Shown one piece after another: positions 1 through 49,739 of a stretch of 49,739 bases of DNA. The first letter of the stretch is position 1. Each line of letters opens with the position of its first letter. The notes below the pieces were generated by a model. It searched no databases, was not told the origin of the DNA, and was given only the letters and a program-made list of their open reading frames with translations. The position numbers and the translations under genes are program-made. This stretch comes from Desulfobacterales bacterium. GTDB taxonomy: Bacteria; Desulfobacterota; Desulfobacteria; Desulfobacterales; SKZT01. Location of the stretch: positions 1-49,739 of the forward strand of contig JAGYNR010000004.1 in assembly GCA_018399715.1 (NCBI GenBank), given 5' to 3'.

Positions 1-57
1 ACATTCTTAGTTTATTGATAGTATTAGGTGGGTAAAAAAATTACCCGACCAAAATAT

Positions 58-134
<77 letters not shown>

Positions 135-374
135 GCTTTCAGAAAATCTCCAGAACAGTATCCAAGAATCATCATGAAAAATGAGGAAAAAGCCATAAAT
201 TTCCAACTTTTACATGAAGGATTAAAATCAAGGATAAATCCGGAATCGCTTCGATATTATATTTTTTATTTCTCCATCTTTTCCCCCGGACAGTTAGATA
301 TCTACCTACACCACGCAGTGGCGGGTTAAGTACTGTGATGTACGGCTAAACAATCCATTGGCCAATCAATTTGA

Positions 375-1604
375 ATGAGATCATTTATAAAAATAATACG
401 CCCGACATCAGCCTTTTTATTACCAGTGATAATAGTCAGTGCGGCGTTTGCGGATAGCACCAAAGGTGTTAGCACTTCAGGCACAACAGATATGAATGAT
501 GATGTGGTAATACTGATAATCTACGTGTTGCTGGCATTAGGCTTTTCATTTCTTTGTTCCGTGGCAGAGGCGGTTATCTTGAGTATTACGCCTTCATATA
601 TTGAGGGCTTGAAAAAAAAGCGACCAGAGCACGCGGTAGCCTTGAAACGGCTGAAACAGGACAAAGTGGACCGGGCGCTTGCAGCTATCTTAACATTGAA
701 CACTATTGCGCATACAGTCGGGGCTATCGGGGCCGGTGCCAAAGCAACCATCATTTTTGGGAGTTCTTGGTTTGGTCTGTTTTCAGCGGGAATGACATTG
801 ATGATTCTTTTCTTTTCTGAAATTGTTCCTAAAACCATTGGTGCCATCTATTGGTCAAAACTTACCAGACCAATTGCCTTTTTTGTGAATATGCTGATCG
901 TCTTGCTATATCCGATAGTTTGGCTCTCGGAGAGAGTTACAAGGCTGATTGCACACGGAAAGAACTTGCCGGTATTTAGCCGGGATGAGTTCATTGCAAT
1001 GGCACGCTTTGGCGAATATACCGGGCATATCCAAAAGAAAGAGTCCCGGATTATTCGAAACCTCTTTCGGTTTGAGTCGTTGAAAGTAACAGATATTATG
1101 ACGCCACGCACTGTTATTTCAGCATTATCCGAAGAAATGTCAATTTTAAAGGCATTGAAGTGCGTCACTCAAGCACCATTCTCCCGCTTACCGCTCTACA
1201 AAAGAAACATAGACGACATAACCGGTTTTGTTCTGAAAGATGATGTTTTGATATTCAATGCACAGGGACGGGGGGATGAAAAGCTCAAGTCTTTGAAGCG
1301 TGACATACTAGCCATTCCGGAGACAATATCATTGTCGGTTTTATTGGAATATTTTCTCAAGAATCGTCAGCAGATCGCCATTGTTGTTGATGAACACGGC
1401 GGCACCAGAGGACTGGTGACTCTCGAAGATTTGATAGAAACATTAATGGGCATGGAAATCATGGATGAAACAGATAATGTCGAAGACATGCGGGTCTTGG
1501 CGCGAAAGCAATGGATAGAACGTGCCAGGGCGCTGGGGGCAGAAGTTGAAATAGCAGAGCAGTGCAATGCCGAACGCGACACTTCTCCGAATGCAGACAA
1601 GTAA
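375..1604 (+). CDS. CNNM (DUF21) transmembrane and CBS-pair protein
   Basis: A 409-residue membrane protein of the CNNM/CorC/TlyC family, whose members take part in divalent cation (Mg2+, Co2+) export or homeostasis. A hydrophobic signal-like segment covers residues 8-27. The DUF21 domain with several membrane helices runs from about 45 to 195 and includes an FFSEIVPKTIG stretch typical of the family. A CBS pair follows from about 235 to 370, opening with TDIMTPRT and containing VVDEHGGTRGLVTLEDLIE. The C-terminal CorC/HlyC transporter-associated domain of longer relatives is absent: only about 40 charged residues follow the second CBS. It stands alone and converges with the kor operon. The family call is firm; the transported ion is inference. 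Confidence 0.88.
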   Translation: MRSFIKIIRPTSAFLLPVIIVSAAFADSTKGVSTSGTTDMNDDVVILIIYVLLALGFSFLCSVAEAVILSITPSYIEGLKKKRPEHAVALKRLKQDKVDRALAAILTLNTIAHTVGAIGAGAKATIIFGSSWFGLFSAGMTLMILFFSEIVPKTIGAIYWSKLTRPIAFFVNMLIVLLYPIVWLSERVTRLIAHGKNLPVFSRDEFIAMARFGEYTGHIQKKESRIIRNLFRFESLKVTDIMTPRTVISALSEEMSILKALKCVTQAPFSRLPLYKRNIDDITGFVLKDDVLIFNAQGRGDEKLKSLKRDILAIPETISLSVLLEYFLKNRQQIAIVVDEHGGTRGLVTLEDLIETLMGMEIMDETDNVEDMRVLARKQWIERARALGAEVEIAEQCNAERDTSPNADK

Positions 1605-1772
1605 CCCCGGTGAACGTGAACGCCGAATTCATATACGAGTGTCTAAATCGGGTTGGTAAAGTAGCAAGGTCTCCACAGGAACCACCTGTAAGGATTTGGG
1701 AGAGCAAACAAAGGGCCCTAAAAACATAAGACCGGCAATCCGGTTACACGTGTTGCTAATCTGAGCGAGTGA

Positions 1773-2309
1773 CTATTTTTTTACCAGATCTACTCCCAGC
1801 TCAAGTGCCTGACGGTTAATAGCCAGAAATTCAGGCCGGATTCGGTTTTCAAGGACTTTCATGATAGATTCGGGATATACTAACTTTGTCAGCTCAATAA
1901 CAGCGCCGAGCATACAGATATTCAATACGATGGGTTTTCCGATTTTTTCCATTACAGTGCGGTATATGGGAAGTTCCCATTGGACAGCATCCACTTTTTT
2001 GTGGGTTTCCACATACCTGGTATCGGTAATTAAAATTCCGCCCGGCCGGATAATGCCATAAAATTTATTATAGGATTCCTGGGTCAGGCAGACCAGTATA
2101 TTCGGCTGGTTCACTTTCGGAAAGTGAATGTCTGTGTCACTGATGATCACTTCACTGCGTGTCGCTCCCCCTCTGGCTTCCGGTCCATAGGACTGCGATT
2201 GTACCGCGATCAGATTTTCATACATGACAGCGGCTTCCGCCAGAATGATAGCTGCGGTGATCACGCCTTGTCCCCCCGAGCCAGAAAAAACCAGTCTGCA
2301 TCTTTCCAT
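1773..2309 (-). CDS. korC: 2-oxoacid:ferredoxin oxidoreductase, gamma subunit
   Basis: A 178-residue subunit of the thiamine-diphosphate-dependent enzyme that converts a 2-oxoacid plus CoA to acyl-CoA, CO2 and reduced ferredoxin in the cytoplasm. The N-terminal FSGSGGQGVITAA motif and the SYGPEARGG stretch near residue 41 are hallmarks of the gamma (POR gamma) domain. It is the last gene of the minus-strand operon, 5 bp after the beta-subunit gene. Four separate subunit genes in the order delta-alpha-beta-gamma, with subunit lengths like KorDABC, favour 2-oxoglutarate as substrate. A branched-chain 2-oxoacid (Vor type) cannot be excluded from sequence reading alone. Confidence 0.9.
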   Translation of the reverse strand: MERCRLVFSGSGGQGVITAAIILAEAAVMYENLIAVQSQSYGPEARGGATRSEVIISDTDIHFPKVNQPNILVCLTQESYNKFYGIIRPGGILITDTRYVETHKKVDAVQWELPIYRTVMEKIGKPIVLNICMLGAVIELTKLVYPESIMKVLENRIRPEFLAINRQALELGVDLVKK

Positions 2310-2314
2310 AACCG

Positions 2315-3121
2315 TTATCCCTTTTCCCCTTGTGCTGTTTCGATGATCTTTTCATATTCCCTGCAGTATTCCGGCAGATCTTTTCTTACAAATATACCCC
2401 GCTCAATCAGATTCGGATTTTCCTGTTTGGCCTTGGAGCCAATGGGTGTTGTGAAATCCCGAAAAAATTTGACCATTTCAACGGCAGAGCCCATTTTATT
2501 TTTTCTTCCGAAATGGGTCGGACACTGAGTTAAAACTTCAACGACCGAAAAGCCCTCATGAAAAATAGCCTCTTTGAAGATATTGGACATCTGCTTGACA
2601 TGATAAGTGGTGGTGCGGGCCACAAAAGTAGCTCCGGCGGATCTGGCCAACTTCACCACATCAAAGGCTTGGTCAATATTGCCAAACGGTGCGGTGGTGG
2701 CCAGCTTTGCATAGCCGGTGAGCGGGCTGTACTGTCCGCCGGTCATTCCGTAGATACGGTTATTCATCACAATGGCCGTGATGTCAATATTACGTCTGGC
2801 TGCATGGATAAAATGGTTTCCGCCGATGGCAAGGGCGTCGCCGTCACCCATGGGGACAATCAGTGTCAGCTCCGGGCGACTCATTTTAACCCCTGTGGCA
2901 AAAGCCAGAGCACGGCCATGAAGGGTATGAAGCGTGTGAACATCCACATAGCCGGATATCCGCGAAGAACAGCCAATACCTGAGACCATCACAATTTCAT
3001 TTTTACTGATGCTCAATGTATCGAAGGTCCGGAGCAACGCATTAAGAATCATACCGTGACCGCATCCGGGGCACCACATGTGTGGGAAAAACCGTTCCCT
3101 GATATAATCTTTAATCGCCAT
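2315..3121 (-). CDS. korB: 2-oxoacid:ferredoxin oxidoreductase, beta (TPP) subunit
   Basis: A 268-residue thiamine-diphosphate-binding subunit. MWCPGCGHG near residue 15 is the signature of the family's beta subunit. GDGDALAIGGNHFIHAARRN and the following NNRIYGMTGGQ form the TPP/Mg2+ binding motif (GDG about 25-30 residues before NN). A later CPTHFGRKN stretch is also typical of 2-oxoglutarate-type enzymes. It lies 3 bp downstream of korA and 5 bp upstream of korC, so the four genes are almost certainly one transcript. The class is firm; the assignment to 2-oxoglutarate is inference from the operon form. Confidence 0.92.
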   Translation of the reverse strand: MAIKDYIRERFFPHMWCPGCGHGMILNALLRTFDTLSISKNEIVMVSGIGCSSRISGYVDVHTLHTLHGRALAFATGVKMSRPELTLIVPMGDGDALAIGGNHFIHAARRNIDITAIVMNNRIYGMTGGQYSPLTGYAKLATTAPFGNIDQAFDVVKLARSAGATFVARTTTYHVKQMSNIFKEAIFHEGFSVVEVLTQCPTHFGRKNKMGSAVEMVKFFRDFTTPIGSKAKQENPNLIERGIFVRKDLPEYCREYEKIIETAQGEKG

Positions 3122-3124
3122 AAA

Positions 3125-4273
3125 TTATACTCCTCTTCCCTGAATGAGACGAAGAATGTTTCTGATATCCGTTGGCGTGATAAAAATGCCGTCAACGCGA
3201 TTGGCCAGAAATACCCGGTCCGGGTGTTCAACCGCCAGTTTGACATGTTGAAAAATTTGTCCAAGATTCATCTCTACTACGACAATGTATTTTGCCTTCT
3301 GACATTTTTCACGGATAAGGTCGTAATTAAAAGGCCACAATGTCTGAAGCTCCAAAAGGCCGAGAGATTCACCCCGCCCTCGTCGGTTTATCACTACGTG
3401 AAGAGCGGATCTGGCGGAAGCGCCATAGGATATGAGCACTGTCTGAGCATCCTCCAGATAATATTCTTTATACCTGGAGATGACATGAACGTTGTTTTTG
3501 ATCTTGTCGGTAAGATGATGAATTAACCCGTGGACAACTCCGGGGTTATTCGATGGAAATCCCCACATATCGTGATAAAGACCGGTGACATTATAACGAT
3601 GAACCCCTCCGAAATCAGATATAGGCAACCGGCCGTCTTCTCTCGGAAGATACGGATGGAAATCGACGCCATCGGGTACGGAAGTTCTAAGCCGTTCCAC
3701 CAGGGGGATAGCTCCTTTTTCCGGTACGATCAGCCGTTCTCTCATGTGCCCGACCAGTTCATCGAATAACAAAATAACCGGAGTCCGGTAAGTTTCGGCA
3801 ATATTGAAAGCCTCCACCGTAATGTTGAATACTTCCTGATGATTGGACGCCGTCATTGCTACGATATCATGATCGCCATGAGTTCCCCATCGCGCCTGAC
3901 AAACATCTCCCTGAGACACTTTGGTCGGTAGGCCGGTAGACGGTCCCCCGCGTTGAACATTGACAATCACGCAGGGTATCTCTCCCATGACCGCATAGCC
4001 CAAAGCCTCCTGCATCAGAGAAAAGCCGGGACCGCTGGTGGCAGTCATGGCTTTAATCCCGGTCAGCGATGCACCGATGATCGCACATATGGAACTGATT
4101 TCATCTTCCATCTGAATAAATTTACCTTTATGCTTCGGCAATTCTGAAGAAAGCATTTCGGCAATCTCGGTGGAGGGCGTAATGGGATAACCAGCGAAAA
4201 ATTCTAGTCCGGCATATAACGCCCCTTCAACACAAGCCTCATTTCCCTGTACGAACTTTAACGTTCCTTCCAT
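3125..4273 (-). CDS. korA: 2-oxoacid:ferredoxin oxidoreductase, alpha subunit
   Basis: A 382-residue alpha subunit carrying the pyrimidine-binding and transketolase C-terminal-like domains. FAGYPITPSTEIAE at about 28-41 and TATSGPGFSLMQEALGYA at about 77-94 are the conserved motifs of KorA/VorA. QRGGPSTGLPTKVSQGD, near 107-123, is strongly conserved among 2-oxoglutarate and 2-oxoisovalerate enzymes. The gamma domain is not fused to it, in contrast to some clostridial and archaeal enzymes. The protein pairs with the beta subunit to form the active site. Start ATG at 4273 follows an AGAGAAGAC-like ribosome site. Confidence 0.92.
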   Translation of the reverse strand: MEGTLKFVQGNEACVEGALYAGLEFFAGYPITPSTEIAEMLSSELPKHKGKFIQMEDEISSICAIIGASLTGIKAMTATSGPGFSLMQEALGYAVMGEIPCVIVNVQRGGPSTGLPTKVSQGDVCQARWGTHGDHDIVAMTASNHQEVFNITVEAFNIAETYRTPVILLFDELVGHMRERLIVPEKGAIPLVERLRTSVPDGVDFHPYLPREDGRLPISDFGGVHRYNVTGLYHDMWGFPSNNPGVVHGLIHHLTDKIKNNVHVISRYKEYYLEDAQTVLISYGASARSALHVVINRRGRGESLGLLELQTLWPFNYDLIREKCQKAKYIVVVEMNLGQIFQHVKLAVEHPDRVFLANRVDGIFITPTDIRNILRLIQGRGV

Positions 4274-4311
4274 GTCTTCTCTTTGCCTTCTCCATTAAAT
4301 AATGACAAAAT

Positions 4312-4548
4312 TTAAGTAGATCCTGTTTGCTCTGTTTCAGTTTCCGGTTCCGTCTCGATTTCAATTGCCAGATCAGGGCATAACATCTCACAAAATCTGC
4401 ACGCAATACAGTCCTCCGGACGAACTGCTTGCGCCTTGTCCTTGTCATCTAACTCCAAAACGTTTTTGGGACAAAACGCAACACAAATTCCGCAACCCTT
4501 GCACCATTCCCGGTTAATATGGTGTTTTTTTAATTTTTCTTTTGCCAT
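4312..4548 (-). CDS. korD: 2-oxoacid:ferredoxin oxidoreductase, delta (2x[4Fe-4S]) subunit
   Basis: A 78-residue ferredoxin-like subunit that carries electrons from the TPP subunit to free ferredoxin. Two CxxCxxCxxxCP clusters are visible, CKGCGICVAFCP and CIACRFCEMLCP, followed by an acidic tail rich in E and T. I start at the ATG at 4548 (MAKEKLKK) because a GAGG ribosome site sits 8 bases upstream. An in-frame upstream ATG at 4575 lacks one. It is the first gene of the operon, and the separate ferredoxin-type subunit is typical of delta-proteobacterial KorDABC. Confidence 0.9.
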   Translation of the reverse strand: MAKEKLKKHHINREWCKGCGICVAFCPKNVLELDDKDKAQAVRPEDCIACRFCEMLCPDLAIEIETEPETETEQTGST

Positions 4549-4760
4549 GAATTTTTCCTCAAGGTATTTTAACATCTGTTTTATAGGTGATTCATAAGAA
4601 AGGAATACGGATTTGTCAAGGAATTGTCTATGCAGATTCTATTCAAAACATCATATATTTATGATATACGGGCTAAAAAGAAAATCATTAATTTTTGGTC
4701 TTTGAACGGCCTGTAACTGAAACTGAGTTTAGGTGTAAATCTGCTACCACACATGGGAAA

Positions 4761-6815
4761 ATGATGGATCAAGGCAAACTGTTTGATAATAACGAATTGA
4801 AAAAAAACCTGGATGCAGCCATTGAAAATGCATGTCAATGGTTGAAAAAGCGACAAGCTCCGGAAGGATTTTGGATGGGCGTGCTTGAATCCAATTCATG
4901 TATGGAGGCTGAATGGCTGCTGGTTTTGTTTTTTTTGGGAGTCACCGATAATGTTAAAACAGAAGGATTAATGAAAGGAATCCTTAATAAACAGCGGCCG
5001 GATGGTTCTTGGGAGGTTTATTATGATGCGCCGCAAGGTGATATCAATACTACAGTGGAAGCCTATGCAGCACTGAAAGCCTGGGGAATGAAGGCGGAAG
5101 CAGCTCCTTTGAAAAAGGCGAGAAAGTGGATACTCGCCCATGGAGGCCTGTCAAAAATACGGGTTTTTACCCGCTATTGGCTGGCGCTGATCGGTGAATG
5201 GCCATGGGATAAAACACCGAATGTACCCCCTGAAATCATTTGGTTTCCGCTCTGGTTTCCCTTTAATATATATAATTTTGCCTGCTGGGCACGGACTACC
5301 ATGGTTCCGCTGAGTATTTTGTCGGCACGTCGGGCGGTTCGATCATTGCCGGCAGAGGCAAGACTAAACGAGCTCTTCCCGGAGGGGCGTTCGGCAATGG
5401 ATTACAACTTGCCCCAAAAAGGCGGCATAGTTTCCTGGGAGCGAGTTTTTTTAACAATTGACCGTTTTTTACATACCTTTCAAAAAAGGGCTTTGACACC
5501 GGGGCGGGAAACGGCCATTAAAGTTTGCCTGGAATGGATTATCCGGCATCAGGAGGCTGACGGCACGTGGGGAGGAATCCAGCCGCCCTGGGTCTATAGT
5601 CTGGTAGCGCTGAGCGTGGAAGGCTACCCGGTTTCTCATCCCATGATACATAAATCAATTTCAGCCATCGATACCCATTGGTCATACAGGCGTGACAATG
5701 CACTTTACATTCAGGCTTGTGAATCGCCGGTATGGGACACAATACTGGCATTGATGGCGATGGAAGATGCCGGATACGATTATTGTCAAATGCCGGCAAT
5801 GCAACAAGCAGCCAACTGGCTGTTAAAAAAACAGGTCATGGCTTCCGGTGACTGGCAGATAAAACTTAAAGACGTGGAGCCCGGAGGATGGTCCTTCGAG
5901 CATGAAAATTTGAAATATCCGGATGTAGATGATACCGCGGTAGCATTAATTGTTTTGAACCGGCTGTCTTCAGCAGCCAAAGAATCAAGTGAATTTTCTG
6001 TGGCTATCGATCGTGCAGTGAGGTGGATTATTGCCATGCAATGTCACAACGGTGGATGGGGTGCATTTGATATCAACAATGACAAGCGTTTAATCACCAA
6101 AATTCCATTTTTTGATTTTGGAGAGGCTCTGGATCCCCCTAGTGTAGATGTCACCGCACATGTTATTGAGGCACTGGGAAATTTGGGGATGACAATTGAT
6201 CATCCCGTTGTGAGCAGGGCCGTCAATTTTATTCATTCTGAACAGGAATTACAGGGAAGCTGGTTCGGTCGATGGGGTGTCAACCATCTTTACGGCACAG
6301 GTGCAGTTTTACCGGCATTAAAAGCTGTGGGCGAAGATATGTCTCGCCGTTACATTCAAAAAGCGGCAGATTGGATCGTTTCCTGCCAGAACCCGGACGG
6401 CGGATGGGGGGAGACCTGCGGGTCTTATATGGCAAATGAGCTACGGGGAAAAGGGGAGAGCACGGCCTCACAAAGTGCATGGGCATTGATGGGGCTATTG
6501 GCTGTCAGCGGTCGGCGGTACCGGCAAAGTATTGAAAGAGGCGTCGGTTATTTGATCAAAACGCAACGGCAGGGTACCTGGAATGAACCGCAGTATACCG
6601 GTACGGGTTTTCCGGGATATGCCGTAGGTGAGCGAATCGATCTGGCCAATAAACGTCTGTCTTTAAAATTGCAACAGGGAATTGAATTGGGCAAAGGGTT
6701 TATGATTAACTACAACTTGTACCGCCATTATTTTCCACTGATGGCCCTCGGACGGGCCCGCAGGTTTTTAAACCATGAACAGCTCAAATGGTCAGAAGTC
6801 AGAGATCAGAGGTAA
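4761..6815 (+). CDS. shc: Squalene-hopene cyclase
   Basis: A 684-residue terpene cyclase that folds squalene into hopene/diplopterol, the first committed step to hopanoids, at the cytoplasmic membrane. The catalytic DxDD motif reads D388-V-D-D391. Several QW repeats are visible (GSWEVYY, GTWGG, GGWGAFD, GSWFGRWG, GGWGETCGSY, GTWNEPQYTGTGFPG), as in the alpha-alpha barrel family. I take ATG 4761 (MMDQGKLF), which matches the usual N-terminus about 30 residues before the WL..RQ..EGFW motif. A longer frame from a TTG at 4695 has no family support. It heads the operon shc-hpnM-hpnL-hpnN-hpnA. Confidence 0.96.
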   Translation: MMDQGKLFDNNELKKNLDAAIENACQWLKKRQAPEGFWMGVLESNSCMEAEWLLVLFFLGVTDNVKTEGLMKGILNKQRPDGSWEVYYDAPQGDINTTVEAYAALKAWGMKAEAAPLKKARKWILAHGGLSKIRVFTRYWLALIGEWPWDKTPNVPPEIIWFPLWFPFNIYNFACWARTTMVPLSILSARRAVRSLPAEARLNELFPEGRSAMDYNLPQKGGIVSWERVFLTIDRFLHTFQKRALTPGRETAIKVCLEWIIRHQEADGTWGGIQPPWVYSLVALSVEGYPVSHPMIHKSISAIDTHWSYRRDNALYIQACESPVWDTILALMAMEDAGYDYCQMPAMQQAANWLLKKQVMASGDWQIKLKDVEPGGWSFEHENLKYPDVDDTAVALIVLNRLSSAAKESSEFSVAIDRAVRWIIAMQCHNGGWGAFDINNDKRLITKIPFFDFGEALDPPSVDVTAHVIEALGNLGMTIDHPVVSRAVNFIHSEQELQGSWFGRWGVNHLYGTGAVLPALKAVGEDMSRRYIQKAADWIVSCQNPDGGWGETCGSYMANELRGKGESTASQSAWALMGLLAVSGRRYRQSIERGVGYLIKTQRQGTWNEPQYTGTGFPGYAVGERIDLANKRLSLKLQQGIELGKGFMINYNLYRHYFPLMALGRARRFLNHEQLKWSEVRDQR

Positions 6816-6852
6816 TTAGATCAACAATCAGCAATCAACAATCATTATTGTC

Positions 6853-7512
6853 ATGAACCTTTATTGCAGAAATACAATATTTCGTCGGTTTTTTGGGACC
6901 GCGGTCATCCGTATGATTTTAGCGGCGGTGATTATCGGTACAGCCGCCTTCCAAACCAGCTACGCAACGAAAACAGATGACCCGACAACGGTTATAGAAC
7001 AGTTTAATGCCAAATTGCTGGAGGCCATGAAGGGCGGCAAAGAAGCCGGATACACTGGTCGTTATCGGATCTTGGAACCGGTTATCCGTGAGGTATTCGC
7101 CTTCAACCTGATTGTTCGTATATCATCAGGTAACTATTGGCTATCTTTGAGCAATGAGCAACGCCAACGGTTGACTGGATTGTACCGGCAATGGTCAACC
7201 GCAGTTTATGCCCAGCGGTATGATTCCTTTAACGGACAGTATTTTAAGCTAATATCTCCTGCCCATCCCCTTGACAGCAAGGTTACCATTGATACACAAA
7301 TGATCAAAAAGAACGGAGATACGGTTTCATTTTGTTATAAACTGATCAACATTAAAGGGCAGTGGAAAATCGTTGATATTCATGTAAAAGGGATCAGTCA
7401 GCTCGCAACCACCCGGGCGCAATTTATCAGTGTGCTCAGACGTGACGGCTTTGACGGGTTGGAAAAGTTACTTCTGGAAAAAATAAAAACCTCGCAGGCT
7501 GTAAATCATTAA
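6853..7512 (+). CDS. hpnM: Hopanoid-associated MlaC/Ttg2D-like periplasmic protein
   Basis: A 219-residue exported protein of the toluene-tolerance Ttg2D/MlaC family; the hopanoid-linked member is HpnM. A signal peptide occupies about residues 1-39 (basic N-terminus, then a hydrophobic stretch ending in SYA). The MlaC fold follows, with LYRQWSTAVYAQRYDSF and the conserved VDIHVKGISQLATTRAQF segment, where MlaC proteins have V-D-V-x-V-x-G-V-S. MlaC proteins bind lipid in the periplasm, so a role in moving hopanoids between membranes is likely by analogy. It lies 37 bp after shc and before two membrane genes of the same pathway. Confidence 0.88.
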   Translation: MNLYCRNTIFRRFFGTAVIRMILAAVIIGTAAFQTSYATKTDDPTTVIEQFNAKLLEAMKGGKEAGYTGRYRILEPVIREVFAFNLIVRISSGNYWLSLSNEQRQRLTGLYRQWSTAVYAQRYDSFNGQYFKLISPAHPLDSKVTIDTQMIKKNGDTVSFCYKLINIKGQWKIVDIHVKGISQLATTRAQFISVLRRDGFDGLEKLLLEKIKTSQAVNH

Positions 7513-7573
7513 ATATGATAGTCTTGATTTTGGGCAATGAATTGGGTTGTCTTTTGAAAAATCGGAATGATGG

Positions 7574-8602
7574 ATGATACGGCACTTGCAAAGCCCCCGT
7601 TTTTTTGTAATAGCGTTGGTTGCAGGACTGGCCATTGTTGTAATGTTGCTGCTAAAAGAAGGGATCAGGGAAGTTTGGACAGCCCTGATGATGGTCGGCT
7701 GGAATATTTTCTGGTTGCTGGCGTTTCGGTTTGTGCCCATGGCAATAGATGCGGCCGGGTGGCGATACCTGGTTGTATGCCCCGCTGTTCCGGGCTTTGC
7801 CGGTTTTTTGTTGTATCGATGGGCCGCCGAATCCTGTAATACGCTTTTGCCGGCTGCTCAGGTAGGCGGTCACCTGGTCCGGGCTCTGATGTTGGCCCGT
7901 CGGTTGCCCTCCCGGGCTATGGCCGGAGCTTCCGTTGTGGTTGACTTTACGGTGGGGGTTGGCACCCAGTTTCTGTTTATTATGGGCGGACTCTTGCTGT
8001 TACTGTTTGAGGTGCCCCCGGCTTCGAACATGGCTTTTGCCGTAATCGTGTCGGGTGGGCTCCTGGTGATGGGCGGCTTTATTTTTGTTCAGTATCGGGG
8101 CATATCCGGTGTTTTTAACCGAATTGCCTCGCGCTTTATGAATAACCGTCAGATGATGCAGGTTGCGGGTGGTTTGGAGGCACTTGAAAAAGAAGCGTAT
8201 CGTCTGTATTCGGATTATCATCGATGGATAATATGCGCCTTTGTGCGGTTTGCCGGCTGGATGATGAAAAGTGGTGAAACCTATCTGGTGCTTCTTTTTT
8301 TGGGGGCTTCCCCATCAATTACGGAAGCCGTGATTCTTGAAGCTGTTGGTATAGCTGCCAATAGTTTTGGTTTTCTGGTACCGGGGGCTGTTGGGGTGCG
8401 CGAGGGAGGCATTTTTGCCGTTGCCGCCTTACTGGGGATATCTCCGGAGACGGCTCTGGCGCTTGCACTGATCAAACGGGGCAGGGAACTGGCGGTGGGG
8501 CTTCCCGGTTTGGCGGCATTGCTCATCTTTGAAAAGGATATCCTGTTAAGTCCCCGCATGTATATTAGAAAAAAAGCCGGTAATACCAAAGAGACAAATT
8601 GA
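7574..8602 (+). CDS. hpnL: Hopanoid-associated integral membrane protein HpnL-like
   Basis: A 342-residue polytopic membrane protein related to the lysylphosphatidylglycerol synthase transmembrane (UPF0104/LPG_synthase_TM) family. Six to eight hydrophobic helices are visible. The loop FLVPGAVGVREGG near residues 268-280 is the typical conserved motif of this family, and LLPAAQVGGHLVRALML (about 92-108) is the other. Position between hpnM and hpnN identifies it as HpnL (hopanoid-associated membrane protein). Biochemical activity is unknown. ATG 7574 has only a weak ribosome site. Its stop is one base before the hpnN start, suggesting coupled translation. Confidence 0.85.
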   Translation: MIRHLQSPRFFVIALVAGLAIVVMLLLKEGIREVWTALMMVGWNIFWLLAFRFVPMAIDAAGWRYLVVCPAVPGFAGFLLYRWAAESCNTLLPAAQVGGHLVRALMLARRLPSRAMAGASVVVDFTVGVGTQFLFIMGGLLLLLFEVPPASNMAFAVIVSGGLLVMGGFIFVQYRGISGVFNRIASRFMNNRQMMQVAGGLEALEKEAYRLYSDYHRWIICAFVRFAGWMMKSGETYLVLLFLGASPSITEAVILEAVGIAANSFGFLVPGAVGVREGGIFAVAALLGISPETALALALIKRGRELAVGLPGLAALLIFEKDILLSPRMYIRKKAGNTKETN

Positions 8603-8603
8603 G

Positions 8604-11258
8604 ATGTTGCGCTGCCTTCGTGAACATACCCCTTGTCTTCCGGATTGGCTGCCCGGATTGATTGTTCGAAGGGCGCCATTGATTCTGATTTTTTCACTGG
8701 TGCTGACGGTTGGCCTGACCGTTTATACCGTTTTGACCTTTCAAATCGATACGGATTTTACCAAGATGGTATCCGACAGATTAGCGTTTCGCCGGGAACT
8801 CAACCGATTCAACCATGCTTTTCCTCAGTTTCATAATTCCCTCCTTTTGGTAATCAAGGCGACAACACCCGAAAAGGCCGCAATTGTACGCGATGTATGT
8901 GTCGAACATTTGCAGGGACAACCGGAGGTTTTTCGGTCTGTTTTTGCCCCGCGAGGAAATACCTTTCTCGCCGCAAATGCTCTTTTGTATCGAACTCCCG
9001 AGGAATTGGTGAAGATGGCTGACAATCTGGCAGTTATGCAGCCGTTTCTGGGATCGATGGCCCGGGAGATGAGCCTGGAAAATCTTTTTACAATGCTGGC
9101 CAGGATATTTAGTACTGATACCGACGGTTTGGATCAGGACCGGCTGAATCTTCTGCTGGCCGAATTGAATGAGACGGTTGTAAAAGTATCTTCAGGCAAA
9201 AGTAATTGGATTTCCTGGCAGAATTTAATGAGAGGACAGTCAGCAGATAAGATGTGTCGTGAATTTGTGATACTGGTTCCCTGCCTGGACTATTTCTCCT
9301 TAAATCCCATTAAAACTGCCATGAACCATATTGAGCGTGTCAGGACAGAAATTATCCGAAAAGACTTTGCAGATGTCTCGGTAAATGTCACCGGAAAACT
9401 GGCCTTAAATGTGGATAACCTGATCAGTGTGCGTAGGGGCATCTGCTTGGCAGGTGGTGTTTCGCTCGGGATGGTGCTGGTCATATTGATTTGGGGCTTA
9501 AAATCCGGCCGTATGGTTATTTTCAGCCTGATCACGCTCCTGACAGGACTTGGCTGGACATTTGGGTTTGCCATGCTGGCCATCGGCCGGCTTAACATTA
9601 TATCTATTACCTTTGTGGTTTTGTTTGTTGGTTTGGGCATTGATTACAGCATTCAATTTTGTTTGCGGTACAAAGAACTGATTGAAAACGGACAACATCA
9701 CATCGGTGCAATTCGGCAAACATTGCAGGATATCGGCAATACCCTGTTACTGTGTTCTTTGACAACAGCTACCGGATTTTACGCATTTGTTCCCACATCC
9801 TACAGCGGAGCCTCTGAACTGGGGCTGATTGCCGGAACCGGCATGTTTGTCAATTTGCTGGTCAATATCACCGTGTTGCCATCGCTGATTTACTTGTGGC
9901 CACCGCTGTTCGTAAAGCGTCTATCGTCTTCCCGAAAATTAAAAACCATTATTTTTGGCATTCCTGTTCGGTTTCCCAAAATCGTTTTGATTGTGTCGGC
10001 TGCTGTTTTTCTGGTTAGCCTTTTTTTGTTACCCAAGGTGCGGTTTGACTATAATCCCATCAACTTAAACGATCAGAAAGCACCGTCTGTAAGAACGGCC
10101 CGGGAATTGCTGAAACAATCAGATACCTCGATCTGGACGGCTTCTGTACTGTGTGATTCTGCCGAAGAAGCAAATCGGATGGCCCAGCGTCTGGAAACGC
10201 TGCCGGAGGTTGAACATACGATGATGCTTGATGATCTCGTACCCTCCGGTCAGGCGCAAAAAATTCGACTGATCGAAGAGATGGCCTGGTTTATGCCGGT
10301 TGTCGATGCCAATAGCCATATTGTCGAAAATTCGGTTGAAAATGTCATTGCGGCACTGAATCAATTCCGAAACGCTCTTTGCGGTTATCGGGACAACACC
10401 TCCGGAGGTTCAGACGAATCCAGGGGGATAATAGATGATATTGATCTTCTGATGAAACGGCTGGATAATTCGGACGAAGCAACCATCATTATCGATCAGT
10501 TGGAAACGGCTATGCTGGTTCCGTTGATGTATCTTCTGAAACAGCTTTCGGGATTAATGCAACCGCAAATCTTTACAGCCGAACAATTACCGGTGGAACT
10601 AAAATCCCGGTATATATCAGGTAGTATTTATCGGGTAGAAGTATTTCCCCGGAAAAATCTGAACAATTTGGAAGCACTTGAACAGTTTGTTACCGCGGTT
10701 AAAAAAACCGCACCACGGGCTACCGGCACGCCGGTCGGCATTGTCGGTGCAGGTCAGGCTATATCGAAAGCATTTATGCAAGCATTTATCATTGCGCTTT
10801 CAGCCGTTACAATCCTGTTGGTTTTTGCCACGCCAAGGTTTGGGGAGGTCTTACTGATTCTTGCACCCCTGATCATTTCTTTGGGGCTGACTGCCGGCGC
10901 TACCGTAATTTTTGAAATTCCCTTCAACTTTGCTAATATTATTGTGGTTCCCCTGTTGCTGGGTATCGGCTTGGATTATGGTATTCATCTGGTCCATCGA
11001 TTTCGTTTACAATCGGTTGATGATAAGACAATTCTTTCGACCAGCACGGCCAGGGGCGTTTTGTTCAGCGCCTTGAGTACGATTTTAAGTTTCAGCAGTC
11101 TTTCTGTTTCATCCCATCGGGGAACTGCCAGCATTGGTATCATGTTGAGCCTGAGTGTTACAATCATGATCGGATGCACACTGGTGGTGCTACCGGCCTT
11201 GTTGCAAATCTTTTCAGCACGGTTTTTATCCGGCGGCGCGAATGAAAGGAGCATTTAA
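8604..11258 (+). CDS. hpnN: Hopanoid-associated RND transporter
   Basis: An 884-residue inner-membrane transporter of the MmpL/RND superfamily. An N-terminal helix at about 26-46 is followed by a large periplasmic loop, a five-helix block at about 275-440, a second periplasmic loop and a second block at about 725-875. Each block has the G-x-G-x-D-Y motif (VGLGIDYSIQF and LGIGLDYGIHL) where RND pumps carry proton-relay residues. HpnN is known in Rhodopseudomonas to move hopanoids to the outer membrane. Its stop overlaps the start of hpnA by one base (TAATG). Confidence 0.94.
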   Translation: MLRCLREHTPCLPDWLPGLIVRRAPLILIFSLVLTVGLTVYTVLTFQIDTDFTKMVSDRLAFRRELNRFNHAFPQFHNSLLLVIKATTPEKAAIVRDVCVEHLQGQPEVFRSVFAPRGNTFLAANALLYRTPEELVKMADNLAVMQPFLGSMAREMSLENLFTMLARIFSTDTDGLDQDRLNLLLAELNETVVKVSSGKSNWISWQNLMRGQSADKMCREFVILVPCLDYFSLNPIKTAMNHIERVRTEIIRKDFADVSVNVTGKLALNVDNLISVRRGICLAGGVSLGMVLVILIWGLKSGRMVIFSLITLLTGLGWTFGFAMLAIGRLNIISITFVVLFVGLGIDYSIQFCLRYKELIENGQHHIGAIRQTLQDIGNTLLLCSLTTATGFYAFVPTSYSGASELGLIAGTGMFVNLLVNITVLPSLIYLWPPLFVKRLSSSRKLKTIIFGIPVRFPKIVLIVSAAVFLVSLFLLPKVRFDYNPINLNDQKAPSVRTARELLKQSDTSIWTASVLCDSAEEANRMAQRLETLPEVEHTMMLDDLVPSGQAQKIRLIEEMAWFMPVVDANSHIVENSVENVIAALNQFRNALCGYRDNTSGGSDESRGIIDDIDLLMKRLDNSDEATIIIDQLETAMLVPLMYLLKQLSGLMQPQIFTAEQLPVELKSRYISGSIYRVEVFPRKNLNNLEALEQFVTAVKKTAPRATGTPVGIVGAGQAISKAFMQAFIIALSAVTILLVFATPRFGEVLLILAPLIISLGLTAGATVIFEIPFNFANIIVVPLLLGIGLDYGIHLVHRFRLQSVDDKTILSTSTARGVLFSALSTILSFSSLSVSSHRGTASIGIMLSLSVTIMIGCTLVVLPALLQIFSARFLSGGANERSI

Positions 11259-12250
11259 TGGAGTTAGTTATTGGCGGCAGCGGGTTTATCGGTTGTCGGT
11301 TGGTAGAAATTTTAAAACGAAACCGGCAGCGGGTAAGGGTTTTTGATATAAATCCCTATCCGGTTGACGAATCTGTTCAACCGGATGAAATGATGGTTGG
11401 TACGGTTTTAGATTTGAATGCGCTGATGGCTGCACTGAAAGACTGCCATAATGTGTATCATCTGGCGGCAAACCCCATGCTTTGGCATCCGCAATCCGGG
11501 ATCTTTGACCAGGTCAACCGGAAAGGAACCGAAAATGTTGTCACAGCAGTTAACAGGGCGGATGTCAGGCGACTGGTCTATACCAGTACCGAGTCCATAC
11601 TGGTCCCGCCCAACCACAAAGGTCCTGTTAATGAGGATGTTCGGACTTCCTTGGCTGATATGATCGGGCCATACTGCCGGTCAAAGTTTTTGGCGGAACG
11701 CTGTGTCTTAAAACTGGCAAAAAGCGGATTTCCGGCTGTGATTGTCAACCCAACCATGCCAATAGGTCCCTGCGACCGGAATCTGACTCCCCCGGGACAA
11801 ATGATTCGTAATTTTCTGTTGGGAAAAATCAAGGGATATATGGACGGTAGTCTCAATATCGTAGATGTTCGGGATGTCGCGGCCGGTCATTTTCTGGCGA
11901 TGCAAAAGGGCATTTCCGGCAGGCGATATATCCTGGGCGGTACCAATTTGTCAGTTAAAGATTTTTTTGATCGGCTGGCTGCCTTGTCAGGTTGTCCGGC
12001 ACCTCGTTTCAAAATACCATATTTTATGGCACTGGCCTTTGCATACATAGAGGAGGCATACGCCGGCCTGACAGGCCGGCGGCCTTTGAGCTCTGTTACC
12101 GGTATACGGCTGCTTCGAAGGTCACTGATCTTTGACAGTACCCGGACATGGCGTCAGTTGGATCATACCTGCTATTCTGTTGATGACACTTTAAAAAATT
12201 CGGTTTTCTGGCATCGTCAAAAGCTGATAGAAGAAGGTACAACAATATAA
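11258..12250 (+). CDS. hpnA: Hopanoid-associated NAD(P)-dependent sugar epimerase
   Basis: A 330-residue extended short-chain dehydrogenase of the HpnA family. The Rossmann motif GGSGFIGCRLV is at residues 6-16. The catalytic Y-x3-K reads Y139-CRS-K143 (GPYCRSKFLAE), with the Ser/Thr of VYTSTESIL upstream. HpnA is assigned to side-chain or sugar modification of hopanoids, but its exact reaction is not established. It is the last gene of the operon, sharing one base with hpnN. A 198-bp gap separates it from the next lipoprotein gene. No squalene synthase genes (hpnCDE) or hpnH/hpnG are in the window, so they must lie elsewhere. Confidence 0.9.
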   Translation: MELVIGGSGFIGCRLVEILKRNRQRVRVFDINPYPVDESVQPDEMMVGTVLDLNALMAALKDCHNVYHLAANPMLWHPQSGIFDQVNRKGTENVVTAVNRADVRRLVYTSTESILVPPNHKGPVNEDVRTSLADMIGPYCRSKFLAERCVLKLAKSGFPAVIVNPTMPIGPCDRNLTPPGQMIRNFLLGKIKGYMDGSLNIVDVRDVAAGHFLAMQKGISGRRYILGGTNLSVKDFFDRLAALSGCPAPRFKIPYFMALAFAYIEEAYAGLTGRRPLSSVTGIRLLRRSLIFDSTRTWRQLDHTCYSVDDTLKNSVFWHRQKLIEEGTTI

Positions 12251-12448
12251 TTACTCAAAAAAACATCGTTGATTTTTTGGGGAAACAAAAATATAGTTGA
12301 TGAGCTATATCGATTTGGTTTGCTTCAGTAGATGAAAATAAACACCAGAGAACATGACACGAATTTTTTTGTCATAATTTTAAAATCTAATGATTACGTT
12401 GATAATGGTCAGAATGAAATTTATCAAAAAGATAGCCTGGAGGTTTTT

Positions 12449-12817
12449 ATGAGAAAAATTTCAATGATAATTTTTGTATTAGTTGCATTTGGACTTTCTG
12501 GCTGTGCCACAAAGTATCCACCGCCCAGCTCACAACTTACCATCGCTACTTCTGCCATCAGTCAGGCAGAAAAAGCCGGCGCTTATGAATCAGCACCGGT
12601 TGAACTCAAGGCAGCACGGAAAAAATTGGAACAGGCTAAAGAATCTATGAAAAACCAAGATAACCTGACTGCTAAATGGCTTGCGGAACAAGCTACAGTA
12701 GATGCAAATCTTGCCGAAGCAAAAGCACGGTCAATAAAAAGTCAGAAAACGGTTCAAGAAATAAAAGAGAGTATTGAGACACTTAAAAAGGAAATCGAAA
12801 GAAAATCTGTTCGCTGA
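12449..12817 (+). CDS. DUF4398-type lipoprotein
   Basis: A 122-residue small envelope lipoprotein. A short signal peptide ends in the lipobox LSGC (Cys20). The mature part is mostly charged helix: ISQAEKAGAYESAPVELKAA and AKWLAEQATVDANLAEAKAR are typical of DUF4398 proteins. I start at ATG 12449, preceded by a CTGGAGG ribosome site, rather than at the ATG at 12332, which would put the lipobox about 60 residues in. It lies 37 bp before a longer protein with the same helical unit plus an OmpA domain, so the two may work together. Function unknown beyond envelope location. Confidence 0.82.
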   Translation: MRKISMIIFVLVAFGLSGCATKYPPPSSQLTIATSAISQAEKAGAYESAPVELKAARKKLEQAKESMKNQDNLTAKWLAEQATVDANLAEAKARSIKSQKTVQEIKESIETLKKEIERKSVR

Positions 12818-12854
12818 TTCAATACGATTTGAAATATTAGGAGACTAAAAAAAT

Positions 12855-13766
12855 ATGAAAATAAAAAAAATAGATAACGTTGTCATCCTTGTGTCTTTCT
12901 GTCTGGGGATGCTTTTTATGAGCGGCTGTGCTACTACTAAACAGGAAAATCCCTTACTTCTTAGTGCGCATAATGCTTTTACTCAAATACAAAATGATCC
13001 GAATATCAACAAGTACGCTCCTTTGGAGCTTCAGGAGGCAAAGATTGCAATTGAAGATGCCCAAAAAAGTTGGGAAGTTGGGGATGATTCGGCCAAAGTT
13101 GAACACCTTGCCTACATGGCAAAGCAGAAAGCTCTTATTGCCAGTGAAGTTTCCTCAATGAAAAAAGCTGACAAGGAGATAGAATCTGCCAGCACAGAAC
13201 GAAGTTTGGTCCTTTTGGAGGCCCGCACCAAAGAGGCGGAACAATCATTGAGTGAAGCTGAAAAAGCTCGTAGGGAAGCCGAAATTCAGCGCCTTACGGC
13301 TCAAGAGGAACGTCGTGCTGCAGATAAAGCACTCAGGGAGGCCAAGAGACTGGAAGCAAAAATTGCTGAGATGAATGCCAGACAAACCGAGCGTGGTCTT
13401 GTTTTGACACTGGGAGATGTTTTATTCGATACCGGGAAAAGTAGTCTCAAACCAGGCGCATTTTTAACCATTGATAAACTCGCTGAATTTCTTAAAGAAT
13501 ATCCCAATAGAAGAGTACAGATTGAGGGGTTTACAGATAGTGTCGGTTCTGAGGAATACAATCTTGACCTTTCTGTTCGTCGTGCTGAAGCAGTTCGAAA
13601 TGCATTAAACGGCCGTGGAATAGAACTGGATCGTATTCTTTATCGAGGATACGGCGAGATGTATCCGGTTGCAAACAATGACAATCCAGCAGGTCGCCAG
13701 CGTAACAGGCGGGTCGAAATAATCATTTCAGACAAAAATGGTATGATTCCAGAGCGCATGCGGTAA
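12855..13766 (+). CDS. OmpA-family lipoprotein with N-terminal DUF4398 helix
   Basis: A 303-residue lipoprotein, lipobox MSGC (Cys25). Residues 30-100 repeat the DUF4398-like helical pattern of the preceding gene (YAPLELQEAKIAIEDAQKSW). Residues 110-175 form a strongly charged coiled coil rich in E, A, R and K. Residues about 180-300 are an OmpA/MotB peptidoglycan-binding domain with VLFDTGKSSL, IEGFTDSVGSEEYN and NRRVEI. The likely role is a tether between outer membrane and peptidoglycan. It forms a two-gene unit with the upstream lipoprotein. A GGAGAC site precedes the ATG. Confidence 0.88.
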   Translation: MKIKKIDNVVILVSFCLGMLFMSGCATTKQENPLLLSAHNAFTQIQNDPNINKYAPLELQEAKIAIEDAQKSWEVGDDSAKVEHLAYMAKQKALIASEVSSMKKADKEIESASTERSLVLLEARTKEAEQSLSEAEKARREAEIQRLTAQEERRAADKALREAKRLEAKIAEMNARQTERGLVLTLGDVLFDTGKSSLKPGAFLTIDKLAEFLKEYPNRRVQIEGFTDSVGSEEYNLDLSVRRAEAVRNALNGRGIELDRILYRGYGEMYPVANNDNPAGRQRNRRVEIIISDKNGMIPERMR

Positions 13767-13834
13767 TTATCTGAAAAAACTTTTTCGCCATCAGTTTTGA
13801 AGTATATCCCTTTTATTTAAAAATATTATTACCC

Positions 13835-13978
13835 GATGTTCAGGTTTTTGTTAATTTGCCCGACTCCGGTATTGTAAAAAAAATTTGATTCCCGGAATAC
13901 TCAGTGTATGCAGGTGGTCAAAATTTTTTTCCGCCCTGGATTTGAACAAATTTTTTAAAAACTTGAATCTCGGGTATC
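13835..13978 (+). repeat. ~140-bp direct repeat, copy 1
   Basis: This fills most of the 314-bp gap between the OmpA-like gene and the convergent K+ channel gene. It matches a second copy at 15981-16117 in the same orientation over its whole length with scattered differences. Blocks shared exactly or nearly so include GTTTTTGTTAATTT, GGAATACTCAGTGTATGC and TTCCGCCCTGGATT. A small palindrome, ATAC-TCAGT-GTAT, is preserved in both. Neither copy is open in a long frame. It could be a miniature mobile element or a conserved regulatory segment. Confidence 0.75.
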
Positions 13979-14080
13979 AGGATGATATAAAAGAATCTCT
14001 TTTTTGGTAACTCTTCGATAATTAAAGTAATTTTTTGCATGAAAATAAAATGTTAACAGAACCTATGTTGTTTTGATTTT

Positions 14081-15073
14081 TTATAAAACCTCGTTCATTT
14101 TTTTTAAATCTTCTTTTTTCCCCAAAACTACAATTACATCATTTTTATTAAGAATTTGATTGGGCAGGGGATTAAAAATCATATCGTCAGTTTTTTTACG
14201 TTTGATCGCCACAATGATCACGCCAAAGTCTTTTCTAAGATTGCTTTCAACCAGAGTTTTCCCGATTAAATGAGAATCAGGTCCCACCTTTGCCTCTTCG
14301 ATCCTTAATCCGAGTTTGCTACCCATCATAGCAATATCAATAAAATCCACAACGGTAGGTCTTTTAAGGATTTCAGCCATCCTTCTTCCACCGATCAGAT
14401 AGGGACATACAACCCGTGAGGCTCCCGCTCTTCTGAGTTTTTCTTCATTTTTCGGATCTGAACTCCGGGCTAAAACAAAAATGTCAGGACGAAGCCCTTT
14501 GGCCGTCAAGGTGATAAAAACATTGTTGGCATCGGAGCGGACAGCGGTGACAATTCCTTTTGCACTCTGGATTCCCGCTTTAATGAGCGTTTCTTCAGAT
14601 GTAGCATCCATGAAAAGGTTTAAAATACCTTCCTTTTCAGCCTGTTCGATAGCACTCGGCGATTTTTCAATGACAACAAGGTCAATATTATCGGCTTTGA
14701 GTTCTGTACAAACCAGACGTCCGATTCTGCCAAATCCGCAAACAATAAAGTGATCTTTTAATTTGGATATCTGTCTTTCCAATTTTCTTCTCCAATAACT
14801 TTTTCGAAGCTCTCCTTCTAAAATAATCCTGACAATCATACTGAGGGTATAGCCGCCGAGCGCCACACCGGTTAGGATAATAAACAGTGTTATAACCCGA
14901 CCATGAATGGTCAGGGGTTTGATTTCAGAAAAGCCGACGGTACTAATGGTTATCACCGTCATATAAAGGGCCTCGAAAAGCGTCATGTCTTCAAATATGA
15001 TATATCCACATGTGCCAAAACCCAGTGTCAACATTAACAGCGTGAACGAGATTTGCAACCTTTTGTAATTCAT
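14081..15073 (-). CDS. Two-helix potassium channel with RCK (TrkA-N/TrkA-C) domain
   Basis: A 330-residue MthK/Kch-like channel. Two membrane helices (about 6-28 and 62-86) flank the pore loop with the selectivity filter T45-V-G-F48. An RCK_N (TrkA-N) domain starts at about 112 with the Rossmann motif CGFGRIGR and runs to about 230. A TrkA-C domain covers about 245-330. The filter TVGF instead of TVGY is common among prokaryotic channels and usually keeps K+ selectivity. The gene lies 38 bp downstream of the M48 protease gene on the same strand, so the two may be co-transcribed. Confidence 0.9.
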   Translation of the reverse strand: MNYKRLQISFTLLMLTLGFGTCGYIIFEDMTLFEALYMTVITISTVGFSEIKPLTIHGRVITLFIILTGVALGGYTLSMIVRIILEGELRKSYWRRKLERQISKLKDHFIVCGFGRIGRLVCTELKADNIDLVVIEKSPSAIEQAEKEGILNLFMDATSEETLIKAGIQSAKGIVTAVRSDANNVFITLTAKGLRPDIFVLARSSDPKNEEKLRRAGASRVVCPYLIGGRRMAEILKRPTVVDFIDIAMMGSKLGLRIEEAKVGPDSHLIGKTLVESNLRKDFGVIIVAIKRKKTDDMIFNPLPNQILNKNDVIVVLGKKEDLKKMNEVL

Positions 15074-15111
15074 ATTTTATGTCATTGAATGTAGTTGTTT
15101 TTTGACCAGGC

Positions 15112-15939
15112 TTAGTTGGATGAGTAAATTGATTCGTAATAATACGGCATCACCTGAGGAATAAGCTCCCGGATGTTTTGAATCCGGTTTTGGTCTGAAG
15201 GATGGGTACTTAAAAATTCTGGAGGCGATGAGCTGCCTTCTTTTTCCTTTGTCATTCTTTCCCAGAAATTAACTGCATCGCGGGGATCATAACCTGCCAT
15301 GGCCATAAATATCAGACCGAGATGATCGGCCTCTCTTTCATGAAGCCGGCTGTAAGGAAGCATAAATCCTACCTGTGCACCCGTACCAAATGCTGTCATG
15401 AACAGTTCACGGGTTGCCTGTGGCTGAGAAGACAATGCTGCAGAGAGGGCGATTCCACCCATTTGAACCGCCAGTCCGTGACTCATCCGTTCGTTGCCGT
15501 GCCCTGCGACAATGTGGCCGATTTCATGTCCCATAATCACTGCCAAACCGGTTTCATCCTTTGCAATTGGTAAAATTCCTGAATAGACAACGACTTTACC
15601 TCCCGGCATGGCCCACGCATTAATTTCTTCGCTCTCGATTAAATTAAATTCCCACTTATAATTGTGTATTTCTTCAGCCATGTGGTTCTGGCGAAGATAC
15701 GCTTCTACAGCCTGAGATATCTTGGTGCCTACCGTTTTTACCATCCGGTTTGCAGATTGGTCATTGCTGAGCTGATGTTCGTTTAAAAATTTTTCATACT
15801 CCTGAAAACTCATTTCCAATAAGGATGAACTGGGAATGATGTTAAGTTGCTTTCTTCCTGTTATTGGGACAGTACTGCAGGCGACCGTAAATAAGAAAAG
15901 GCTAAACAAAATGACAATAAAAATTTTTAAAAATTTCAT
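15112..15939 (-). CDS. M48-family metalloprotease lipoprotein (LoiP/BepA-like)
   Basis: A 275-residue exported zinc protease. The signal peptide ends at a probable lipobox TVAC (Cys21). The zinc motif H138-E-I-G-H142 is followed by the third-ligand segment LHEREADHLGL near residue 209. An NAWAMPGGKVVVYSGIL stretch before the active site is typical of the LoiP/Oma1-like group that handles misfolded envelope proteins. It lacks the C-terminal TPR domain of BepA. Upstream of its start lies copy 2 of the 140-bp repeat. The K+ channel gene follows at 38 bp. Confidence 0.92.
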   Translation of the reverse strand: MKFLKIFIVILFSLFLFTVACSTVPITGRKQLNIIPSSSLLEMSFQEYEKFLNEHQLSNDQSANRMVKTVGTKISQAVEAYLRQNHMAEEIHNYKWEFNLIESEEINAWAMPGGKVVVYSGILPIAKDETGLAVIMGHEIGHIVAGHGNERMSHGLAVQMGGIALSAALSSQPQATRELFMTAFGTGAQVGFMLPYSRLHEREADHLGLIFMAMAGYDPRDAVNFWERMTKEKEGSSSPPEFLSTHPSDQNRIQNIRELIPQVMPYYYESIYSSN

Positions 15940-15980
15940 TGGTTTCCTCTTTAGGAATATATGGCAAAAAGATATAAATC

Positions 15981-16117
15981 CATGTTCAAGTTTTTGTTAA
16001 TTTATCCAACTTTTGCATTAAAAAAAAATTTGATCCAGGAATACTCAGTGTATGCTTGTGGTCATTTTTTTTCCGCCCTGGATTAGAGCAAATTTTTTGA
16101 AAATTTGAATATCAGAT
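15981..16117 (+). repeat. ~140-bp direct repeat, copy 2
   Basis: Second copy of the element at 13835-13978, in the same orientation, here in the gap between the divergent M48 protease and EF-hand genes. The two copies bracket the K+ channel and protease genes. Conserved blocks and the ATAC-TCAGT-GTAT palindrome are described under copy 1. No protein frame or transposase remnant was seen in either. Confidence 0.75.
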
Positions 16118-16211
16118 TATATTATAATAAAAAAACAATTAGTTTCCAAAGAATATTTCTTAAGTTAATCTGTATACAAAAACATCCTTGAAAGTGGTAG
16201 GAAATTTAGAG

Positions 16212-16733
16212 ATGAAACGTATTTTACCGGGTATCGTATTTTTGGTGCTGATTCTGATAGCAGAATCAGCAATTTCAGAAGATTATTTTTCCAAAATTTT
16301 CGGAGATATGGACATTAATCATAATAGTTATATTGAATATGAGGAATATCAATATTATATGACCTATCCTGAAAGAAAAGAATTTGAAGCCATGGATGTA
16401 AGTGAAGATGGGAAAGTGCAACTTTTTGAATGGGTCAATTTCCGACAGAAACTGGACCCGAAAGTTCAGAAATTCGAATATCGGTATGAAGATCGGTCAG
16501 GAAACCGGTTTTACCACAAAGACAAAAGTTGGTACCGGATATCAAAGGGAGATGTATATAAATTCGGAGGCACGGAATGGAAGAAACTGGAAAAAGCTCA
16601 TGCTGTTTATGTTTATCCCCTGTACAGATGGTGTGATCCATTCTGGGATTCTTATTATTACCCCCATGACCGTTTTCATTTTGGTTATCATCACAGATAT
16701 GGCTGTCGGCACGGATTTAGATATTGGGATTGA
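16212..16733 (+). CDS. Exported EF-hand protein
   Basis: A 173-residue protein with a signal peptide (about residues 1-20, ending AESAIS) and two EF-hand loops. The first, D-I-N-H-N-S-Y-I-E-Y-E-E, and the second, D-V-S-E-D-G-K-V-Q-L-F-E, both have acidic or Asn ligands at positions 1, 3, 5, 9 and 12 as canonical Ca2+ loops do. The C-terminal half is rich in Y, W, H and R, with YYYPHDRFHFGYHHRYGCRH near the end, which could bind metal. I prefer ATG 16212 over the TTG at 16188. It converges with the PP2C gene with only 16 bp between stops. Function unknown. Confidence 0.75.
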   Translation: MKRILPGIVFLVLILIAESAISEDYFSKIFGDMDINHNSYIEYEEYQYYMTYPERKEFEAMDVSEDGKVQLFEWVNFRQKLDPKVQKFEYRYEDRSGNRFYHKDKSWYRISKGDVYKFGGTEWKKLEKAHAVYVYPLYRWCDPFWDSYYYPHDRFHFGYHHRYGCRHGFRYWD

Positions 16734-16749
16734 TCCTCTTTTTAAAAGG

Positions 16750-17580
16750 TTACATTCCAACCAAATGTTTGGCTTTGCTGAAAAAAGATTCAGTACCTTT
16801 TTCGATCCGAACGATTAAAACTGTGGTATTATCCGGACCGCCACGATTGTTAGCCATTTCCACAAGCTTTTTTGTTATCTGATTTGTTGCGGCACAAGCA
16901 GTTACTGTTTGCAAAATTTCATCATCGGTTACCACCTTGAAAAGACCGTCGGAACATAACAGAATATATTGATGCTTTTTCAAACAGATTTCTTTCTGAA
17001 AGAAGTCAATATCCACAGAATCTTTCAGTCCGACAGCCCGTGTGATAATGTTATCAGCGGGATGTCTCCGTGCCTCCTTTGCGGAAATAGCTCCGGATTT
17101 AAGGAGACTCGCAACATAGGAATGATCTTCTGTAAACTGGGTAATGCTGTTTTTTTTGATAATATAACCGCGGCTATCACCTACGTGGGCATAATACAAG
17201 CGAGATCCTTTTAGTACGATAGCAGTCAGAGTGGTCCCCATATGGCCGAAGTTTTTATCATCCTGAGCCAACGTATATACGGCTTCGTTCGCCTTTTTGA
17301 AGGCATTGAACAGTGCTCCGGGAATATCAAAGGGTTTTATTTTATAGTATTCGGTCATGAGCATGCTCAAAGCGAGCTGAGATGCAGTTCCGCCACCACT
17401 GTATCCCCCCATGCCGTCTGCGATAGCCATTAAATATCCCTTACCTGAATCATTTTGGCCAATGGTAGGAGAAAGAAGAAAAGCGTCCTGGTTTTCTTTT
17501 CTCTTCATGCCAATATGGGTTAAGACGCTGTACGAAAATTCTTTTGTCCAGCCGTTTTGAAAGTGTAATTTATCTTGCAT
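16750..17580 (-). CDS. PP2C-family serine/threonine protein phosphatase
   Basis: A 276-residue PPM/PP2C phosphatase of the bacterial Stp/PrpC type. Metal-binding motifs are all present: the first Asp in KRKENQDAF (about 27-35), ADGMGGYSGG (about 53-62), HVGDSRGYI (about 137-145), LCSDGLF (about 208-214) and GGPDNTTVL (about 246-254). It should remove phosphate from Ser/Thr residues in the cytoplasm. No Hanks-type kinase gene is adjacent, so its partner is not visible here. Confidence 0.93.
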   Translation of the reverse strand: MQDKLHFQNGWTKEFSYSVLTHIGMKRKENQDAFLLSPTIGQNDSGKGYLMAIADGMGGYSGGGTASQLALSMLMTEYYKIKPFDIPGALFNAFKKANEAVYTLAQDDKNFGHMGTTLTAIVLKGSRLYYAHVGDSRGYIIKKNSITQFTEDHSYVASLLKSGAISAKEARRHPADNIITRAVGLKDSVDIDFFQKEICLKKHQYILLCSDGLFKVVTDDEILQTVTACAATNQITKKLVEMANNRGGPDNTTVLIVRIEKGTESFFSKAKHLVGM

Positions 17581-17773
17581 GTTTTAACGGCCCGATCTGT
17601 TCGAATCACGTTTCTGCAAAAAATGTTCCTTCGCCCAAATCTTTTAAATTGACCACAATTTTTAGAATATCCTAACGCGACTAATCTATAAACAATCTTA
17701 ATAATGGGTATAAAGTGTTATAAAAATACTGTCAAGCATCATTCGTACTATTAAATATGGTCTGATCGATAAA

Positions 17774-17813
17774 TAGTGCCCGAATGAAAGCTATCTTTTT
17801 CGTTTAGGCACTA
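17774..17813 (-). terminator. Hairpin downstream of the PilZ gene
   Basis: TAGTGCC (17774-17780) and GGCACTA (17807-17813) form a perfect 7-bp stem, with further A/T-G/C pairing inside. It begins 8 bp past the PilZ stop on the minus strand and is followed there by TTTATCG. This looks like a moderately strong factor-independent terminator. Confidence 0.5.
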
Positions 17814-17820
17814 AATAAAA

Positions 17821-18231
17821 TTATGATAACATATCTTTAAGATGCTTTACCATTGCCTGATAATCATCTTCATATATATCAACAAATTTACCGCCGACTT
17901 CATAGTTGTTTGTATTCGGTATAAGATGGCATCTGACGACTTTTGCAATGGCGGTTAAAGGAGCTACCGCAACGTGATCATCAATAATCCGGGTATAGCT
18001 TTTTTTATGTCGTTGCCATCCGGCCAGGTGAATTTTAAGCTGCAGTAATGTTCCGGGTTCATAGGGAATCGGTGACTTAAAACTTAATCCGCCTTCTGCA
18101 ACATCTTTTAACATACCTTGTTCTCCAGATCCTTCTTTAAAGGGATAGGAAATAATGTTTACATCCACAACTACTTCCTCGGAAATTCTTGGAGATGATC
18201 TCTTGTCTGGACGGTCTTTATTTTCGTTCAT
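17821..18231 (-). CDS. PilZ-domain protein
   Basis: A 136-residue single-domain PilZ protein, a likely cyclic-di-GMP receptor. The RxxxR motif reads R-S-S-P-R near residue 11, and the second motif appears as DVAEGGLSF (D/N-x-S-x-x-G type, with A replacing S). The start at 18231 (MNENKDRP) is set by a strong AAAGGAG site 10 bases upstream; the longer frame from 18264 has none. Alone, followed by a hairpin. An HD-GYP protein elsewhere in the window would degrade the same messenger, but a functional link is not shown. Confidence 0.82.
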   Translation of the reverse strand: MNENKDRPDKRSSPRISEEVVVDVNIISYPFKEGSGEQGMLKDVAEGGLSFKSPIPYEPGTLLQLKIHLAGWQRHKKSYTRIIDDHVAVAPLTAIAKVVRCHLIPNTNNYEVGGKFVDIYEDDYQAMVKHLKDMLS

Positions 18232-18361
18232 TAAAATATAAGCTCCTTTTGCTTGGTGTCTCAAATGTATATATTCTCAGATTAGTTTGATTATATTTAT
18301 ATGATGTTTTATATTATTAATATTAAATATATATATTTATAGAAAGGAGAGAAAAAATTCA

Positions 18362-18739
18362 ATGATAGATGAAAAAAACTTGGAAACCGAGATTACCGTT
18401 GACCTGAAAAATCTTTACCGTGATGAAACTTTTACAGATATGAATATTGCTACGGTAAGACGATTAAAGCCGATCAAGCCAGATGGCACTTTTGATAAAA
18501 GCCGGAGGACACTATATATCGGACAGGCATCCATAATGTCTGACTCTGGTCCTCTTCCGATCTCGGCGGTTATTTCTGCCAACAATTTGAAACAGGCATT
18601 TAAGCGATTTCCAGAGACATTAACAGCAGAAATAGAAAAAATTAAAGGTGAATTGAAAAAATACCAAAAAGAACAAGAATCATCGATTGTTACCCCTGGA
18701 AGCAGGGAAGAATCGGGGATAATTATTCCCGGGCGTTAA
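18362..18739 (+). CDS. Conserved-looking 125-residue protein of unknown function
   Basis: A soluble protein with no signal peptide. Residues 1-80 have a beta-rich pattern (EITVDLKNLYRDETFTDMNI, TLYIGQASIMSDSGPLPISA). A lysine- and glutamate-rich helix follows at about 85-110, and the tail ends with two similar SGIIIPG/SSIVTPG segments. A strong AAAGGAGAG ribosome site precedes ATG 18362, and a very A+T-rich, promoter-like stretch (18270-18345) lies between it and the divergent PilZ gene. I do not recognise the family. Confidence 0.7.
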   Translation: MIDEKNLETEITVDLKNLYRDETFTDMNIATVRRLKPIKPDGTFDKSRRTLYIGQASIMSDSGPLPISAVISANNLKQAFKRFPETLTAEIEKIKGELKKYQKEQESSIVTPGSREESGIIIPGR

Positions 18740-18768
18740 TCCTAAACGACGATCAATATTTAAAAAAT

Positions 18769-19617
18769 TTAAGCGAGGAAGCGAACAATAAGAGTGGAAA
18801 AAACCGCCCACAAAAGTACTAAGATAGTCATAGCTGTACACAGATTTCCTATAATTTTGTGAATCAATCTTTCTGGAGTTTTTTCTTCATAGCTCAGCAT
18901 CATGCCCAAAAATGCACCGGCTATCAATCCTCCCCCATGGCCCCAATTATTAATGCCGGGAACTAATAAGCCAAAAATAAAAAGAGCGATTACCCAACCC
19001 CCCACCTGACGAAAGAGGGCGTGTCCATATATGCCCCCCCGGCTTCTGGCAAAATAAAGCGTTGCACCGATCAGGCTGCAGACCGCTGCTGATGCACCAA
19101 TTGTAAATGCTACACCGGCAACATAAGAGATTACAAAGCCATTAATGCCACCTAACGTGTAGATTGTTATCATTCTATTTAAACCAAATTCCCGTAACAC
19201 CAAAGGCGCAATTTGTTTAAATGCAAGCAGGTTAAAAAAAATATGCAGTATGCTTCCGTGAAGATAATTTGCTGACAACAGACTCCACCATCTTCCCATA
19301 CGATCAATGGGAAATGTTCCGGTTGCTCCCAAGAGCATGAGACTGTCATTTGATGGAGAAAGGAAAGATAACGGGTTCATGGGCATACCCATACGACGTG
19401 GATACAGAAGAAGAGAAAACACATATATGCCAATGTTTATCCCGATGATGAGGTTGATAAATAAATCAGGATTTTTGATGAAAGCGGTTAATGGGCCGTT
19501 TTTCCATTTGGAAGTAGGGTTTTTAAGACCACAGTGAGGACATTCGGTTTCGGACCGGCTGATTAGTTTTCCACAATTAGGACACAGCATAGCCCCTTTG
19601 CTTTGTTTCGTCATCAA
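18769..19617 (-). CDS. Rhomboid-family intramembrane serine protease with N-terminal zinc ribbon
   Basis: A 282-residue membrane protein. Residues 12-30 hold a C-x2-C...C-x2-C zinc ribbon (C12, C15, C27, C30). Six or seven membrane helices follow. Rhomboid features visible are HGSILHIFFN (H..x..N of helix 2), the serine motif G-A-S-A (usual form G-x-S-G) and the catalytic His in NNWGHGGGLIAG. The Ser and His are thus present, but the Gly after the Ser is Ala, which may lower activity. It is unclear whether it is an active protease. Confidence 0.85.
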   Translation of the reverse strand: MMTKQSKGAMLCPNCGKLISRSETECPHCGLKNPTSKWKNGPLTAFIKNPDLFINLIIGINIGIYVFSLLLYPRRMGMPMNPLSFLSPSNDSLMLLGATGTFPIDRMGRWWSLLSANYLHGSILHIFFNLLAFKQIAPLVLREFGLNRMITIYTLGGINGFVISYVAGVAFTIGASAAVCSLIGATLYFARSRGGIYGHALFRQVGGWVIALFIFGLLVPGINNWGHGGGLIAGAFLGMMLSYEEKTPERLIHKIIGNLCTAMTILVLLWAVFSTLIVRFLA

Positions 19618-19653
19618 GTGATTGAATATCCTTTTTTTGTGATCAATGATGAA

Positions 19654-20061
19654 TTATTTGATTAAAAGAGCAGCTTTTGCTTTTTGGAGCCGTTTTTGAA
19701 CATGTTCGGGGTCCCGAATATTGATAAGGTTCATCATTTGCCGGGCTGTTTCCGATGGCGATTCCCGCCGGCTTTTTAGTTTGATTTTGTACCATAGGGG
19801 AATTTTTTCGTTAAAACTTTGAACAAGATCGCTGAGACTTTTACGTGTGTTTTTAAATCTTTTTTGACTTATTTTGTTTGGATCCCATTTGTTGTTTTGT
19901 ATAGTTTTCTCGTAGCTCAAAATATCTTTGCAAATGTTTGACTTAAGACGTCGATAGTGACGAATAGGAAAAATCCAGTATTTTATCATAATAAATCCTA
20001 TTCCACCGGTCACAAATCCAAACAAGGCACCTGCAATGATAAGCTTCACGTTGGCTTCCAT
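19654..20061 (-). CDS. Small membrane-anchored protein of unknown function
   Basis: A 135-residue protein with one or two N-terminal membrane segments (about 5-32), then a strongly basic, mostly helical domain with RRLKSNICKDILSYEKTI and KSRRESPSETARQMMNL. The gap to the rhomboid gene is 36 bp on the same strand, so the two may be co-expressed. I recognise no family. Confidence 0.6.
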   Translation of the reverse strand: MEANVKLIIAGALFGFVTGGIGFIMIKYWIFPIRHYRRLKSNICKDILSYEKTIQNNKWDPNKISQKRFKNTRKSLSDLVQSFNEKIPLWYKIKLKSRRESPSETARQMMNLINIRDPEHVQKRLQKAKAALLIK

Positions 20062-20225
20062 ATTACCATAAATTAATTATAATCTTAATCTTGTTCAGTA
20101 TCAGGTGCCTGAATCCTAAACGGATCTTTAATGTTGAAAAAAAGCGGCCGATTCCAATCAATAAAAGGCATCGGCTCGCATAACAAAAACCAACCAGTTG
20201 TTTTTTCAGTCTGCGTTAGTTTGAT

Positions 20226-20687
20226 TTAGGAAACCAGTCCAAAAGGGTTACCACAGACTTTCCACTTGCCATCTTCTTTAATCAGTTCCAATTCTTCATG
20301 TACCTCATAGGTTTCACCTGTGAAAAAAGACCGGATTGGAAATTTTCGGGTAGCTTTTAGTTCTGCTGTGGCGCTATTGTTATCCTTTTGTTCAATATTG
20401 ACGACTACATGAGCCAGTTTGCTTTTCAAATAGCCCAAATTAAATCCCCGGAGACGGGCTTCCTCTTTCTTGCTCCATACATAATCTTCTACTGGATTGA
20501 TGTGATTTGATTCCATAATTTCATTGCACAATCGATTGCTCATGGCCGGGTCGATTTTAAAGTAGGCGGTTGAAAATTCTGCTACTGCTTTATAAGGGCT
20601 GTCCTGAGTGTCAGCGATTACTAATGCGATTTGCACAACAACACCCAGAAAAACAACTGCTGCTAGGGTTGCAACTCTTTTCATCAT
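20226..20687 (-). CDS. Exported protein of unknown function (NTF2-like in appearance)
   Basis: A 153-residue protein with a signal peptide ending near IADTQD. The remainder (YKAVAEFSTAYFKIDPAMS, then ELELIKEDGKWKVCGNPF at the C-terminus) resembles small NTF2-like/DUF4878 lipid- or ligand-binding domains, in which the ending E-D-G-K-W-K-V is common. A strong AAGGAGG site precedes the start. It is divergent from the tmc operon, with a 200-bp shared promoter region. The fold suggestion is weak. Confidence 0.65.
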   Translation of the reverse strand: MMKRVATLAAVVFLGVVVQIALVIADTQDSPYKAVAEFSTAYFKIDPAMSNRLCNEIMESNHINPVEDYVWSKKEEARLRGFNLGYLKSKLAHVVVNIEQKDNNSATAELKATRKFPIRSFFTGETYEVHEELELIKEDGKWKVCGNPFGLVS

Positions 20688-20888
20688 GAATCCATCCTCC
20701 TTATGGTCAAATTTTTTCTTTTTTTTGTTTAGATAACATGGAATATTTATGATGACAAGAAAATTTCATAGATAGGAACAAAATTGAATTAAATTTTTAA
20801 TTTATGATAAAAGATTCTTGATATTGTCCGACAGCAGAAAAACCTTTACAATCAAAAGACGTATCGTTATAGGAGTTGACTTGAACAT

Positions 20889-22211
20889 ATGGATACAACA
20901 GAGCTTAAGTTAAACACGGAGGAGAAAACAGGCATGAACGATTCTGGTTCCTGGGACTGGAAAGTTGATAAACGCCTTGTAGCGAACATCAGTCACTGGA
21001 AAGAGCAGTTCGGATACATGGAGGAGTTGTATGTCAGCCCCAACGGCGAACGGATCGCTGCAGTAGTGAAATCCGATGATATGAAGTTTTCGGTTTGTGA
21101 AAACGGAAAGGTCTGGGACAAAACCTTCGATAAGGTTTGGTATTTGCAGTTTGGTCCTGATAACAGGCTGACCTGTTTGGTTTCAGACATGGGAGCCTGG
21201 ACCATTGCTATCGATGGTGAGCCATGGGAAAAGCGTTTTGATTTTATATGGAACACCCAATTTTCTGAAAATGGTAAAGACATTGCGGTTTCAGCTCAGA
21301 CTGAAATGGAATATTTTGCGGTACTCAACGGGATCGAGTGGGAAAAGAAGTATTCTGTAATGACCAATATGGTGATGAGTCAGGATGGAGCTCATACAGC
21401 AGCGGTGGTACAGACAATTCCGGTAGGGGCGGCAGATATTTTTAAATTTCGTGAAGGATGTTTCAGTGTTGCTGTTGACGGCAATCCCTGGGATATTAAT
21501 TTTGTTAATGTCTGGGAAATCAATTTTAGCAAAGATGGTGCCCATGCTGTGGCTGAAGTCCGGACGACCATATATGATTATACGGTGGCTGTCGATGGCC
21601 GGTTGTGGAATCAGACATTTCCGGCGGTTTGGAAGCCGAGATTTTCTCCGGTGAACAACTCAGTGACGGCTCCGGTAAGAAAGGGCGACTCCTGGATGCT
21701 TTTCAAGGATGGACGACAATTTTGGGATCAACATTTTTCTCAGCTTTGGGATCATCTTTATAGTAATGATGGAAACCATATTGCAGCTATTGTTGCTCCT
21801 AAATTCGGGCGCTGGACAATTGCTGTTGATGGCAGGCCATGGTCTCTGACCTTTGGAGATTTGGTCACTGATATGGTGATCAGCCCTGATGGCAAAAAAG
21901 TAGCTTGTGTAGGTAAGGAGAAGGATTTTTGGTCCGTTGTTGTAGACGGCCGTGCATGGTCTGAGGCATATGATATGGTCTGGAAGCCGGTTTTCAGTCC
22001 TGATAGTCAGCATATCGCTGTAAAGGTAGAAAAAAGGGGTTACTTTTATTTGTTAGTTGACGGCAAGACTATGGAAGGTGAGTTTAAGGTTTTGTTTAAC
22101 CCTGTTTTCAGTCCGGACAGCCAAAAAATACTGGTCAAGGGAATAACTGGTAACCCGGATGAAGAAAACTATTACCGGCAAGTTATTCGGCTATCCGATA
22201 TTCCGGGCTGA
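20889..22211 (+). CDS. tmcD: Tmc redox complex, tryptophan-rich propeller protein TmcD
   Basis: A 440-residue soluble protein without a signal peptide, built of about eight repeats of 45-50 residues, each with a pattern like F-S-P-D-x-x-x-I-A followed by V-D-G-x-x-W. This WD40/TolB-like propeller is typical of TmcD, the fourth subunit of the Tmc complex of sulfate reducers. ATG 20889 is used; a second in-frame ATG at 20934 just before GSWDW has a GGAGGAG site and is a credible alternative. Gene order here is D-C-B-A, the reverse of Desulfovibrio vulgaris tmcABCD. Identification rests on repeats plus the neighbouring genes. Confidence 0.85.
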   Translation: MDTTELKLNTEEKTGMNDSGSWDWKVDKRLVANISHWKEQFGYMEELYVSPNGERIAAVVKSDDMKFSVCENGKVWDKTFDKVWYLQFGPDNRLTCLVSDMGAWTIAIDGEPWEKRFDFIWNTQFSENGKDIAVSAQTEMEYFAVLNGIEWEKKYSVMTNMVMSQDGAHTAAVVQTIPVGAADIFKFREGCFSVAVDGNPWDINFVNVWEINFSKDGAHAVAEVRTTIYDYTVAVDGRLWNQTFPAVWKPRFSPVNNSVTAPVRKGDSWMLFKDGRQFWDQHFSQLWDHLYSNDGNHIAAIVAPKFGRWTIAVDGRPWSLTFGDLVTDMVISPDGKKVACVGKEKDFWSVVVDGRAWSEAYDMVWKPVFSPDSQHIAVKVEKRGYFYLLVDGKTMEGEFKVLFNPVFSPDSQKILVKGITGNPDEENYYRQVIRLSDIPG

Positions 22212-22224
22212 AAGGAAAAAAACC

Positions 22225-22884
22225 ATGCATGAAATCTATAAATTCGTTAGCGGCCCGTTGGTATGGCTGGCGTTTATTATATTTGTGGGGGGGAGTCTAT
22301 ACCGTCTTATCTCCATGGCAATCTTAGCTAAGAAAAAAGATGGTCTAGTATATGAATATTTTAGTTTGAAGTATGCCTTCAGGTCAATTTATCACTGGCT
22401 TATTCCGTTTTGTTCCCGGAATTCACAGCAGCATCCATGGTTGACCCTTGTCACTTTTGCGTTTCACGTTTCTCTCATTTTTACGCCCCTTTTTCTCTTA
22501 GCACATATTATATTGATTAAAGAATCCTGGGATATCAGTTGGTGGTTTTTACCCGAAGGCATGGCGGATTTTTTGACAATAGTTGTCATCGCGGGATGTG
22601 TTTTTTTGGGCATACGACGGATCGTTCGACCAGAGGTAAGATACTTGACGAATACTTCGGATTTTATAATTCTGGCGTTGGTGGGGCTTCCTTTTATTAC
22701 AGGGTTTTGGTCTTTTCATCAATGGCCGGGATCTACATTTATGGGGATCCTTCACATATTCTCCGGAGAGGTCTTGCTGGTGATGATACCTTTTACGAGG
22801 TTAAGCCATATGATTTTTTTCCCTTTTACCCGGGGATATATAGGCTCAGAATTCGGTGCCGTAAGAAATGTAAAGGACTGGTAA
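22225..22884 (+). CDS. tmcC: Tmc redox complex, membrane cytochrome b subunit TmcC
   Basis: A 219-residue integral membrane protein of the NarI/DsrM-like cytochrome b type with five or so helices. His residues in the helices (e.g. FAFHVSLIFTPLFLLAHI and FSGEVLLVMIPFTRLSHMIFFPF) are likely heme b ligands. TmcC connects the periplasmic cytochrome side to the cytoplasmic iron-sulfur subunit. The start ATG 22225 follows AAAGGAAA and lies 13 bp after the tmcD stop; the upstream in-frame ATG at 22159 would overlap tmcD heavily. Confidence 0.88.
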   Translation: MHEIYKFVSGPLVWLAFIIFVGGSLYRLISMAILAKKKDGLVYEYFSLKYAFRSIYHWLIPFCSRNSQQHPWLTLVTFAFHVSLIFTPLFLLAHIILIKESWDISWWFLPEGMADFLTIVVIAGCVFLGIRRIVRPEVRYLTNTSDFIILALVGLPFITGFWSFHQWPGSTFMGILHIFSGEVLLVMIPFTRLSHMIFFPFTRGYIGSEFGAVRNVKDW

Positions 22885-22949
22885 ATAAAAAAACAGTTTT
22901 GCTAAATGAAAAAGATTCCAATGGCTGTTAACGGAAGGAAAAAATATAT

Positions 22950-24299
22950 ATGGCTGAATCTGCCGAAAAAATGAAAACAAGTAAAATAATCGACAAAGGA
23001 ATAGAAGAAGGAGCCGCTAACCTGAGCTCAAAGAAAATTGAAAAGGTAATTCATGATGTTCTCCAAAATGAGACAGGTGCCCGCCTTAAAACTTATGTGG
23101 AAACTTGTATTCATTGCGGACTTTGTAGTGATGCCTGTCATTTTTATTTGTCTCATGATAAAGATCCCCGCTATTCACCGGCTGGAAAAGTTAAGCAAAC
23201 GATCTGGAAAATATTGAAAGCAAAGGGCAAGGTCGATGCTGATTTTATCAAAAAAGCCTGCGAGATTGCATTTACAGAATGCAACTTGTGTCGTCGTTGT
23301 GCCATGTATTGTCCGTTCGGAATTGATGTTTCTTATTTAATCAGTATCGTGCGGCGAATTTGTTTTAAGCTGGGAGTCGTTCCGCAGTATATTGCCGACA
23401 CGGCTCACAGCCATGCATCGACCTTAAATCAGATGTGGGTGAAAGATGATGAATGGATCGACACGCTTTTCTGGCAGGAGGAAGAGGCTGCCGATGAAAT
23501 ACCCAACCTACGTATACCGGTCGAAAAACAGGGTGCAGATATCTTTTATTCCGTTATCGGACCGGAGCCAAAATTTCGGAGCCAGCTTATCTATCAGGCG
23601 GCTGTGATTATGAACACCGCGGGTGTTAACTGGACCATGCCGGCAACACCCGGTTGGGATAACAGCGATATGTGCATGTATATCGGTGAAAATGAAATGA
23701 TGGGCCGTTTAAAAAAAGCTTATTTTGATACGGCCATGCGTCTGAAAGTAAAAAGAATTGTGATGGGTGAGTGCGGACATGCCTTCAGAAGCATTTATGA
23801 TCAGGGTAACCGTTGGCTGGGCTGGAAAATGCCACCGATTCCGGTGATTCATGCGATTGAATTTTACTATGAATTATTAAAAGAGGGAAAGATCAGGGTG
23901 GCCAAAAAATATGAAAAGGGGGTGACCTTTCATGATCCCTGCAATATCGTACGTGGAAGGGGATTGCATGAAATGGCGCGGTATGTAACCAAGGCCTTTA
24001 CCAGAGAGTTTATTGAGATGCATCCCAACCGGGAACATAATTATTGCTGTTGTGCAGGCGGCGGTGTGATCAATTGCGGGCCTCCGTTTAAGAAAAAAAG
24101 AGTGGAAGGAGACCGTATAAAAGCCGAACAGCTTTTTGCGGCCAAGTCCCGTGGTGCGGAAACGATTATTGCCCCTTGTCATAATTGTCATGGCGGATTG
24201 GAGGATATTGTGCATCATTATGGATTAGGTATGGAGATCAAATTTTTGGGTGATATTATCTATGAATGCATGGAAAAGCCGGAGTCGATGGGGGAATAA
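22950..24299 (+). CDS. tmcB: Tmc redox complex, HdrD-like iron-sulfur subunit TmcB
   Basis: A 449-residue cytoplasmic protein. Two [4Fe-4S] motifs lie at C53-C56-C59-C63 and C111-C114-C117-C121. The C-terminal part has CCG-domain signatures: FHDPCNIVRGRG, NYCCCAGGGVINCG and APCHNCHGG, the type that binds a noncubane cluster in HdrB/HdrD. It resembles DsrK and Hdr subunits and should exchange electrons (and perhaps reduce a disulfide) on the cytoplasmic side. Located between the cytochrome b and the cytochrome c3 genes, with 65- and 70-bp gaps. Confidence 0.92.
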   Translation: MAESAEKMKTSKIIDKGIEEGAANLSSKKIEKVIHDVLQNETGARLKTYVETCIHCGLCSDACHFYLSHDKDPRYSPAGKVKQTIWKILKAKGKVDADFIKKACEIAFTECNLCRRCAMYCPFGIDVSYLISIVRRICFKLGVVPQYIADTAHSHASTLNQMWVKDDEWIDTLFWQEEEAADEIPNLRIPVEKQGADIFYSVIGPEPKFRSQLIYQAAVIMNTAGVNWTMPATPGWDNSDMCMYIGENEMMGRLKKAYFDTAMRLKVKRIVMGECGHAFRSIYDQGNRWLGWKMPPIPVIHAIEFYYELLKEGKIRVAKKYEKGVTFHDPCNIVRGRGLHEMARYVTKAFTREFIEMHPNREHNYCCCAGGGVINCGPPFKKKRVEGDRIKAEQLFAAKSRGAETIIAPCHNCHGGLEDIVHHYGLGMEIKFLGDIIYECMEKPESMGE

Positions 24300-24369
24300 A
24301 AATTGCGAAATCAAGAGAGTATTTTGTTTTCGATAGCTGAATAGTTTCATTCTGTGGAGAAAGATCCCG

Positions 24370-24765
24370 ATGAAGAAAAGACCTGTAAAATTAAGTGCCC
24401 CCATTATTTTTGGGCTTGTATTATGTTTGGTCATGACCGTTTTTGCTCAGGAAGATATTGTCGAGGTAGCCGATAGCATTTTCTCCGGCAAAAAGATACG
24501 ACCACCGGTACCCTTTCATCATGAAGCGCATAACGAAAAAGCAAAAATTTACGAATGTAATGTGTGTCATCATGTTTGGGAAGGCGGGAAAAAGCTTGAA
24601 TACGAAACCTCGGAAGAAATGGAGTGTTCCGAATGTCATTACGACACAACCGCTGCCGGATATCCTTTCGATGTAATTAAGGCTTACCATGATAACTGCA
24701 AGGGATGTCATCTTCAAAAAAAGGCCGGACCAATTCTGTGCAGTGAATGTCATGTAAAACAATAA
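24370..24765 (+). CDS. tmcA: Tmc redox complex, tetraheme cytochrome c3 (type II)
   Basis: A 131-residue periplasmic cytochrome. A signal peptide (residues 1-26, ending VFA) is followed by four CxxCH heme sites at 63-67, 86-90, 110-114 and 124-128. Additional histidines (FHHEAH, CHH, AYH) can serve as distal ligands as in cytochrome c3. TmcA accepts electrons from periplasmic hydrogenase via type I cytochrome c3 in Desulfovibrio and passes them to TmcC and TmcB. A GGAGAAAGA site precedes the ATG. It is the last tmc gene. Confidence 0.93.
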   Translation: MKKRPVKLSAPIIFGLVLCLVMTVFAQEDIVEVADSIFSGKKIRPPVPFHHEAHNEKAKIYECNVCHHVWEGGKKLEYETSEEMECSECHYDTTAAGYPFDVIKAYHDNCKGCHLQKKAGPILCSECHVKQ

Positions 24766-24833
24766 TTTCAGCAGTATGCCGTACTGTTTTTTTTAAGTTT
24801 TTTGATACTTGCGATGGTGAAAAGAGGCCTCTT

Positions 24834-25184
24834 ATGGCAAAAAAGATATTGGTCATTGACGATGATCCTGTTATTGTCAAATATATAAAAAACATATTGG
24901 AAAATAATGGTTATGAAACCTGTTCTGCCGGCAACACTCATGAAGCGTTCGAACAAATTCAAAAAGAGAAACCTGATCTGATCACGCTTGATTTGGAAAT
25001 GCCGGAAGAATGGGGTCCCAGATTTTACAGAAAGATATCAAAAACGCCGGATTTGAAGGACATTCCCGTAATTGTCATCAGCGGTATGTCCGGAAAACAT
25101 GCCATCAAAAAGGCTGTGGCATATCTGGCGAAACCATTCGATCCGGATCAACTTCTTGCTACAGTTACAAAAACGATTGGGTGA
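24834..25184 (+). CDS. Single-domain response regulator
   Basis: A 116-residue lone receiver domain. The acidic pair D10-D11, phospho-acceptor D53 (ITLDLEMP), the Ser in VISGMSG and the Lys in LAKPF are all present, so it should be phosphorylatable. A GAGG site lies before ATG 24834; the longer frame from 24747 is not needed. It follows tmcA by 68 bp. In Desulfovibrio vulgaris, regulator genes also sit near tmc, which makes a regulatory link plausible but unproven. Confidence 0.88.
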   Translation: MAKKILVIDDDPVIVKYIKNILENNGYETCSAGNTHEAFEQIQKEKPDLITLDLEMPEEWGPRFYRKISKTPDLKDIPVIVISGMSGKHAIKKAVAYLAKPFDPDQLLATVTKTIG

Positions 25185-25239
25185 TATGGCAATAGCGACA
25201 GGAATCCATAACTTAATTGTATAGGGAGTACCGGCAGAT

Positions 25240-26304
25240 ATGGTTAACCGGAGATGGATGATTTATGGTGCTTACGGCTATACGGGGCAATTGGTTGCCC
25301 AAGAGGCTGTTTTGCGTGGCTTAAATCCGATTTTGGCCGGGAGAAATCATGAGAAATTAATAGCTTTGGCGAGCCGTCTTGGGTTATCCTGCCGATGTTT
25401 TGACTTGGAAGATATCGAAAACATAGCGTTAAATCTCGATGGGGTTTCTGTTCTGTTAAGCTGTGCCGGTCCATTTTGCTCAACTTGTGTTCCTTTGGTC
25501 AACGCCTGCCTGAAAAGCAGAGTTGATTACCTTGATATTACGGTAGAAATAGAAGTTTTCGAATATATGGCCAGCCTTGCGCCCAAAGCTGGAAAGTCCC
25601 GAGTTGTGGTATGTCCTGGCGTCGGTTTCGGCGTAATCCCTACCGATTGCCTGGCAGCTATTCTTAAAGAGGAACTGCCCAATGCTCAGCGTCTGGCATT
25701 AGCTTTTTCTTCCAACAGAGCAATAAGCCATGGCACTGCGAAAACGATCGTAGAATCCTTGAAGTACAAAGGACGAATTCGAAAAAACGGGTTGATTTCT
25801 ACATCGGCTATAGCCTCTAAAATAAGAAAAATCGATTTCGGCAATGAGGTCATTAACTCAGTCTCAATACCATGGGGTGATGTATCGACTGCGTTTTACA
25901 CAACTAACATTCCAGATATTGTTGTTTATTATCCTGTTCACAAGGGGATGCTTCTTTTGCTGAAACTTCTTAGAATCTTACGGTTTATTCTGGCATTGGA
26001 GATGGTTCAGATATTTTTAAAAAAGCAAATTCATAAACGCATTAAATGCCCAACATATGAAGAATTAAGAGCCAGCCGCACCCGTCTGTGGGGAGAAGTC
26101 TCGGATGAAAATGGAAATATGGTACAAGGCCGTTTTACGTGTTGTCATCCTTATTTATTTACTGCCAGAGCCTCTGTGGGAGTAGTGGAAAAACTTTTGA
26201 ATGTTGATATTATCCCCGGTTTTTATACGCCATCAAAACTAATGGGACCTCATTATGCAACAACAATTCCAGGAGTTACCAGGATTCGACTTCGCAGGTC
26301 ATGA
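25240..26304 (+). CDS. Saccharopine dehydrogenase-like NADP-binding oxidoreductase
   Basis: A 354-residue protein of the saccharopine-dehydrogenase/trans-acting enoyl reductase superfamily. The Rossmann motif YGAYGYTGQLVAQEA is at residues 9-23, and LAGRNHEKL follows at the end of the second strand, suggesting NADP(H). CPGVGFGVIPTDCLA (about 125-139) is characteristic of this group. The substrate is unknown; members act on diverse carbonyl or enoyl compounds. It stands between the response regulator and a kinase with no obvious pathway partners. Confidence 0.8.
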   Translation: MVNRRWMIYGAYGYTGQLVAQEAVLRGLNPILAGRNHEKLIALASRLGLSCRCFDLEDIENIALNLDGVSVLLSCAGPFCSTCVPLVNACLKSRVDYLDITVEIEVFEYMASLAPKAGKSRVVVCPGVGFGVIPTDCLAAILKEELPNAQRLALAFSSNRAISHGTAKTIVESLKYKGRIRKNGLISTSAIASKIRKIDFGNEVINSVSIPWGDVSTAFYTTNIPDIVVYYPVHKGMLLLLKLLRILRFILALEMVQIFLKKQIHKRIKCPTYEELRASRTRLWGEVSDENGNMVQGRFTCCHPYLFTARASVGVVEKLLNVDIIPGFYTPSKLMGPHYATTIPGVTRIRLRRS

Positions 26305-26336
26305 ACAGAATTGAAAAACCAACAGGATGACTAACC

Positions 26337-27491
26337 GTGACGATTTTTAGATCTGTATTCGAAAATCTGCCTTTTGCAGGGATAATATTTAATGACCGCG
26401 GTGTAATTATTGAAGCCAATTCAAAATTCTGCCGACTTTCTGGTTATGTAAAGCCCCGGGTTGTCGGAGCTGATTTGAAAGACTTTTTTCACCCGGATGA
26501 TTTTTCCGCCTACTTGAATCATTTGGAACTTCTTCGTAAAGGTGAGACCGAAAAGTATCGGACCCAAAGGTATCTTTTGTCCCAAAAGGGACAAAGCATT
26601 CGCGTCCTTGAATCAACGACTGTAATCAATAAAAATCAGATCGAAGGTTCCAATTTCGTTTCTATATTGGAAGAAAGCTCAGGTGCGGATTCAACCAAAA
26701 ATGTTTTTCCAGATAACTTCAACGAATCCATATGCTTTCAATTACAAAAATTGGAAACAGCCGGAAGTTTTGCCAGAGTCGTGACACATGATCTTAAAAA
26801 TCTCATGACGGTTGTAATCAGTTTTTCAGACATTCTGCTGACAGGTTTGGATGAAAAAGATTCCATGCGGGCTGATTTGATCAATATCAAAAAAGCAGGG
26901 AAACGGGCGGCCGACTTAACGAAAATGCTGTCAGTATTTGGTCAGAATCAGATTATAAAAATTTTAATTATTGACTTAAACAGTTTGATTCGTTGTAACG
27001 AAGAATTTATTCAAAAACTCATGGGCGAACGAGTGACAACGACCCTTTGCCTCAATCCGGATCTGTGGAGAATCAAAGCTGATTTTAGTCAAATGGAACT
27101 GGTATTGTTTAATTTGGTGATCAACGCCAAGGATGCCATGCCCGGAGGAGGAAAGCTTGAAATCAAAACTGAAAACATCACGAATAACGCCGATTCCAAG
27201 GGACATCCTGTAAAGCCCGGGGAGTATGTTAAATGGACCATCTCGGATACGGGGCACGGAATGGATCCAGATACCCTCTCCCAAATTTTCGAACCATTCT
27301 TTACAACGAAAATTGGCGGAAAAGGGACCGGTCTGGGTCTGACTATAACTTATAGCATTATCTCAAAAAACAAAGGATCGGTATCTGTCCAAAGTGAACC
27401 GGGTCGGGGTTCAATTTTTACCTTATTTCTTCCCCGCTCTTCAGGCATAGAAAGCGGCCAAAATAAACCTATAAATTTTATATCCGAGTAA
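26337..27491 (+). CDS. PAS-domain sensor histidine kinase
   Basis: A 384-residue soluble kinase starting with GTG. A PAS domain covers about 1-115. The H-box is [13 protein letters not shown] (about 150), and the catalytic domain has the N-box [21 protein letters not shown] and GTGLGLTI. No membrane segment and no receiver. Its response regulator could be the lone receiver two genes upstream or GvrA downstream; neither is shown. Immediately downstream comes the sigma-54 promoter of the gas vesicle regulatory operon. Confidence 0.9.
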
Positions 27492-27549
27492 TTGCCAAGT
27501 CATCTTTCCATACAATCAAAATTTGTCAATTATGTATAGACACGGCAAA

Positions 27550-27565
27550 TGGCATTGTATTTGCT
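27550..27565 (+). promoter_or_regulatory. Sigma-54 (-24/-12) promoter of the gvp regulatory operon
   Basis: TGGCATTGTATTTGCT matches the consensus TGGCAC-N5-TTGCW at all but one specified position, with exactly 10 bases between the GG and GC. Transcription would start near 27576. It lies about 150 bp before the 210-residue gene that precedes gvrA, itself a sigma-54 activator, so autoregulation is likely. Confidence 0.7.
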
Positions 27566-27596
27566 TTCGAATTATAGAAAAAAACAATGGGAGAAG

Positions 27597-27707
27597 ATGA
27601 AAATGAAATTTGCTGGATATGTTGAATTAAAAATTAAAAAATCGATAAGGATAAAAAAATATGGAATCTATTCTATGGAAAAAATTCCATGTTTTTTCCA
27701 TAATTGA
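27597..27707 (+). CDS. Possible 36-residue leader peptide
   Basis: An ATG preceded by GGGAGAAG opens a 37-codon frame ending 12 bp before the next gene. The product is basic (K, I, Y rich) and its 3' half coincides with the palindromic TATGGAA/TTCCAT segment, so translation could influence the hairpin. It lies within the transcript expected from the 27550 promoter. No family evidence; it may be chance. Confidence 0.3.
   Translation: MKMKFAGYVELKIKKSIRIKKYGIYSMEKIPCFFHN
27660..27701 (+). promoter_or_regulatory. Cluster of TATGGAA/TTCCAT half-sites with 10-bp perfect stem
   Basis: TATGGAA occurs at 27660 and 27674, TTCCATG at 27685 and TTCCATA at 27696. The arms ATGGAAAAAA (27675-27684) and TTTTTTCCAT (27692-27701) pair perfectly around a 7-base loop. 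The same half-sites form a 15-bp palindrome at 36104-36136 before the structural gvp operon. Could be an operator or a downstream activator site. Confidence 0.5.
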
Positions 27708-27719
27708 AAGAAAACATCT

Positions 27720-28352
27720 ATGACACAACATTCTTTCCATAAACACAAAAGAAGTCTTATTTATTTTCCCATCATCCATTCCTCCGAGGACCTTGGATTC
27801 CTGAAGGAAACCGTCAGAGAAGCCACGTTGAAACGAGGAGGACTTCAATCTCTGAAAAGAAAAGCCATGTTTATCGATCGTCTATGGACAGAGATTGAAC
27901 AAATCATTGAGAATATGAATTTGGATTTCAAAAATACAGTGATTTTTCAGGACGGTCTGCCGATTTGCGGCAACGAAGATAAAATAGTTGAGGATCTGGC
28001 TGGCGGCGGAAGCCGCAACCACAAGCTATTGCTGAAATTGAGACAAAAAGGAGCCATGTTAGCAGGTACTGAGTCGCCGGAGCTTTTGCTGGAAGAATAC
28101 GAGGCCATTAAAAAACATTTAAAACGAGATAACGCCATCGAGGATGTTTTCCAAAAAGACTGCAATTTTGCAGCCAATCTTCTTGAGCGGCGGGATCGTT
28201 TTATTGCCAAAAGAATTAACAGCCTACTGAAAAAAGTAAATAAAGGTCTTCTTTTTATGGGAATTTTTCACAATGTCGAAATGTATTTGCCTGAAGATAT
28301 CGAAACGGCGTATCCTTTTTTTCGTCCGATTTTAAAGTCCCCAACGAAATGA
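27720..28352 (+). CDS. Unrecognised 210-residue protein heading the gvp regulatory operon
   Basis: A soluble protein with no signal peptide or membrane helix. It opens with a strand-like LIYFPIIHSSEDLG, has a central block IFQDGLPICGNEDKIVEDLA then GTESPELLLEEYEAIKK, and ends with LLERRDRFIAKRINSLL and GLLFMGIFHNVEMYLPEDI. The E-R-x-x-x-I-A-x-x-I and G-x-x-H-x-V pattern faintly recalls the TraB/GumN (Tiki) group, with His and Glu/Asp at comparable places, but I cannot confirm this. I believe relatives with the P-I-I-H and Q-D-G-L-P-C-G motifs occur in other bacteria and archaea. It precedes gvrA by 74 bp under the same sigma-54 promoter. Confidence 0.75.
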   Translation: MTQHSFHKHKRSLIYFPIIHSSEDLGFLKETVREATLKRGGLQSLKRKAMFIDRLWTEIEQIIENMNLDFKNTVIFQDGLPICGNEDKIVEDLAGGGSRNHKLLLKLRQKGAMLAGTESPELLLEEYEAIKKHLKRDNAIEDVFQKDCNFAANLLERRDRFIAKRINSLLKKVNKGLLFMGIFHNVEMYLPEDIETAYPFFRPILKSPTK

Positions 28353-28426
28353 ACTGCTAATGGTGAAATCTTTTTGTTAGGAACTCTTAGAAACGGATAA
28401 ACAGAGGAACAAACCATAAAAGAAAA

Positions 28427-29869
28427 ATGGAAAAAACAAAGATTCCGGAAGAAAACGACGCGGCCAAAATTTTAATTGTCGACGATGAACCGTTAATATG
28501 TAATGCTTTGTCCCGCCTGATGAAAAGAAATGGTTTCGTTCCCTTGGTGGCCTATGAAGAGCATTCGGCTCTGGAGATGCTGCGCATCGAAATACCGGAC
28601 GTTGTGCTGTTGGATTTTCGAATGCCCAGCATGAACGGAATGGAGCTGATGAAAAAAGCCAAACAGCTGGATCCGGATCTTCCGGTAGTGATGATAACTG
28701 CGTATGCCGATGTTCATGGTGCCGTAGATGCCATGCGGGCCGGTGCGCATGACTATCTCGCCAAGCCGTTTGACCATAACGAAGTGATTCGGATCGTTCA
28801 CAGGGCCGTTTCAGAAAGAAAGCTGAAGATTAAGTTGAAAAACCTCTCCGCCCAATTGGGGGATCGATTGGTTCTTCGCAAACTGATGGGGCATAGTGAG
28901 GCGGTAGGCAAAATTATCATGGACATCAACAAAGTTGCGGCCTCCGACTTTTCAGTTATCATACTCGGAGAAACAGGATCAGGAAAGGAACTGGTCGCAA
29001 AGGCTATTCACCAGGCCAGTTCCAGGCGAGACGGTCCTTTTGTGGCCATCGATTGCGGTGCCATTCCGGAAACGCTGTTGGAAAGCGAGCTTTTCGGCTA
29101 TGAAAAAGGGGCTTTTACAGGCGCCGTAAAACGAAAACCGGGCAAATTTGAAATTTGCCAAAATGGAACCTTATTGTTGGACGAAATGTTCAACATGTCC
29201 ATGGCGGCTCAGGCCAAGCTTCTAAGAGTTCTTCAGGAAAGAAAATTCAATCGCATAGGCGGTACGCAACCAGTAAGCATGGATGTAAGGCTTCTGGTAG
29301 CGACCAACCGGGATCTGGAGGAAAGCTCCTTTGCCAATTTCCGAAAGGATCTGTTTTTTCGTCTAAATGAATTTACCATCAGAATTCCGCCGTTGAGAAA
29401 TCGAAAGGAAGACATTCCGTATCTGGCCAATCGTTTTCTAAAGTCGACGAACCTGGAATTGCAGAAGAATGTAAGGGGATTTAGCGAAGGAGCAATCGAC
29501 ATGCTGCTATCGTATGACTGGCCGGGAAACGTTCGTGAGCTTCGGTCGCTGATTCGAAGGGCAGTGCTGATAGCTGATGATCTGATCCTTGAAAAACATT
29601 TAGAAATCAAACGATCTTCACGAATAGAGAACGCTTCAGAGAACAAAAAAGGTGTTATCGAGTGGAAGGAATGTTCATTGAAGGAAATTGTGCGCAACAA
29701 GACCTTAGCAGTGGAACGGGAAGTGCTGACGGAGGTGCTCGATTACACGGATGGAAACAAGGCTAAAGCTGCGCGTCTTTTAAAAATCGATTACAAGACA
29801 ATCCATAATAAACTGAAAAGCTTTGGCATTACACCCAAAGGAGGAAAAAATGGCGGATCGACGGAATAA
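28427..29869 (+). CDS. gvrA: Sigma-54-dependent response regulator (NtrC family)
   Basis: A 480-residue activator. Receiver domain 1-125 with D19-D20, phospho-Asp D63 and K113. The AAA+ domain has Walker A GETGSGKE (181-188), the sigma-54 contact loop G-A-F-T-G-A at 228-233 and Walker B TLLLDE. A Fis-type helix-turn-helix is at the C-terminus (NKAKAARLLKIDYKTIHNKL). Position before gvpH and domain form match GvrA of the Serratia gas vesicle cluster. The two near-consensus sigma-54 promoters of this locus are its expected targets. It overlaps gvpH by 20 bases. Confidence 0.93.
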   Translation: MEKTKIPEENDAAKILIVDDEPLICNALSRLMKRNGFVPLVAYEEHSALEMLRIEIPDVVLLDFRMPSMNGMELMKKAKQLDPDLPVVMITAYADVHGAVDAMRAGAHDYLAKPFDHNEVIRIVHRAVSERKLKIKLKNLSAQLGDRLVLRKLMGHSEAVGKIIMDINKVAASDFSVIILGETGSGKELVAKAIHQASSRRDGPFVAIDCGAIPETLLESELFGYEKGAFTGAVKRKPGKFEICQNGTLLLDEMFNMSMAAQAKLLRVLQERKFNRIGGTQPVSMDVRLLVATNRDLEESSFANFRKDLFFRLNEFTIRIPPLRNRKEDIPYLANRFLKSTNLELQKNVRGFSEGAIDMLLSYDWPGNVRELRSLIRRAVLIADDLILEKHLEIKRSSRIENASENKKGVIEWKECSLKEIVRNKTLAVEREVLTEVLDYTDGNKAKAARLLKIDYKTIHNKLKSFGITPKGGKNGGSTE

Positions 29870-30344
29870 AAAAGAAACGGGTTCCGTGTTTGACGGTATA
29901 CTCGATTTTTTGGAAAAAGTAGGGGACTTGGCCGAAAAGGGCGAACAACTGAGCAAGACGGTACAGGTGGAGGGAAAAGATAAAAGTGTAAAAGGGGTCT
30001 ACGGATTTTCCATGAAGTTCGGACTTGGAGGAGAAAAGCCCGAGGTTCAACCCTTTGGAAATATCCGGCCCGACGAAAGATCGGGCGAATCGTTTGTCCA
30101 AGAAGTTCGGGAACCGCTGGTGGATATTTTTGAGGAAAAGGACCATACGCTAATCGTAGCTGAAATGCCTGGTGTCAGCGAAAATGACATCAAGATTGAA
30201 GTCAACGACGACCTTCTCGAAATTAAGGCCGAGAAGGGAGAAAAGAAATATCGTAAGGAAATTCTTCTGCCCCGGGCGTATCCAAAGGAAAAAATGACGA
30301 CATCTTGTAACAACGGCATCTTGGAGATCAAATGCGAAATGTAA
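29850..30344 (+). CDS. gvpH: Gas vesicle-associated Hsp20/alpha-crystallin protein
   Basis: A 164-residue small heat shock protein. The N-terminal 80 residues include a FDGILDFLEKVGDLAEKGEQ helix seen in gvpH-type proteins. The alpha-crystallin domain (about 85-164) has LIVAEMPGVSENDIKIEV and ends with the N-G-I-L-E-I-K motif, near the family's G-x-L hallmark. ATG 29850 is fixed by AAAGGAGG. It overlaps the gvrA end and, depending on the start chosen, the next gene. Likely chaperones GvpA or accessory proteins during vesicle assembly. Confidence 0.85.
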   Translation: MADRRNKKETGSVFDGILDFLEKVGDLAEKGEQLSKTVQVEGKDKSVKGVYGFSMKFGLGGEKPEVQPFGNIRPDERSGESFVQEVREPLVDIFEEKDHTLIVAEMPGVSENDIKIEVNDDLLEIKAEKGEKKYRKEILLPRAYPKEKMTTSCNNGILEIKCEM

Positions 30345-30400
30345 ATTTGTTTATGTTTGAAATCCCTTTGGACAAAAACGGAAAGGAAGCTCGAGAAGAA

Positions 30401-32542
30401 ATGAATAAAACAAATCCAGAGCAATTAAAACTCAAGGTTGCCGAAGCCCTTAAAAAGGACGTTGGAAGATCTTACGCCAGGATGGACCCGGAGGACATCA
30501 AAAAAATCGGGGGCTCAATCGGTGATATTGTCGAAATAACGGGCAAAAAAACTGCTGTTTGCAAAGTCATGCCCGCCTATATGGAACAACGGCGGCGTTC
30601 GAGCGTCCAATTGGACGGCATCAGCCGAGAAAACGCAGGTTGTGGCATCGATGAGACCGTTTTGGTTCATAAGACTCCCTGTCTTGGGGCAGATACCGTA
30701 ACCCTTGTACCGATAAACATCACGCCGGCCAAAAGAGACTTAAACTATATTGGAAGTCTTCTGGATGGGCTTCCAGTTATAGCGGGGGATCGTATTCAAG
30801 CGACATTGTTTGGCAGCCGATCAGCTTATTTCAAAGTGGAGAACACGGTTCCCAAGGGGCCGGTCCTGATCAATCCAACTACCCGGTTGATGATCGGAAA
30901 ATCACAGGCCCCGGCAAAAGAAACCAAAAGCCATATCCGTTACGAGGATATCGGCGGATTGAGACATCAGGTGCAAAGAATTCGCGAAATGATCGAACTC
31001 CCATTGAGATTTCCGGAGGTCTTTGAGCGTCTGGGGATAGATGCTCCCAATGGAGTTTTGCTCTATGGTCCGCCGGGTTGCGGTAAAACATTGATTGCCA
31101 GAGCCATTGCACATGAGACCGAGGCTAATTTTTTTTCGGTCAGCGGCCCCGAAGTGGTTCATAAGTTTTATGGTGAAAGTGAAGCTCATCTGCGCAAGAT
31201 TTTCGATGAAGCCAGCCGGAGTGGACCGAGCATTGTCTTTCTGGATGAAATTGACGCCATTGCGCCCCAACGGGAAAAGGTGGTAGGAGATGTTGAAAAA
31301 CGTGTAGTAGCCCAGCTTTTAGCACTGATGGACGGTTTAACGCGTCGGCACAACTTGATTGTAATTGCCGCAACAAACATTCCCAATGCCCTGGATCCAG
31401 CGCTTAGAAGACCGGGTCGTTTTGATCGCGAAATCGGAATTCCCATCCCGGATAAGCACGGCCGGATGGAAATCCTTGACATTCACAGTAGAGGTATGCC
31501 ACTGGCTAAGAATGTTGATATGAAACACTTGGCGGAAATCACACACGGCTTTGTGGGGGCTGACCTCGAAGCCCTGTGCCGTGAGGCTGCAATGATATGT
31601 CTCCGGAGATTTCTTCCGGATATCGACTTCAACATGACTCAAATTCCTTACGATCAGCTCAAAAGTCTTGAGATTTACATGGATGATTTCCGATTGGCGC
31701 TTAAGGAAGTGGAGCCGTCTGCGATTCGAGAGGTTTTCGTAGAAGTCCCCAATGTGAAGTGGAAAGATATCGGGGGAAACGAAGAAATTAAAAAAAGCTT
31801 GGTAGAGGCGGTGGAGTGGCCGATTAATTATCCCCGGCTATTTGAAAAGGCAGGTGTTCGGCCTCCCAAAGGCATACTGCTTTCGGGGCCTCCCGGTTGC
31901 GGAAAGACCCTGTTGGCAAAGGCAATTGCCAATGAGAGCAACGTCAATTTTATTTCGGTCAAAGGACCCGAACTGATATCAAAGTATGTAGGAGAATCGG
32001 AAAAAGGTGTGCGGGAGATTTTCCGTAAAGCCCGACAGGCATCTCCCTGTATTGTGTTCTTTGATGAAATCGACGCCATGGTGGTTTCAAGAGGATCGTC
32101 TGGCTCGGATTCAAGCGTGGCCGAACGAGTGTTGAGCCAGTTTTTATCAGAATTCGATGGAATTGACGAGTTAAAGGGAGTTCTGATACTGGGAGCGACC
32201 AACCGATTGGATATGTTGGATGCTGCGGTTTTAAGACCTGGACGATTCGATGAGATTGTGGAAATTCCACTTCCTGCCGAAAAGGATCGGATGCAAATAT
32301 TTGGGGTGCATTTGAGAAAAAAACCTATAGTCGATGAAATAGATCCCGCGGAGCTTGCAAAGCTTACCGAAGGTTTAAGCGGAGCGGAAATAGAGGCGAT
32401 TTGCAACCGCGCCGCTCTCATGGCCGTCCGAAGGGCTATCAATGATGCTGAAGGCGAACCCAATTCAAACACAGGTGTCAAAATCCAAGCCGCAGACATG
32501 AAAACGGCTATGGAAGCGATGATGACGAAAGGCAGGTTTTAG
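30401..32542 (+). CDS. CDC48/VAT-like double AAA+ ATPase in gvp operon
   Basis: A 713-residue p97/CDC48-family unfoldase. An N-domain double-psi barrel starts with [20 protein letters not shown] and GDIVEI. D1 has Walker [14 protein letters not shown] and Walker [12 protein letters not shown]2 has [13 protein letters not shown] and [10 protein letters not shown]. Arginine-finger segments ([20 protein letters not shown]) are present in both. I prefer ATG 30401, which gives the usual N-domain length. ATG 30332 (with a GGAG site and 13-bp overlap with gvpH) would add 23 residues and is possible. It occupies the position of Serratia gvpZ. Could unfold or remodel Gvp proteins. Confidence 0.9.
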
Positions 32543-32558
32543 AAGAAAAATAACGGTG

Positions 32559-33371
32559 ATGGAAAAGATCGAATCTGGAATTTATTTGTATTGCATAGCA
32601 GCTTCTGACCGGCTGATGAGCCTTAGTTGCCGGGGAATTGAGGAGAACACTGATGTTTGCTCTAAACGTTTTGATGATTTGTGCTTTGTATACAGCCATG
32701 TCAAACTTCATAATTTTACCGGGGCTTCCGGCGACGACAACATGAGGAACATAGAGTGGGTCAGCCCGAGAGCGGTTGCCCACGAAAAAGTTGTCCGACA
32801 CGTTATGAAAATGTCGCCGGTCTATCCAATCAGATTTGCAACCATTTTTTCCTCCATGGAAAGCCTGGAAAAACAATTGGAACCATATTTTTCCAATATC
32901 TCTATTTTTTTACACGAAACCAATGGAAAAGGCGAATATTCGCTAAAAGGCTTTCTGATTCGCAAAAAGATGATCGATTTTTTGTCGAAAAAATTTTTTG
33001 CTTTCGAAATCAAAGCACTTGACGAAATGTTGCCTGGGAAACGGTATTTTGAGAAGCAAAAGCTGATCCGGAGAATCGAGTCAGGTGTTGACACTTTGGC
33101 GAAAGAGGCATTGGAAAATTTTTTGAACTCTTTAATTTCAAGGTTTAAGAAATATAAAAAACGTAAACCGTTGTCGGGCGATTTATGCGGAGATGGTTCC
33201 GAAATGGTTTTCAACCTGGCGTTTTTGATCAAAGACACTGAGCAGGAAATATTCAGAAATCAAATCGCTCAAAGTAAAGCCGACCTGGAGGATAAAGGGC
33301 TTGTCATCCGCTTAACCGGACCCTGGCCTCCCTATAGTTTCTGCAAAAATATCGAGGCGAGGCAATCATGA
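32559..33371 (+). CDS. gvpF: Gas vesicle GvpF/GvpL-family protein (F2)
   Basis: A 270-residue accessory protein. The typical family features are the opening GIYLYCIA, the middle V-A-H-E-K-V-V segment, MSPVYPIRFATIF, and the ending LTGPWPPYSFC. GvpF/L proteins have two alpha/beta domains and are needed for vesicle assembly, binding GvpA. A GTG at 32556 precedes the ATG. Its end overlaps the next gvpF/L gene by 4 bases (ATGA). It is the first of two GvpF/L genes in the regulatory operon. Confidence 0.9.
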   Translation: MEKIESGIYLYCIAASDRLMSLSCRGIEENTDVCSKRFDDLCFVYSHVKLHNFTGASGDDNMRNIEWVSPRAVAHEKVVRHVMKMSPVYPIRFATIFSSMESLEKQLEPYFSNISIFLHETNGKGEYSLKGFLIRKKMIDFLSKKFFAFEIKALDEMLPGKRYFEKQKLIRRIESGVDTLAKEALENFLNSLISRFKKYKKRKPLSGDLCGDGSEMVFNLAFLIKDTEQEIFRNQIAQSKADLEDKGLVIRLTGPWPPYSFCKNIEARQS

Positions 33372-34111
33372 GTGTCTATTGTTTATATTGCATCTTTTCA
33401 GAAAGCAAAGCCTGCCTTCCGGATTCGCATATTCGGGGGGTGAGAGGTCGTCTGGTATATAATTTGTTCAAGAATGGCTTAGGAGCAGCCGTTTCGAAAC
33501 TTGAAACGCCCCCTTCAACAAAGACACAAAATTTGAAAGTTTTTTCAGACGTTATAGCAGAGTATCACAATCATCAAACTGTGATTCCTCTTCGTTTCGG
33601 ATGGATAACCCGGGACGAAGACCAGATTCGATCTGCTCTTCACAACAACGGGAAAATGCTTTGCAACCGGTTGAAATCCTTGAGCGGATGCTCGGAAATG
33701 GGTATCAGAATTTTGGGACAGGTTCCGCCGACAGCGTCAAAGGCAATTTTTGAGAAAAAACGGACAAAAACAGGAAAAGATTTTCTGATGGCCAGAAAAG
33801 CGTTTTATGACCTGACCAAACACGTTCCAATTGAAATCGAAAATAAAATCGAGATGTTAAAGAAAGAATTGTCCGAAACTTATACGGAGTACCGTTTCGA
33901 GAACAACGGAATTCAAATGTCCGGTCCGAATCGTGGATCTGAAAACCGTCTTCTTGTTTCTCTCTTTTTTCTGGTTCCAAATACTTTTACTGAAAAATTT
34001 TGCTCCATTTACAGACAGTTTTTATTTGAAGAAAATATTAGGGCACTATTGAGCGGTCCATGGCCCGTATTTAATTTTGTATCTGATATCGGCGATCTTT
34101 GCAAGCTGTAA
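33368..34111 (+). CDS. gvpF: Gas vesicle GvpF/GvpL-family protein (F3)
   Basis: A 247-residue relative of the preceding gene, with VYCLYCIF at the start, the middle motif TVIPLRFGWITRDEDQI and the ending LLSGPWPVFNF. It is clearly diverged from F2 and F1, as is usual where three GvpF/L copies coexist. The 4-base ATGA overlap points to translational coupling with F2. It likely interacts with GvpA during nucleation. Serratia has gvpF2-gvpF3 at the same place. Confidence 0.88.
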   Translation: MSVYCLYCIFSESKACLPDSHIRGVRGRLVYNLFKNGLGAAVSKLETPPSTKTQNLKVFSDVIAEYHNHQTVIPLRFGWITRDEDQIRSALHNNGKMLCNRLKSLSGCSEMGIRILGQVPPTASKAIFEKKRTKTGKDFLMARKAFYDLTKHVPIEIENKIEMLKKELSETYTEYRFENNGIQMSGPNRGSENRLLVSLFFLVPNTFTEKFCSIYRQFLFEENIRALLSGPWPVFNFVSDIGDLCKL

Positions 34112-34158
34112 CAAAAAATTTGCCTGTTTGATTGACTCCCAGAAATATTGTGAACACC

Positions 34159-35646
34159 ATGAACACCATGAATGCATACAATTCAAAAAACTATTCAGTT
34201 GAACGTTGTGAGCGCTACAAAAAGCTTTATACCATGCTGTTGGATGCAATTCCAAGTTCAGTCCTGATGTTGGACCGGGACTTGAAAATCATTTCAGCCA
34301 ACAGAAACTTTTTGAGAAAAAGTCAACGTACGTCCATAAATACCGTGGGGAGAAGACTTTCGGAGATATTCCCGGCAGTGATTCTCAACCGCATGAAGAT
34401 TCCCGAACAAATCGACAGGGTGTTTGAATCCAACACCGCTACGTCGGGTCATCGCATGTACTATAGAGCGCCCGGCATGCCCATGCGGATCTATTATTAT
34501 CGAATCTTTCCATTTGCCTGGCAGGAGGTTGTGGAAAATATCATGTTTCTTATGGATGACGTCACTGAACAGGTCCGTTTGAGTGAGGAAGTTCAAAGGA
34601 TTGAAAGACACCTGGCTAGCGTCATCGACAGCGCCAGCGATATCATCCTTTCAACAGATACCGACAGTAAAATTTTGTCCTGGAACCCGGCAGCGGAAAA
34701 GATATCAGAATACCTGTTCATGGAGGTCAAAGGAAGAGTCCTATCCGATTTCATCGATTCCAACAAGCTTACCGAAATGCAAGAGGTTTATTCTGCTATG
34801 GTGAACGGCAGGGAATCACAGATGGCTGAATGGGATCTGATAAATAAACGCGGTGTTGGAATACGAGTTTTCTGGGTGTTTTCTCCTATGAGGAACGAAC
34901 ATCAAGCGACTACGGGTATCGTTGCAGTCGGAAGAGATTTGACGGAAAGAAAAAAACTCGAAGCTCACCTGTTAAAAAGCCAAAAGTTCGCCGCACTCGG
35001 CGTAATGGCTGGTGGAATCGCCCATGAAATCAGAAACCCGCTTGCAATTTGTTCATCATCGGCCCAATTTCTGATGGATGACAATATAGAAGATAATTTT
35101 CGGAAAGAATGCGCTGAAAAAATCTGTACAGGGATTCAAAGGGCCTCTATTATCATCGAAAATCTCCTGAGATTTGCCCGCCCTTCAGCTACGTCTCATA
35201 TGGAGACTGTAGATCTCAATGCTTTGGTCGAGGAAACTATCCCGCTTATCTATAACCAAGCAAAAATACAAAAAATCATTATAAAAACGGTCTTTCCGGA
35301 AAAACCGGTTTTTATCGTTGGAAACAACAGTCTTCTTCAACAAGTGTTGATTAACCTGTTTTTAAATGCAATCCAGGTTATGCCCGACGGCGGTGCAATT
35401 CGTTTGATGATCATGCAGATTGAAGATGAGGCGCTGATTCAAATAACAGATTCGGGACATGGTATTTCGAAACAAGACATAGACAAAATTTTCGATCCGT
35501 TTTACACTACTTCTCCGGTAGGCCGGGGATCCGGCTTGGGCCTTTCCATTTCGTATTCGATCGTTAAACAACATAATGGGGTTATTGAAGTGGAAAGTAA
35601 AGAAGGCAATGGGTGTACGTTTACGGTCCGATTTCCTGTGAGCTGA
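34159..35646 (+). CDS. gvrB: PAS-PAS sensor histidine kinase
   Basis: A soluble kinase of about 495 residues with two PAS domains (about 20-140 and 145-265; IISANRNFL and ILSWNPAAEKISEYLF), an H-box VMAGGIAHEIRNPLAICSSS, the N-box NLFLNAIQVMPDGG, DSGHGIS and GSGLGLSIS. No membrane segment, so the signal is likely intracellular (redox, gas or ligand). The start is uncertain: ATG 34159 and 34168 lie in a GAACACCAT duplication, and a TTG occurs at 34132. Position matches GvrB; it probably phosphorylates GvrA or GvrC. Confidence 0.88.
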   Translation: MNTMNAYNSKNYSVERCERYKKLYTMLLDAIPSSVLMLDRDLKIISANRNFLRKSQRTSINTVGRRLSEIFPAVILNRMKIPEQIDRVFESNTATSGHRMYYRAPGMPMRIYYYRIFPFAWQEVVENIMFLMDDVTEQVRLSEEVQRIERHLASVIDSASDIILSTDTDSKILSWNPAAEKISEYLFMEVKGRVLSDFIDSNKLTEMQEVYSAMVNGRESQMAEWDLINKRGVGIRVFWVFSPMRNEHQATTGIVAVGRDLTERKKLEAHLLKSQKFAALGVMAGGIAHEIRNPLAICSSSAQFLMDDNIEDNFRKECAEKICTGIQRASIIIENLLRFARPSATSHMETVDLNALVEETIPLIYNQAKIQKIIIKTVFPEKPVFIVGNNSLLQQVLINLFLNAIQVMPDGGAIRLMIMQIEDEALIQITDSGHGISKQDIDKIFDPFYTTSPVGRGSGLGLSISYSIVKQHNGVIEVESKEGNGCTFTVRFPVS

Positions 35647-35702
35647 ATCCGGTCGATCGACGAACCAGTGTTTCGATTAATTCAATGGAAGATATAATTG
35701 TT

Positions 35703-36086
35703 ATGAATGAACGCGAAAAACTCTGCCTGATTATTGAGGACGAATCGGATATGTGCTGGGTCATGGAAACCCTTTTACTGGCCAATGGCATACGTTCCAA
35801 AAAGGCATTGGACGGACGCAGTGCCATCGATCTGATTGGACGGTATCAATTTGAATTGATTTTTTTGGATGCGAAACTTCCGGACATAGACGGCCTCGAT
35901 CTGGCTAAAAAAATTTGCTCTCTGGACGCAAAAATACCTATTATTTTAGTATCCGGATATTTTTACAATGACGACACTGCTATAAGAACAGCTTTTGACA
36001 AAGGCATCATTAGCAGTTTCATTTCCAAACCGTTTCAAAATGAGGAAATTTTGAAAGCCATCGAGGTCGCTATCCAAAAAAGATGA
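35703..36086 (+). CDS. gvrC: Single-domain response regulator
   Basis: A 127-residue lone receiver with the acidic E-D-E-S loop, phospho-Asp in IFLDAKLPDIDG, the Ser in LVSGYF and Lys in SKPF. It begins 57 bp after gvrB and is the last gene of the regulatory operon; no output domain is present, so it would act by protein contact, for example as a phosphate sink or adaptor. Named by position and type after Serratia GvrC. An alternative ATG at 35685 is in frame. Confidence 0.85.
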   Translation: MNEREKLCLIIEDESDMCWVMETLLLANGIRSKKALDGRSAIDLIGRYQFELIFLDAKLPDIDGLDLAKKICSLDAKIPIILVSGYFYNDDTAIRTAFDKGIISSFISKPFQNEEILKAIEVAIQKR

Positions 36087-36103
36087 TAAAAATCAAATGT
36101 TGT

Positions 36104-36136
36104 GGCAACAATTCCATAGAGTATGGAATTGTTGCC
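36104..36136. promoter_or_regulatory. Perfect 15-bp palindrome with TTCCATA/TATGGAA core
   Basis: GGCAACAATTCCATA (36104-36118) and TATGGAATTGTTGCC (36122-36136) are exact complements with a 3-base GAG centre. It lies 18 bp past gvrC. There is no U-run on either strand, which argues against a simple terminator. The core half-sites recur at 27660-27701 before the regulatory operon, so a shared operator is plausible. Confidence 0.6.
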
Positions 36137-36153
36137 ATAGAAGAAAATCCATA

Positions 36154-36211
36154 TAGCAGGGTGCGGTTTACGCACCAAAAGCCGTTTGTGGTGCATAAAA
36201 TGCACCCTACC
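36154..36211. repeat. Palindromic REP/MITE-like element
   Basis: AGGGTGC (36158-36164) pairs with GCACCCT (36202-36208), and inside it GCACC (36172) pairs with GGTGC (36190). Sequences of this GGTGCNNNNNGCACCCTAC type are common as intergenic repeats in many bacteria. Together with the next elements it fills the 672-bp gap between gvrC and gvpA1. Confidence 0.6.
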
Positions 36212-36367
36212 TTGCCCCCTTGTATCGTTTCATGACAAAAACCTACCCTTGTAAACCCTCAAGAGGAAATATAGCCTCATCCAAAGATTCCATCCGCACA
36301 GGTTGAAAAATATCAACCCTGCCTGTGTATGTCCGCACACAGAAAGGCTGTGAAGATTGGATCGTTG

Positions 36368-36400
36368 TATAAGTCATAATCCCCCTTGAGTTGACTTATA
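36368..36400. promoter_or_regulatory. 9-bp inverted repeat
   Basis: TATAAGTCA (36368-36376) and TGACTTATA (36392-36400) are perfect complements separated by 15 bases. About 265 bp upstream of the sigma-54 promoter, so a distal activator site is conceivable. Function unknown. Confidence 0.35.
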
Positions 36401-36475
36401 AATTAATTCCCCCAATTGCAACAAGTTATACTCAACATCGGCACAAACTGCGCTTTTGCTAATTCCTCCCTTACT

Positions 36476-36510
36476 CCCCTCGCCTTGTAGGAGAGGGGTT
36501 GGGGGTGAGG
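36476..36510. repeat. Hairpin repeat of the CCCCTC...GAGAGGGG type
   Basis: CCCCTCGCCT (36476-36485) pairs with AGGAGAGGGG (36489-36498) with one mismatch, followed by TTGGGGGTGAGG. This phrase is a familiar intergenic repeat in many genomes. It adjoins another palindromic element. Confidence 0.5.
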
Positions 36511-36523
36511 TCATAAAAATCTT

Positions 36524-36608
36524 CGTCATTCCGGGCGTAGCGGAGCGGGGACTCGGAATCCAGGAAGCCAGCAAAAACTTCTGGATTCCGGCTTTCTCCA
36601 GAATGACG
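36524..36608. repeat. CGTCATTCC...GAATGACG palindromic repeat (85 bp)
   Basis: The ends CGTCATTC and GAATGACG are inverted, as are inner GGAATCCAG and CTGGATTCC. This is the widespread intergenic element known from many proteobacteria (CGTCATTCCxGCGAAAGCxGGAATCCAG type). It ends about 58 bp upstream of the gvpA1 sigma-54 promoter and may have pushed regulatory sites apart. Confidence 0.7.
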
Positions 36609-36665
36609 GGTAAAAAACTTGAAGATCGGATATTAATTTTATTTTTTTGGACATTTTCTCTTAGC

Positions 36666-36681
36666 TGGCCCTTCTTTTGCA
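36666..36681 (+). promoter_or_regulatory. Sigma-54 promoter of gvpA1 operon
   Basis: TGGCCCTTCTTTTGCA has the invariant GG and GC exactly 10 bases apart and matches TGGCAC-N5-TTGCA in all but one specified base. Predicted transcription start near 36692 leaves a leader of about 67 bases before gvpA1. It fits control by the GAFTGA-type activator encoded at 28427. Confidence 0.75.
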
Positions 36682-36758
36682 TATTCCTTTTTAAAACCAT
36701 AAGGGTAGAGGTCCAAAAAGACCTCAAATTCAAACATCTTACATTAAGGAGGCTAATG

Positions 36759-36977
36759 ATGGCAAAAGTACAAAAAAACACTGATTCTTCAAGTTTAGCG
36801 GAAGTTGTGGACCGTATCTTGGATAAAGGTATCGTAATTGATGCATGGGCCAAGGTATCCCTGGTCGGAATCGAACTTCTCTCGGTAGAAGCAAGAGTGG
36901 TAATCGCTTCTGTTGAAACTTATCTGAAGTATGCCGAAGCAATTGGTCTGACAGCTACTGCAGCTGCACCGGCCTGA
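36759..36977 (+). CDS. gvpA: Major gas vesicle structural protein GvpA
   Basis: A 72-residue shell protein. The core [27 protein letters not shown] (shown in pieces: [24 protein letters not shown]) and the following [26 protein letters not shown] closely match canonical GvpA, including the hydrophobic beta-hairpin and second helix. The tail is short and Ala-rich. ATG 36759 has AAGGAGG six bases away; an adjacent in-frame ATG at 36756 is too close. As the first gene after the sigma-54 promoter and before a strong hairpin, it should be the most abundant gvp transcript. Confidence 0.97.
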
Positions 36978-37002
36978 TTTTCCACGGTGTAAAATGCCTA
37001 TG

Positions 37003-37063
37003 AGGAGAGCCTTTCCAACTGGTTTTTTCGACAATCTCTTCATCTGGAAAGGTTCTTCTTTTC
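37003..37063 (+). terminator. Attenuator-like hairpin between gvpA1 and the rest of the operon
   Basis: AGGAGAGCCTTTCCA (37003-37017) pairs with TGGAAAGGTTCTTCTT (37045-37059) over 15 positions including three G-T pairs, with a 27-base loop, and is followed by a U-containing stretch (TTCTTCTTTTC). It starts 26 bp after the gvpA1 stop. Likely a partial terminator or 3' stabiliser that makes gvpA1 mRNA more abundant than the downstream genes. Confidence 0.6.
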
Positions 37064-37111
37064 AAAACTTCGAATACATAAGGAAGTAATTACAAAAAAG
37101 GAGATGACACC

Positions 37112-38329
37112 ATGGGCAGTTTTGCGGACGAAATGATACGGCTGAAGTCGGAAATCGATAACCTTTCCGAGAGTCGAATGTCATTTATCAATGATTTGAA
37201 ACAAAACGTCGCCGATAAAAAATTGGACACAGTTAAAATGATGGCTGATTTTCGGAAAGAATATGAAGAAATGGCGAACAACGATAGAAAATCACGCGAT
37301 GACTTTTTGAATCATCTGAACACGTATGTAGCCGATATGCGGGATAATTTCAAAAAAGAACGAGCCAATAGTTCCAGGCGGATGCATGAGGAACTGAATC
37401 AATTTATGACGAATATAAGGAGTTTTGTAACCGATCTTGCTCAGGATGTGGCGCGAATGCAGGAAGGTTTTTGTCAGGAAAGGGGTAACATGGCCGGGGA
37501 GCTCCGTGCGGAACTGAAAGAAGCTATTAATGGCATCAACGCTACGGTGTCGGAATTGAAAAACAAGACGACGGAAATGCAACAAAACTTTCGGAAAACT
37601 TTTGCTGAAACATCCGGAGCAGACCGCAAGGCTAGAACGGACTTTATTTCGGGGTTGAAGTCTGAGGTGGACTCATTGCAAAAATCTTTCTGCAACGCCC
37701 GTTTTGAAACGGCAACAAAAATGAAAGCGGATTTCGCGGAAACCATGAGAGGCTTGAAGGAATTCATGGGAGAATTAAGTGGTTCCGTTGCTCAGATGCA
37801 AGCGGATTTTCTGGATTCAAGACTGGAAACCGCCAGGAAAGGCATTGCGGAAAGGCAGGAATTCATATCGGATTTGGTTCGATCGGTAATGGATATTCGG
37901 AATAAGACCGAGCAGTTTCGAAAGAAATTCGCCGATGATTTGGCCCAGGGTCGTGCGGTATGGTCGTCGGACTCGGCACAGGAGGTTCCAATCGTCTCTG
38001 AAGAAGTAGCAGTTGAAAGTGAGGAAAGTGAGGAAAGTGAGGAAACAGTCGAAACAACAGTCGAAGAAAGCGAGAACGTCAAACCAACGGAGATGATAAA
38101 AACAGATCAAGCACCTGAAGAACAAAAGGAAGAAGATATAGGAAAGGATGATTTGACTTATATTGATGGGATCGGTTCCGGAAGACATAAGCAACTGAAC
38201 GCGGCTGGAATTTATACGTTCAAACAATTGGCTGAAAGCACCGATGACGAAATTCGGGCAGCTCTGGGAGAATCTTCGAGGCATGTTGATGTTGATAAAT
38301 GGATTCAACGCGCGAAAGAATTTGTCTAG
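37112..38329 (+). CDS. gvpC: GvpC-like coiled repeat protein with C-terminal helix-hairpin-helix domain
   Basis: A 405-residue protein at the GvpC position. Residues 22-283 divide into seven helical units of 40, 33, 40, 40, 33, 40 and about 36 residues (starts at R22, R62, L95, L135, R175, F208, R248), each with F-x-x-x-L near the start and M/L-Q-x-x-F in the middle. The 33-residue unit equals the period of cyanobacterial GvpC and 40 is one heptad more. An acidic Glu/Ser/Val linker (about 290-345) leads to a helix-hairpin-helix-like domain at 347-405 (IDGIGSGRHKQLNAAGIYTF). The N-terminal part likely coats the vesicle; the role of the C-terminal domain is unknown. Confidence 0.8.
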   Translation: MGSFADEMIRLKSEIDNLSESRMSFINDLKQNVADKKLDTVKMMADFRKEYEEMANNDRKSRDDFLNHLNTYVADMRDNFKKERANSSRRMHEELNQFMTNIRSFVTDLAQDVARMQEGFCQERGNMAGELRAELKEAINGINATVSELKNKTTEMQQNFRKTFAETSGADRKARTDFISGLKSEVDSLQKSFCNARFETATKMKADFAETMRGLKEFMGELSGSVAQMQADFLDSRLETARKGIAERQEFISDLVRSVMDIRNKTEQFRKKFADDLAQGRAVWSSDSAQEVPIVSEEVAVESEESEESEETVETTVEESENVKPTEMIKTDQAPEEQKEEDIGKDDLTYIDGIGSGRHKQLNAAGIYTFKQLAESTDDEIRAALGESSRHVDVDKWIQRAKEFV

Positions 38330-38380
38330 AAAAACGTCATCATCGGATGTCATTTTAGCGCTGTTGGAAAGGAAAAAAAT

Positions 38381-39331
38381 ATGACCAATAATGTTGCCTT
38401 TTTAAAGGAAACCATGATCAGGGCTCCGGTGCCTCAAAATGACGCTGTAGCACCGGAACCCGGCGATGGATTCGTTAACACACCATATGTTCAGGACATT
38501 ACCGAGCGAGCTTTGGCATATCTTCAGGTAGGATACCCGGTTCATTTTGCCGGCCCCGCAGGGACCGGCAAAACTACGCTGGCTTTTCATGTAGCGGCCC
38601 AGCTGAAACGAAGTGTCATGTTGATCCACGGAGATGACGAGTTCGGAAGTTCTGACCTCGTCGGAAAGGATTCAGGATACCGTAAGTCGAGGGTTATCGA
38701 TAACTATATCCACTCGGTAGTAAAGACCGAGGAACAAATGAATACTGTATGGGCGGACAATCGGCTGACGGTTGCCTGCCAAAAAGGGTTTACCCTCATA
38801 TACGACGAGTTTACCAGATCCCGGCCGGAGGCGAATAACGCCTTTTTGAGCGTGCTTGAAGAAAAGATTTTAAATCTTCCCAGACTGAGGAATTTTGGGC
38901 AGGGATACCTTCAGGTCCATCCGGATTTCCGTGCTATCTTTACAAGCAATCCGGAAGAGTACGCCGGGACCCATAAAACCCAGGACGCCATTATGGACCG
39001 CTTAATCACGATTACGCTCAATCACTTCGACTTCGACACCGAAGTGCAGGTAACCATGGCTAAATCGGGGTTGGGAAAACAGGACGCCGAGGTAGTCGTA
39101 ACAATTGTGAGGAAAATGCGGAGTATCGGCGTCAACAACCATCGTCCTACCATCAGGGCATGTATAGCCATTGGAAAAATTCTATCGTACATGGGAGGCC
39201 CCGCTTCAAAAGACAATCCGAATTTTCGGAAAATTTGTCGGGATGTTCTCAATGTGGATACGGCCAAGGTTACTCGCGCCGGAGAACCTTTAATTCAGCG
39301 AAAAATCGATGCTACCATCGATGATCTATAA
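38381..39331 (+). CDS. gvpN: Gas vesicle AAA+ ATPase GvpN
   Basis: A 316-residue MoxR-type ATPase. Walker A GPAGTGKTTLAFH lies at about 58-70, Walker B as FTLIYDEFTRSRPEANNAFL, and sensor-1 FTSNPEEYAG. These, with the family phrase LIHGDDEFGSSDLVG, identify GvpN. GvpN enlarges vesicles or promotes their maturation, using ATP. It is 51 bp after the GvpC-like gene. Confidence 0.96.
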   Translation: MTNNVAFLKETMIRAPVPQNDAVAPEPGDGFVNTPYVQDITERALAYLQVGYPVHFAGPAGTGKTTLAFHVAAQLKRSVMLIHGDDEFGSSDLVGKDSGYRKSRVIDNYIHSVVKTEEQMNTVWADNRLTVACQKGFTLIYDEFTRSRPEANNAFLSVLEEKILNLPRLRNFGQGYLQVHPDFRAIFTSNPEEYAGTHKTQDAIMDRLITITLNHFDFDTEVQVTMAKSGLGKQDAEVVVTIVRKMRSIGVNNHRPTIRACIAIGKILSYMGGPASKDNPNFRKICRDVLNVDTAKVTRAGEPLIQRKIDATIDDL

Positions 39332-39376
39332 ACGCTTTTTTTATCGTACCGGTCTCGCGAAAGGAAACAAAAAGCC

Positions 39377-39697
39377 ATGAACAATACCAACAGAAAGCCC
39401 ATCAGAGGATTACAGGACATCAGAACCAATTCGGGTAAGATAGATCATCTTTCTCATCCGCATATGGCGTATATGAGAATAAGCTGCCTGGAAATGGAAA
39501 AAGCGAGAAAAATCAAGGAAAAGGATAGCGCACTTCGCAGGATCGCAATAATAGATGATCGTATCCGGGAAATAGAAGAGGAAAAGAGAGACATTCAAAG
39601 GGTTATGGCAGAGCAGGAAGCCACTCAAAAACAACCATGTGGCTGCCAAAACAACCGGGCTCCTTGCGAAAATGATATTTTCAAAATTCGATACTGA
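39377..39697 (+). CDS. gvpV: Small gas vesicle accessory protein, GvpV-like
   Basis: A 106-residue basic coiled protein. HPHMAYMRISCLEMEKARKIKE (centre) and ALRRIAIIDDRIREIEEEK form a helix pair, and the C-terminus has C-G-C and a further Cys. It is located exactly where Serratia has gvpV (after gvpN, before gvpF1), and the M-R/K-I-S-C/S-L-E-M-E-K-A-R core is what I recall for GvpV. Assignment is moderately sure; function unknown. Confidence 0.7.
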   Translation: MNNTNRKPIRGLQDIRTNSGKIDHLSHPHMAYMRISCLEMEKARKIKEKDSALRRIAIIDDRIREIEEEKRDIQRVMAEQEATQKQPCGCQNNRAPCENDIFKIRY

Positions 39698-39765
39698 CGC
39701 AATGCGGAAGATCCTGTCTGTAAAAAAGGTATTTCATTATTAATAAGAAAGGTTATATTGTAGCT

Positions 39766-40524
39766 ATGACAAAAGAACCCTCGCACAATACCGGCCGGTA
39801 TCTATACGCTGTTGTCGACAGGACGGATAATCTTGACTATGGTCCTATCGGAATCGAGGAATCTGCTGTATATACAATTTCCGACGGGATCATATCCGCT
39901 GTTGTCAGCAATATTTCGAACAAAAAACTACGACCGCAACGAAAAAACCTGGCGGCTCATCAAAATGTCCTTAAAAAAATTATGGAACATACCACTCCCC
40001 TTCCGATGGCATTCGGGATCATTGCAAACGGAGAAAAAGCCATCAGGAAAATTCTCACGGACAATAAAGAGATTTTCACCGAAAAGTTAAATCTTACGGC
40101 AGGGAAAGTGGAGATGGGAATGAGGGTTTCGTATGATGTTCCCAACATTTTCGAATATTTTATATCAATATATCCGGACCTCAGGGCAGCTAGAGACCGG
40201 TTTTTCGGAGGATACCGTGAACCCAGCCAAGAGGCTAAACTGGAATTGGGACGTATGTTTGACAGGTTGTTGAACGAAGACAGGGAAAAACACGTCAGCA
40301 AAGTCGAACATGTACTGACCTCATATTGTCATGAAATCTTAAGAGGCCGGTTCAGAAACGAGCAGGAAGTGATGAACCTTGCCTGTCTTATCGGAAGAAA
40401 TGAGCAGGAACATTTTGAAGAGGGCGTTTTCAAGGCAGCGGGATTGTTCAACAATAATTTTTCGTTCGAGTACAACGGTCCGTGGGCGCCTCATAATTTT
40501 GTGAATATTAATCTAAAACTCTGA
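39766..40524 (+). CDS. gvpF: Gas vesicle GvpF/GvpL-family protein (F1)
   Basis: A 252-residue protein, the most typical of the three GvpF/L paralogues in the window. YLYAVVDRTD at the start, LAAHQNVLKKIMEHTTPLPM in the middle, and the ending FEYNGPWAPHNFVNINL match family conservation. It is adjacent to gvpG as in most gvp clusters. GvpF contacts GvpA in the early assembly complex. Confidence 0.95.
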   Translation: MTKEPSHNTGRYLYAVVDRTDNLDYGPIGIEESAVYTISDGIISAVVSNISNKKLRPQRKNLAAHQNVLKKIMEHTTPLPMAFGIIANGEKAIRKILTDNKEIFTEKLNLTAGKVEMGMRVSYDVPNIFEYFISIYPDLRAARDRFFGGYREPSQEAKLELGRMFDRLLNEDREKHVSKVEHVLTSYCHEILRGRFRNEQEVMNLACLIGRNEQEHFEEGVFKAAGLFNNNFSFEYNGPWAPHNFVNINLKL

Positions 40525-40544
40525 TTTTAAGGCTATGAATTGAA

Positions 40545-40775
40545 ATGTTGCTTGTAGACGACGTTTTATTTTCGCCCATAAAAAGCATTTTCTGGATATT
40601 TCGGGAGATTCACAACGCTGCTCATCAGGAAAAGGCCAACGAAGCCGAATCTTTGACTGCGGAGTTGAGCGAGCTTTACATGATGCTCGAAACGGGAAGA
40701 ATAACAGAGGAACAATTCGACGAAAGAGAAGGGCAAATCCTGGACAGGCTGGATGAAATCCAGAGCAAAGAATAA
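40545..40775 (+). CDS. gvpG: Gas vesicle protein GvpG
   Basis: A 76-residue helical protein. The opening MLLVDDVLFSPIKSIFWIFREI and the ending ITEEQFDEREGQILDRLDEI are characteristic of GvpG. GvpG is a small, essential accessory protein in most gas vesicle operons. It lies 20 bp after gvpF1. A segment (EEQFDEREGQILDRL) is shared with many other Gvp-associated helices. Confidence 0.93.
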   Translation: MLLVDDVLFSPIKSIFWIFREIHNAAHQEKANEAESLTAELSELYMMLETGRITEEQFDEREGQILDRLDEIQSKE

Positions 40776-40833
40776 ACCAAACCTGCATATAATCATCATA
40801 ACGCAATAATCGATGGCTTCGGTAAGGAAAAAA

Positions 40834-42756
40834 ATGAATCCAAAATCTTTATTCAACGGAAAAAATTTTCAACTGATTTTTTTCGGCGGTAAAGGCGGTG
40901 TTGGAAAAACGTCTTGCGCTGTTGCATATAGCCTGACACTAGCATCCAGTAGACCCGGTTCTGAATTTTTACTGGTTTCCACAGATCCTGCTCATTCCAT
41001 TGACGACAGCCTCGATAGTTTTCAACCTCCCCCCAATCTGACGATTCGATGTATAGAAGCTACCGAATGCCTGGAAAAATTCAAAAACAAAAATCAAGGA
41101 AATCTGAAAGAAATCGCTCTGAGAGGAACTTTTTTCGACGAGATCGATATTGAGAACATCTTGGATCTCTCTTTTCCGGGTCTTGACGAACTGATGGGAT
41201 TTTTAGAGATTGCAGAATCGGCAGCTTCGGAAAAATATGAATCCATCATTGTCGATACTGCACCCACCGGCCATACGCTTCGTCTTTTGGAAATGCCGAA
41301 GCTGGTAGGAACATGGCTTGATGCCATAGATGCTCTTCTCGCCAAATATCGATACATGAAAAAGCTTTACAGGGGAACTTATCAAAAGGAAAATATTGAT
41401 GCTTTCCTGTTAAATCTTTCCGAATCCGTAAAACAAATGGAAGCCTTGTTCACGAGCAAGAAAAAATGCCGGTTTGTTCCGGTACTAATCCCTGAACCGT
41501 TGATCCTTTTCGAAACCGAAAATTTGATCAGCAGTTTGCGCTTGGCGCGATTTCCTGTATCTGATATTATTATAAACCGAATTTGCCCGCCAACCAACTG
41601 TCCCGTTTGTTCAGATATGCGCCGAAGACAGTTGGTCTGTCTTTCCGATTTTTCAAAAATGCTTTCGGGTTATCGATTATGGGGAGTTCCTCTGTATGCT
41701 GAAGAAGTCGGAGGCAATTTGTTGACCGATATCTTCTGGCAAAGTGCCAATGAAGTTGATATCGAACAAGAAATTGACGTTGACCGGCCTGGAAAATCCC
41801 TATTCAACGCAACCGTCGAAAATCCTGCGCCTTTTCCTGACAAGAATTTAAAGTTTATCATTTTTGCCGGGAAAGGGGGTGTCGGCAAAACCACATTGGC
41901 GTGTTCAACGGCCTGCGGCCTGGCCCAAAAGTACAAAGACAGGGAAATATTTTTGTTTTCTACGGATCCGGCGCACTCACTTTCCAGGTGTTTGAAAAAA
42001 ACGATCGGATCAAGTCCTGTAAGAATTTCACCAAGACTTACCGCAATGGAAATCAACGCTCCGGAAAGTTACAGGGAATTGAAACAAACGTATGCCGATG
42101 AATTGGAAAAATTTTTGCAGCGGTTCTCTGCCAACATGAATTTAACCTTTGACCAGGAGGCAATGAAACATCTGATGGACTTAGCACCACCGGGGATAGA
42201 CGAGGTGATGGCACTGAATCTGGCCATGGAGTATATGGCCGGAGGACAATACGACTTGTTCGTTTTGGACTCCGCTCCAACAGGACACTTGCTTCGGCTG
42301 CTTGAAACACCGGAACTCATGGACAGATGGCTGAAAACCATTTTCGGTATCTTTTTGAAATATAAAAACATATTTCGCCTGCCCGGTCTGTCGCAAAAAC
42401 TGGTGGGAATTTCCAAGCACCTAAAAATATTGCGAAAAACATTATCCGATAAAAGAAGGTCGGCTATTTTCGCTGTTTCTATCCTGACACGCATGGCGTT
42501 GGAGGAAACCGTTGATCTGGTATCCTCCTGTAATTCGATCGGTGTCAATACACCGGTCCTTTTCCTGAACATGGCCATTCCAAACAGTTCCTGTCAATTA
42601 TGCGCCTCTATTTACAACAGAGAACAATCGGTCCGAAAAAAATTCAAGGCATTCTTTCCGAAACAATTTCAAACTATTATCTATCGTCATCCAGACCCCA
42701 CCGGCATTGAGGAACTTGAAAACCTGGCATCATTAATCTACAAAGGGTTGGGATAA
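40834..42756 (+). CDS. Tandem Get3/ArsA-like ATPase in gvp operon
   Basis: A 640-residue protein of two ArsA/Get3-type halves. Deviant Walker A motifs G-G-K-G-G-V-G-K-T occur at 18-27 and 346-353 region (FFGGKGGVGKT, FAGKGGVGKT). Switch motifs STDPAHS and DTAPTGHTLRLLE / DSAPTGHLLRLLE are in both halves. Each half has a C-x-x-C pair (C256/C259 and C587/C590), as in the zinc-binding motif of Get3. ATG 40834 follows AAGGA; the ATG at 40813 is less likely. There is no arsenic gene nearby. It occupies the place of Serratia gvpW. A chaperone or targeting role for hydrophobic GvpA is my inference. Confidence 0.92.
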   Translation: MNPKSLFNGKNFQLIFFGGKGGVGKTSCAVAYSLTLASSRPGSEFLLVSTDPAHSIDDSLDSFQPPPNLTIRCIEATECLEKFKNKNQGNLKEIALRGTFFDEIDIENILDLSFPGLDELMGFLEIAESAASEKYESIIVDTAPTGHTLRLLEMPKLVGTWLDAIDALLAKYRYMKKLYRGTYQKENIDAFLLNLSESVKQMEALFTSKKKCRFVPVLIPEPLILFETENLISSLRLARFPVSDIIINRICPPTNCPVCSDMRRRQLVCLSDFSKMLSGYRLWGVPLYAEEVGGNLLTDIFWQSANEVDIEQEIDVDRPGKSLFNATVENPAPFPDKNLKFIIFAGKGGVGKTTLACSTACGLAQKYKDREIFLFSTDPAHSLSRCLKKTIGSSPVRISPRLTAMEINAPESYRELKQTYADELEKFLQRFSANMNLTFDQEAMKHLMDLAPPGIDEVMALNLAMEYMAGGQYDLFVLDSAPTGHLLRLLETPELMDRWLKTIFGIFLKYKNIFRLPGLSQKLVGISKHLKILRKTLSDKRRSAIFAVSILTRMALEETVDLVSSCNSIGVNTPVLFLNMAIPNSSCQLCASIYNREQSVRKKFKAFFPKQFQTIIYRHPDPTGIEELENLASLIYKGLG

Positions 42757-42786
42757 AAACATCATAAGATGTAATGAATTAAACCA

Positions 42787-43020
42787 ATGTCTGAAATAAT
42801 CATAGGAGAAAAAAACCAACAGGTTTCGCTTTGTGAAGCTTTGGACAGGGTCTTAAACAAGGGTGCGGTCATCGTTGGAGAGGTAACCATTTCCGTAGCG
42901 GATATTGATCTTGTCTACCTGGGGCTTCAGGCGGTATTGACATCGGTCGAAACTGCAAAAAAAATGACGCAAACGCAACTAGAGGATCATTTGAGGGAAC
43001 CGCAAAATGAACATGACTGA
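42787..43020 (+). CDS. gvpJ: Minor GvpA/GvpJ-family structural protein (A2)
   Basis: A 77-residue GvpA-fold protein. The core LCEALDRVLNKGAVIVGEVTIS (in pieces: LCEALDRVLNKG, VIVGEVTISVADID) and VYLGLQAVLTSVETA match the family, but the second strand is GEVTISVAD rather than AWAKVSLVG, as in GvpJ/GvpM/GvpS minor proteins thought to form vesicle tips. The charged tail (QTQLEDHLREPQNEHD) extends past GvpA. It overlaps gvpK by 14 bases. Confidence 0.88.
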   Translation: MSEIIIGEKNQQVSLCEALDRVLNKGAVIVGEVTISVADIDLVYLGLQAVLTSVETAKKMTQTQLEDHLREPQNEHD

Positions 43021-43369
43021 AAAAATACAGGTCGAGTCCCAAACCGCGAAAGATTTCGTAAGGCTGATGACCAATAATCATCTCTCCCGCAGCCCAAAAA
43101 ATTCGGCGGAGCATTTGAACATAAACGAGGAAAACGTCAAAAACGGACTTGCGCAGCTTGTCTTAACCTTGATTAAGCTTCTTCATGAACTACTTGAAAA
43201 ACAGGCGATCCGACGTATTGATTCTGAATCTTTGACCGATGAACAAATCGAGCGTCTCGGATTGACCCTTATGAAACAGTCCGAGGAAATCGAAAGGCTA
43301 CGCCTGGCGTTCAATATTGAAGAAAATGATTTGAACCTCAATTTGGGCCCTTTAGGAAAGCTTCTTTAA
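43007..43369 (+). CDS. gvpK: Gas vesicle protein GvpK
   Basis: A 120-residue protein. The C-terminal two-thirds, INEENVKNGLAQLVLTLIKLLHELLEKQAI and RRIDSESLTDEQIERLGLTLM, is the diagnostic GvpK sequence (given here in short pieces: NGLAQLVLTLIKLLHELLEK, LTDEQIERLG). GvpK is an essential assembly factor in most clusters. The start overlaps the upstream GvpJ-type gene, and a second ATG two codons on is possible. Confidence 0.95.
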   Translation: MNMTEKIQVESQTAKDFVRLMTNNHLSRSPKNSAEHLNINEENVKNGLAQLVLTLIKLLHELLEKQAIRRIDSESLTDEQIERLGLTLMKQSEEIERLRLAFNIEENDLNLNLGPLGKLL

Positions 43370-43384
43370 AAAGGAAAAAACACC

Positions 43385-43678
43385 ATGTCCATTCAACGCT
43401 CAGCTCAGCATTCTGTAGAAAGCACCAACATCGCAGACCTTTTGGAACGGATCTTAGACAAAGGAATTGTCATTGCTGGTGATATCAAAATCAGCCTGGT
43501 GGATATTGAACTGTTATCGATACAGTTAAGACTTGTGGTTTGCTCCGTGGAAAAGGCCAAGGAAATGGGGATGGACTGGTGGGTGAACAATCCGGTTTTC
43601 ACCCATAACAACGATCCAGTCGTTAAGGCACTGTCTAAAATCGAAAACCGACTAGAAAAACTGGAAGCCTCCGGATAG
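43385..43678 (+). CDS. gvpJ: Minor GvpA/GvpJ-family structural protein (A3)
   Basis: A 97-residue GvpA-fold protein. The core [22 protein letters not shown] (pieces: [28 protein letters not shown]) is the GvpJ/S version. The C-terminal extension WWVNNPVFTHNNDPVVKAL, then a short helix, is not in GvpA. AAAGGAAAAAA precedes the ATG. Last gene of the gvp operon; Serratia has gvpX between gvpK and gvpA3, which is missing here. Confidence 0.87.
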   Translation: MSIQRSAQHSVESTNIADLLERILDKGIVIAGDIKISLVDIELLSIQLRLVVCSVEKAKEMGMDWWVNNPVFTHNNDPVVKALSKIENRLEKLEASG

Positions 43679-43695
43679 GACAATGTACGTAGAAA

Positions 43696-43752
43696 TTTGC
43701 AAATGGCAAAGTCTCTACAACGCGGCCTGTTCTTCTGTGCTCCATTTGTAAA
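43696..43752. other. Inverted repeat after the gvp operon
   Basis: TTTGCAAATGG (43696-43706) and CCATTTGTAAA (43742-43752) pair at all positions but one (G-T). The 35-base loop and lack of a U-run make a classic terminator doubtful. It may be an operator for the next gene or an mRNA end structure. Confidence 0.35.
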
Positions 43753-43792
43753 CAGCGATTCTAATACATTGTTTTAAAAAAAGGATATAATT

Positions 43793-44224
43793 ATGAAAAA
43801 TATTCTGATTATTGATGATCAAAAAGAAGTGCTGAATTTGCTCCGATTAGCTTTAAGCACCTATGGATTTCTTGTTGAAATAGCACAGGGTAGCCTTGAA
43901 GGTGTTAAAAAATTTGATTGCGGGAATTTTGATATGGTGATAACAGCCATTAATATGTCGAAACACAGTGGAAATGAAGTTTGTGAATATGTGAGAAAGT
44001 CGAACACCCCCAATATCAAGGTGATCGGAATGTCGGAAGATTTACCGGCATTATCAGACAATCAGTTTGATAAAATTATTCAAAGGCCCTTTCCATTAAA
44101 GAAATTTCTTGAACAGGTTCAGGACATTTTTCGGGAAAATGATAAACGAAAGGGTATCAAAATTAAACCCCATAAAACTAGTTTGGTATCCACCGTTTAC
44201 ATCAGTGCCTCTTCAATTTTATAA
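43793..44224 (+). CDS. Degenerate receiver-domain protein
   Basis: A 143-residue protein with a receiver fold: IIDDQKE at the start and the ending strand and helix. The phospho-acceptor position reads T-A-I-N-M (A52) where receivers have D, and the usual Lys is Arg (QRPF). So it cannot be phosphorylated in the normal way. Residues 122-143 add a basic tail (DKRKGIKIKPHK). An AAAGGATAT site precedes the ATG. The next gene encodes an HD-GYP regulator, for which it may be a pseudo-receiver partner. Confidence 0.75.
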   Translation: MKNILIIDDQKEVLNLLRLALSTYGFLVEIAQGSLEGVKKFDCGNFDMVITAINMSKHSGNEVCEYVRKSNTPNIKVIGMSEDLPALSDNQFDKIIQRPFPLKKFLEQVQDIFRENDKRKGIKIKPHKTSLVSTVYISASSIL

Positions 44225-44265
44225 CTGTATTGAAATATGAGTTTGGAGGAAAAAATAAATACAAT

Positions 44266-45279
44266 ATGGATACAATTCAAAAGGATTCTCACCGAATAAT
44301 GGTTGTAGACGATGAAATGATGGTCCGGGAATTAATCTCTCAATGGATAGATGAGTGGGGATATGATTGCTTTGTTGCTTCTAGCGGCGTTGAGGCGCTC
44401 CGCATGATAAGTGAAAACTCTATTGATGTGGTTCTTGCAGATATTATGATGCCCGACATGAGCGGCATTGAACTAACCCAAAAAATAAAAGATCAATATG
44501 ATGCTGATGTTATTATTATGACAGCTTTTACCCAAGATTATGATTATGGAATTGCTATCAGAGAAGGTGCAAGCGATTTTATAGAAAAGCCGATTTCGAT
44601 GTCGGAATTGAATTTGAGACTTTGTCGGGTGTTAAGGGAGCGAAGAGAGTGTGTTGAAAGAAAAGAATTTTTTGAAAAGAATAGACAAAACGTCAAACAA
44701 CTTTACAAAACCATTTATGGCGTTATTCGTGCAATGACAACAATTGTCGAAATACGTGATACTTATGCGGTGGGGCATCAAAAAAGAGTTGCAGATCTTG
44801 CAAGAACGATTGCAATACATTTAAAATTACCGAAAAATGAAATTAATGGGGTATACTTAGCTGCGCTTATACATGATATCGGAAAAATATCAATTCCTTT
44901 TGAAATATTGTCGAAGCCCCGAAAGTTAACCAAAATAGAATACGAATTTTTTAAGATGCATCCCAAAACTGCCTATAGAATTTTGAGAGATATAGATTTT
45001 CCGTGGCCCATTGCTGATATTATTCTTCAACATCATGAGCGTCTGGATGGATCTGGTTATCCTTATGGATTGAAAGGTGATGAAATCATGACGGAGGCTA
45101 AAATCCTGGGAGTAGCCGATGTGATTGAAGCAATGGTTACACCTCGGATTTATCGGTCTTCTTACTTAAGCATCGAAGATGCACTTAATGAAATTCAGAA
45201 TCAAAAGGGAATACTCTATGATTCGGATGTCGTAGATGCTTGTGAATACATTTTGACGGAAAATGTATGGCATTTCTAA
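44266..45279 (+). CDS. HD-GYP response regulator (RpfG-type)
   Basis: A 337-residue two-domain protein. The receiver (about 5-125) keeps D-D, phospho-Asp in VLADIMMPDMSG and Lys in IEKP. The HD-GYP domain has VGHQKRVADLA, LIHDIGKISIP and HHERLDGSGYPYGLKGDEI. It is expected to hydrolyse cyclic-di-GMP. Start ATG 44266 is preferred, though the GGAGG lies 15 bases upstream; a TTG at 44230 is possible. It overlaps a tiny open frame at its end. Confidence 0.93.
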   Translation: MDTIQKDSHRIMVVDDEMMVRELISQWIDEWGYDCFVASSGVEALRMISENSIDVVLADIMMPDMSGIELTQKIKDQYDADVIIMTAFTQDYDYGIAIREGASDFIEKPISMSELNLRLCRVLRERRECVERKEFFEKNRQNVKQLYKTIYGVIRAMTTIVEIRDTYAVGHQKRVADLARTIAIHLKLPKNEINGVYLAALIHDIGKISIPFEILSKPRKLTKIEYEFFKMHPKTAYRILRDIDFPWPIADIILQHHERLDGSGYPYGLKGDEIMTEAKILGVADVIEAMVTPRIYRSSYLSIEDALNEIQNQKGILYDSDVVDACEYILTENVWHF

Positions 45280-45383
45280 GTGCCCTGACCGCTATCAGGG
45301 TCATTACTTTACGCATCAATCCAATTTTCGATGAAGAAAAGGTTTTGGCTGCGAAAGACCTTATGGAACAGGAGATGCGGTAA
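45267..45383 (+). CDS. Possible 38-residue small protein, coupled to flanking genes
   Basis: An ATG inside the last codons of the HD-GYP gene opens a 39-codon frame that ends in TAATG, sharing one base with the start of the hybrid kinase. The product (MAFLSALTAIRVITLRINP start, charged end with DEEKVLAAKDLMEQEM) has one hydrophobic half. It could be a genuine small protein, a coupling frame, or the remnant of a longer gene. No family seen. Confidence 0.3.
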   Translation: MAFLSALTAIRVITLRINPIFDEEKVLAAKDLMEQEMR

Positions 45384-47548
45384 TGAACAGAGATCATCCC
45401 AGGTACGACAAACTGAAAAAATGGTTCACTACACTTATTCGCCGGAAAAGCGAGCTCTTCGCGTTGCTCGAAATCAGCACCAGGCTAACTGGCTCCTACA
45501 ACTTTCAGGTACTGTTGCAGACGATAACGGATAGCGCTGCAAAAATTCTTCCCCATGGGGCGTCGGTCATTTATCTCTTGAAGGACACAACCTTTCATGT
45601 TGCGGCTGCCACCTCCGAGCTTTCTCCGAACCTTCCCGAAAAATTCCGCACACTGTCGTTGTCCGATCATCCCCATATCTGTCGGGCTATGGATACGGAT
45701 TCACCCGTCATCCTAGCTAATATCCGTAAAGCAGAACTGACAGCAGCCGAAAAATGGGTAAGCGACTTGCTTGGGCTCTCTTCCCTGATTTATTTGCCCC
45801 TGATTTACAAGGAAAAACCGATCGGTGTCCTCCTAGTAGGCAATGTAGAAAAGCCCTATCGATTTGTCGATGAAGACGTCGACTTTTTGAAAACCATGGC
45901 CAATCATATCTCCCTGGAGATCGAGGATGCACGTCTTTTTGAGGAAAATCAACGTCACATTGCTGAACTTGAGTGTGTGATGAAAAAGCAGCAGCAAACT
46001 CAAAAAGCTCTGCAGGAAAGCGAATCGTTGTTTCGCAACTCGTTTCAGAAACATGCTGCAGTGAAACTAATAATCGATCCCGATGATGGCCGAATCGTGG
46101 ATGCCAATGAAGCGGCCGCAAAATTCTATGGCTGGTCACAGAAAGAACTGCGCCGGATGAACATATCAGATATCAATCAGCTTTCATCTTCTCAGATAAA
46201 AGCTGAAATAGATAAGGTACGGAACGATAAACGGGTCTATTTCGAATTTCAGCACCGTCGGGCAGATGGGTCCATCAGAGATGTGGCGGTCTACAGTTCC
46301 GAAATCGAATCCGGGGGGAAAACCCTGTTGCACTCGATCATCCACGACATTACCGAGCGCAAGCGGACCGAAAAAGAACGCAACAGTCTTCAAAAACAAT
46401 TGATGCAAGCCCAGAAACTGGAATCCATAGGCAGGCTGGCAGGCGGGGTGGCTCATGATTTTAACAACATGCTCAACGTTATTATCGGTTACGGGGAGCT
46501 TATTCTTGATAAACTCCAACCGGGTAACCCCATGCAGGTGTATGTCGAGGAAATCGTGAAAGCCGGTTATCGGTCAGCGTTTTTGACCCGCCAGCTACTG
46601 GCTTTCAGCCGCAAACAGACCCTGCAGCCAAAAGAGTTCGATCTAAACGATTTGGTTCGCAACATTGAAAAAATGATACGTCGGTTGATCGGTGAAGATA
46701 TCGAGCTGAAAATTGTCCTCGCACAAGATATCGGCCGGGTATTGGTTGATCCGGGACAAATTGATCAGGTGATCATGAACCTGGTAGTGAATGCCCGTGA
46801 TGCCATGCCTAAAGGCGGAAAGCTGTTCATCGAAACCGCAGTGGTTGATCTCGACAAGACTTCTGCAGAGAAACGTTCCCTGGTTAAACCTGGAAAATAT
46901 GTGCTGCTCGCCGTGACGGACACGGGATGCGGAATGAACAAGGAAATTTTAAATCTAATATTCGATCCATTTTTTACCACCAAGAAAAAAGGACAGGGAA
47001 CCGGTCTGGGGCTTTCCACAGTGTATGGTATCGTCAAACAATCTCATGGCAACATTTGGGTCTATTCCGAGCCGGGGCAAGGTACGACGTTCAAAATCTA
47101 CCTTCCGCAAATCGAGATGATACAAGAGGTGGTGGCCGAAAAACGTGAAGAGGTCGATCTATCTGGAGGCGATGATAAACATATCTTGGTAGTGGAAGAT
47201 GAGGAGAGTCTGCGAAAACTGATTAACAGCATCCTTTTGCGGTTGGGCTACACTGTAACTCTGGCTGCCGATGGGAATGAAGCCCTTCTGCTGGTGGAGG
47301 AGAAAGGCTTGAAGCCCGATCTGATTCTGACCGATATGGTGATGCCAAACATGAGCGGAAAGGAACTGGTGGATTGCCTCCGGAAGAACTGCCCCGATCT
47401 CAAAGTGCTTTACATGTCCGGATATACAGCCAATGCCATCGTGCATGAAGAGGTTATAGATCACGGTTCATCCTTTATCCGGAAACCCTTCACCATCGGA
47501 AATATTAAGGCCAAAATCCGAAATGTTCTCAACAGCGACGACCAATGA
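45383..47548 (+). CDS. GAF-PAS hybrid sensor histidine kinase with receiver
   Basis: A 721-residue soluble kinase. Order: GAF domain (about 25-190), short coiled coil, PAS (about 210-330), HisKA with H-box AGGVAHDFNNMLNVIIGYGEL (about 352), HATPase with NLVVNARDAMPKGG, DTGCGMN and GTGLGLSTV, and a C-terminal receiver with LVVEDEES, phospho-Asp in ILTDMVMPNMSG and RKPF. The GAF domain may sense a small ligand or redox cue. AGGAGATGC precedes the ATG. It follows the HD-GYP gene with a small frame between and may form one signalling unit. Confidence 0.92.
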   Translation: MNRDHPRYDKLKKWFTTLIRRKSELFALLEISTRLTGSYNFQVLLQTITDSAAKILPHGASVIYLLKDTTFHVAAATSELSPNLPEKFRTLSLSDHPHICRAMDTDSPVILANIRKAELTAAEKWVSDLLGLSSLIYLPLIYKEKPIGVLLVGNVEKPYRFVDEDVDFLKTMANHISLEIEDARLFEENQRHIAELECVMKKQQQTQKALQESESLFRNSFQKHAAVKLIIDPDDGRIVDANEAAAKFYGWSQKELRRMNISDINQLSSSQIKAEIDKVRNDKRVYFEFQHRRADGSIRDVAVYSSEIESGGKTLLHSIIHDITERKRTEKERNSLQKQLMQAQKLESIGRLAGGVAHDFNNMLNVIIGYGELILDKLQPGNPMQVYVEEIVKAGYRSAFLTRQLLAFSRKQTLQPKEFDLNDLVRNIEKMIRRLIGEDIELKIVLAQDIGRVLVDPGQIDQVIMNLVVNARDAMPKGGKLFIETAVVDLDKTSAEKRSLVKPGKYVLLAVTDTGCGMNKEILNLIFDPFFTTKKKGQGTGLGLSTVYGIVKQSHGNIWVYSEPGQGTTFKIYLPQIEMIQEVVAEKREEVDLSGGDDKHILVVEDEESLRKLINSILLRLGYTVTLAADGNEALLLVEEKGLKPDLILTDMVMPNMSGKELVDCLRKNCPDLKVLYMSGYTANAIVHEEVIDHGSSFIRKPFTIGNIKAKIRNVLNSDDQ

Positions 47549-47654
47549 CCTGAATTTCCTGGTAAATAATCGACTACCAAGACCTTCCCTTGACCCTTTT
47601 GGCAGATTGCTGTAAAATTTATTTTGTGTCCTCAACTAAATAGAAGGTATCTTC

Positions 47655-47903
47655 CATGCCTATCCGGTTGACACATGTCAGTCTGATCCAGCAGGATTCT
47701 TGAGTACCAGGCTGTCTCCTAAACGTCACTGTATCTCTGGACCCGATATAGTCTATGTGGCCGTGTGCACTTCAGATGCGGGTTCGCAGGCCGTTCATTT
47801 AGGGAATATGCTCAAAACAAGACTGAGTAAAAGGGTAATGTCGCCAGTTGGTAGGCATAGCCGAAAGCGACAAGCTGAAACCTGTGTCAACCGGATAGGC
47901 ATG
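47655..47903. mobile_element. 249-bp element with 21-bp perfect inverted ends
   Basis: The sequence from 47655 to 47675 is the exact reverse complement of 47883-47903 (core TATCCGGTTGACACA against TGTGTCAACCGGATA). The 207 bases between have no convincing protein frame. No clear target duplication flanks it. It occupies most of the 359-bp gap before a decayed kinase gene. A miniature inverted-repeat transposable element is the simplest explanation; a structured RNA or regulatory region is possible. Confidence 0.55.
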
Positions 47904-47907
47904 CAAT

Positions 47908-49369
47908 ATGCAACACCGTAAGCTGACGGTTTGTTTTTATGAATCGAATTGTCAACAAGAGACAATCAGCAATACCAACAAAATACTCTTGCAAGAGATT
48001 GATCATCGACATCACGCAGAACATTGTTTTGCTAGGAAAAAAGAACGTCTAAATCTGGTGACCCATGCTACGAATATCGGTGTCTGGGAATGGAATTTGT
48101 TCACCGGGGAGACGGTTGTTAATGAACGGTGGGCCGACATACTGGGATATACACTGGCGGAACTTTCGCCAGTCAGTATCGAGACCTGGATTAAATCTTG
48201 CCATCCGGATGATCTGAAACGTTCAAATGCGTTTCTTGAGAAACATTTTTCAGGAGAATTGAATTATTATGATTGTAAATGTCGCATGCGCCACAGAAAA
48301 GGCTATTGGGTGTGGGTGCAGGTCCGATGCAAGGACGGTACTGTCCTTGACGGATTGTTTTCCGGGGAGGTAATCAGCTGTCAGGGAAAGCTTCATCTTC
48401 TAACTGTCACGATCGATATTACCGGTCGAAAACAGGCGAAGGCCCACCTGCGCCGTGCCTATGACACGATGGAACAGCAGGTTCGTGATCGGACCCGGGA
48501 AATCGAGCGGATCCACAGCCAGATGCTGATGCATGAAAAAATGGCATCTATAGGACAGTTGGCCGCTGGCATTGCCCATAAACTGAATAATCCGATTAAT
48601 TTTGTGCTGATTAATTTTGTCACCCTTAGCGAATATTTCACAGATTTAGTCGAGATTCTCACTTGTTACCGCGAATTTACACGAGATTGCGAGATAAAAT
48701 ACGGGTTGCCCCCGGCCTTTAATAGTCTTCGCATTTTGTAAAAAACGCTTCAGGTAGACTATCTCCTGGAAGACATTCCTGACCTTTTTAATGAATCTCA
48801 ACGGGGATTTGAGCGGATCACCCGGATTATCAAGAGCGTGCGAGACTTTTCACACTTGAACCGCACTGGAAATCTGACTTATTTCAATATTAACCAAGGG
48901 ATTGAAGATACATTGATGACCTCTAAAAATGAATAATATAAATATTATGCCCAAATTCATAAAAAATCTAGGTGAACTGCCGGAAATTCAATGTTTTCCC
49001 GAGCAGCTCAATCAGGTATTTTTAAACCTGATTGTTAACAGTTCCCAAGCGATTTCGGAAAATCGGCAGGATAACGATGGAGTCATCGTTATTCGTACAT
49101 GGCGGGATACCTATCATGTTTGTTGCGAAATAGCAGAAAACGGTCCCGGTATACCAAAAGCAATCCGATCCAGGATTTTTGAGCCGTTTTTTACCACCAA
49201 GGCTCACGGCAAGGGAACCGGACTGGGACTGAGTATCTCCTATGATATTATTGTCAACAGGCATTACAGAGAATTATTTGTTGAATGCCCACCTTCAGGC
49301 GGGAGCGTCTTTACAATATGGATACCAATGAACCTAACGAATGATAAGGATCAAAATCAGCCCCCTTGA
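47908..49369 (+). pseudogene. PAS sensor histidine kinase, decayed
   Basis: The reading frame encodes a PAS domain with PAC (VWEWNLFTGETVVNERW, about 50-165), a coiled coil and an H-box (LAAGIAHKLNNPINFVL), then stops at TAA 48739-48741. The same frame continues with sensible kinase sequence (VDYLLEDIPDLFNES, IIKSVRDFSHLNRTG) to a second TAA at 48934-48936. Then a one-base insertion in an A run at 48961-48966 shifts to the frame holding LNQVFLNLIVNSSQAI and [19 protein letters not shown]. Three lesions in one gene point to decay rather than a single sequencing error. The start ATG is 5 bases after the inverted-repeat element. Confidence 0.88.
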
Positions 49370-49501
49370 TCTAAACGTCCCGAAATTAGAATTGCCCGCT
49401 GAAAGAAATGTTGATTTTTACAAAAGAAAGGATTATATGGTTTTGTTTTTTAAAATAAAATTTATGAGATAAGTCTAAAATTGTAAAAGTAAGAGGTAAT
49501 G

Positions 49502-49739
49502 ATGAAAGTCGTTTTTCATGAAGATTTTTATAAAACATATACGTCAGATCCTGCGGCTGCAAGAGGACGTATAGAATCTATTGTAAAGGCAATTGAAGAT
49601 AAGGTCGAATTTGTCGAGCCTAAGCCGGCAACCGAAGAAGACATTGCCCTTGTTCATACAGTCATTCATATAGATTCTATAAAAAAACAAGGGTTATATG
49701 ATATAGCTGCTCTGGCTGCGCCCCTGGCGTTCGCTGGCG
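49502..49739 (+). CDS. Histone deacetylase/acetylpolyamine amidohydrolase family protein, 5' part
   Basis: The window ends inside this gene after about 79 codons. MKVVFHEDFYKTYTSDPAAA, RIESIVKAIEDKVEFVEP and ALVHTVIHIDSIKKQGLYD (pieces) are the typical N-terminus of bacterial class II histone deacetylase-like (acetoin utilisation/acetylpolyamine aminohydrolase) enzymes, which remove acetyl groups using zinc. The catalytic His pair and Asp lie beyond the window. AGAGG sits five bases before ATG 49502; an adjacent ATG at 49499 is too close. Confidence 0.8.
   Translation, partial: MKVVFHEDFYKTYTSDPAAARGRIESIVKAIEDKVEFVEPKPATEEDIALVHTVIHIDSIKKQGLYDIAALAAPLAFAG

Follow-up and report, generated by a model that had tools for sequence, protein, structure and literature searches.

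A tandem Get3-like ATPase linked to gas-vesicle genes in a Desulfobacterales bacterium

A gas-vesicle gene cluster with a tandem ATPase gene

The window, i.e., the whole 49,739-nt stretch of Desulfobacterales DNA analysed here (contig JAGYNR010000004.1), carries what looks like a complete gene cluster for gas vesicles (gvp), which are flotation organelles (Table 1). The first part of the cluster consists of genes for a sigma-54 regulator, an Hsp20 protein, a CDC48-type ATPase, two GvpF/L proteins, and a histidine kinase with a response regulator. The second part runs gvpA1, a gvpC-like gene, gvpN, a gene for a small protein at the gvpV position, gvpF, gvpG, the tandem ATPase gene, gvpA2, gvpK and gvpA3. 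We used the right operon of Serratia ATCC 39006 as the gene order for comparison (PMC4982088). Among the cluster products, GvpA1 and GvpA2 rank highest in hydrophobicity (median 19-residue hydropathy of 1.80 and 1.82, respectively). In Serratia, the slot held here by the tandem ATPase is presumably occupied by gvpW. The small protein encoded between gvpN and gvpF, kept at that place in most relatives, is probably GvpV.

An earlier note on this DNA had placed the ATPase gene between gvpG and gvpA2, with no arsenic genes around it. Both statements agree with our Pfam scan of the window ORFs, which identified gvpG on the 5′ side and a gvpA-like gene on the 3′ side of the ATPase gene, and found no ars genes among the ORFs scanned. 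The start given in that note, 40834, lies in frame but is the second Met codon; the ORF opens at 40813 and encodes 647 amino acids. Residue numbers used here count from the Met at 40834 (M1).

Table 1. Features of the gas-vesicle cluster and of the tandem ATPase, with positions in the window
Feature	Position	Strand	Basis
Sigma-54-activator response regulator, GvrA-like by position	28427..29869	+	Pfam; order as in Serratia right operon
Hsp20 (GvpH-like)	29823..30344	+	PF00011; weak PF17886 "HSP20-like domain found in ArsA"
CDC48-type double AAA+ ATPase, GvpZ position	30332..32542	+	Pfam
GvpF/L	32556..33371	+	PF06386
GvpF/L	33368..34111	+	PF06386
gvpA1, major shell protein	36759..36977	+	PF00741; PRK09371 above cut-off; start from translations
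GvpC-like protein	37112..38329	+	Position; similar ORFs at the equivalent place in relatives
gvpN AAA+ ATPase	38381..39331	+	PF07728; position and relatives
Small protein, GvpV position	39377..39697	+	No Pfam match; position
GvpF/L	39766..40524	+	PF06386
gvpG, directly upstream of tandem ATPase	40545..40775	+	PF05120
Tandem Get3/ArsA-fold ATPase, gas-vesicle-linked	40813..42756	+	ORF; PF02374 x2; TIGR00345 349 bits; model
P-loop 1, GKGGVGKT (signature-lysine, deviant Walker A)	40888..40911	+	Sequence; intact in T1 N-halves
N-half putative client-binding segment, 59 aa, hydrophobic, near Get3 length	41296..41472	+	Alignment to Get3, ArsA, CrArsA1
CxxC 1 (C256/C259)	41599..41610	+	65/65 and 63/65 conserved
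P-loop 2, GKGGVGKT	41869..41892	+	Sequence; column conservation
C-half putative client-binding segment, 52 aa, WLKTIFGIFLKYKNIF...	42310..42465	+	Alignment
CxxC 2 (C587/C590)	42592..42603	+	52/65 and 64/65 conserved
gvpA2 (GvpA family, minor), directly downstream of tandem ATPase	42787..43020	+	PF00741
gvpK	43007..43369	+	PF05121
gvpA3 (GvpA family, minor)	43385..43678	+	PF00741

Domains, motifs and putative client-binding segments of the tandem ATPase

Pfam finds two matches to ArsA_ATPase (PF02374) in the protein (360 bits, E 1e-107). The protein scores 349 bits with TIGR00345 (GET3_arsA_TRC40), well above the 135 needed, but only 168 bits with TIGR04291, the arsenical-pump equivalog, which requires 650; the ParA and MinD profiles are likewise missed (44 of 180 and 25 of 213 bits, respectively). 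Structure prediction gave a confident model (pLDDT 85.8, pTM 0.85), which in a fold search matches tandem ArsA, Chlamydomonas ArsA1 (CrArsA1) and Get3. Tandem ArsA structures come out on top, but the search cannot separate ArsA from Get3 in this case, as full-length coverage gives an advantage to tandem targets, which align with a larger part of the query. The best PDB sequence match is CrArsA1 (5zme). No alpha-crystallin domain, the C-terminal mark of Get3d, was found in the chain with Pfam. The host genome has one further strong ArsA/Get3 match, a single one, at another place.

Both halves contain the Get3/TRC40 P-loop GKGGVGK[T/S], switch I (STDPAHS) and switch II (D[T/S]APTGH), the last occurring once per half as DTAPTGH and DSAPTGH. 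The description of two P-loop halves, each with a CxxC pair of its own, holds to the residue (C256/C259 and C587/C590); the conservation of these cysteines was counted over an alignment of 65 sequences. In the same alignment, C386 (window 41989-41991), which follows the C-half switch I, is invariant (65/65).

The halves differ in the switch-I Asp of Get3 (yeast D57), which is present in 68 of 74 N-halves but in only 38 of 70 C-halves. The window protein has Arg in its place in the C-half. With this residue lost from the C-half of many members, hydrolysis may run mainly in the N-half.

The segments corresponding to the client-binding region of Get3 were delimited by alignment columns, with Get3, ArsA and CrArsA1 aligned. 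They are unequal between the two halves of the tandem ATPase (59 and 52 aa), with a median of 22 large hydrophobic residues. For comparison, Get3 has 64-68 aa with 25 large hydrophobics, and the ArsA segments are 45 aa (10 large hydrophobics) and 33 aa (8). Judged by these alignments, the putative client segment resembles that of Get3 in both size and hydrophobicity, and not that of ArsA.

Linkage to gas-vesicle genes and distribution

We surveyed 395 genomes of the phylum, combining a search for the ATPase with a GvpA survey of the identical genome set. Orthologues with 47-52% identity (T1) occur in 12 other genomes, a more distant tandem form (T2) in seven, and a gvp-associated single-domain relative in three. 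T1 genes always adjoin gvp genes, and adjoin gvpG wherever the contig includes it. All 13 T1 genomes (the window's own counted), six of the seven with T2 and all three with singles are gvpA-positive. A gvp-type ATPase is present in 22 of 36 gvpA-positive versus one of 359 gvpA-negative genomes (Fisher p 1e-25, a value that ignores kinship).

Furthermore, a collection-wide genome scan with an N-half alignment fragment as the query returned 80 loci, some of which are contigs already present in the phylum survey; the scan pattern was built from gvp-linked proteins, linkage itself being no selection criterion. All 80 relatives sit in gvp clusters. The gene directly follows gvpG in 70 of the 71 cases with an upstream gene, and directly precedes gvpA2 in 67 of 74, gene names in the relatives being those of the best phmmer matches to the window proteins. 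The loci come from Acidobacteriota, Desulfobacterota, Verrucomicrobia, Planctomycetes, Rokubacteria, Methylococcaceae, Ignavibacteria, Myxococcales and others, and the recurrence of the identical slot rules out chance. The closest relative of the window protein is that of Desulfocicer vacuolatum DSM 3385, and a distant tandem member occurs in a plasmid-borne gvp cluster of Nostoc sphaeroides. The notion that the protein is devoted to gas vesicles is thus strongly supported by the linkage and the co-occurrence, and its gas-vesicle role is near certain.

The three single-domain gvp ATPases (L059, 236-1177; L061, 9006-10082; L062, 18938-19609) have an Hsp20 gene as neighbour and, on contigs that extend far enough, a CDC48-type gene as well. 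Three of the T2 tandems (L054, L056 and L057) carry variable low-complexity inserts with MTNDQCPMTN-type repeats after switch I of each half.

Four gvp clusters of the same type (L151, L161, L163 and L164) have gvpG directly followed by gvpA2, without the tandem ATPase gene; in a GvpN tree, clusters lacking the ATPase fall at several spots (losses or absences). The existence of such related clusters implies that the tandem ATPase is auxiliary and not obligatory, and that GvpA is manageable without it.

Relation to ArsA, Get3 and earlier descriptions

That two-domain ArsA homologues are linked to gvp genes is not new. Castillo and Saier reported such proteins in gvp operons in 2010, stated the gvp-linked forms to be two-domain, found the metalloid cysteines missing outside the arsenic cluster, and proposed that these homologues "energize a biogenic step", otherwise unspecified (PMC2963123). 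A study of 2017 described the co-occurrence of ArsA with gas-vesicle genes in cyanobacteria (PMC5464585). With two ArsA_ATPase domains, a gvp operon and no ars genes, the window protein falls into the class of Castillo and Saier; it resembles their clusters 4 and 6, the members of which are two-domain proteins of about 640 aa, encoded in gvp operons, with neither ars genes nor metalloid cysteines. What is new with respect to that work is the assignment to the Get3 type by Get3-like features, the existence of single-domain gvp relatives, the constancy of the gvpG-gvpA2 slot across many phyla and the asymmetry of the catalytic Asp. A search of openly accessible papers found none joining gas vesicles with Get3 or TRC40.

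The ArsA metalloid cysteines C113, C172 and C422 correspond to Gly, a non-Cys residue and Gly in all 79 relatives, and the site is missing from the window protein too. CxxC is found in both halves of most T1 and of all five full T2 proteins, as well as in both full-length gvp singles, versus none of four plasmid ArsA proteins; the cyanobacterial (Nostoc) gvp version is without it. In a tree of halves, all gvp-linked halves and the gvp singles form one group (95), within which the singles branch with the N-halves (93). The N- and C-halves of ArsA make up a separate group, and those of CrArsA1 pair with each other. Long branches (Nostoc, Giardia, the other copy in the window's genome) blur the details. 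A topology joining all ArsA and gvp N-halves in one clade is disfavoured (p-AU 0.024), and with it a shared origin of the two duplications. This phylogeny, proposed in the earlier note as a check, does not show firm grouping with the arsenite pumps, since the gvp-linked halves branch outside ArsA; it suggests that fusion took place at least three times separately (gvp-linked, ArsA and CrArsA1), and the tandem gvp ATPase is apparently a fusion independent of ArsA. The occurrence of single-domain gvp forms is in keeping with a dimer that preceded the fusion. The "single-chain Get3 dimer" suggested earlier is well supported at the sequence level by CxxC in both halves, the lack of metalloid cysteines, the client segment and the position in the tree.

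Compared to known systems, the window protein shares with archaeal and eukaryotic Get3/TRC40 (3zq6, 3ug6, 7spz), a chaperone of hydrophobic proteins, the P-loop, both switches, the CxxC motif (through which Get3 binds zinc across its dimer) and the hydrophobic client segment. It differs in being fused in one chain instead of a homodimer of single-domain chains, in client segments of unequal length that fall short of those of Get3 by 5-16 aa, in a C-half switch-I Asp that is often lost, and in its gas-vesicle context instead of a membrane one. No Get1/2-type receptor was found among the Pfam-scanned genes. With the switch-I Asp replaced in the C-half, we file it as Get3-like, not as a canonical Get3. 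CrArsA1 is likewise a single-chain pseudo-dimer with Get3-like client segments; it has no CxxC in the aligned N-half stretch, and its halves are mutual sisters, apparently from a separate fusion. ArsA arsenite ATPases (1f48, 9nbw) are similar in tandem architecture and fold but differ in metalloid cysteines, CxxC, client segment and neighbouring ars genes. Get3d of cyanobacteria and plants has the Get3 fold and a hydrophobic client domain in common with the window protein; it is single-domain, without CxxC and fused to an alpha-crystallin domain (PMC10248533), a link that recurs in the window cluster as a separate Hsp20 gene.

Proposed function

Cells have to keep the very hydrophobic shell proteins of gas vesicles soluble until assembly. 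The need to chaperone GvpA has been proposed from other systems (PMC9501494, PMC11445434), and GvpF and GvpG are already proposed GvpA chaperones (PMC11445434). We propose, with a probability of roughly 0.55, that the tandem ATPase acts as a single-chain Get3-like protein shielding GvpA-family proteins before assembly. A Zn bound jointly by both CxxC motifs would pin the two halves together. With ATP, they would close to enclose a single asymmetric hydrophobic groove, which would transiently cover hydrophobic segments of GvpA-family subunits. The likeliest clients would be the minor GvpA2 and GvpA3 encoded alongside, and/or GvpA1. ATP hydrolysis would free the subunits to the GvpF/GvpG/GvpN assembly machinery, the delivery target being the growing vesicle and not a membrane. 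The cluster's Hsp20 protein and CDC48-type ATPase would work in parallel. GvpA is not tail-anchored, which counts against a client reading of the Get3 type. A more specific version, in which one half is hydrolytic and the other mainly structural in many members while the asymmetric chain, as a Get3-type targeting factor for an organelle that has no membrane, passes GvpA-family subunits to the growing gas-vesicle rib, is put forward tentatively. Gas vesicles serve as ultrasound reporters, and assembly factors may limit their yield. Should a Get3-like ATPase indeed have this task across many phyla, the principle of Get3 would reach beyond membrane insertion and include an organelle made of protein and filled with gas.

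The fixed slot between gvpG and gvpA2 would, taken alone, fit either partner, so that the ATPase could instead be a nucleotide switch acting on the soluble GvpF, GvpG or GvpK, e.g., in timing complex assembly, with no shell subunit as client. The unspecified energising role of Castillo and Saier is in line with such a switch. Nonetheless, both halves keep long hydrophobic client segments, while ArsA, without such a protein client, lost them, and we consider the switch rather unlikely.

The conserved CxxC, the Hsp20 and CDC48-type genes in the cluster and the location of the single-domain form between those two genes would also suit a holdase that is switched on by redox changes or stress, as Get3 is when oxidised. 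Together with Hsp20 and the CDC48-type ATPase, it would deal with Gvp aggregates as a quality control and take no part in normal delivery. The tandem form is, however, fixed beside gvpG and gvpA2, not Hsp20, and its nucleotide motifs are conserved, which makes the holdase improbable.

As a member of the same deviant Walker A superfamily, with weak matches to the ParA and MinD profiles, the protein might place or segregate gas vesicles in the manner of MinD/ParA; those scores are far under their cut-offs, that for TIGR00345 is far over its own, and a positioning ATPase leaves the hydrophobic client segment unexplained, so that we regard this as very unlikely. Targeting of tail-anchored membrane proteins with no connection to gas vesicles has a precedent in CrArsA1, a fused pseudo-dimer reported to handle such proteins, and would accommodate the Get3-like client segment and CxxC; it is hardly credible given the gvp linkage of all 80 relatives and the near absence of the gene from gvp-minus genomes. 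An ArsA arsenite-pump ATPase present by chance, as the Pfam/ArsA name, the tandem architecture and the top fold match might suggest, is excluded by the missing cysteines, the equivalog score, the lack of ars genes among the window ORFs scanned and the tree.

Apart from the gas-vesicle cluster, the window contains a row of genes for a squalene-hopene cyclase, MlaC, an LPG-synthase-like protein, an MMPL protein and an epimerase (4695-12250), which looks like a hopanoid operon.
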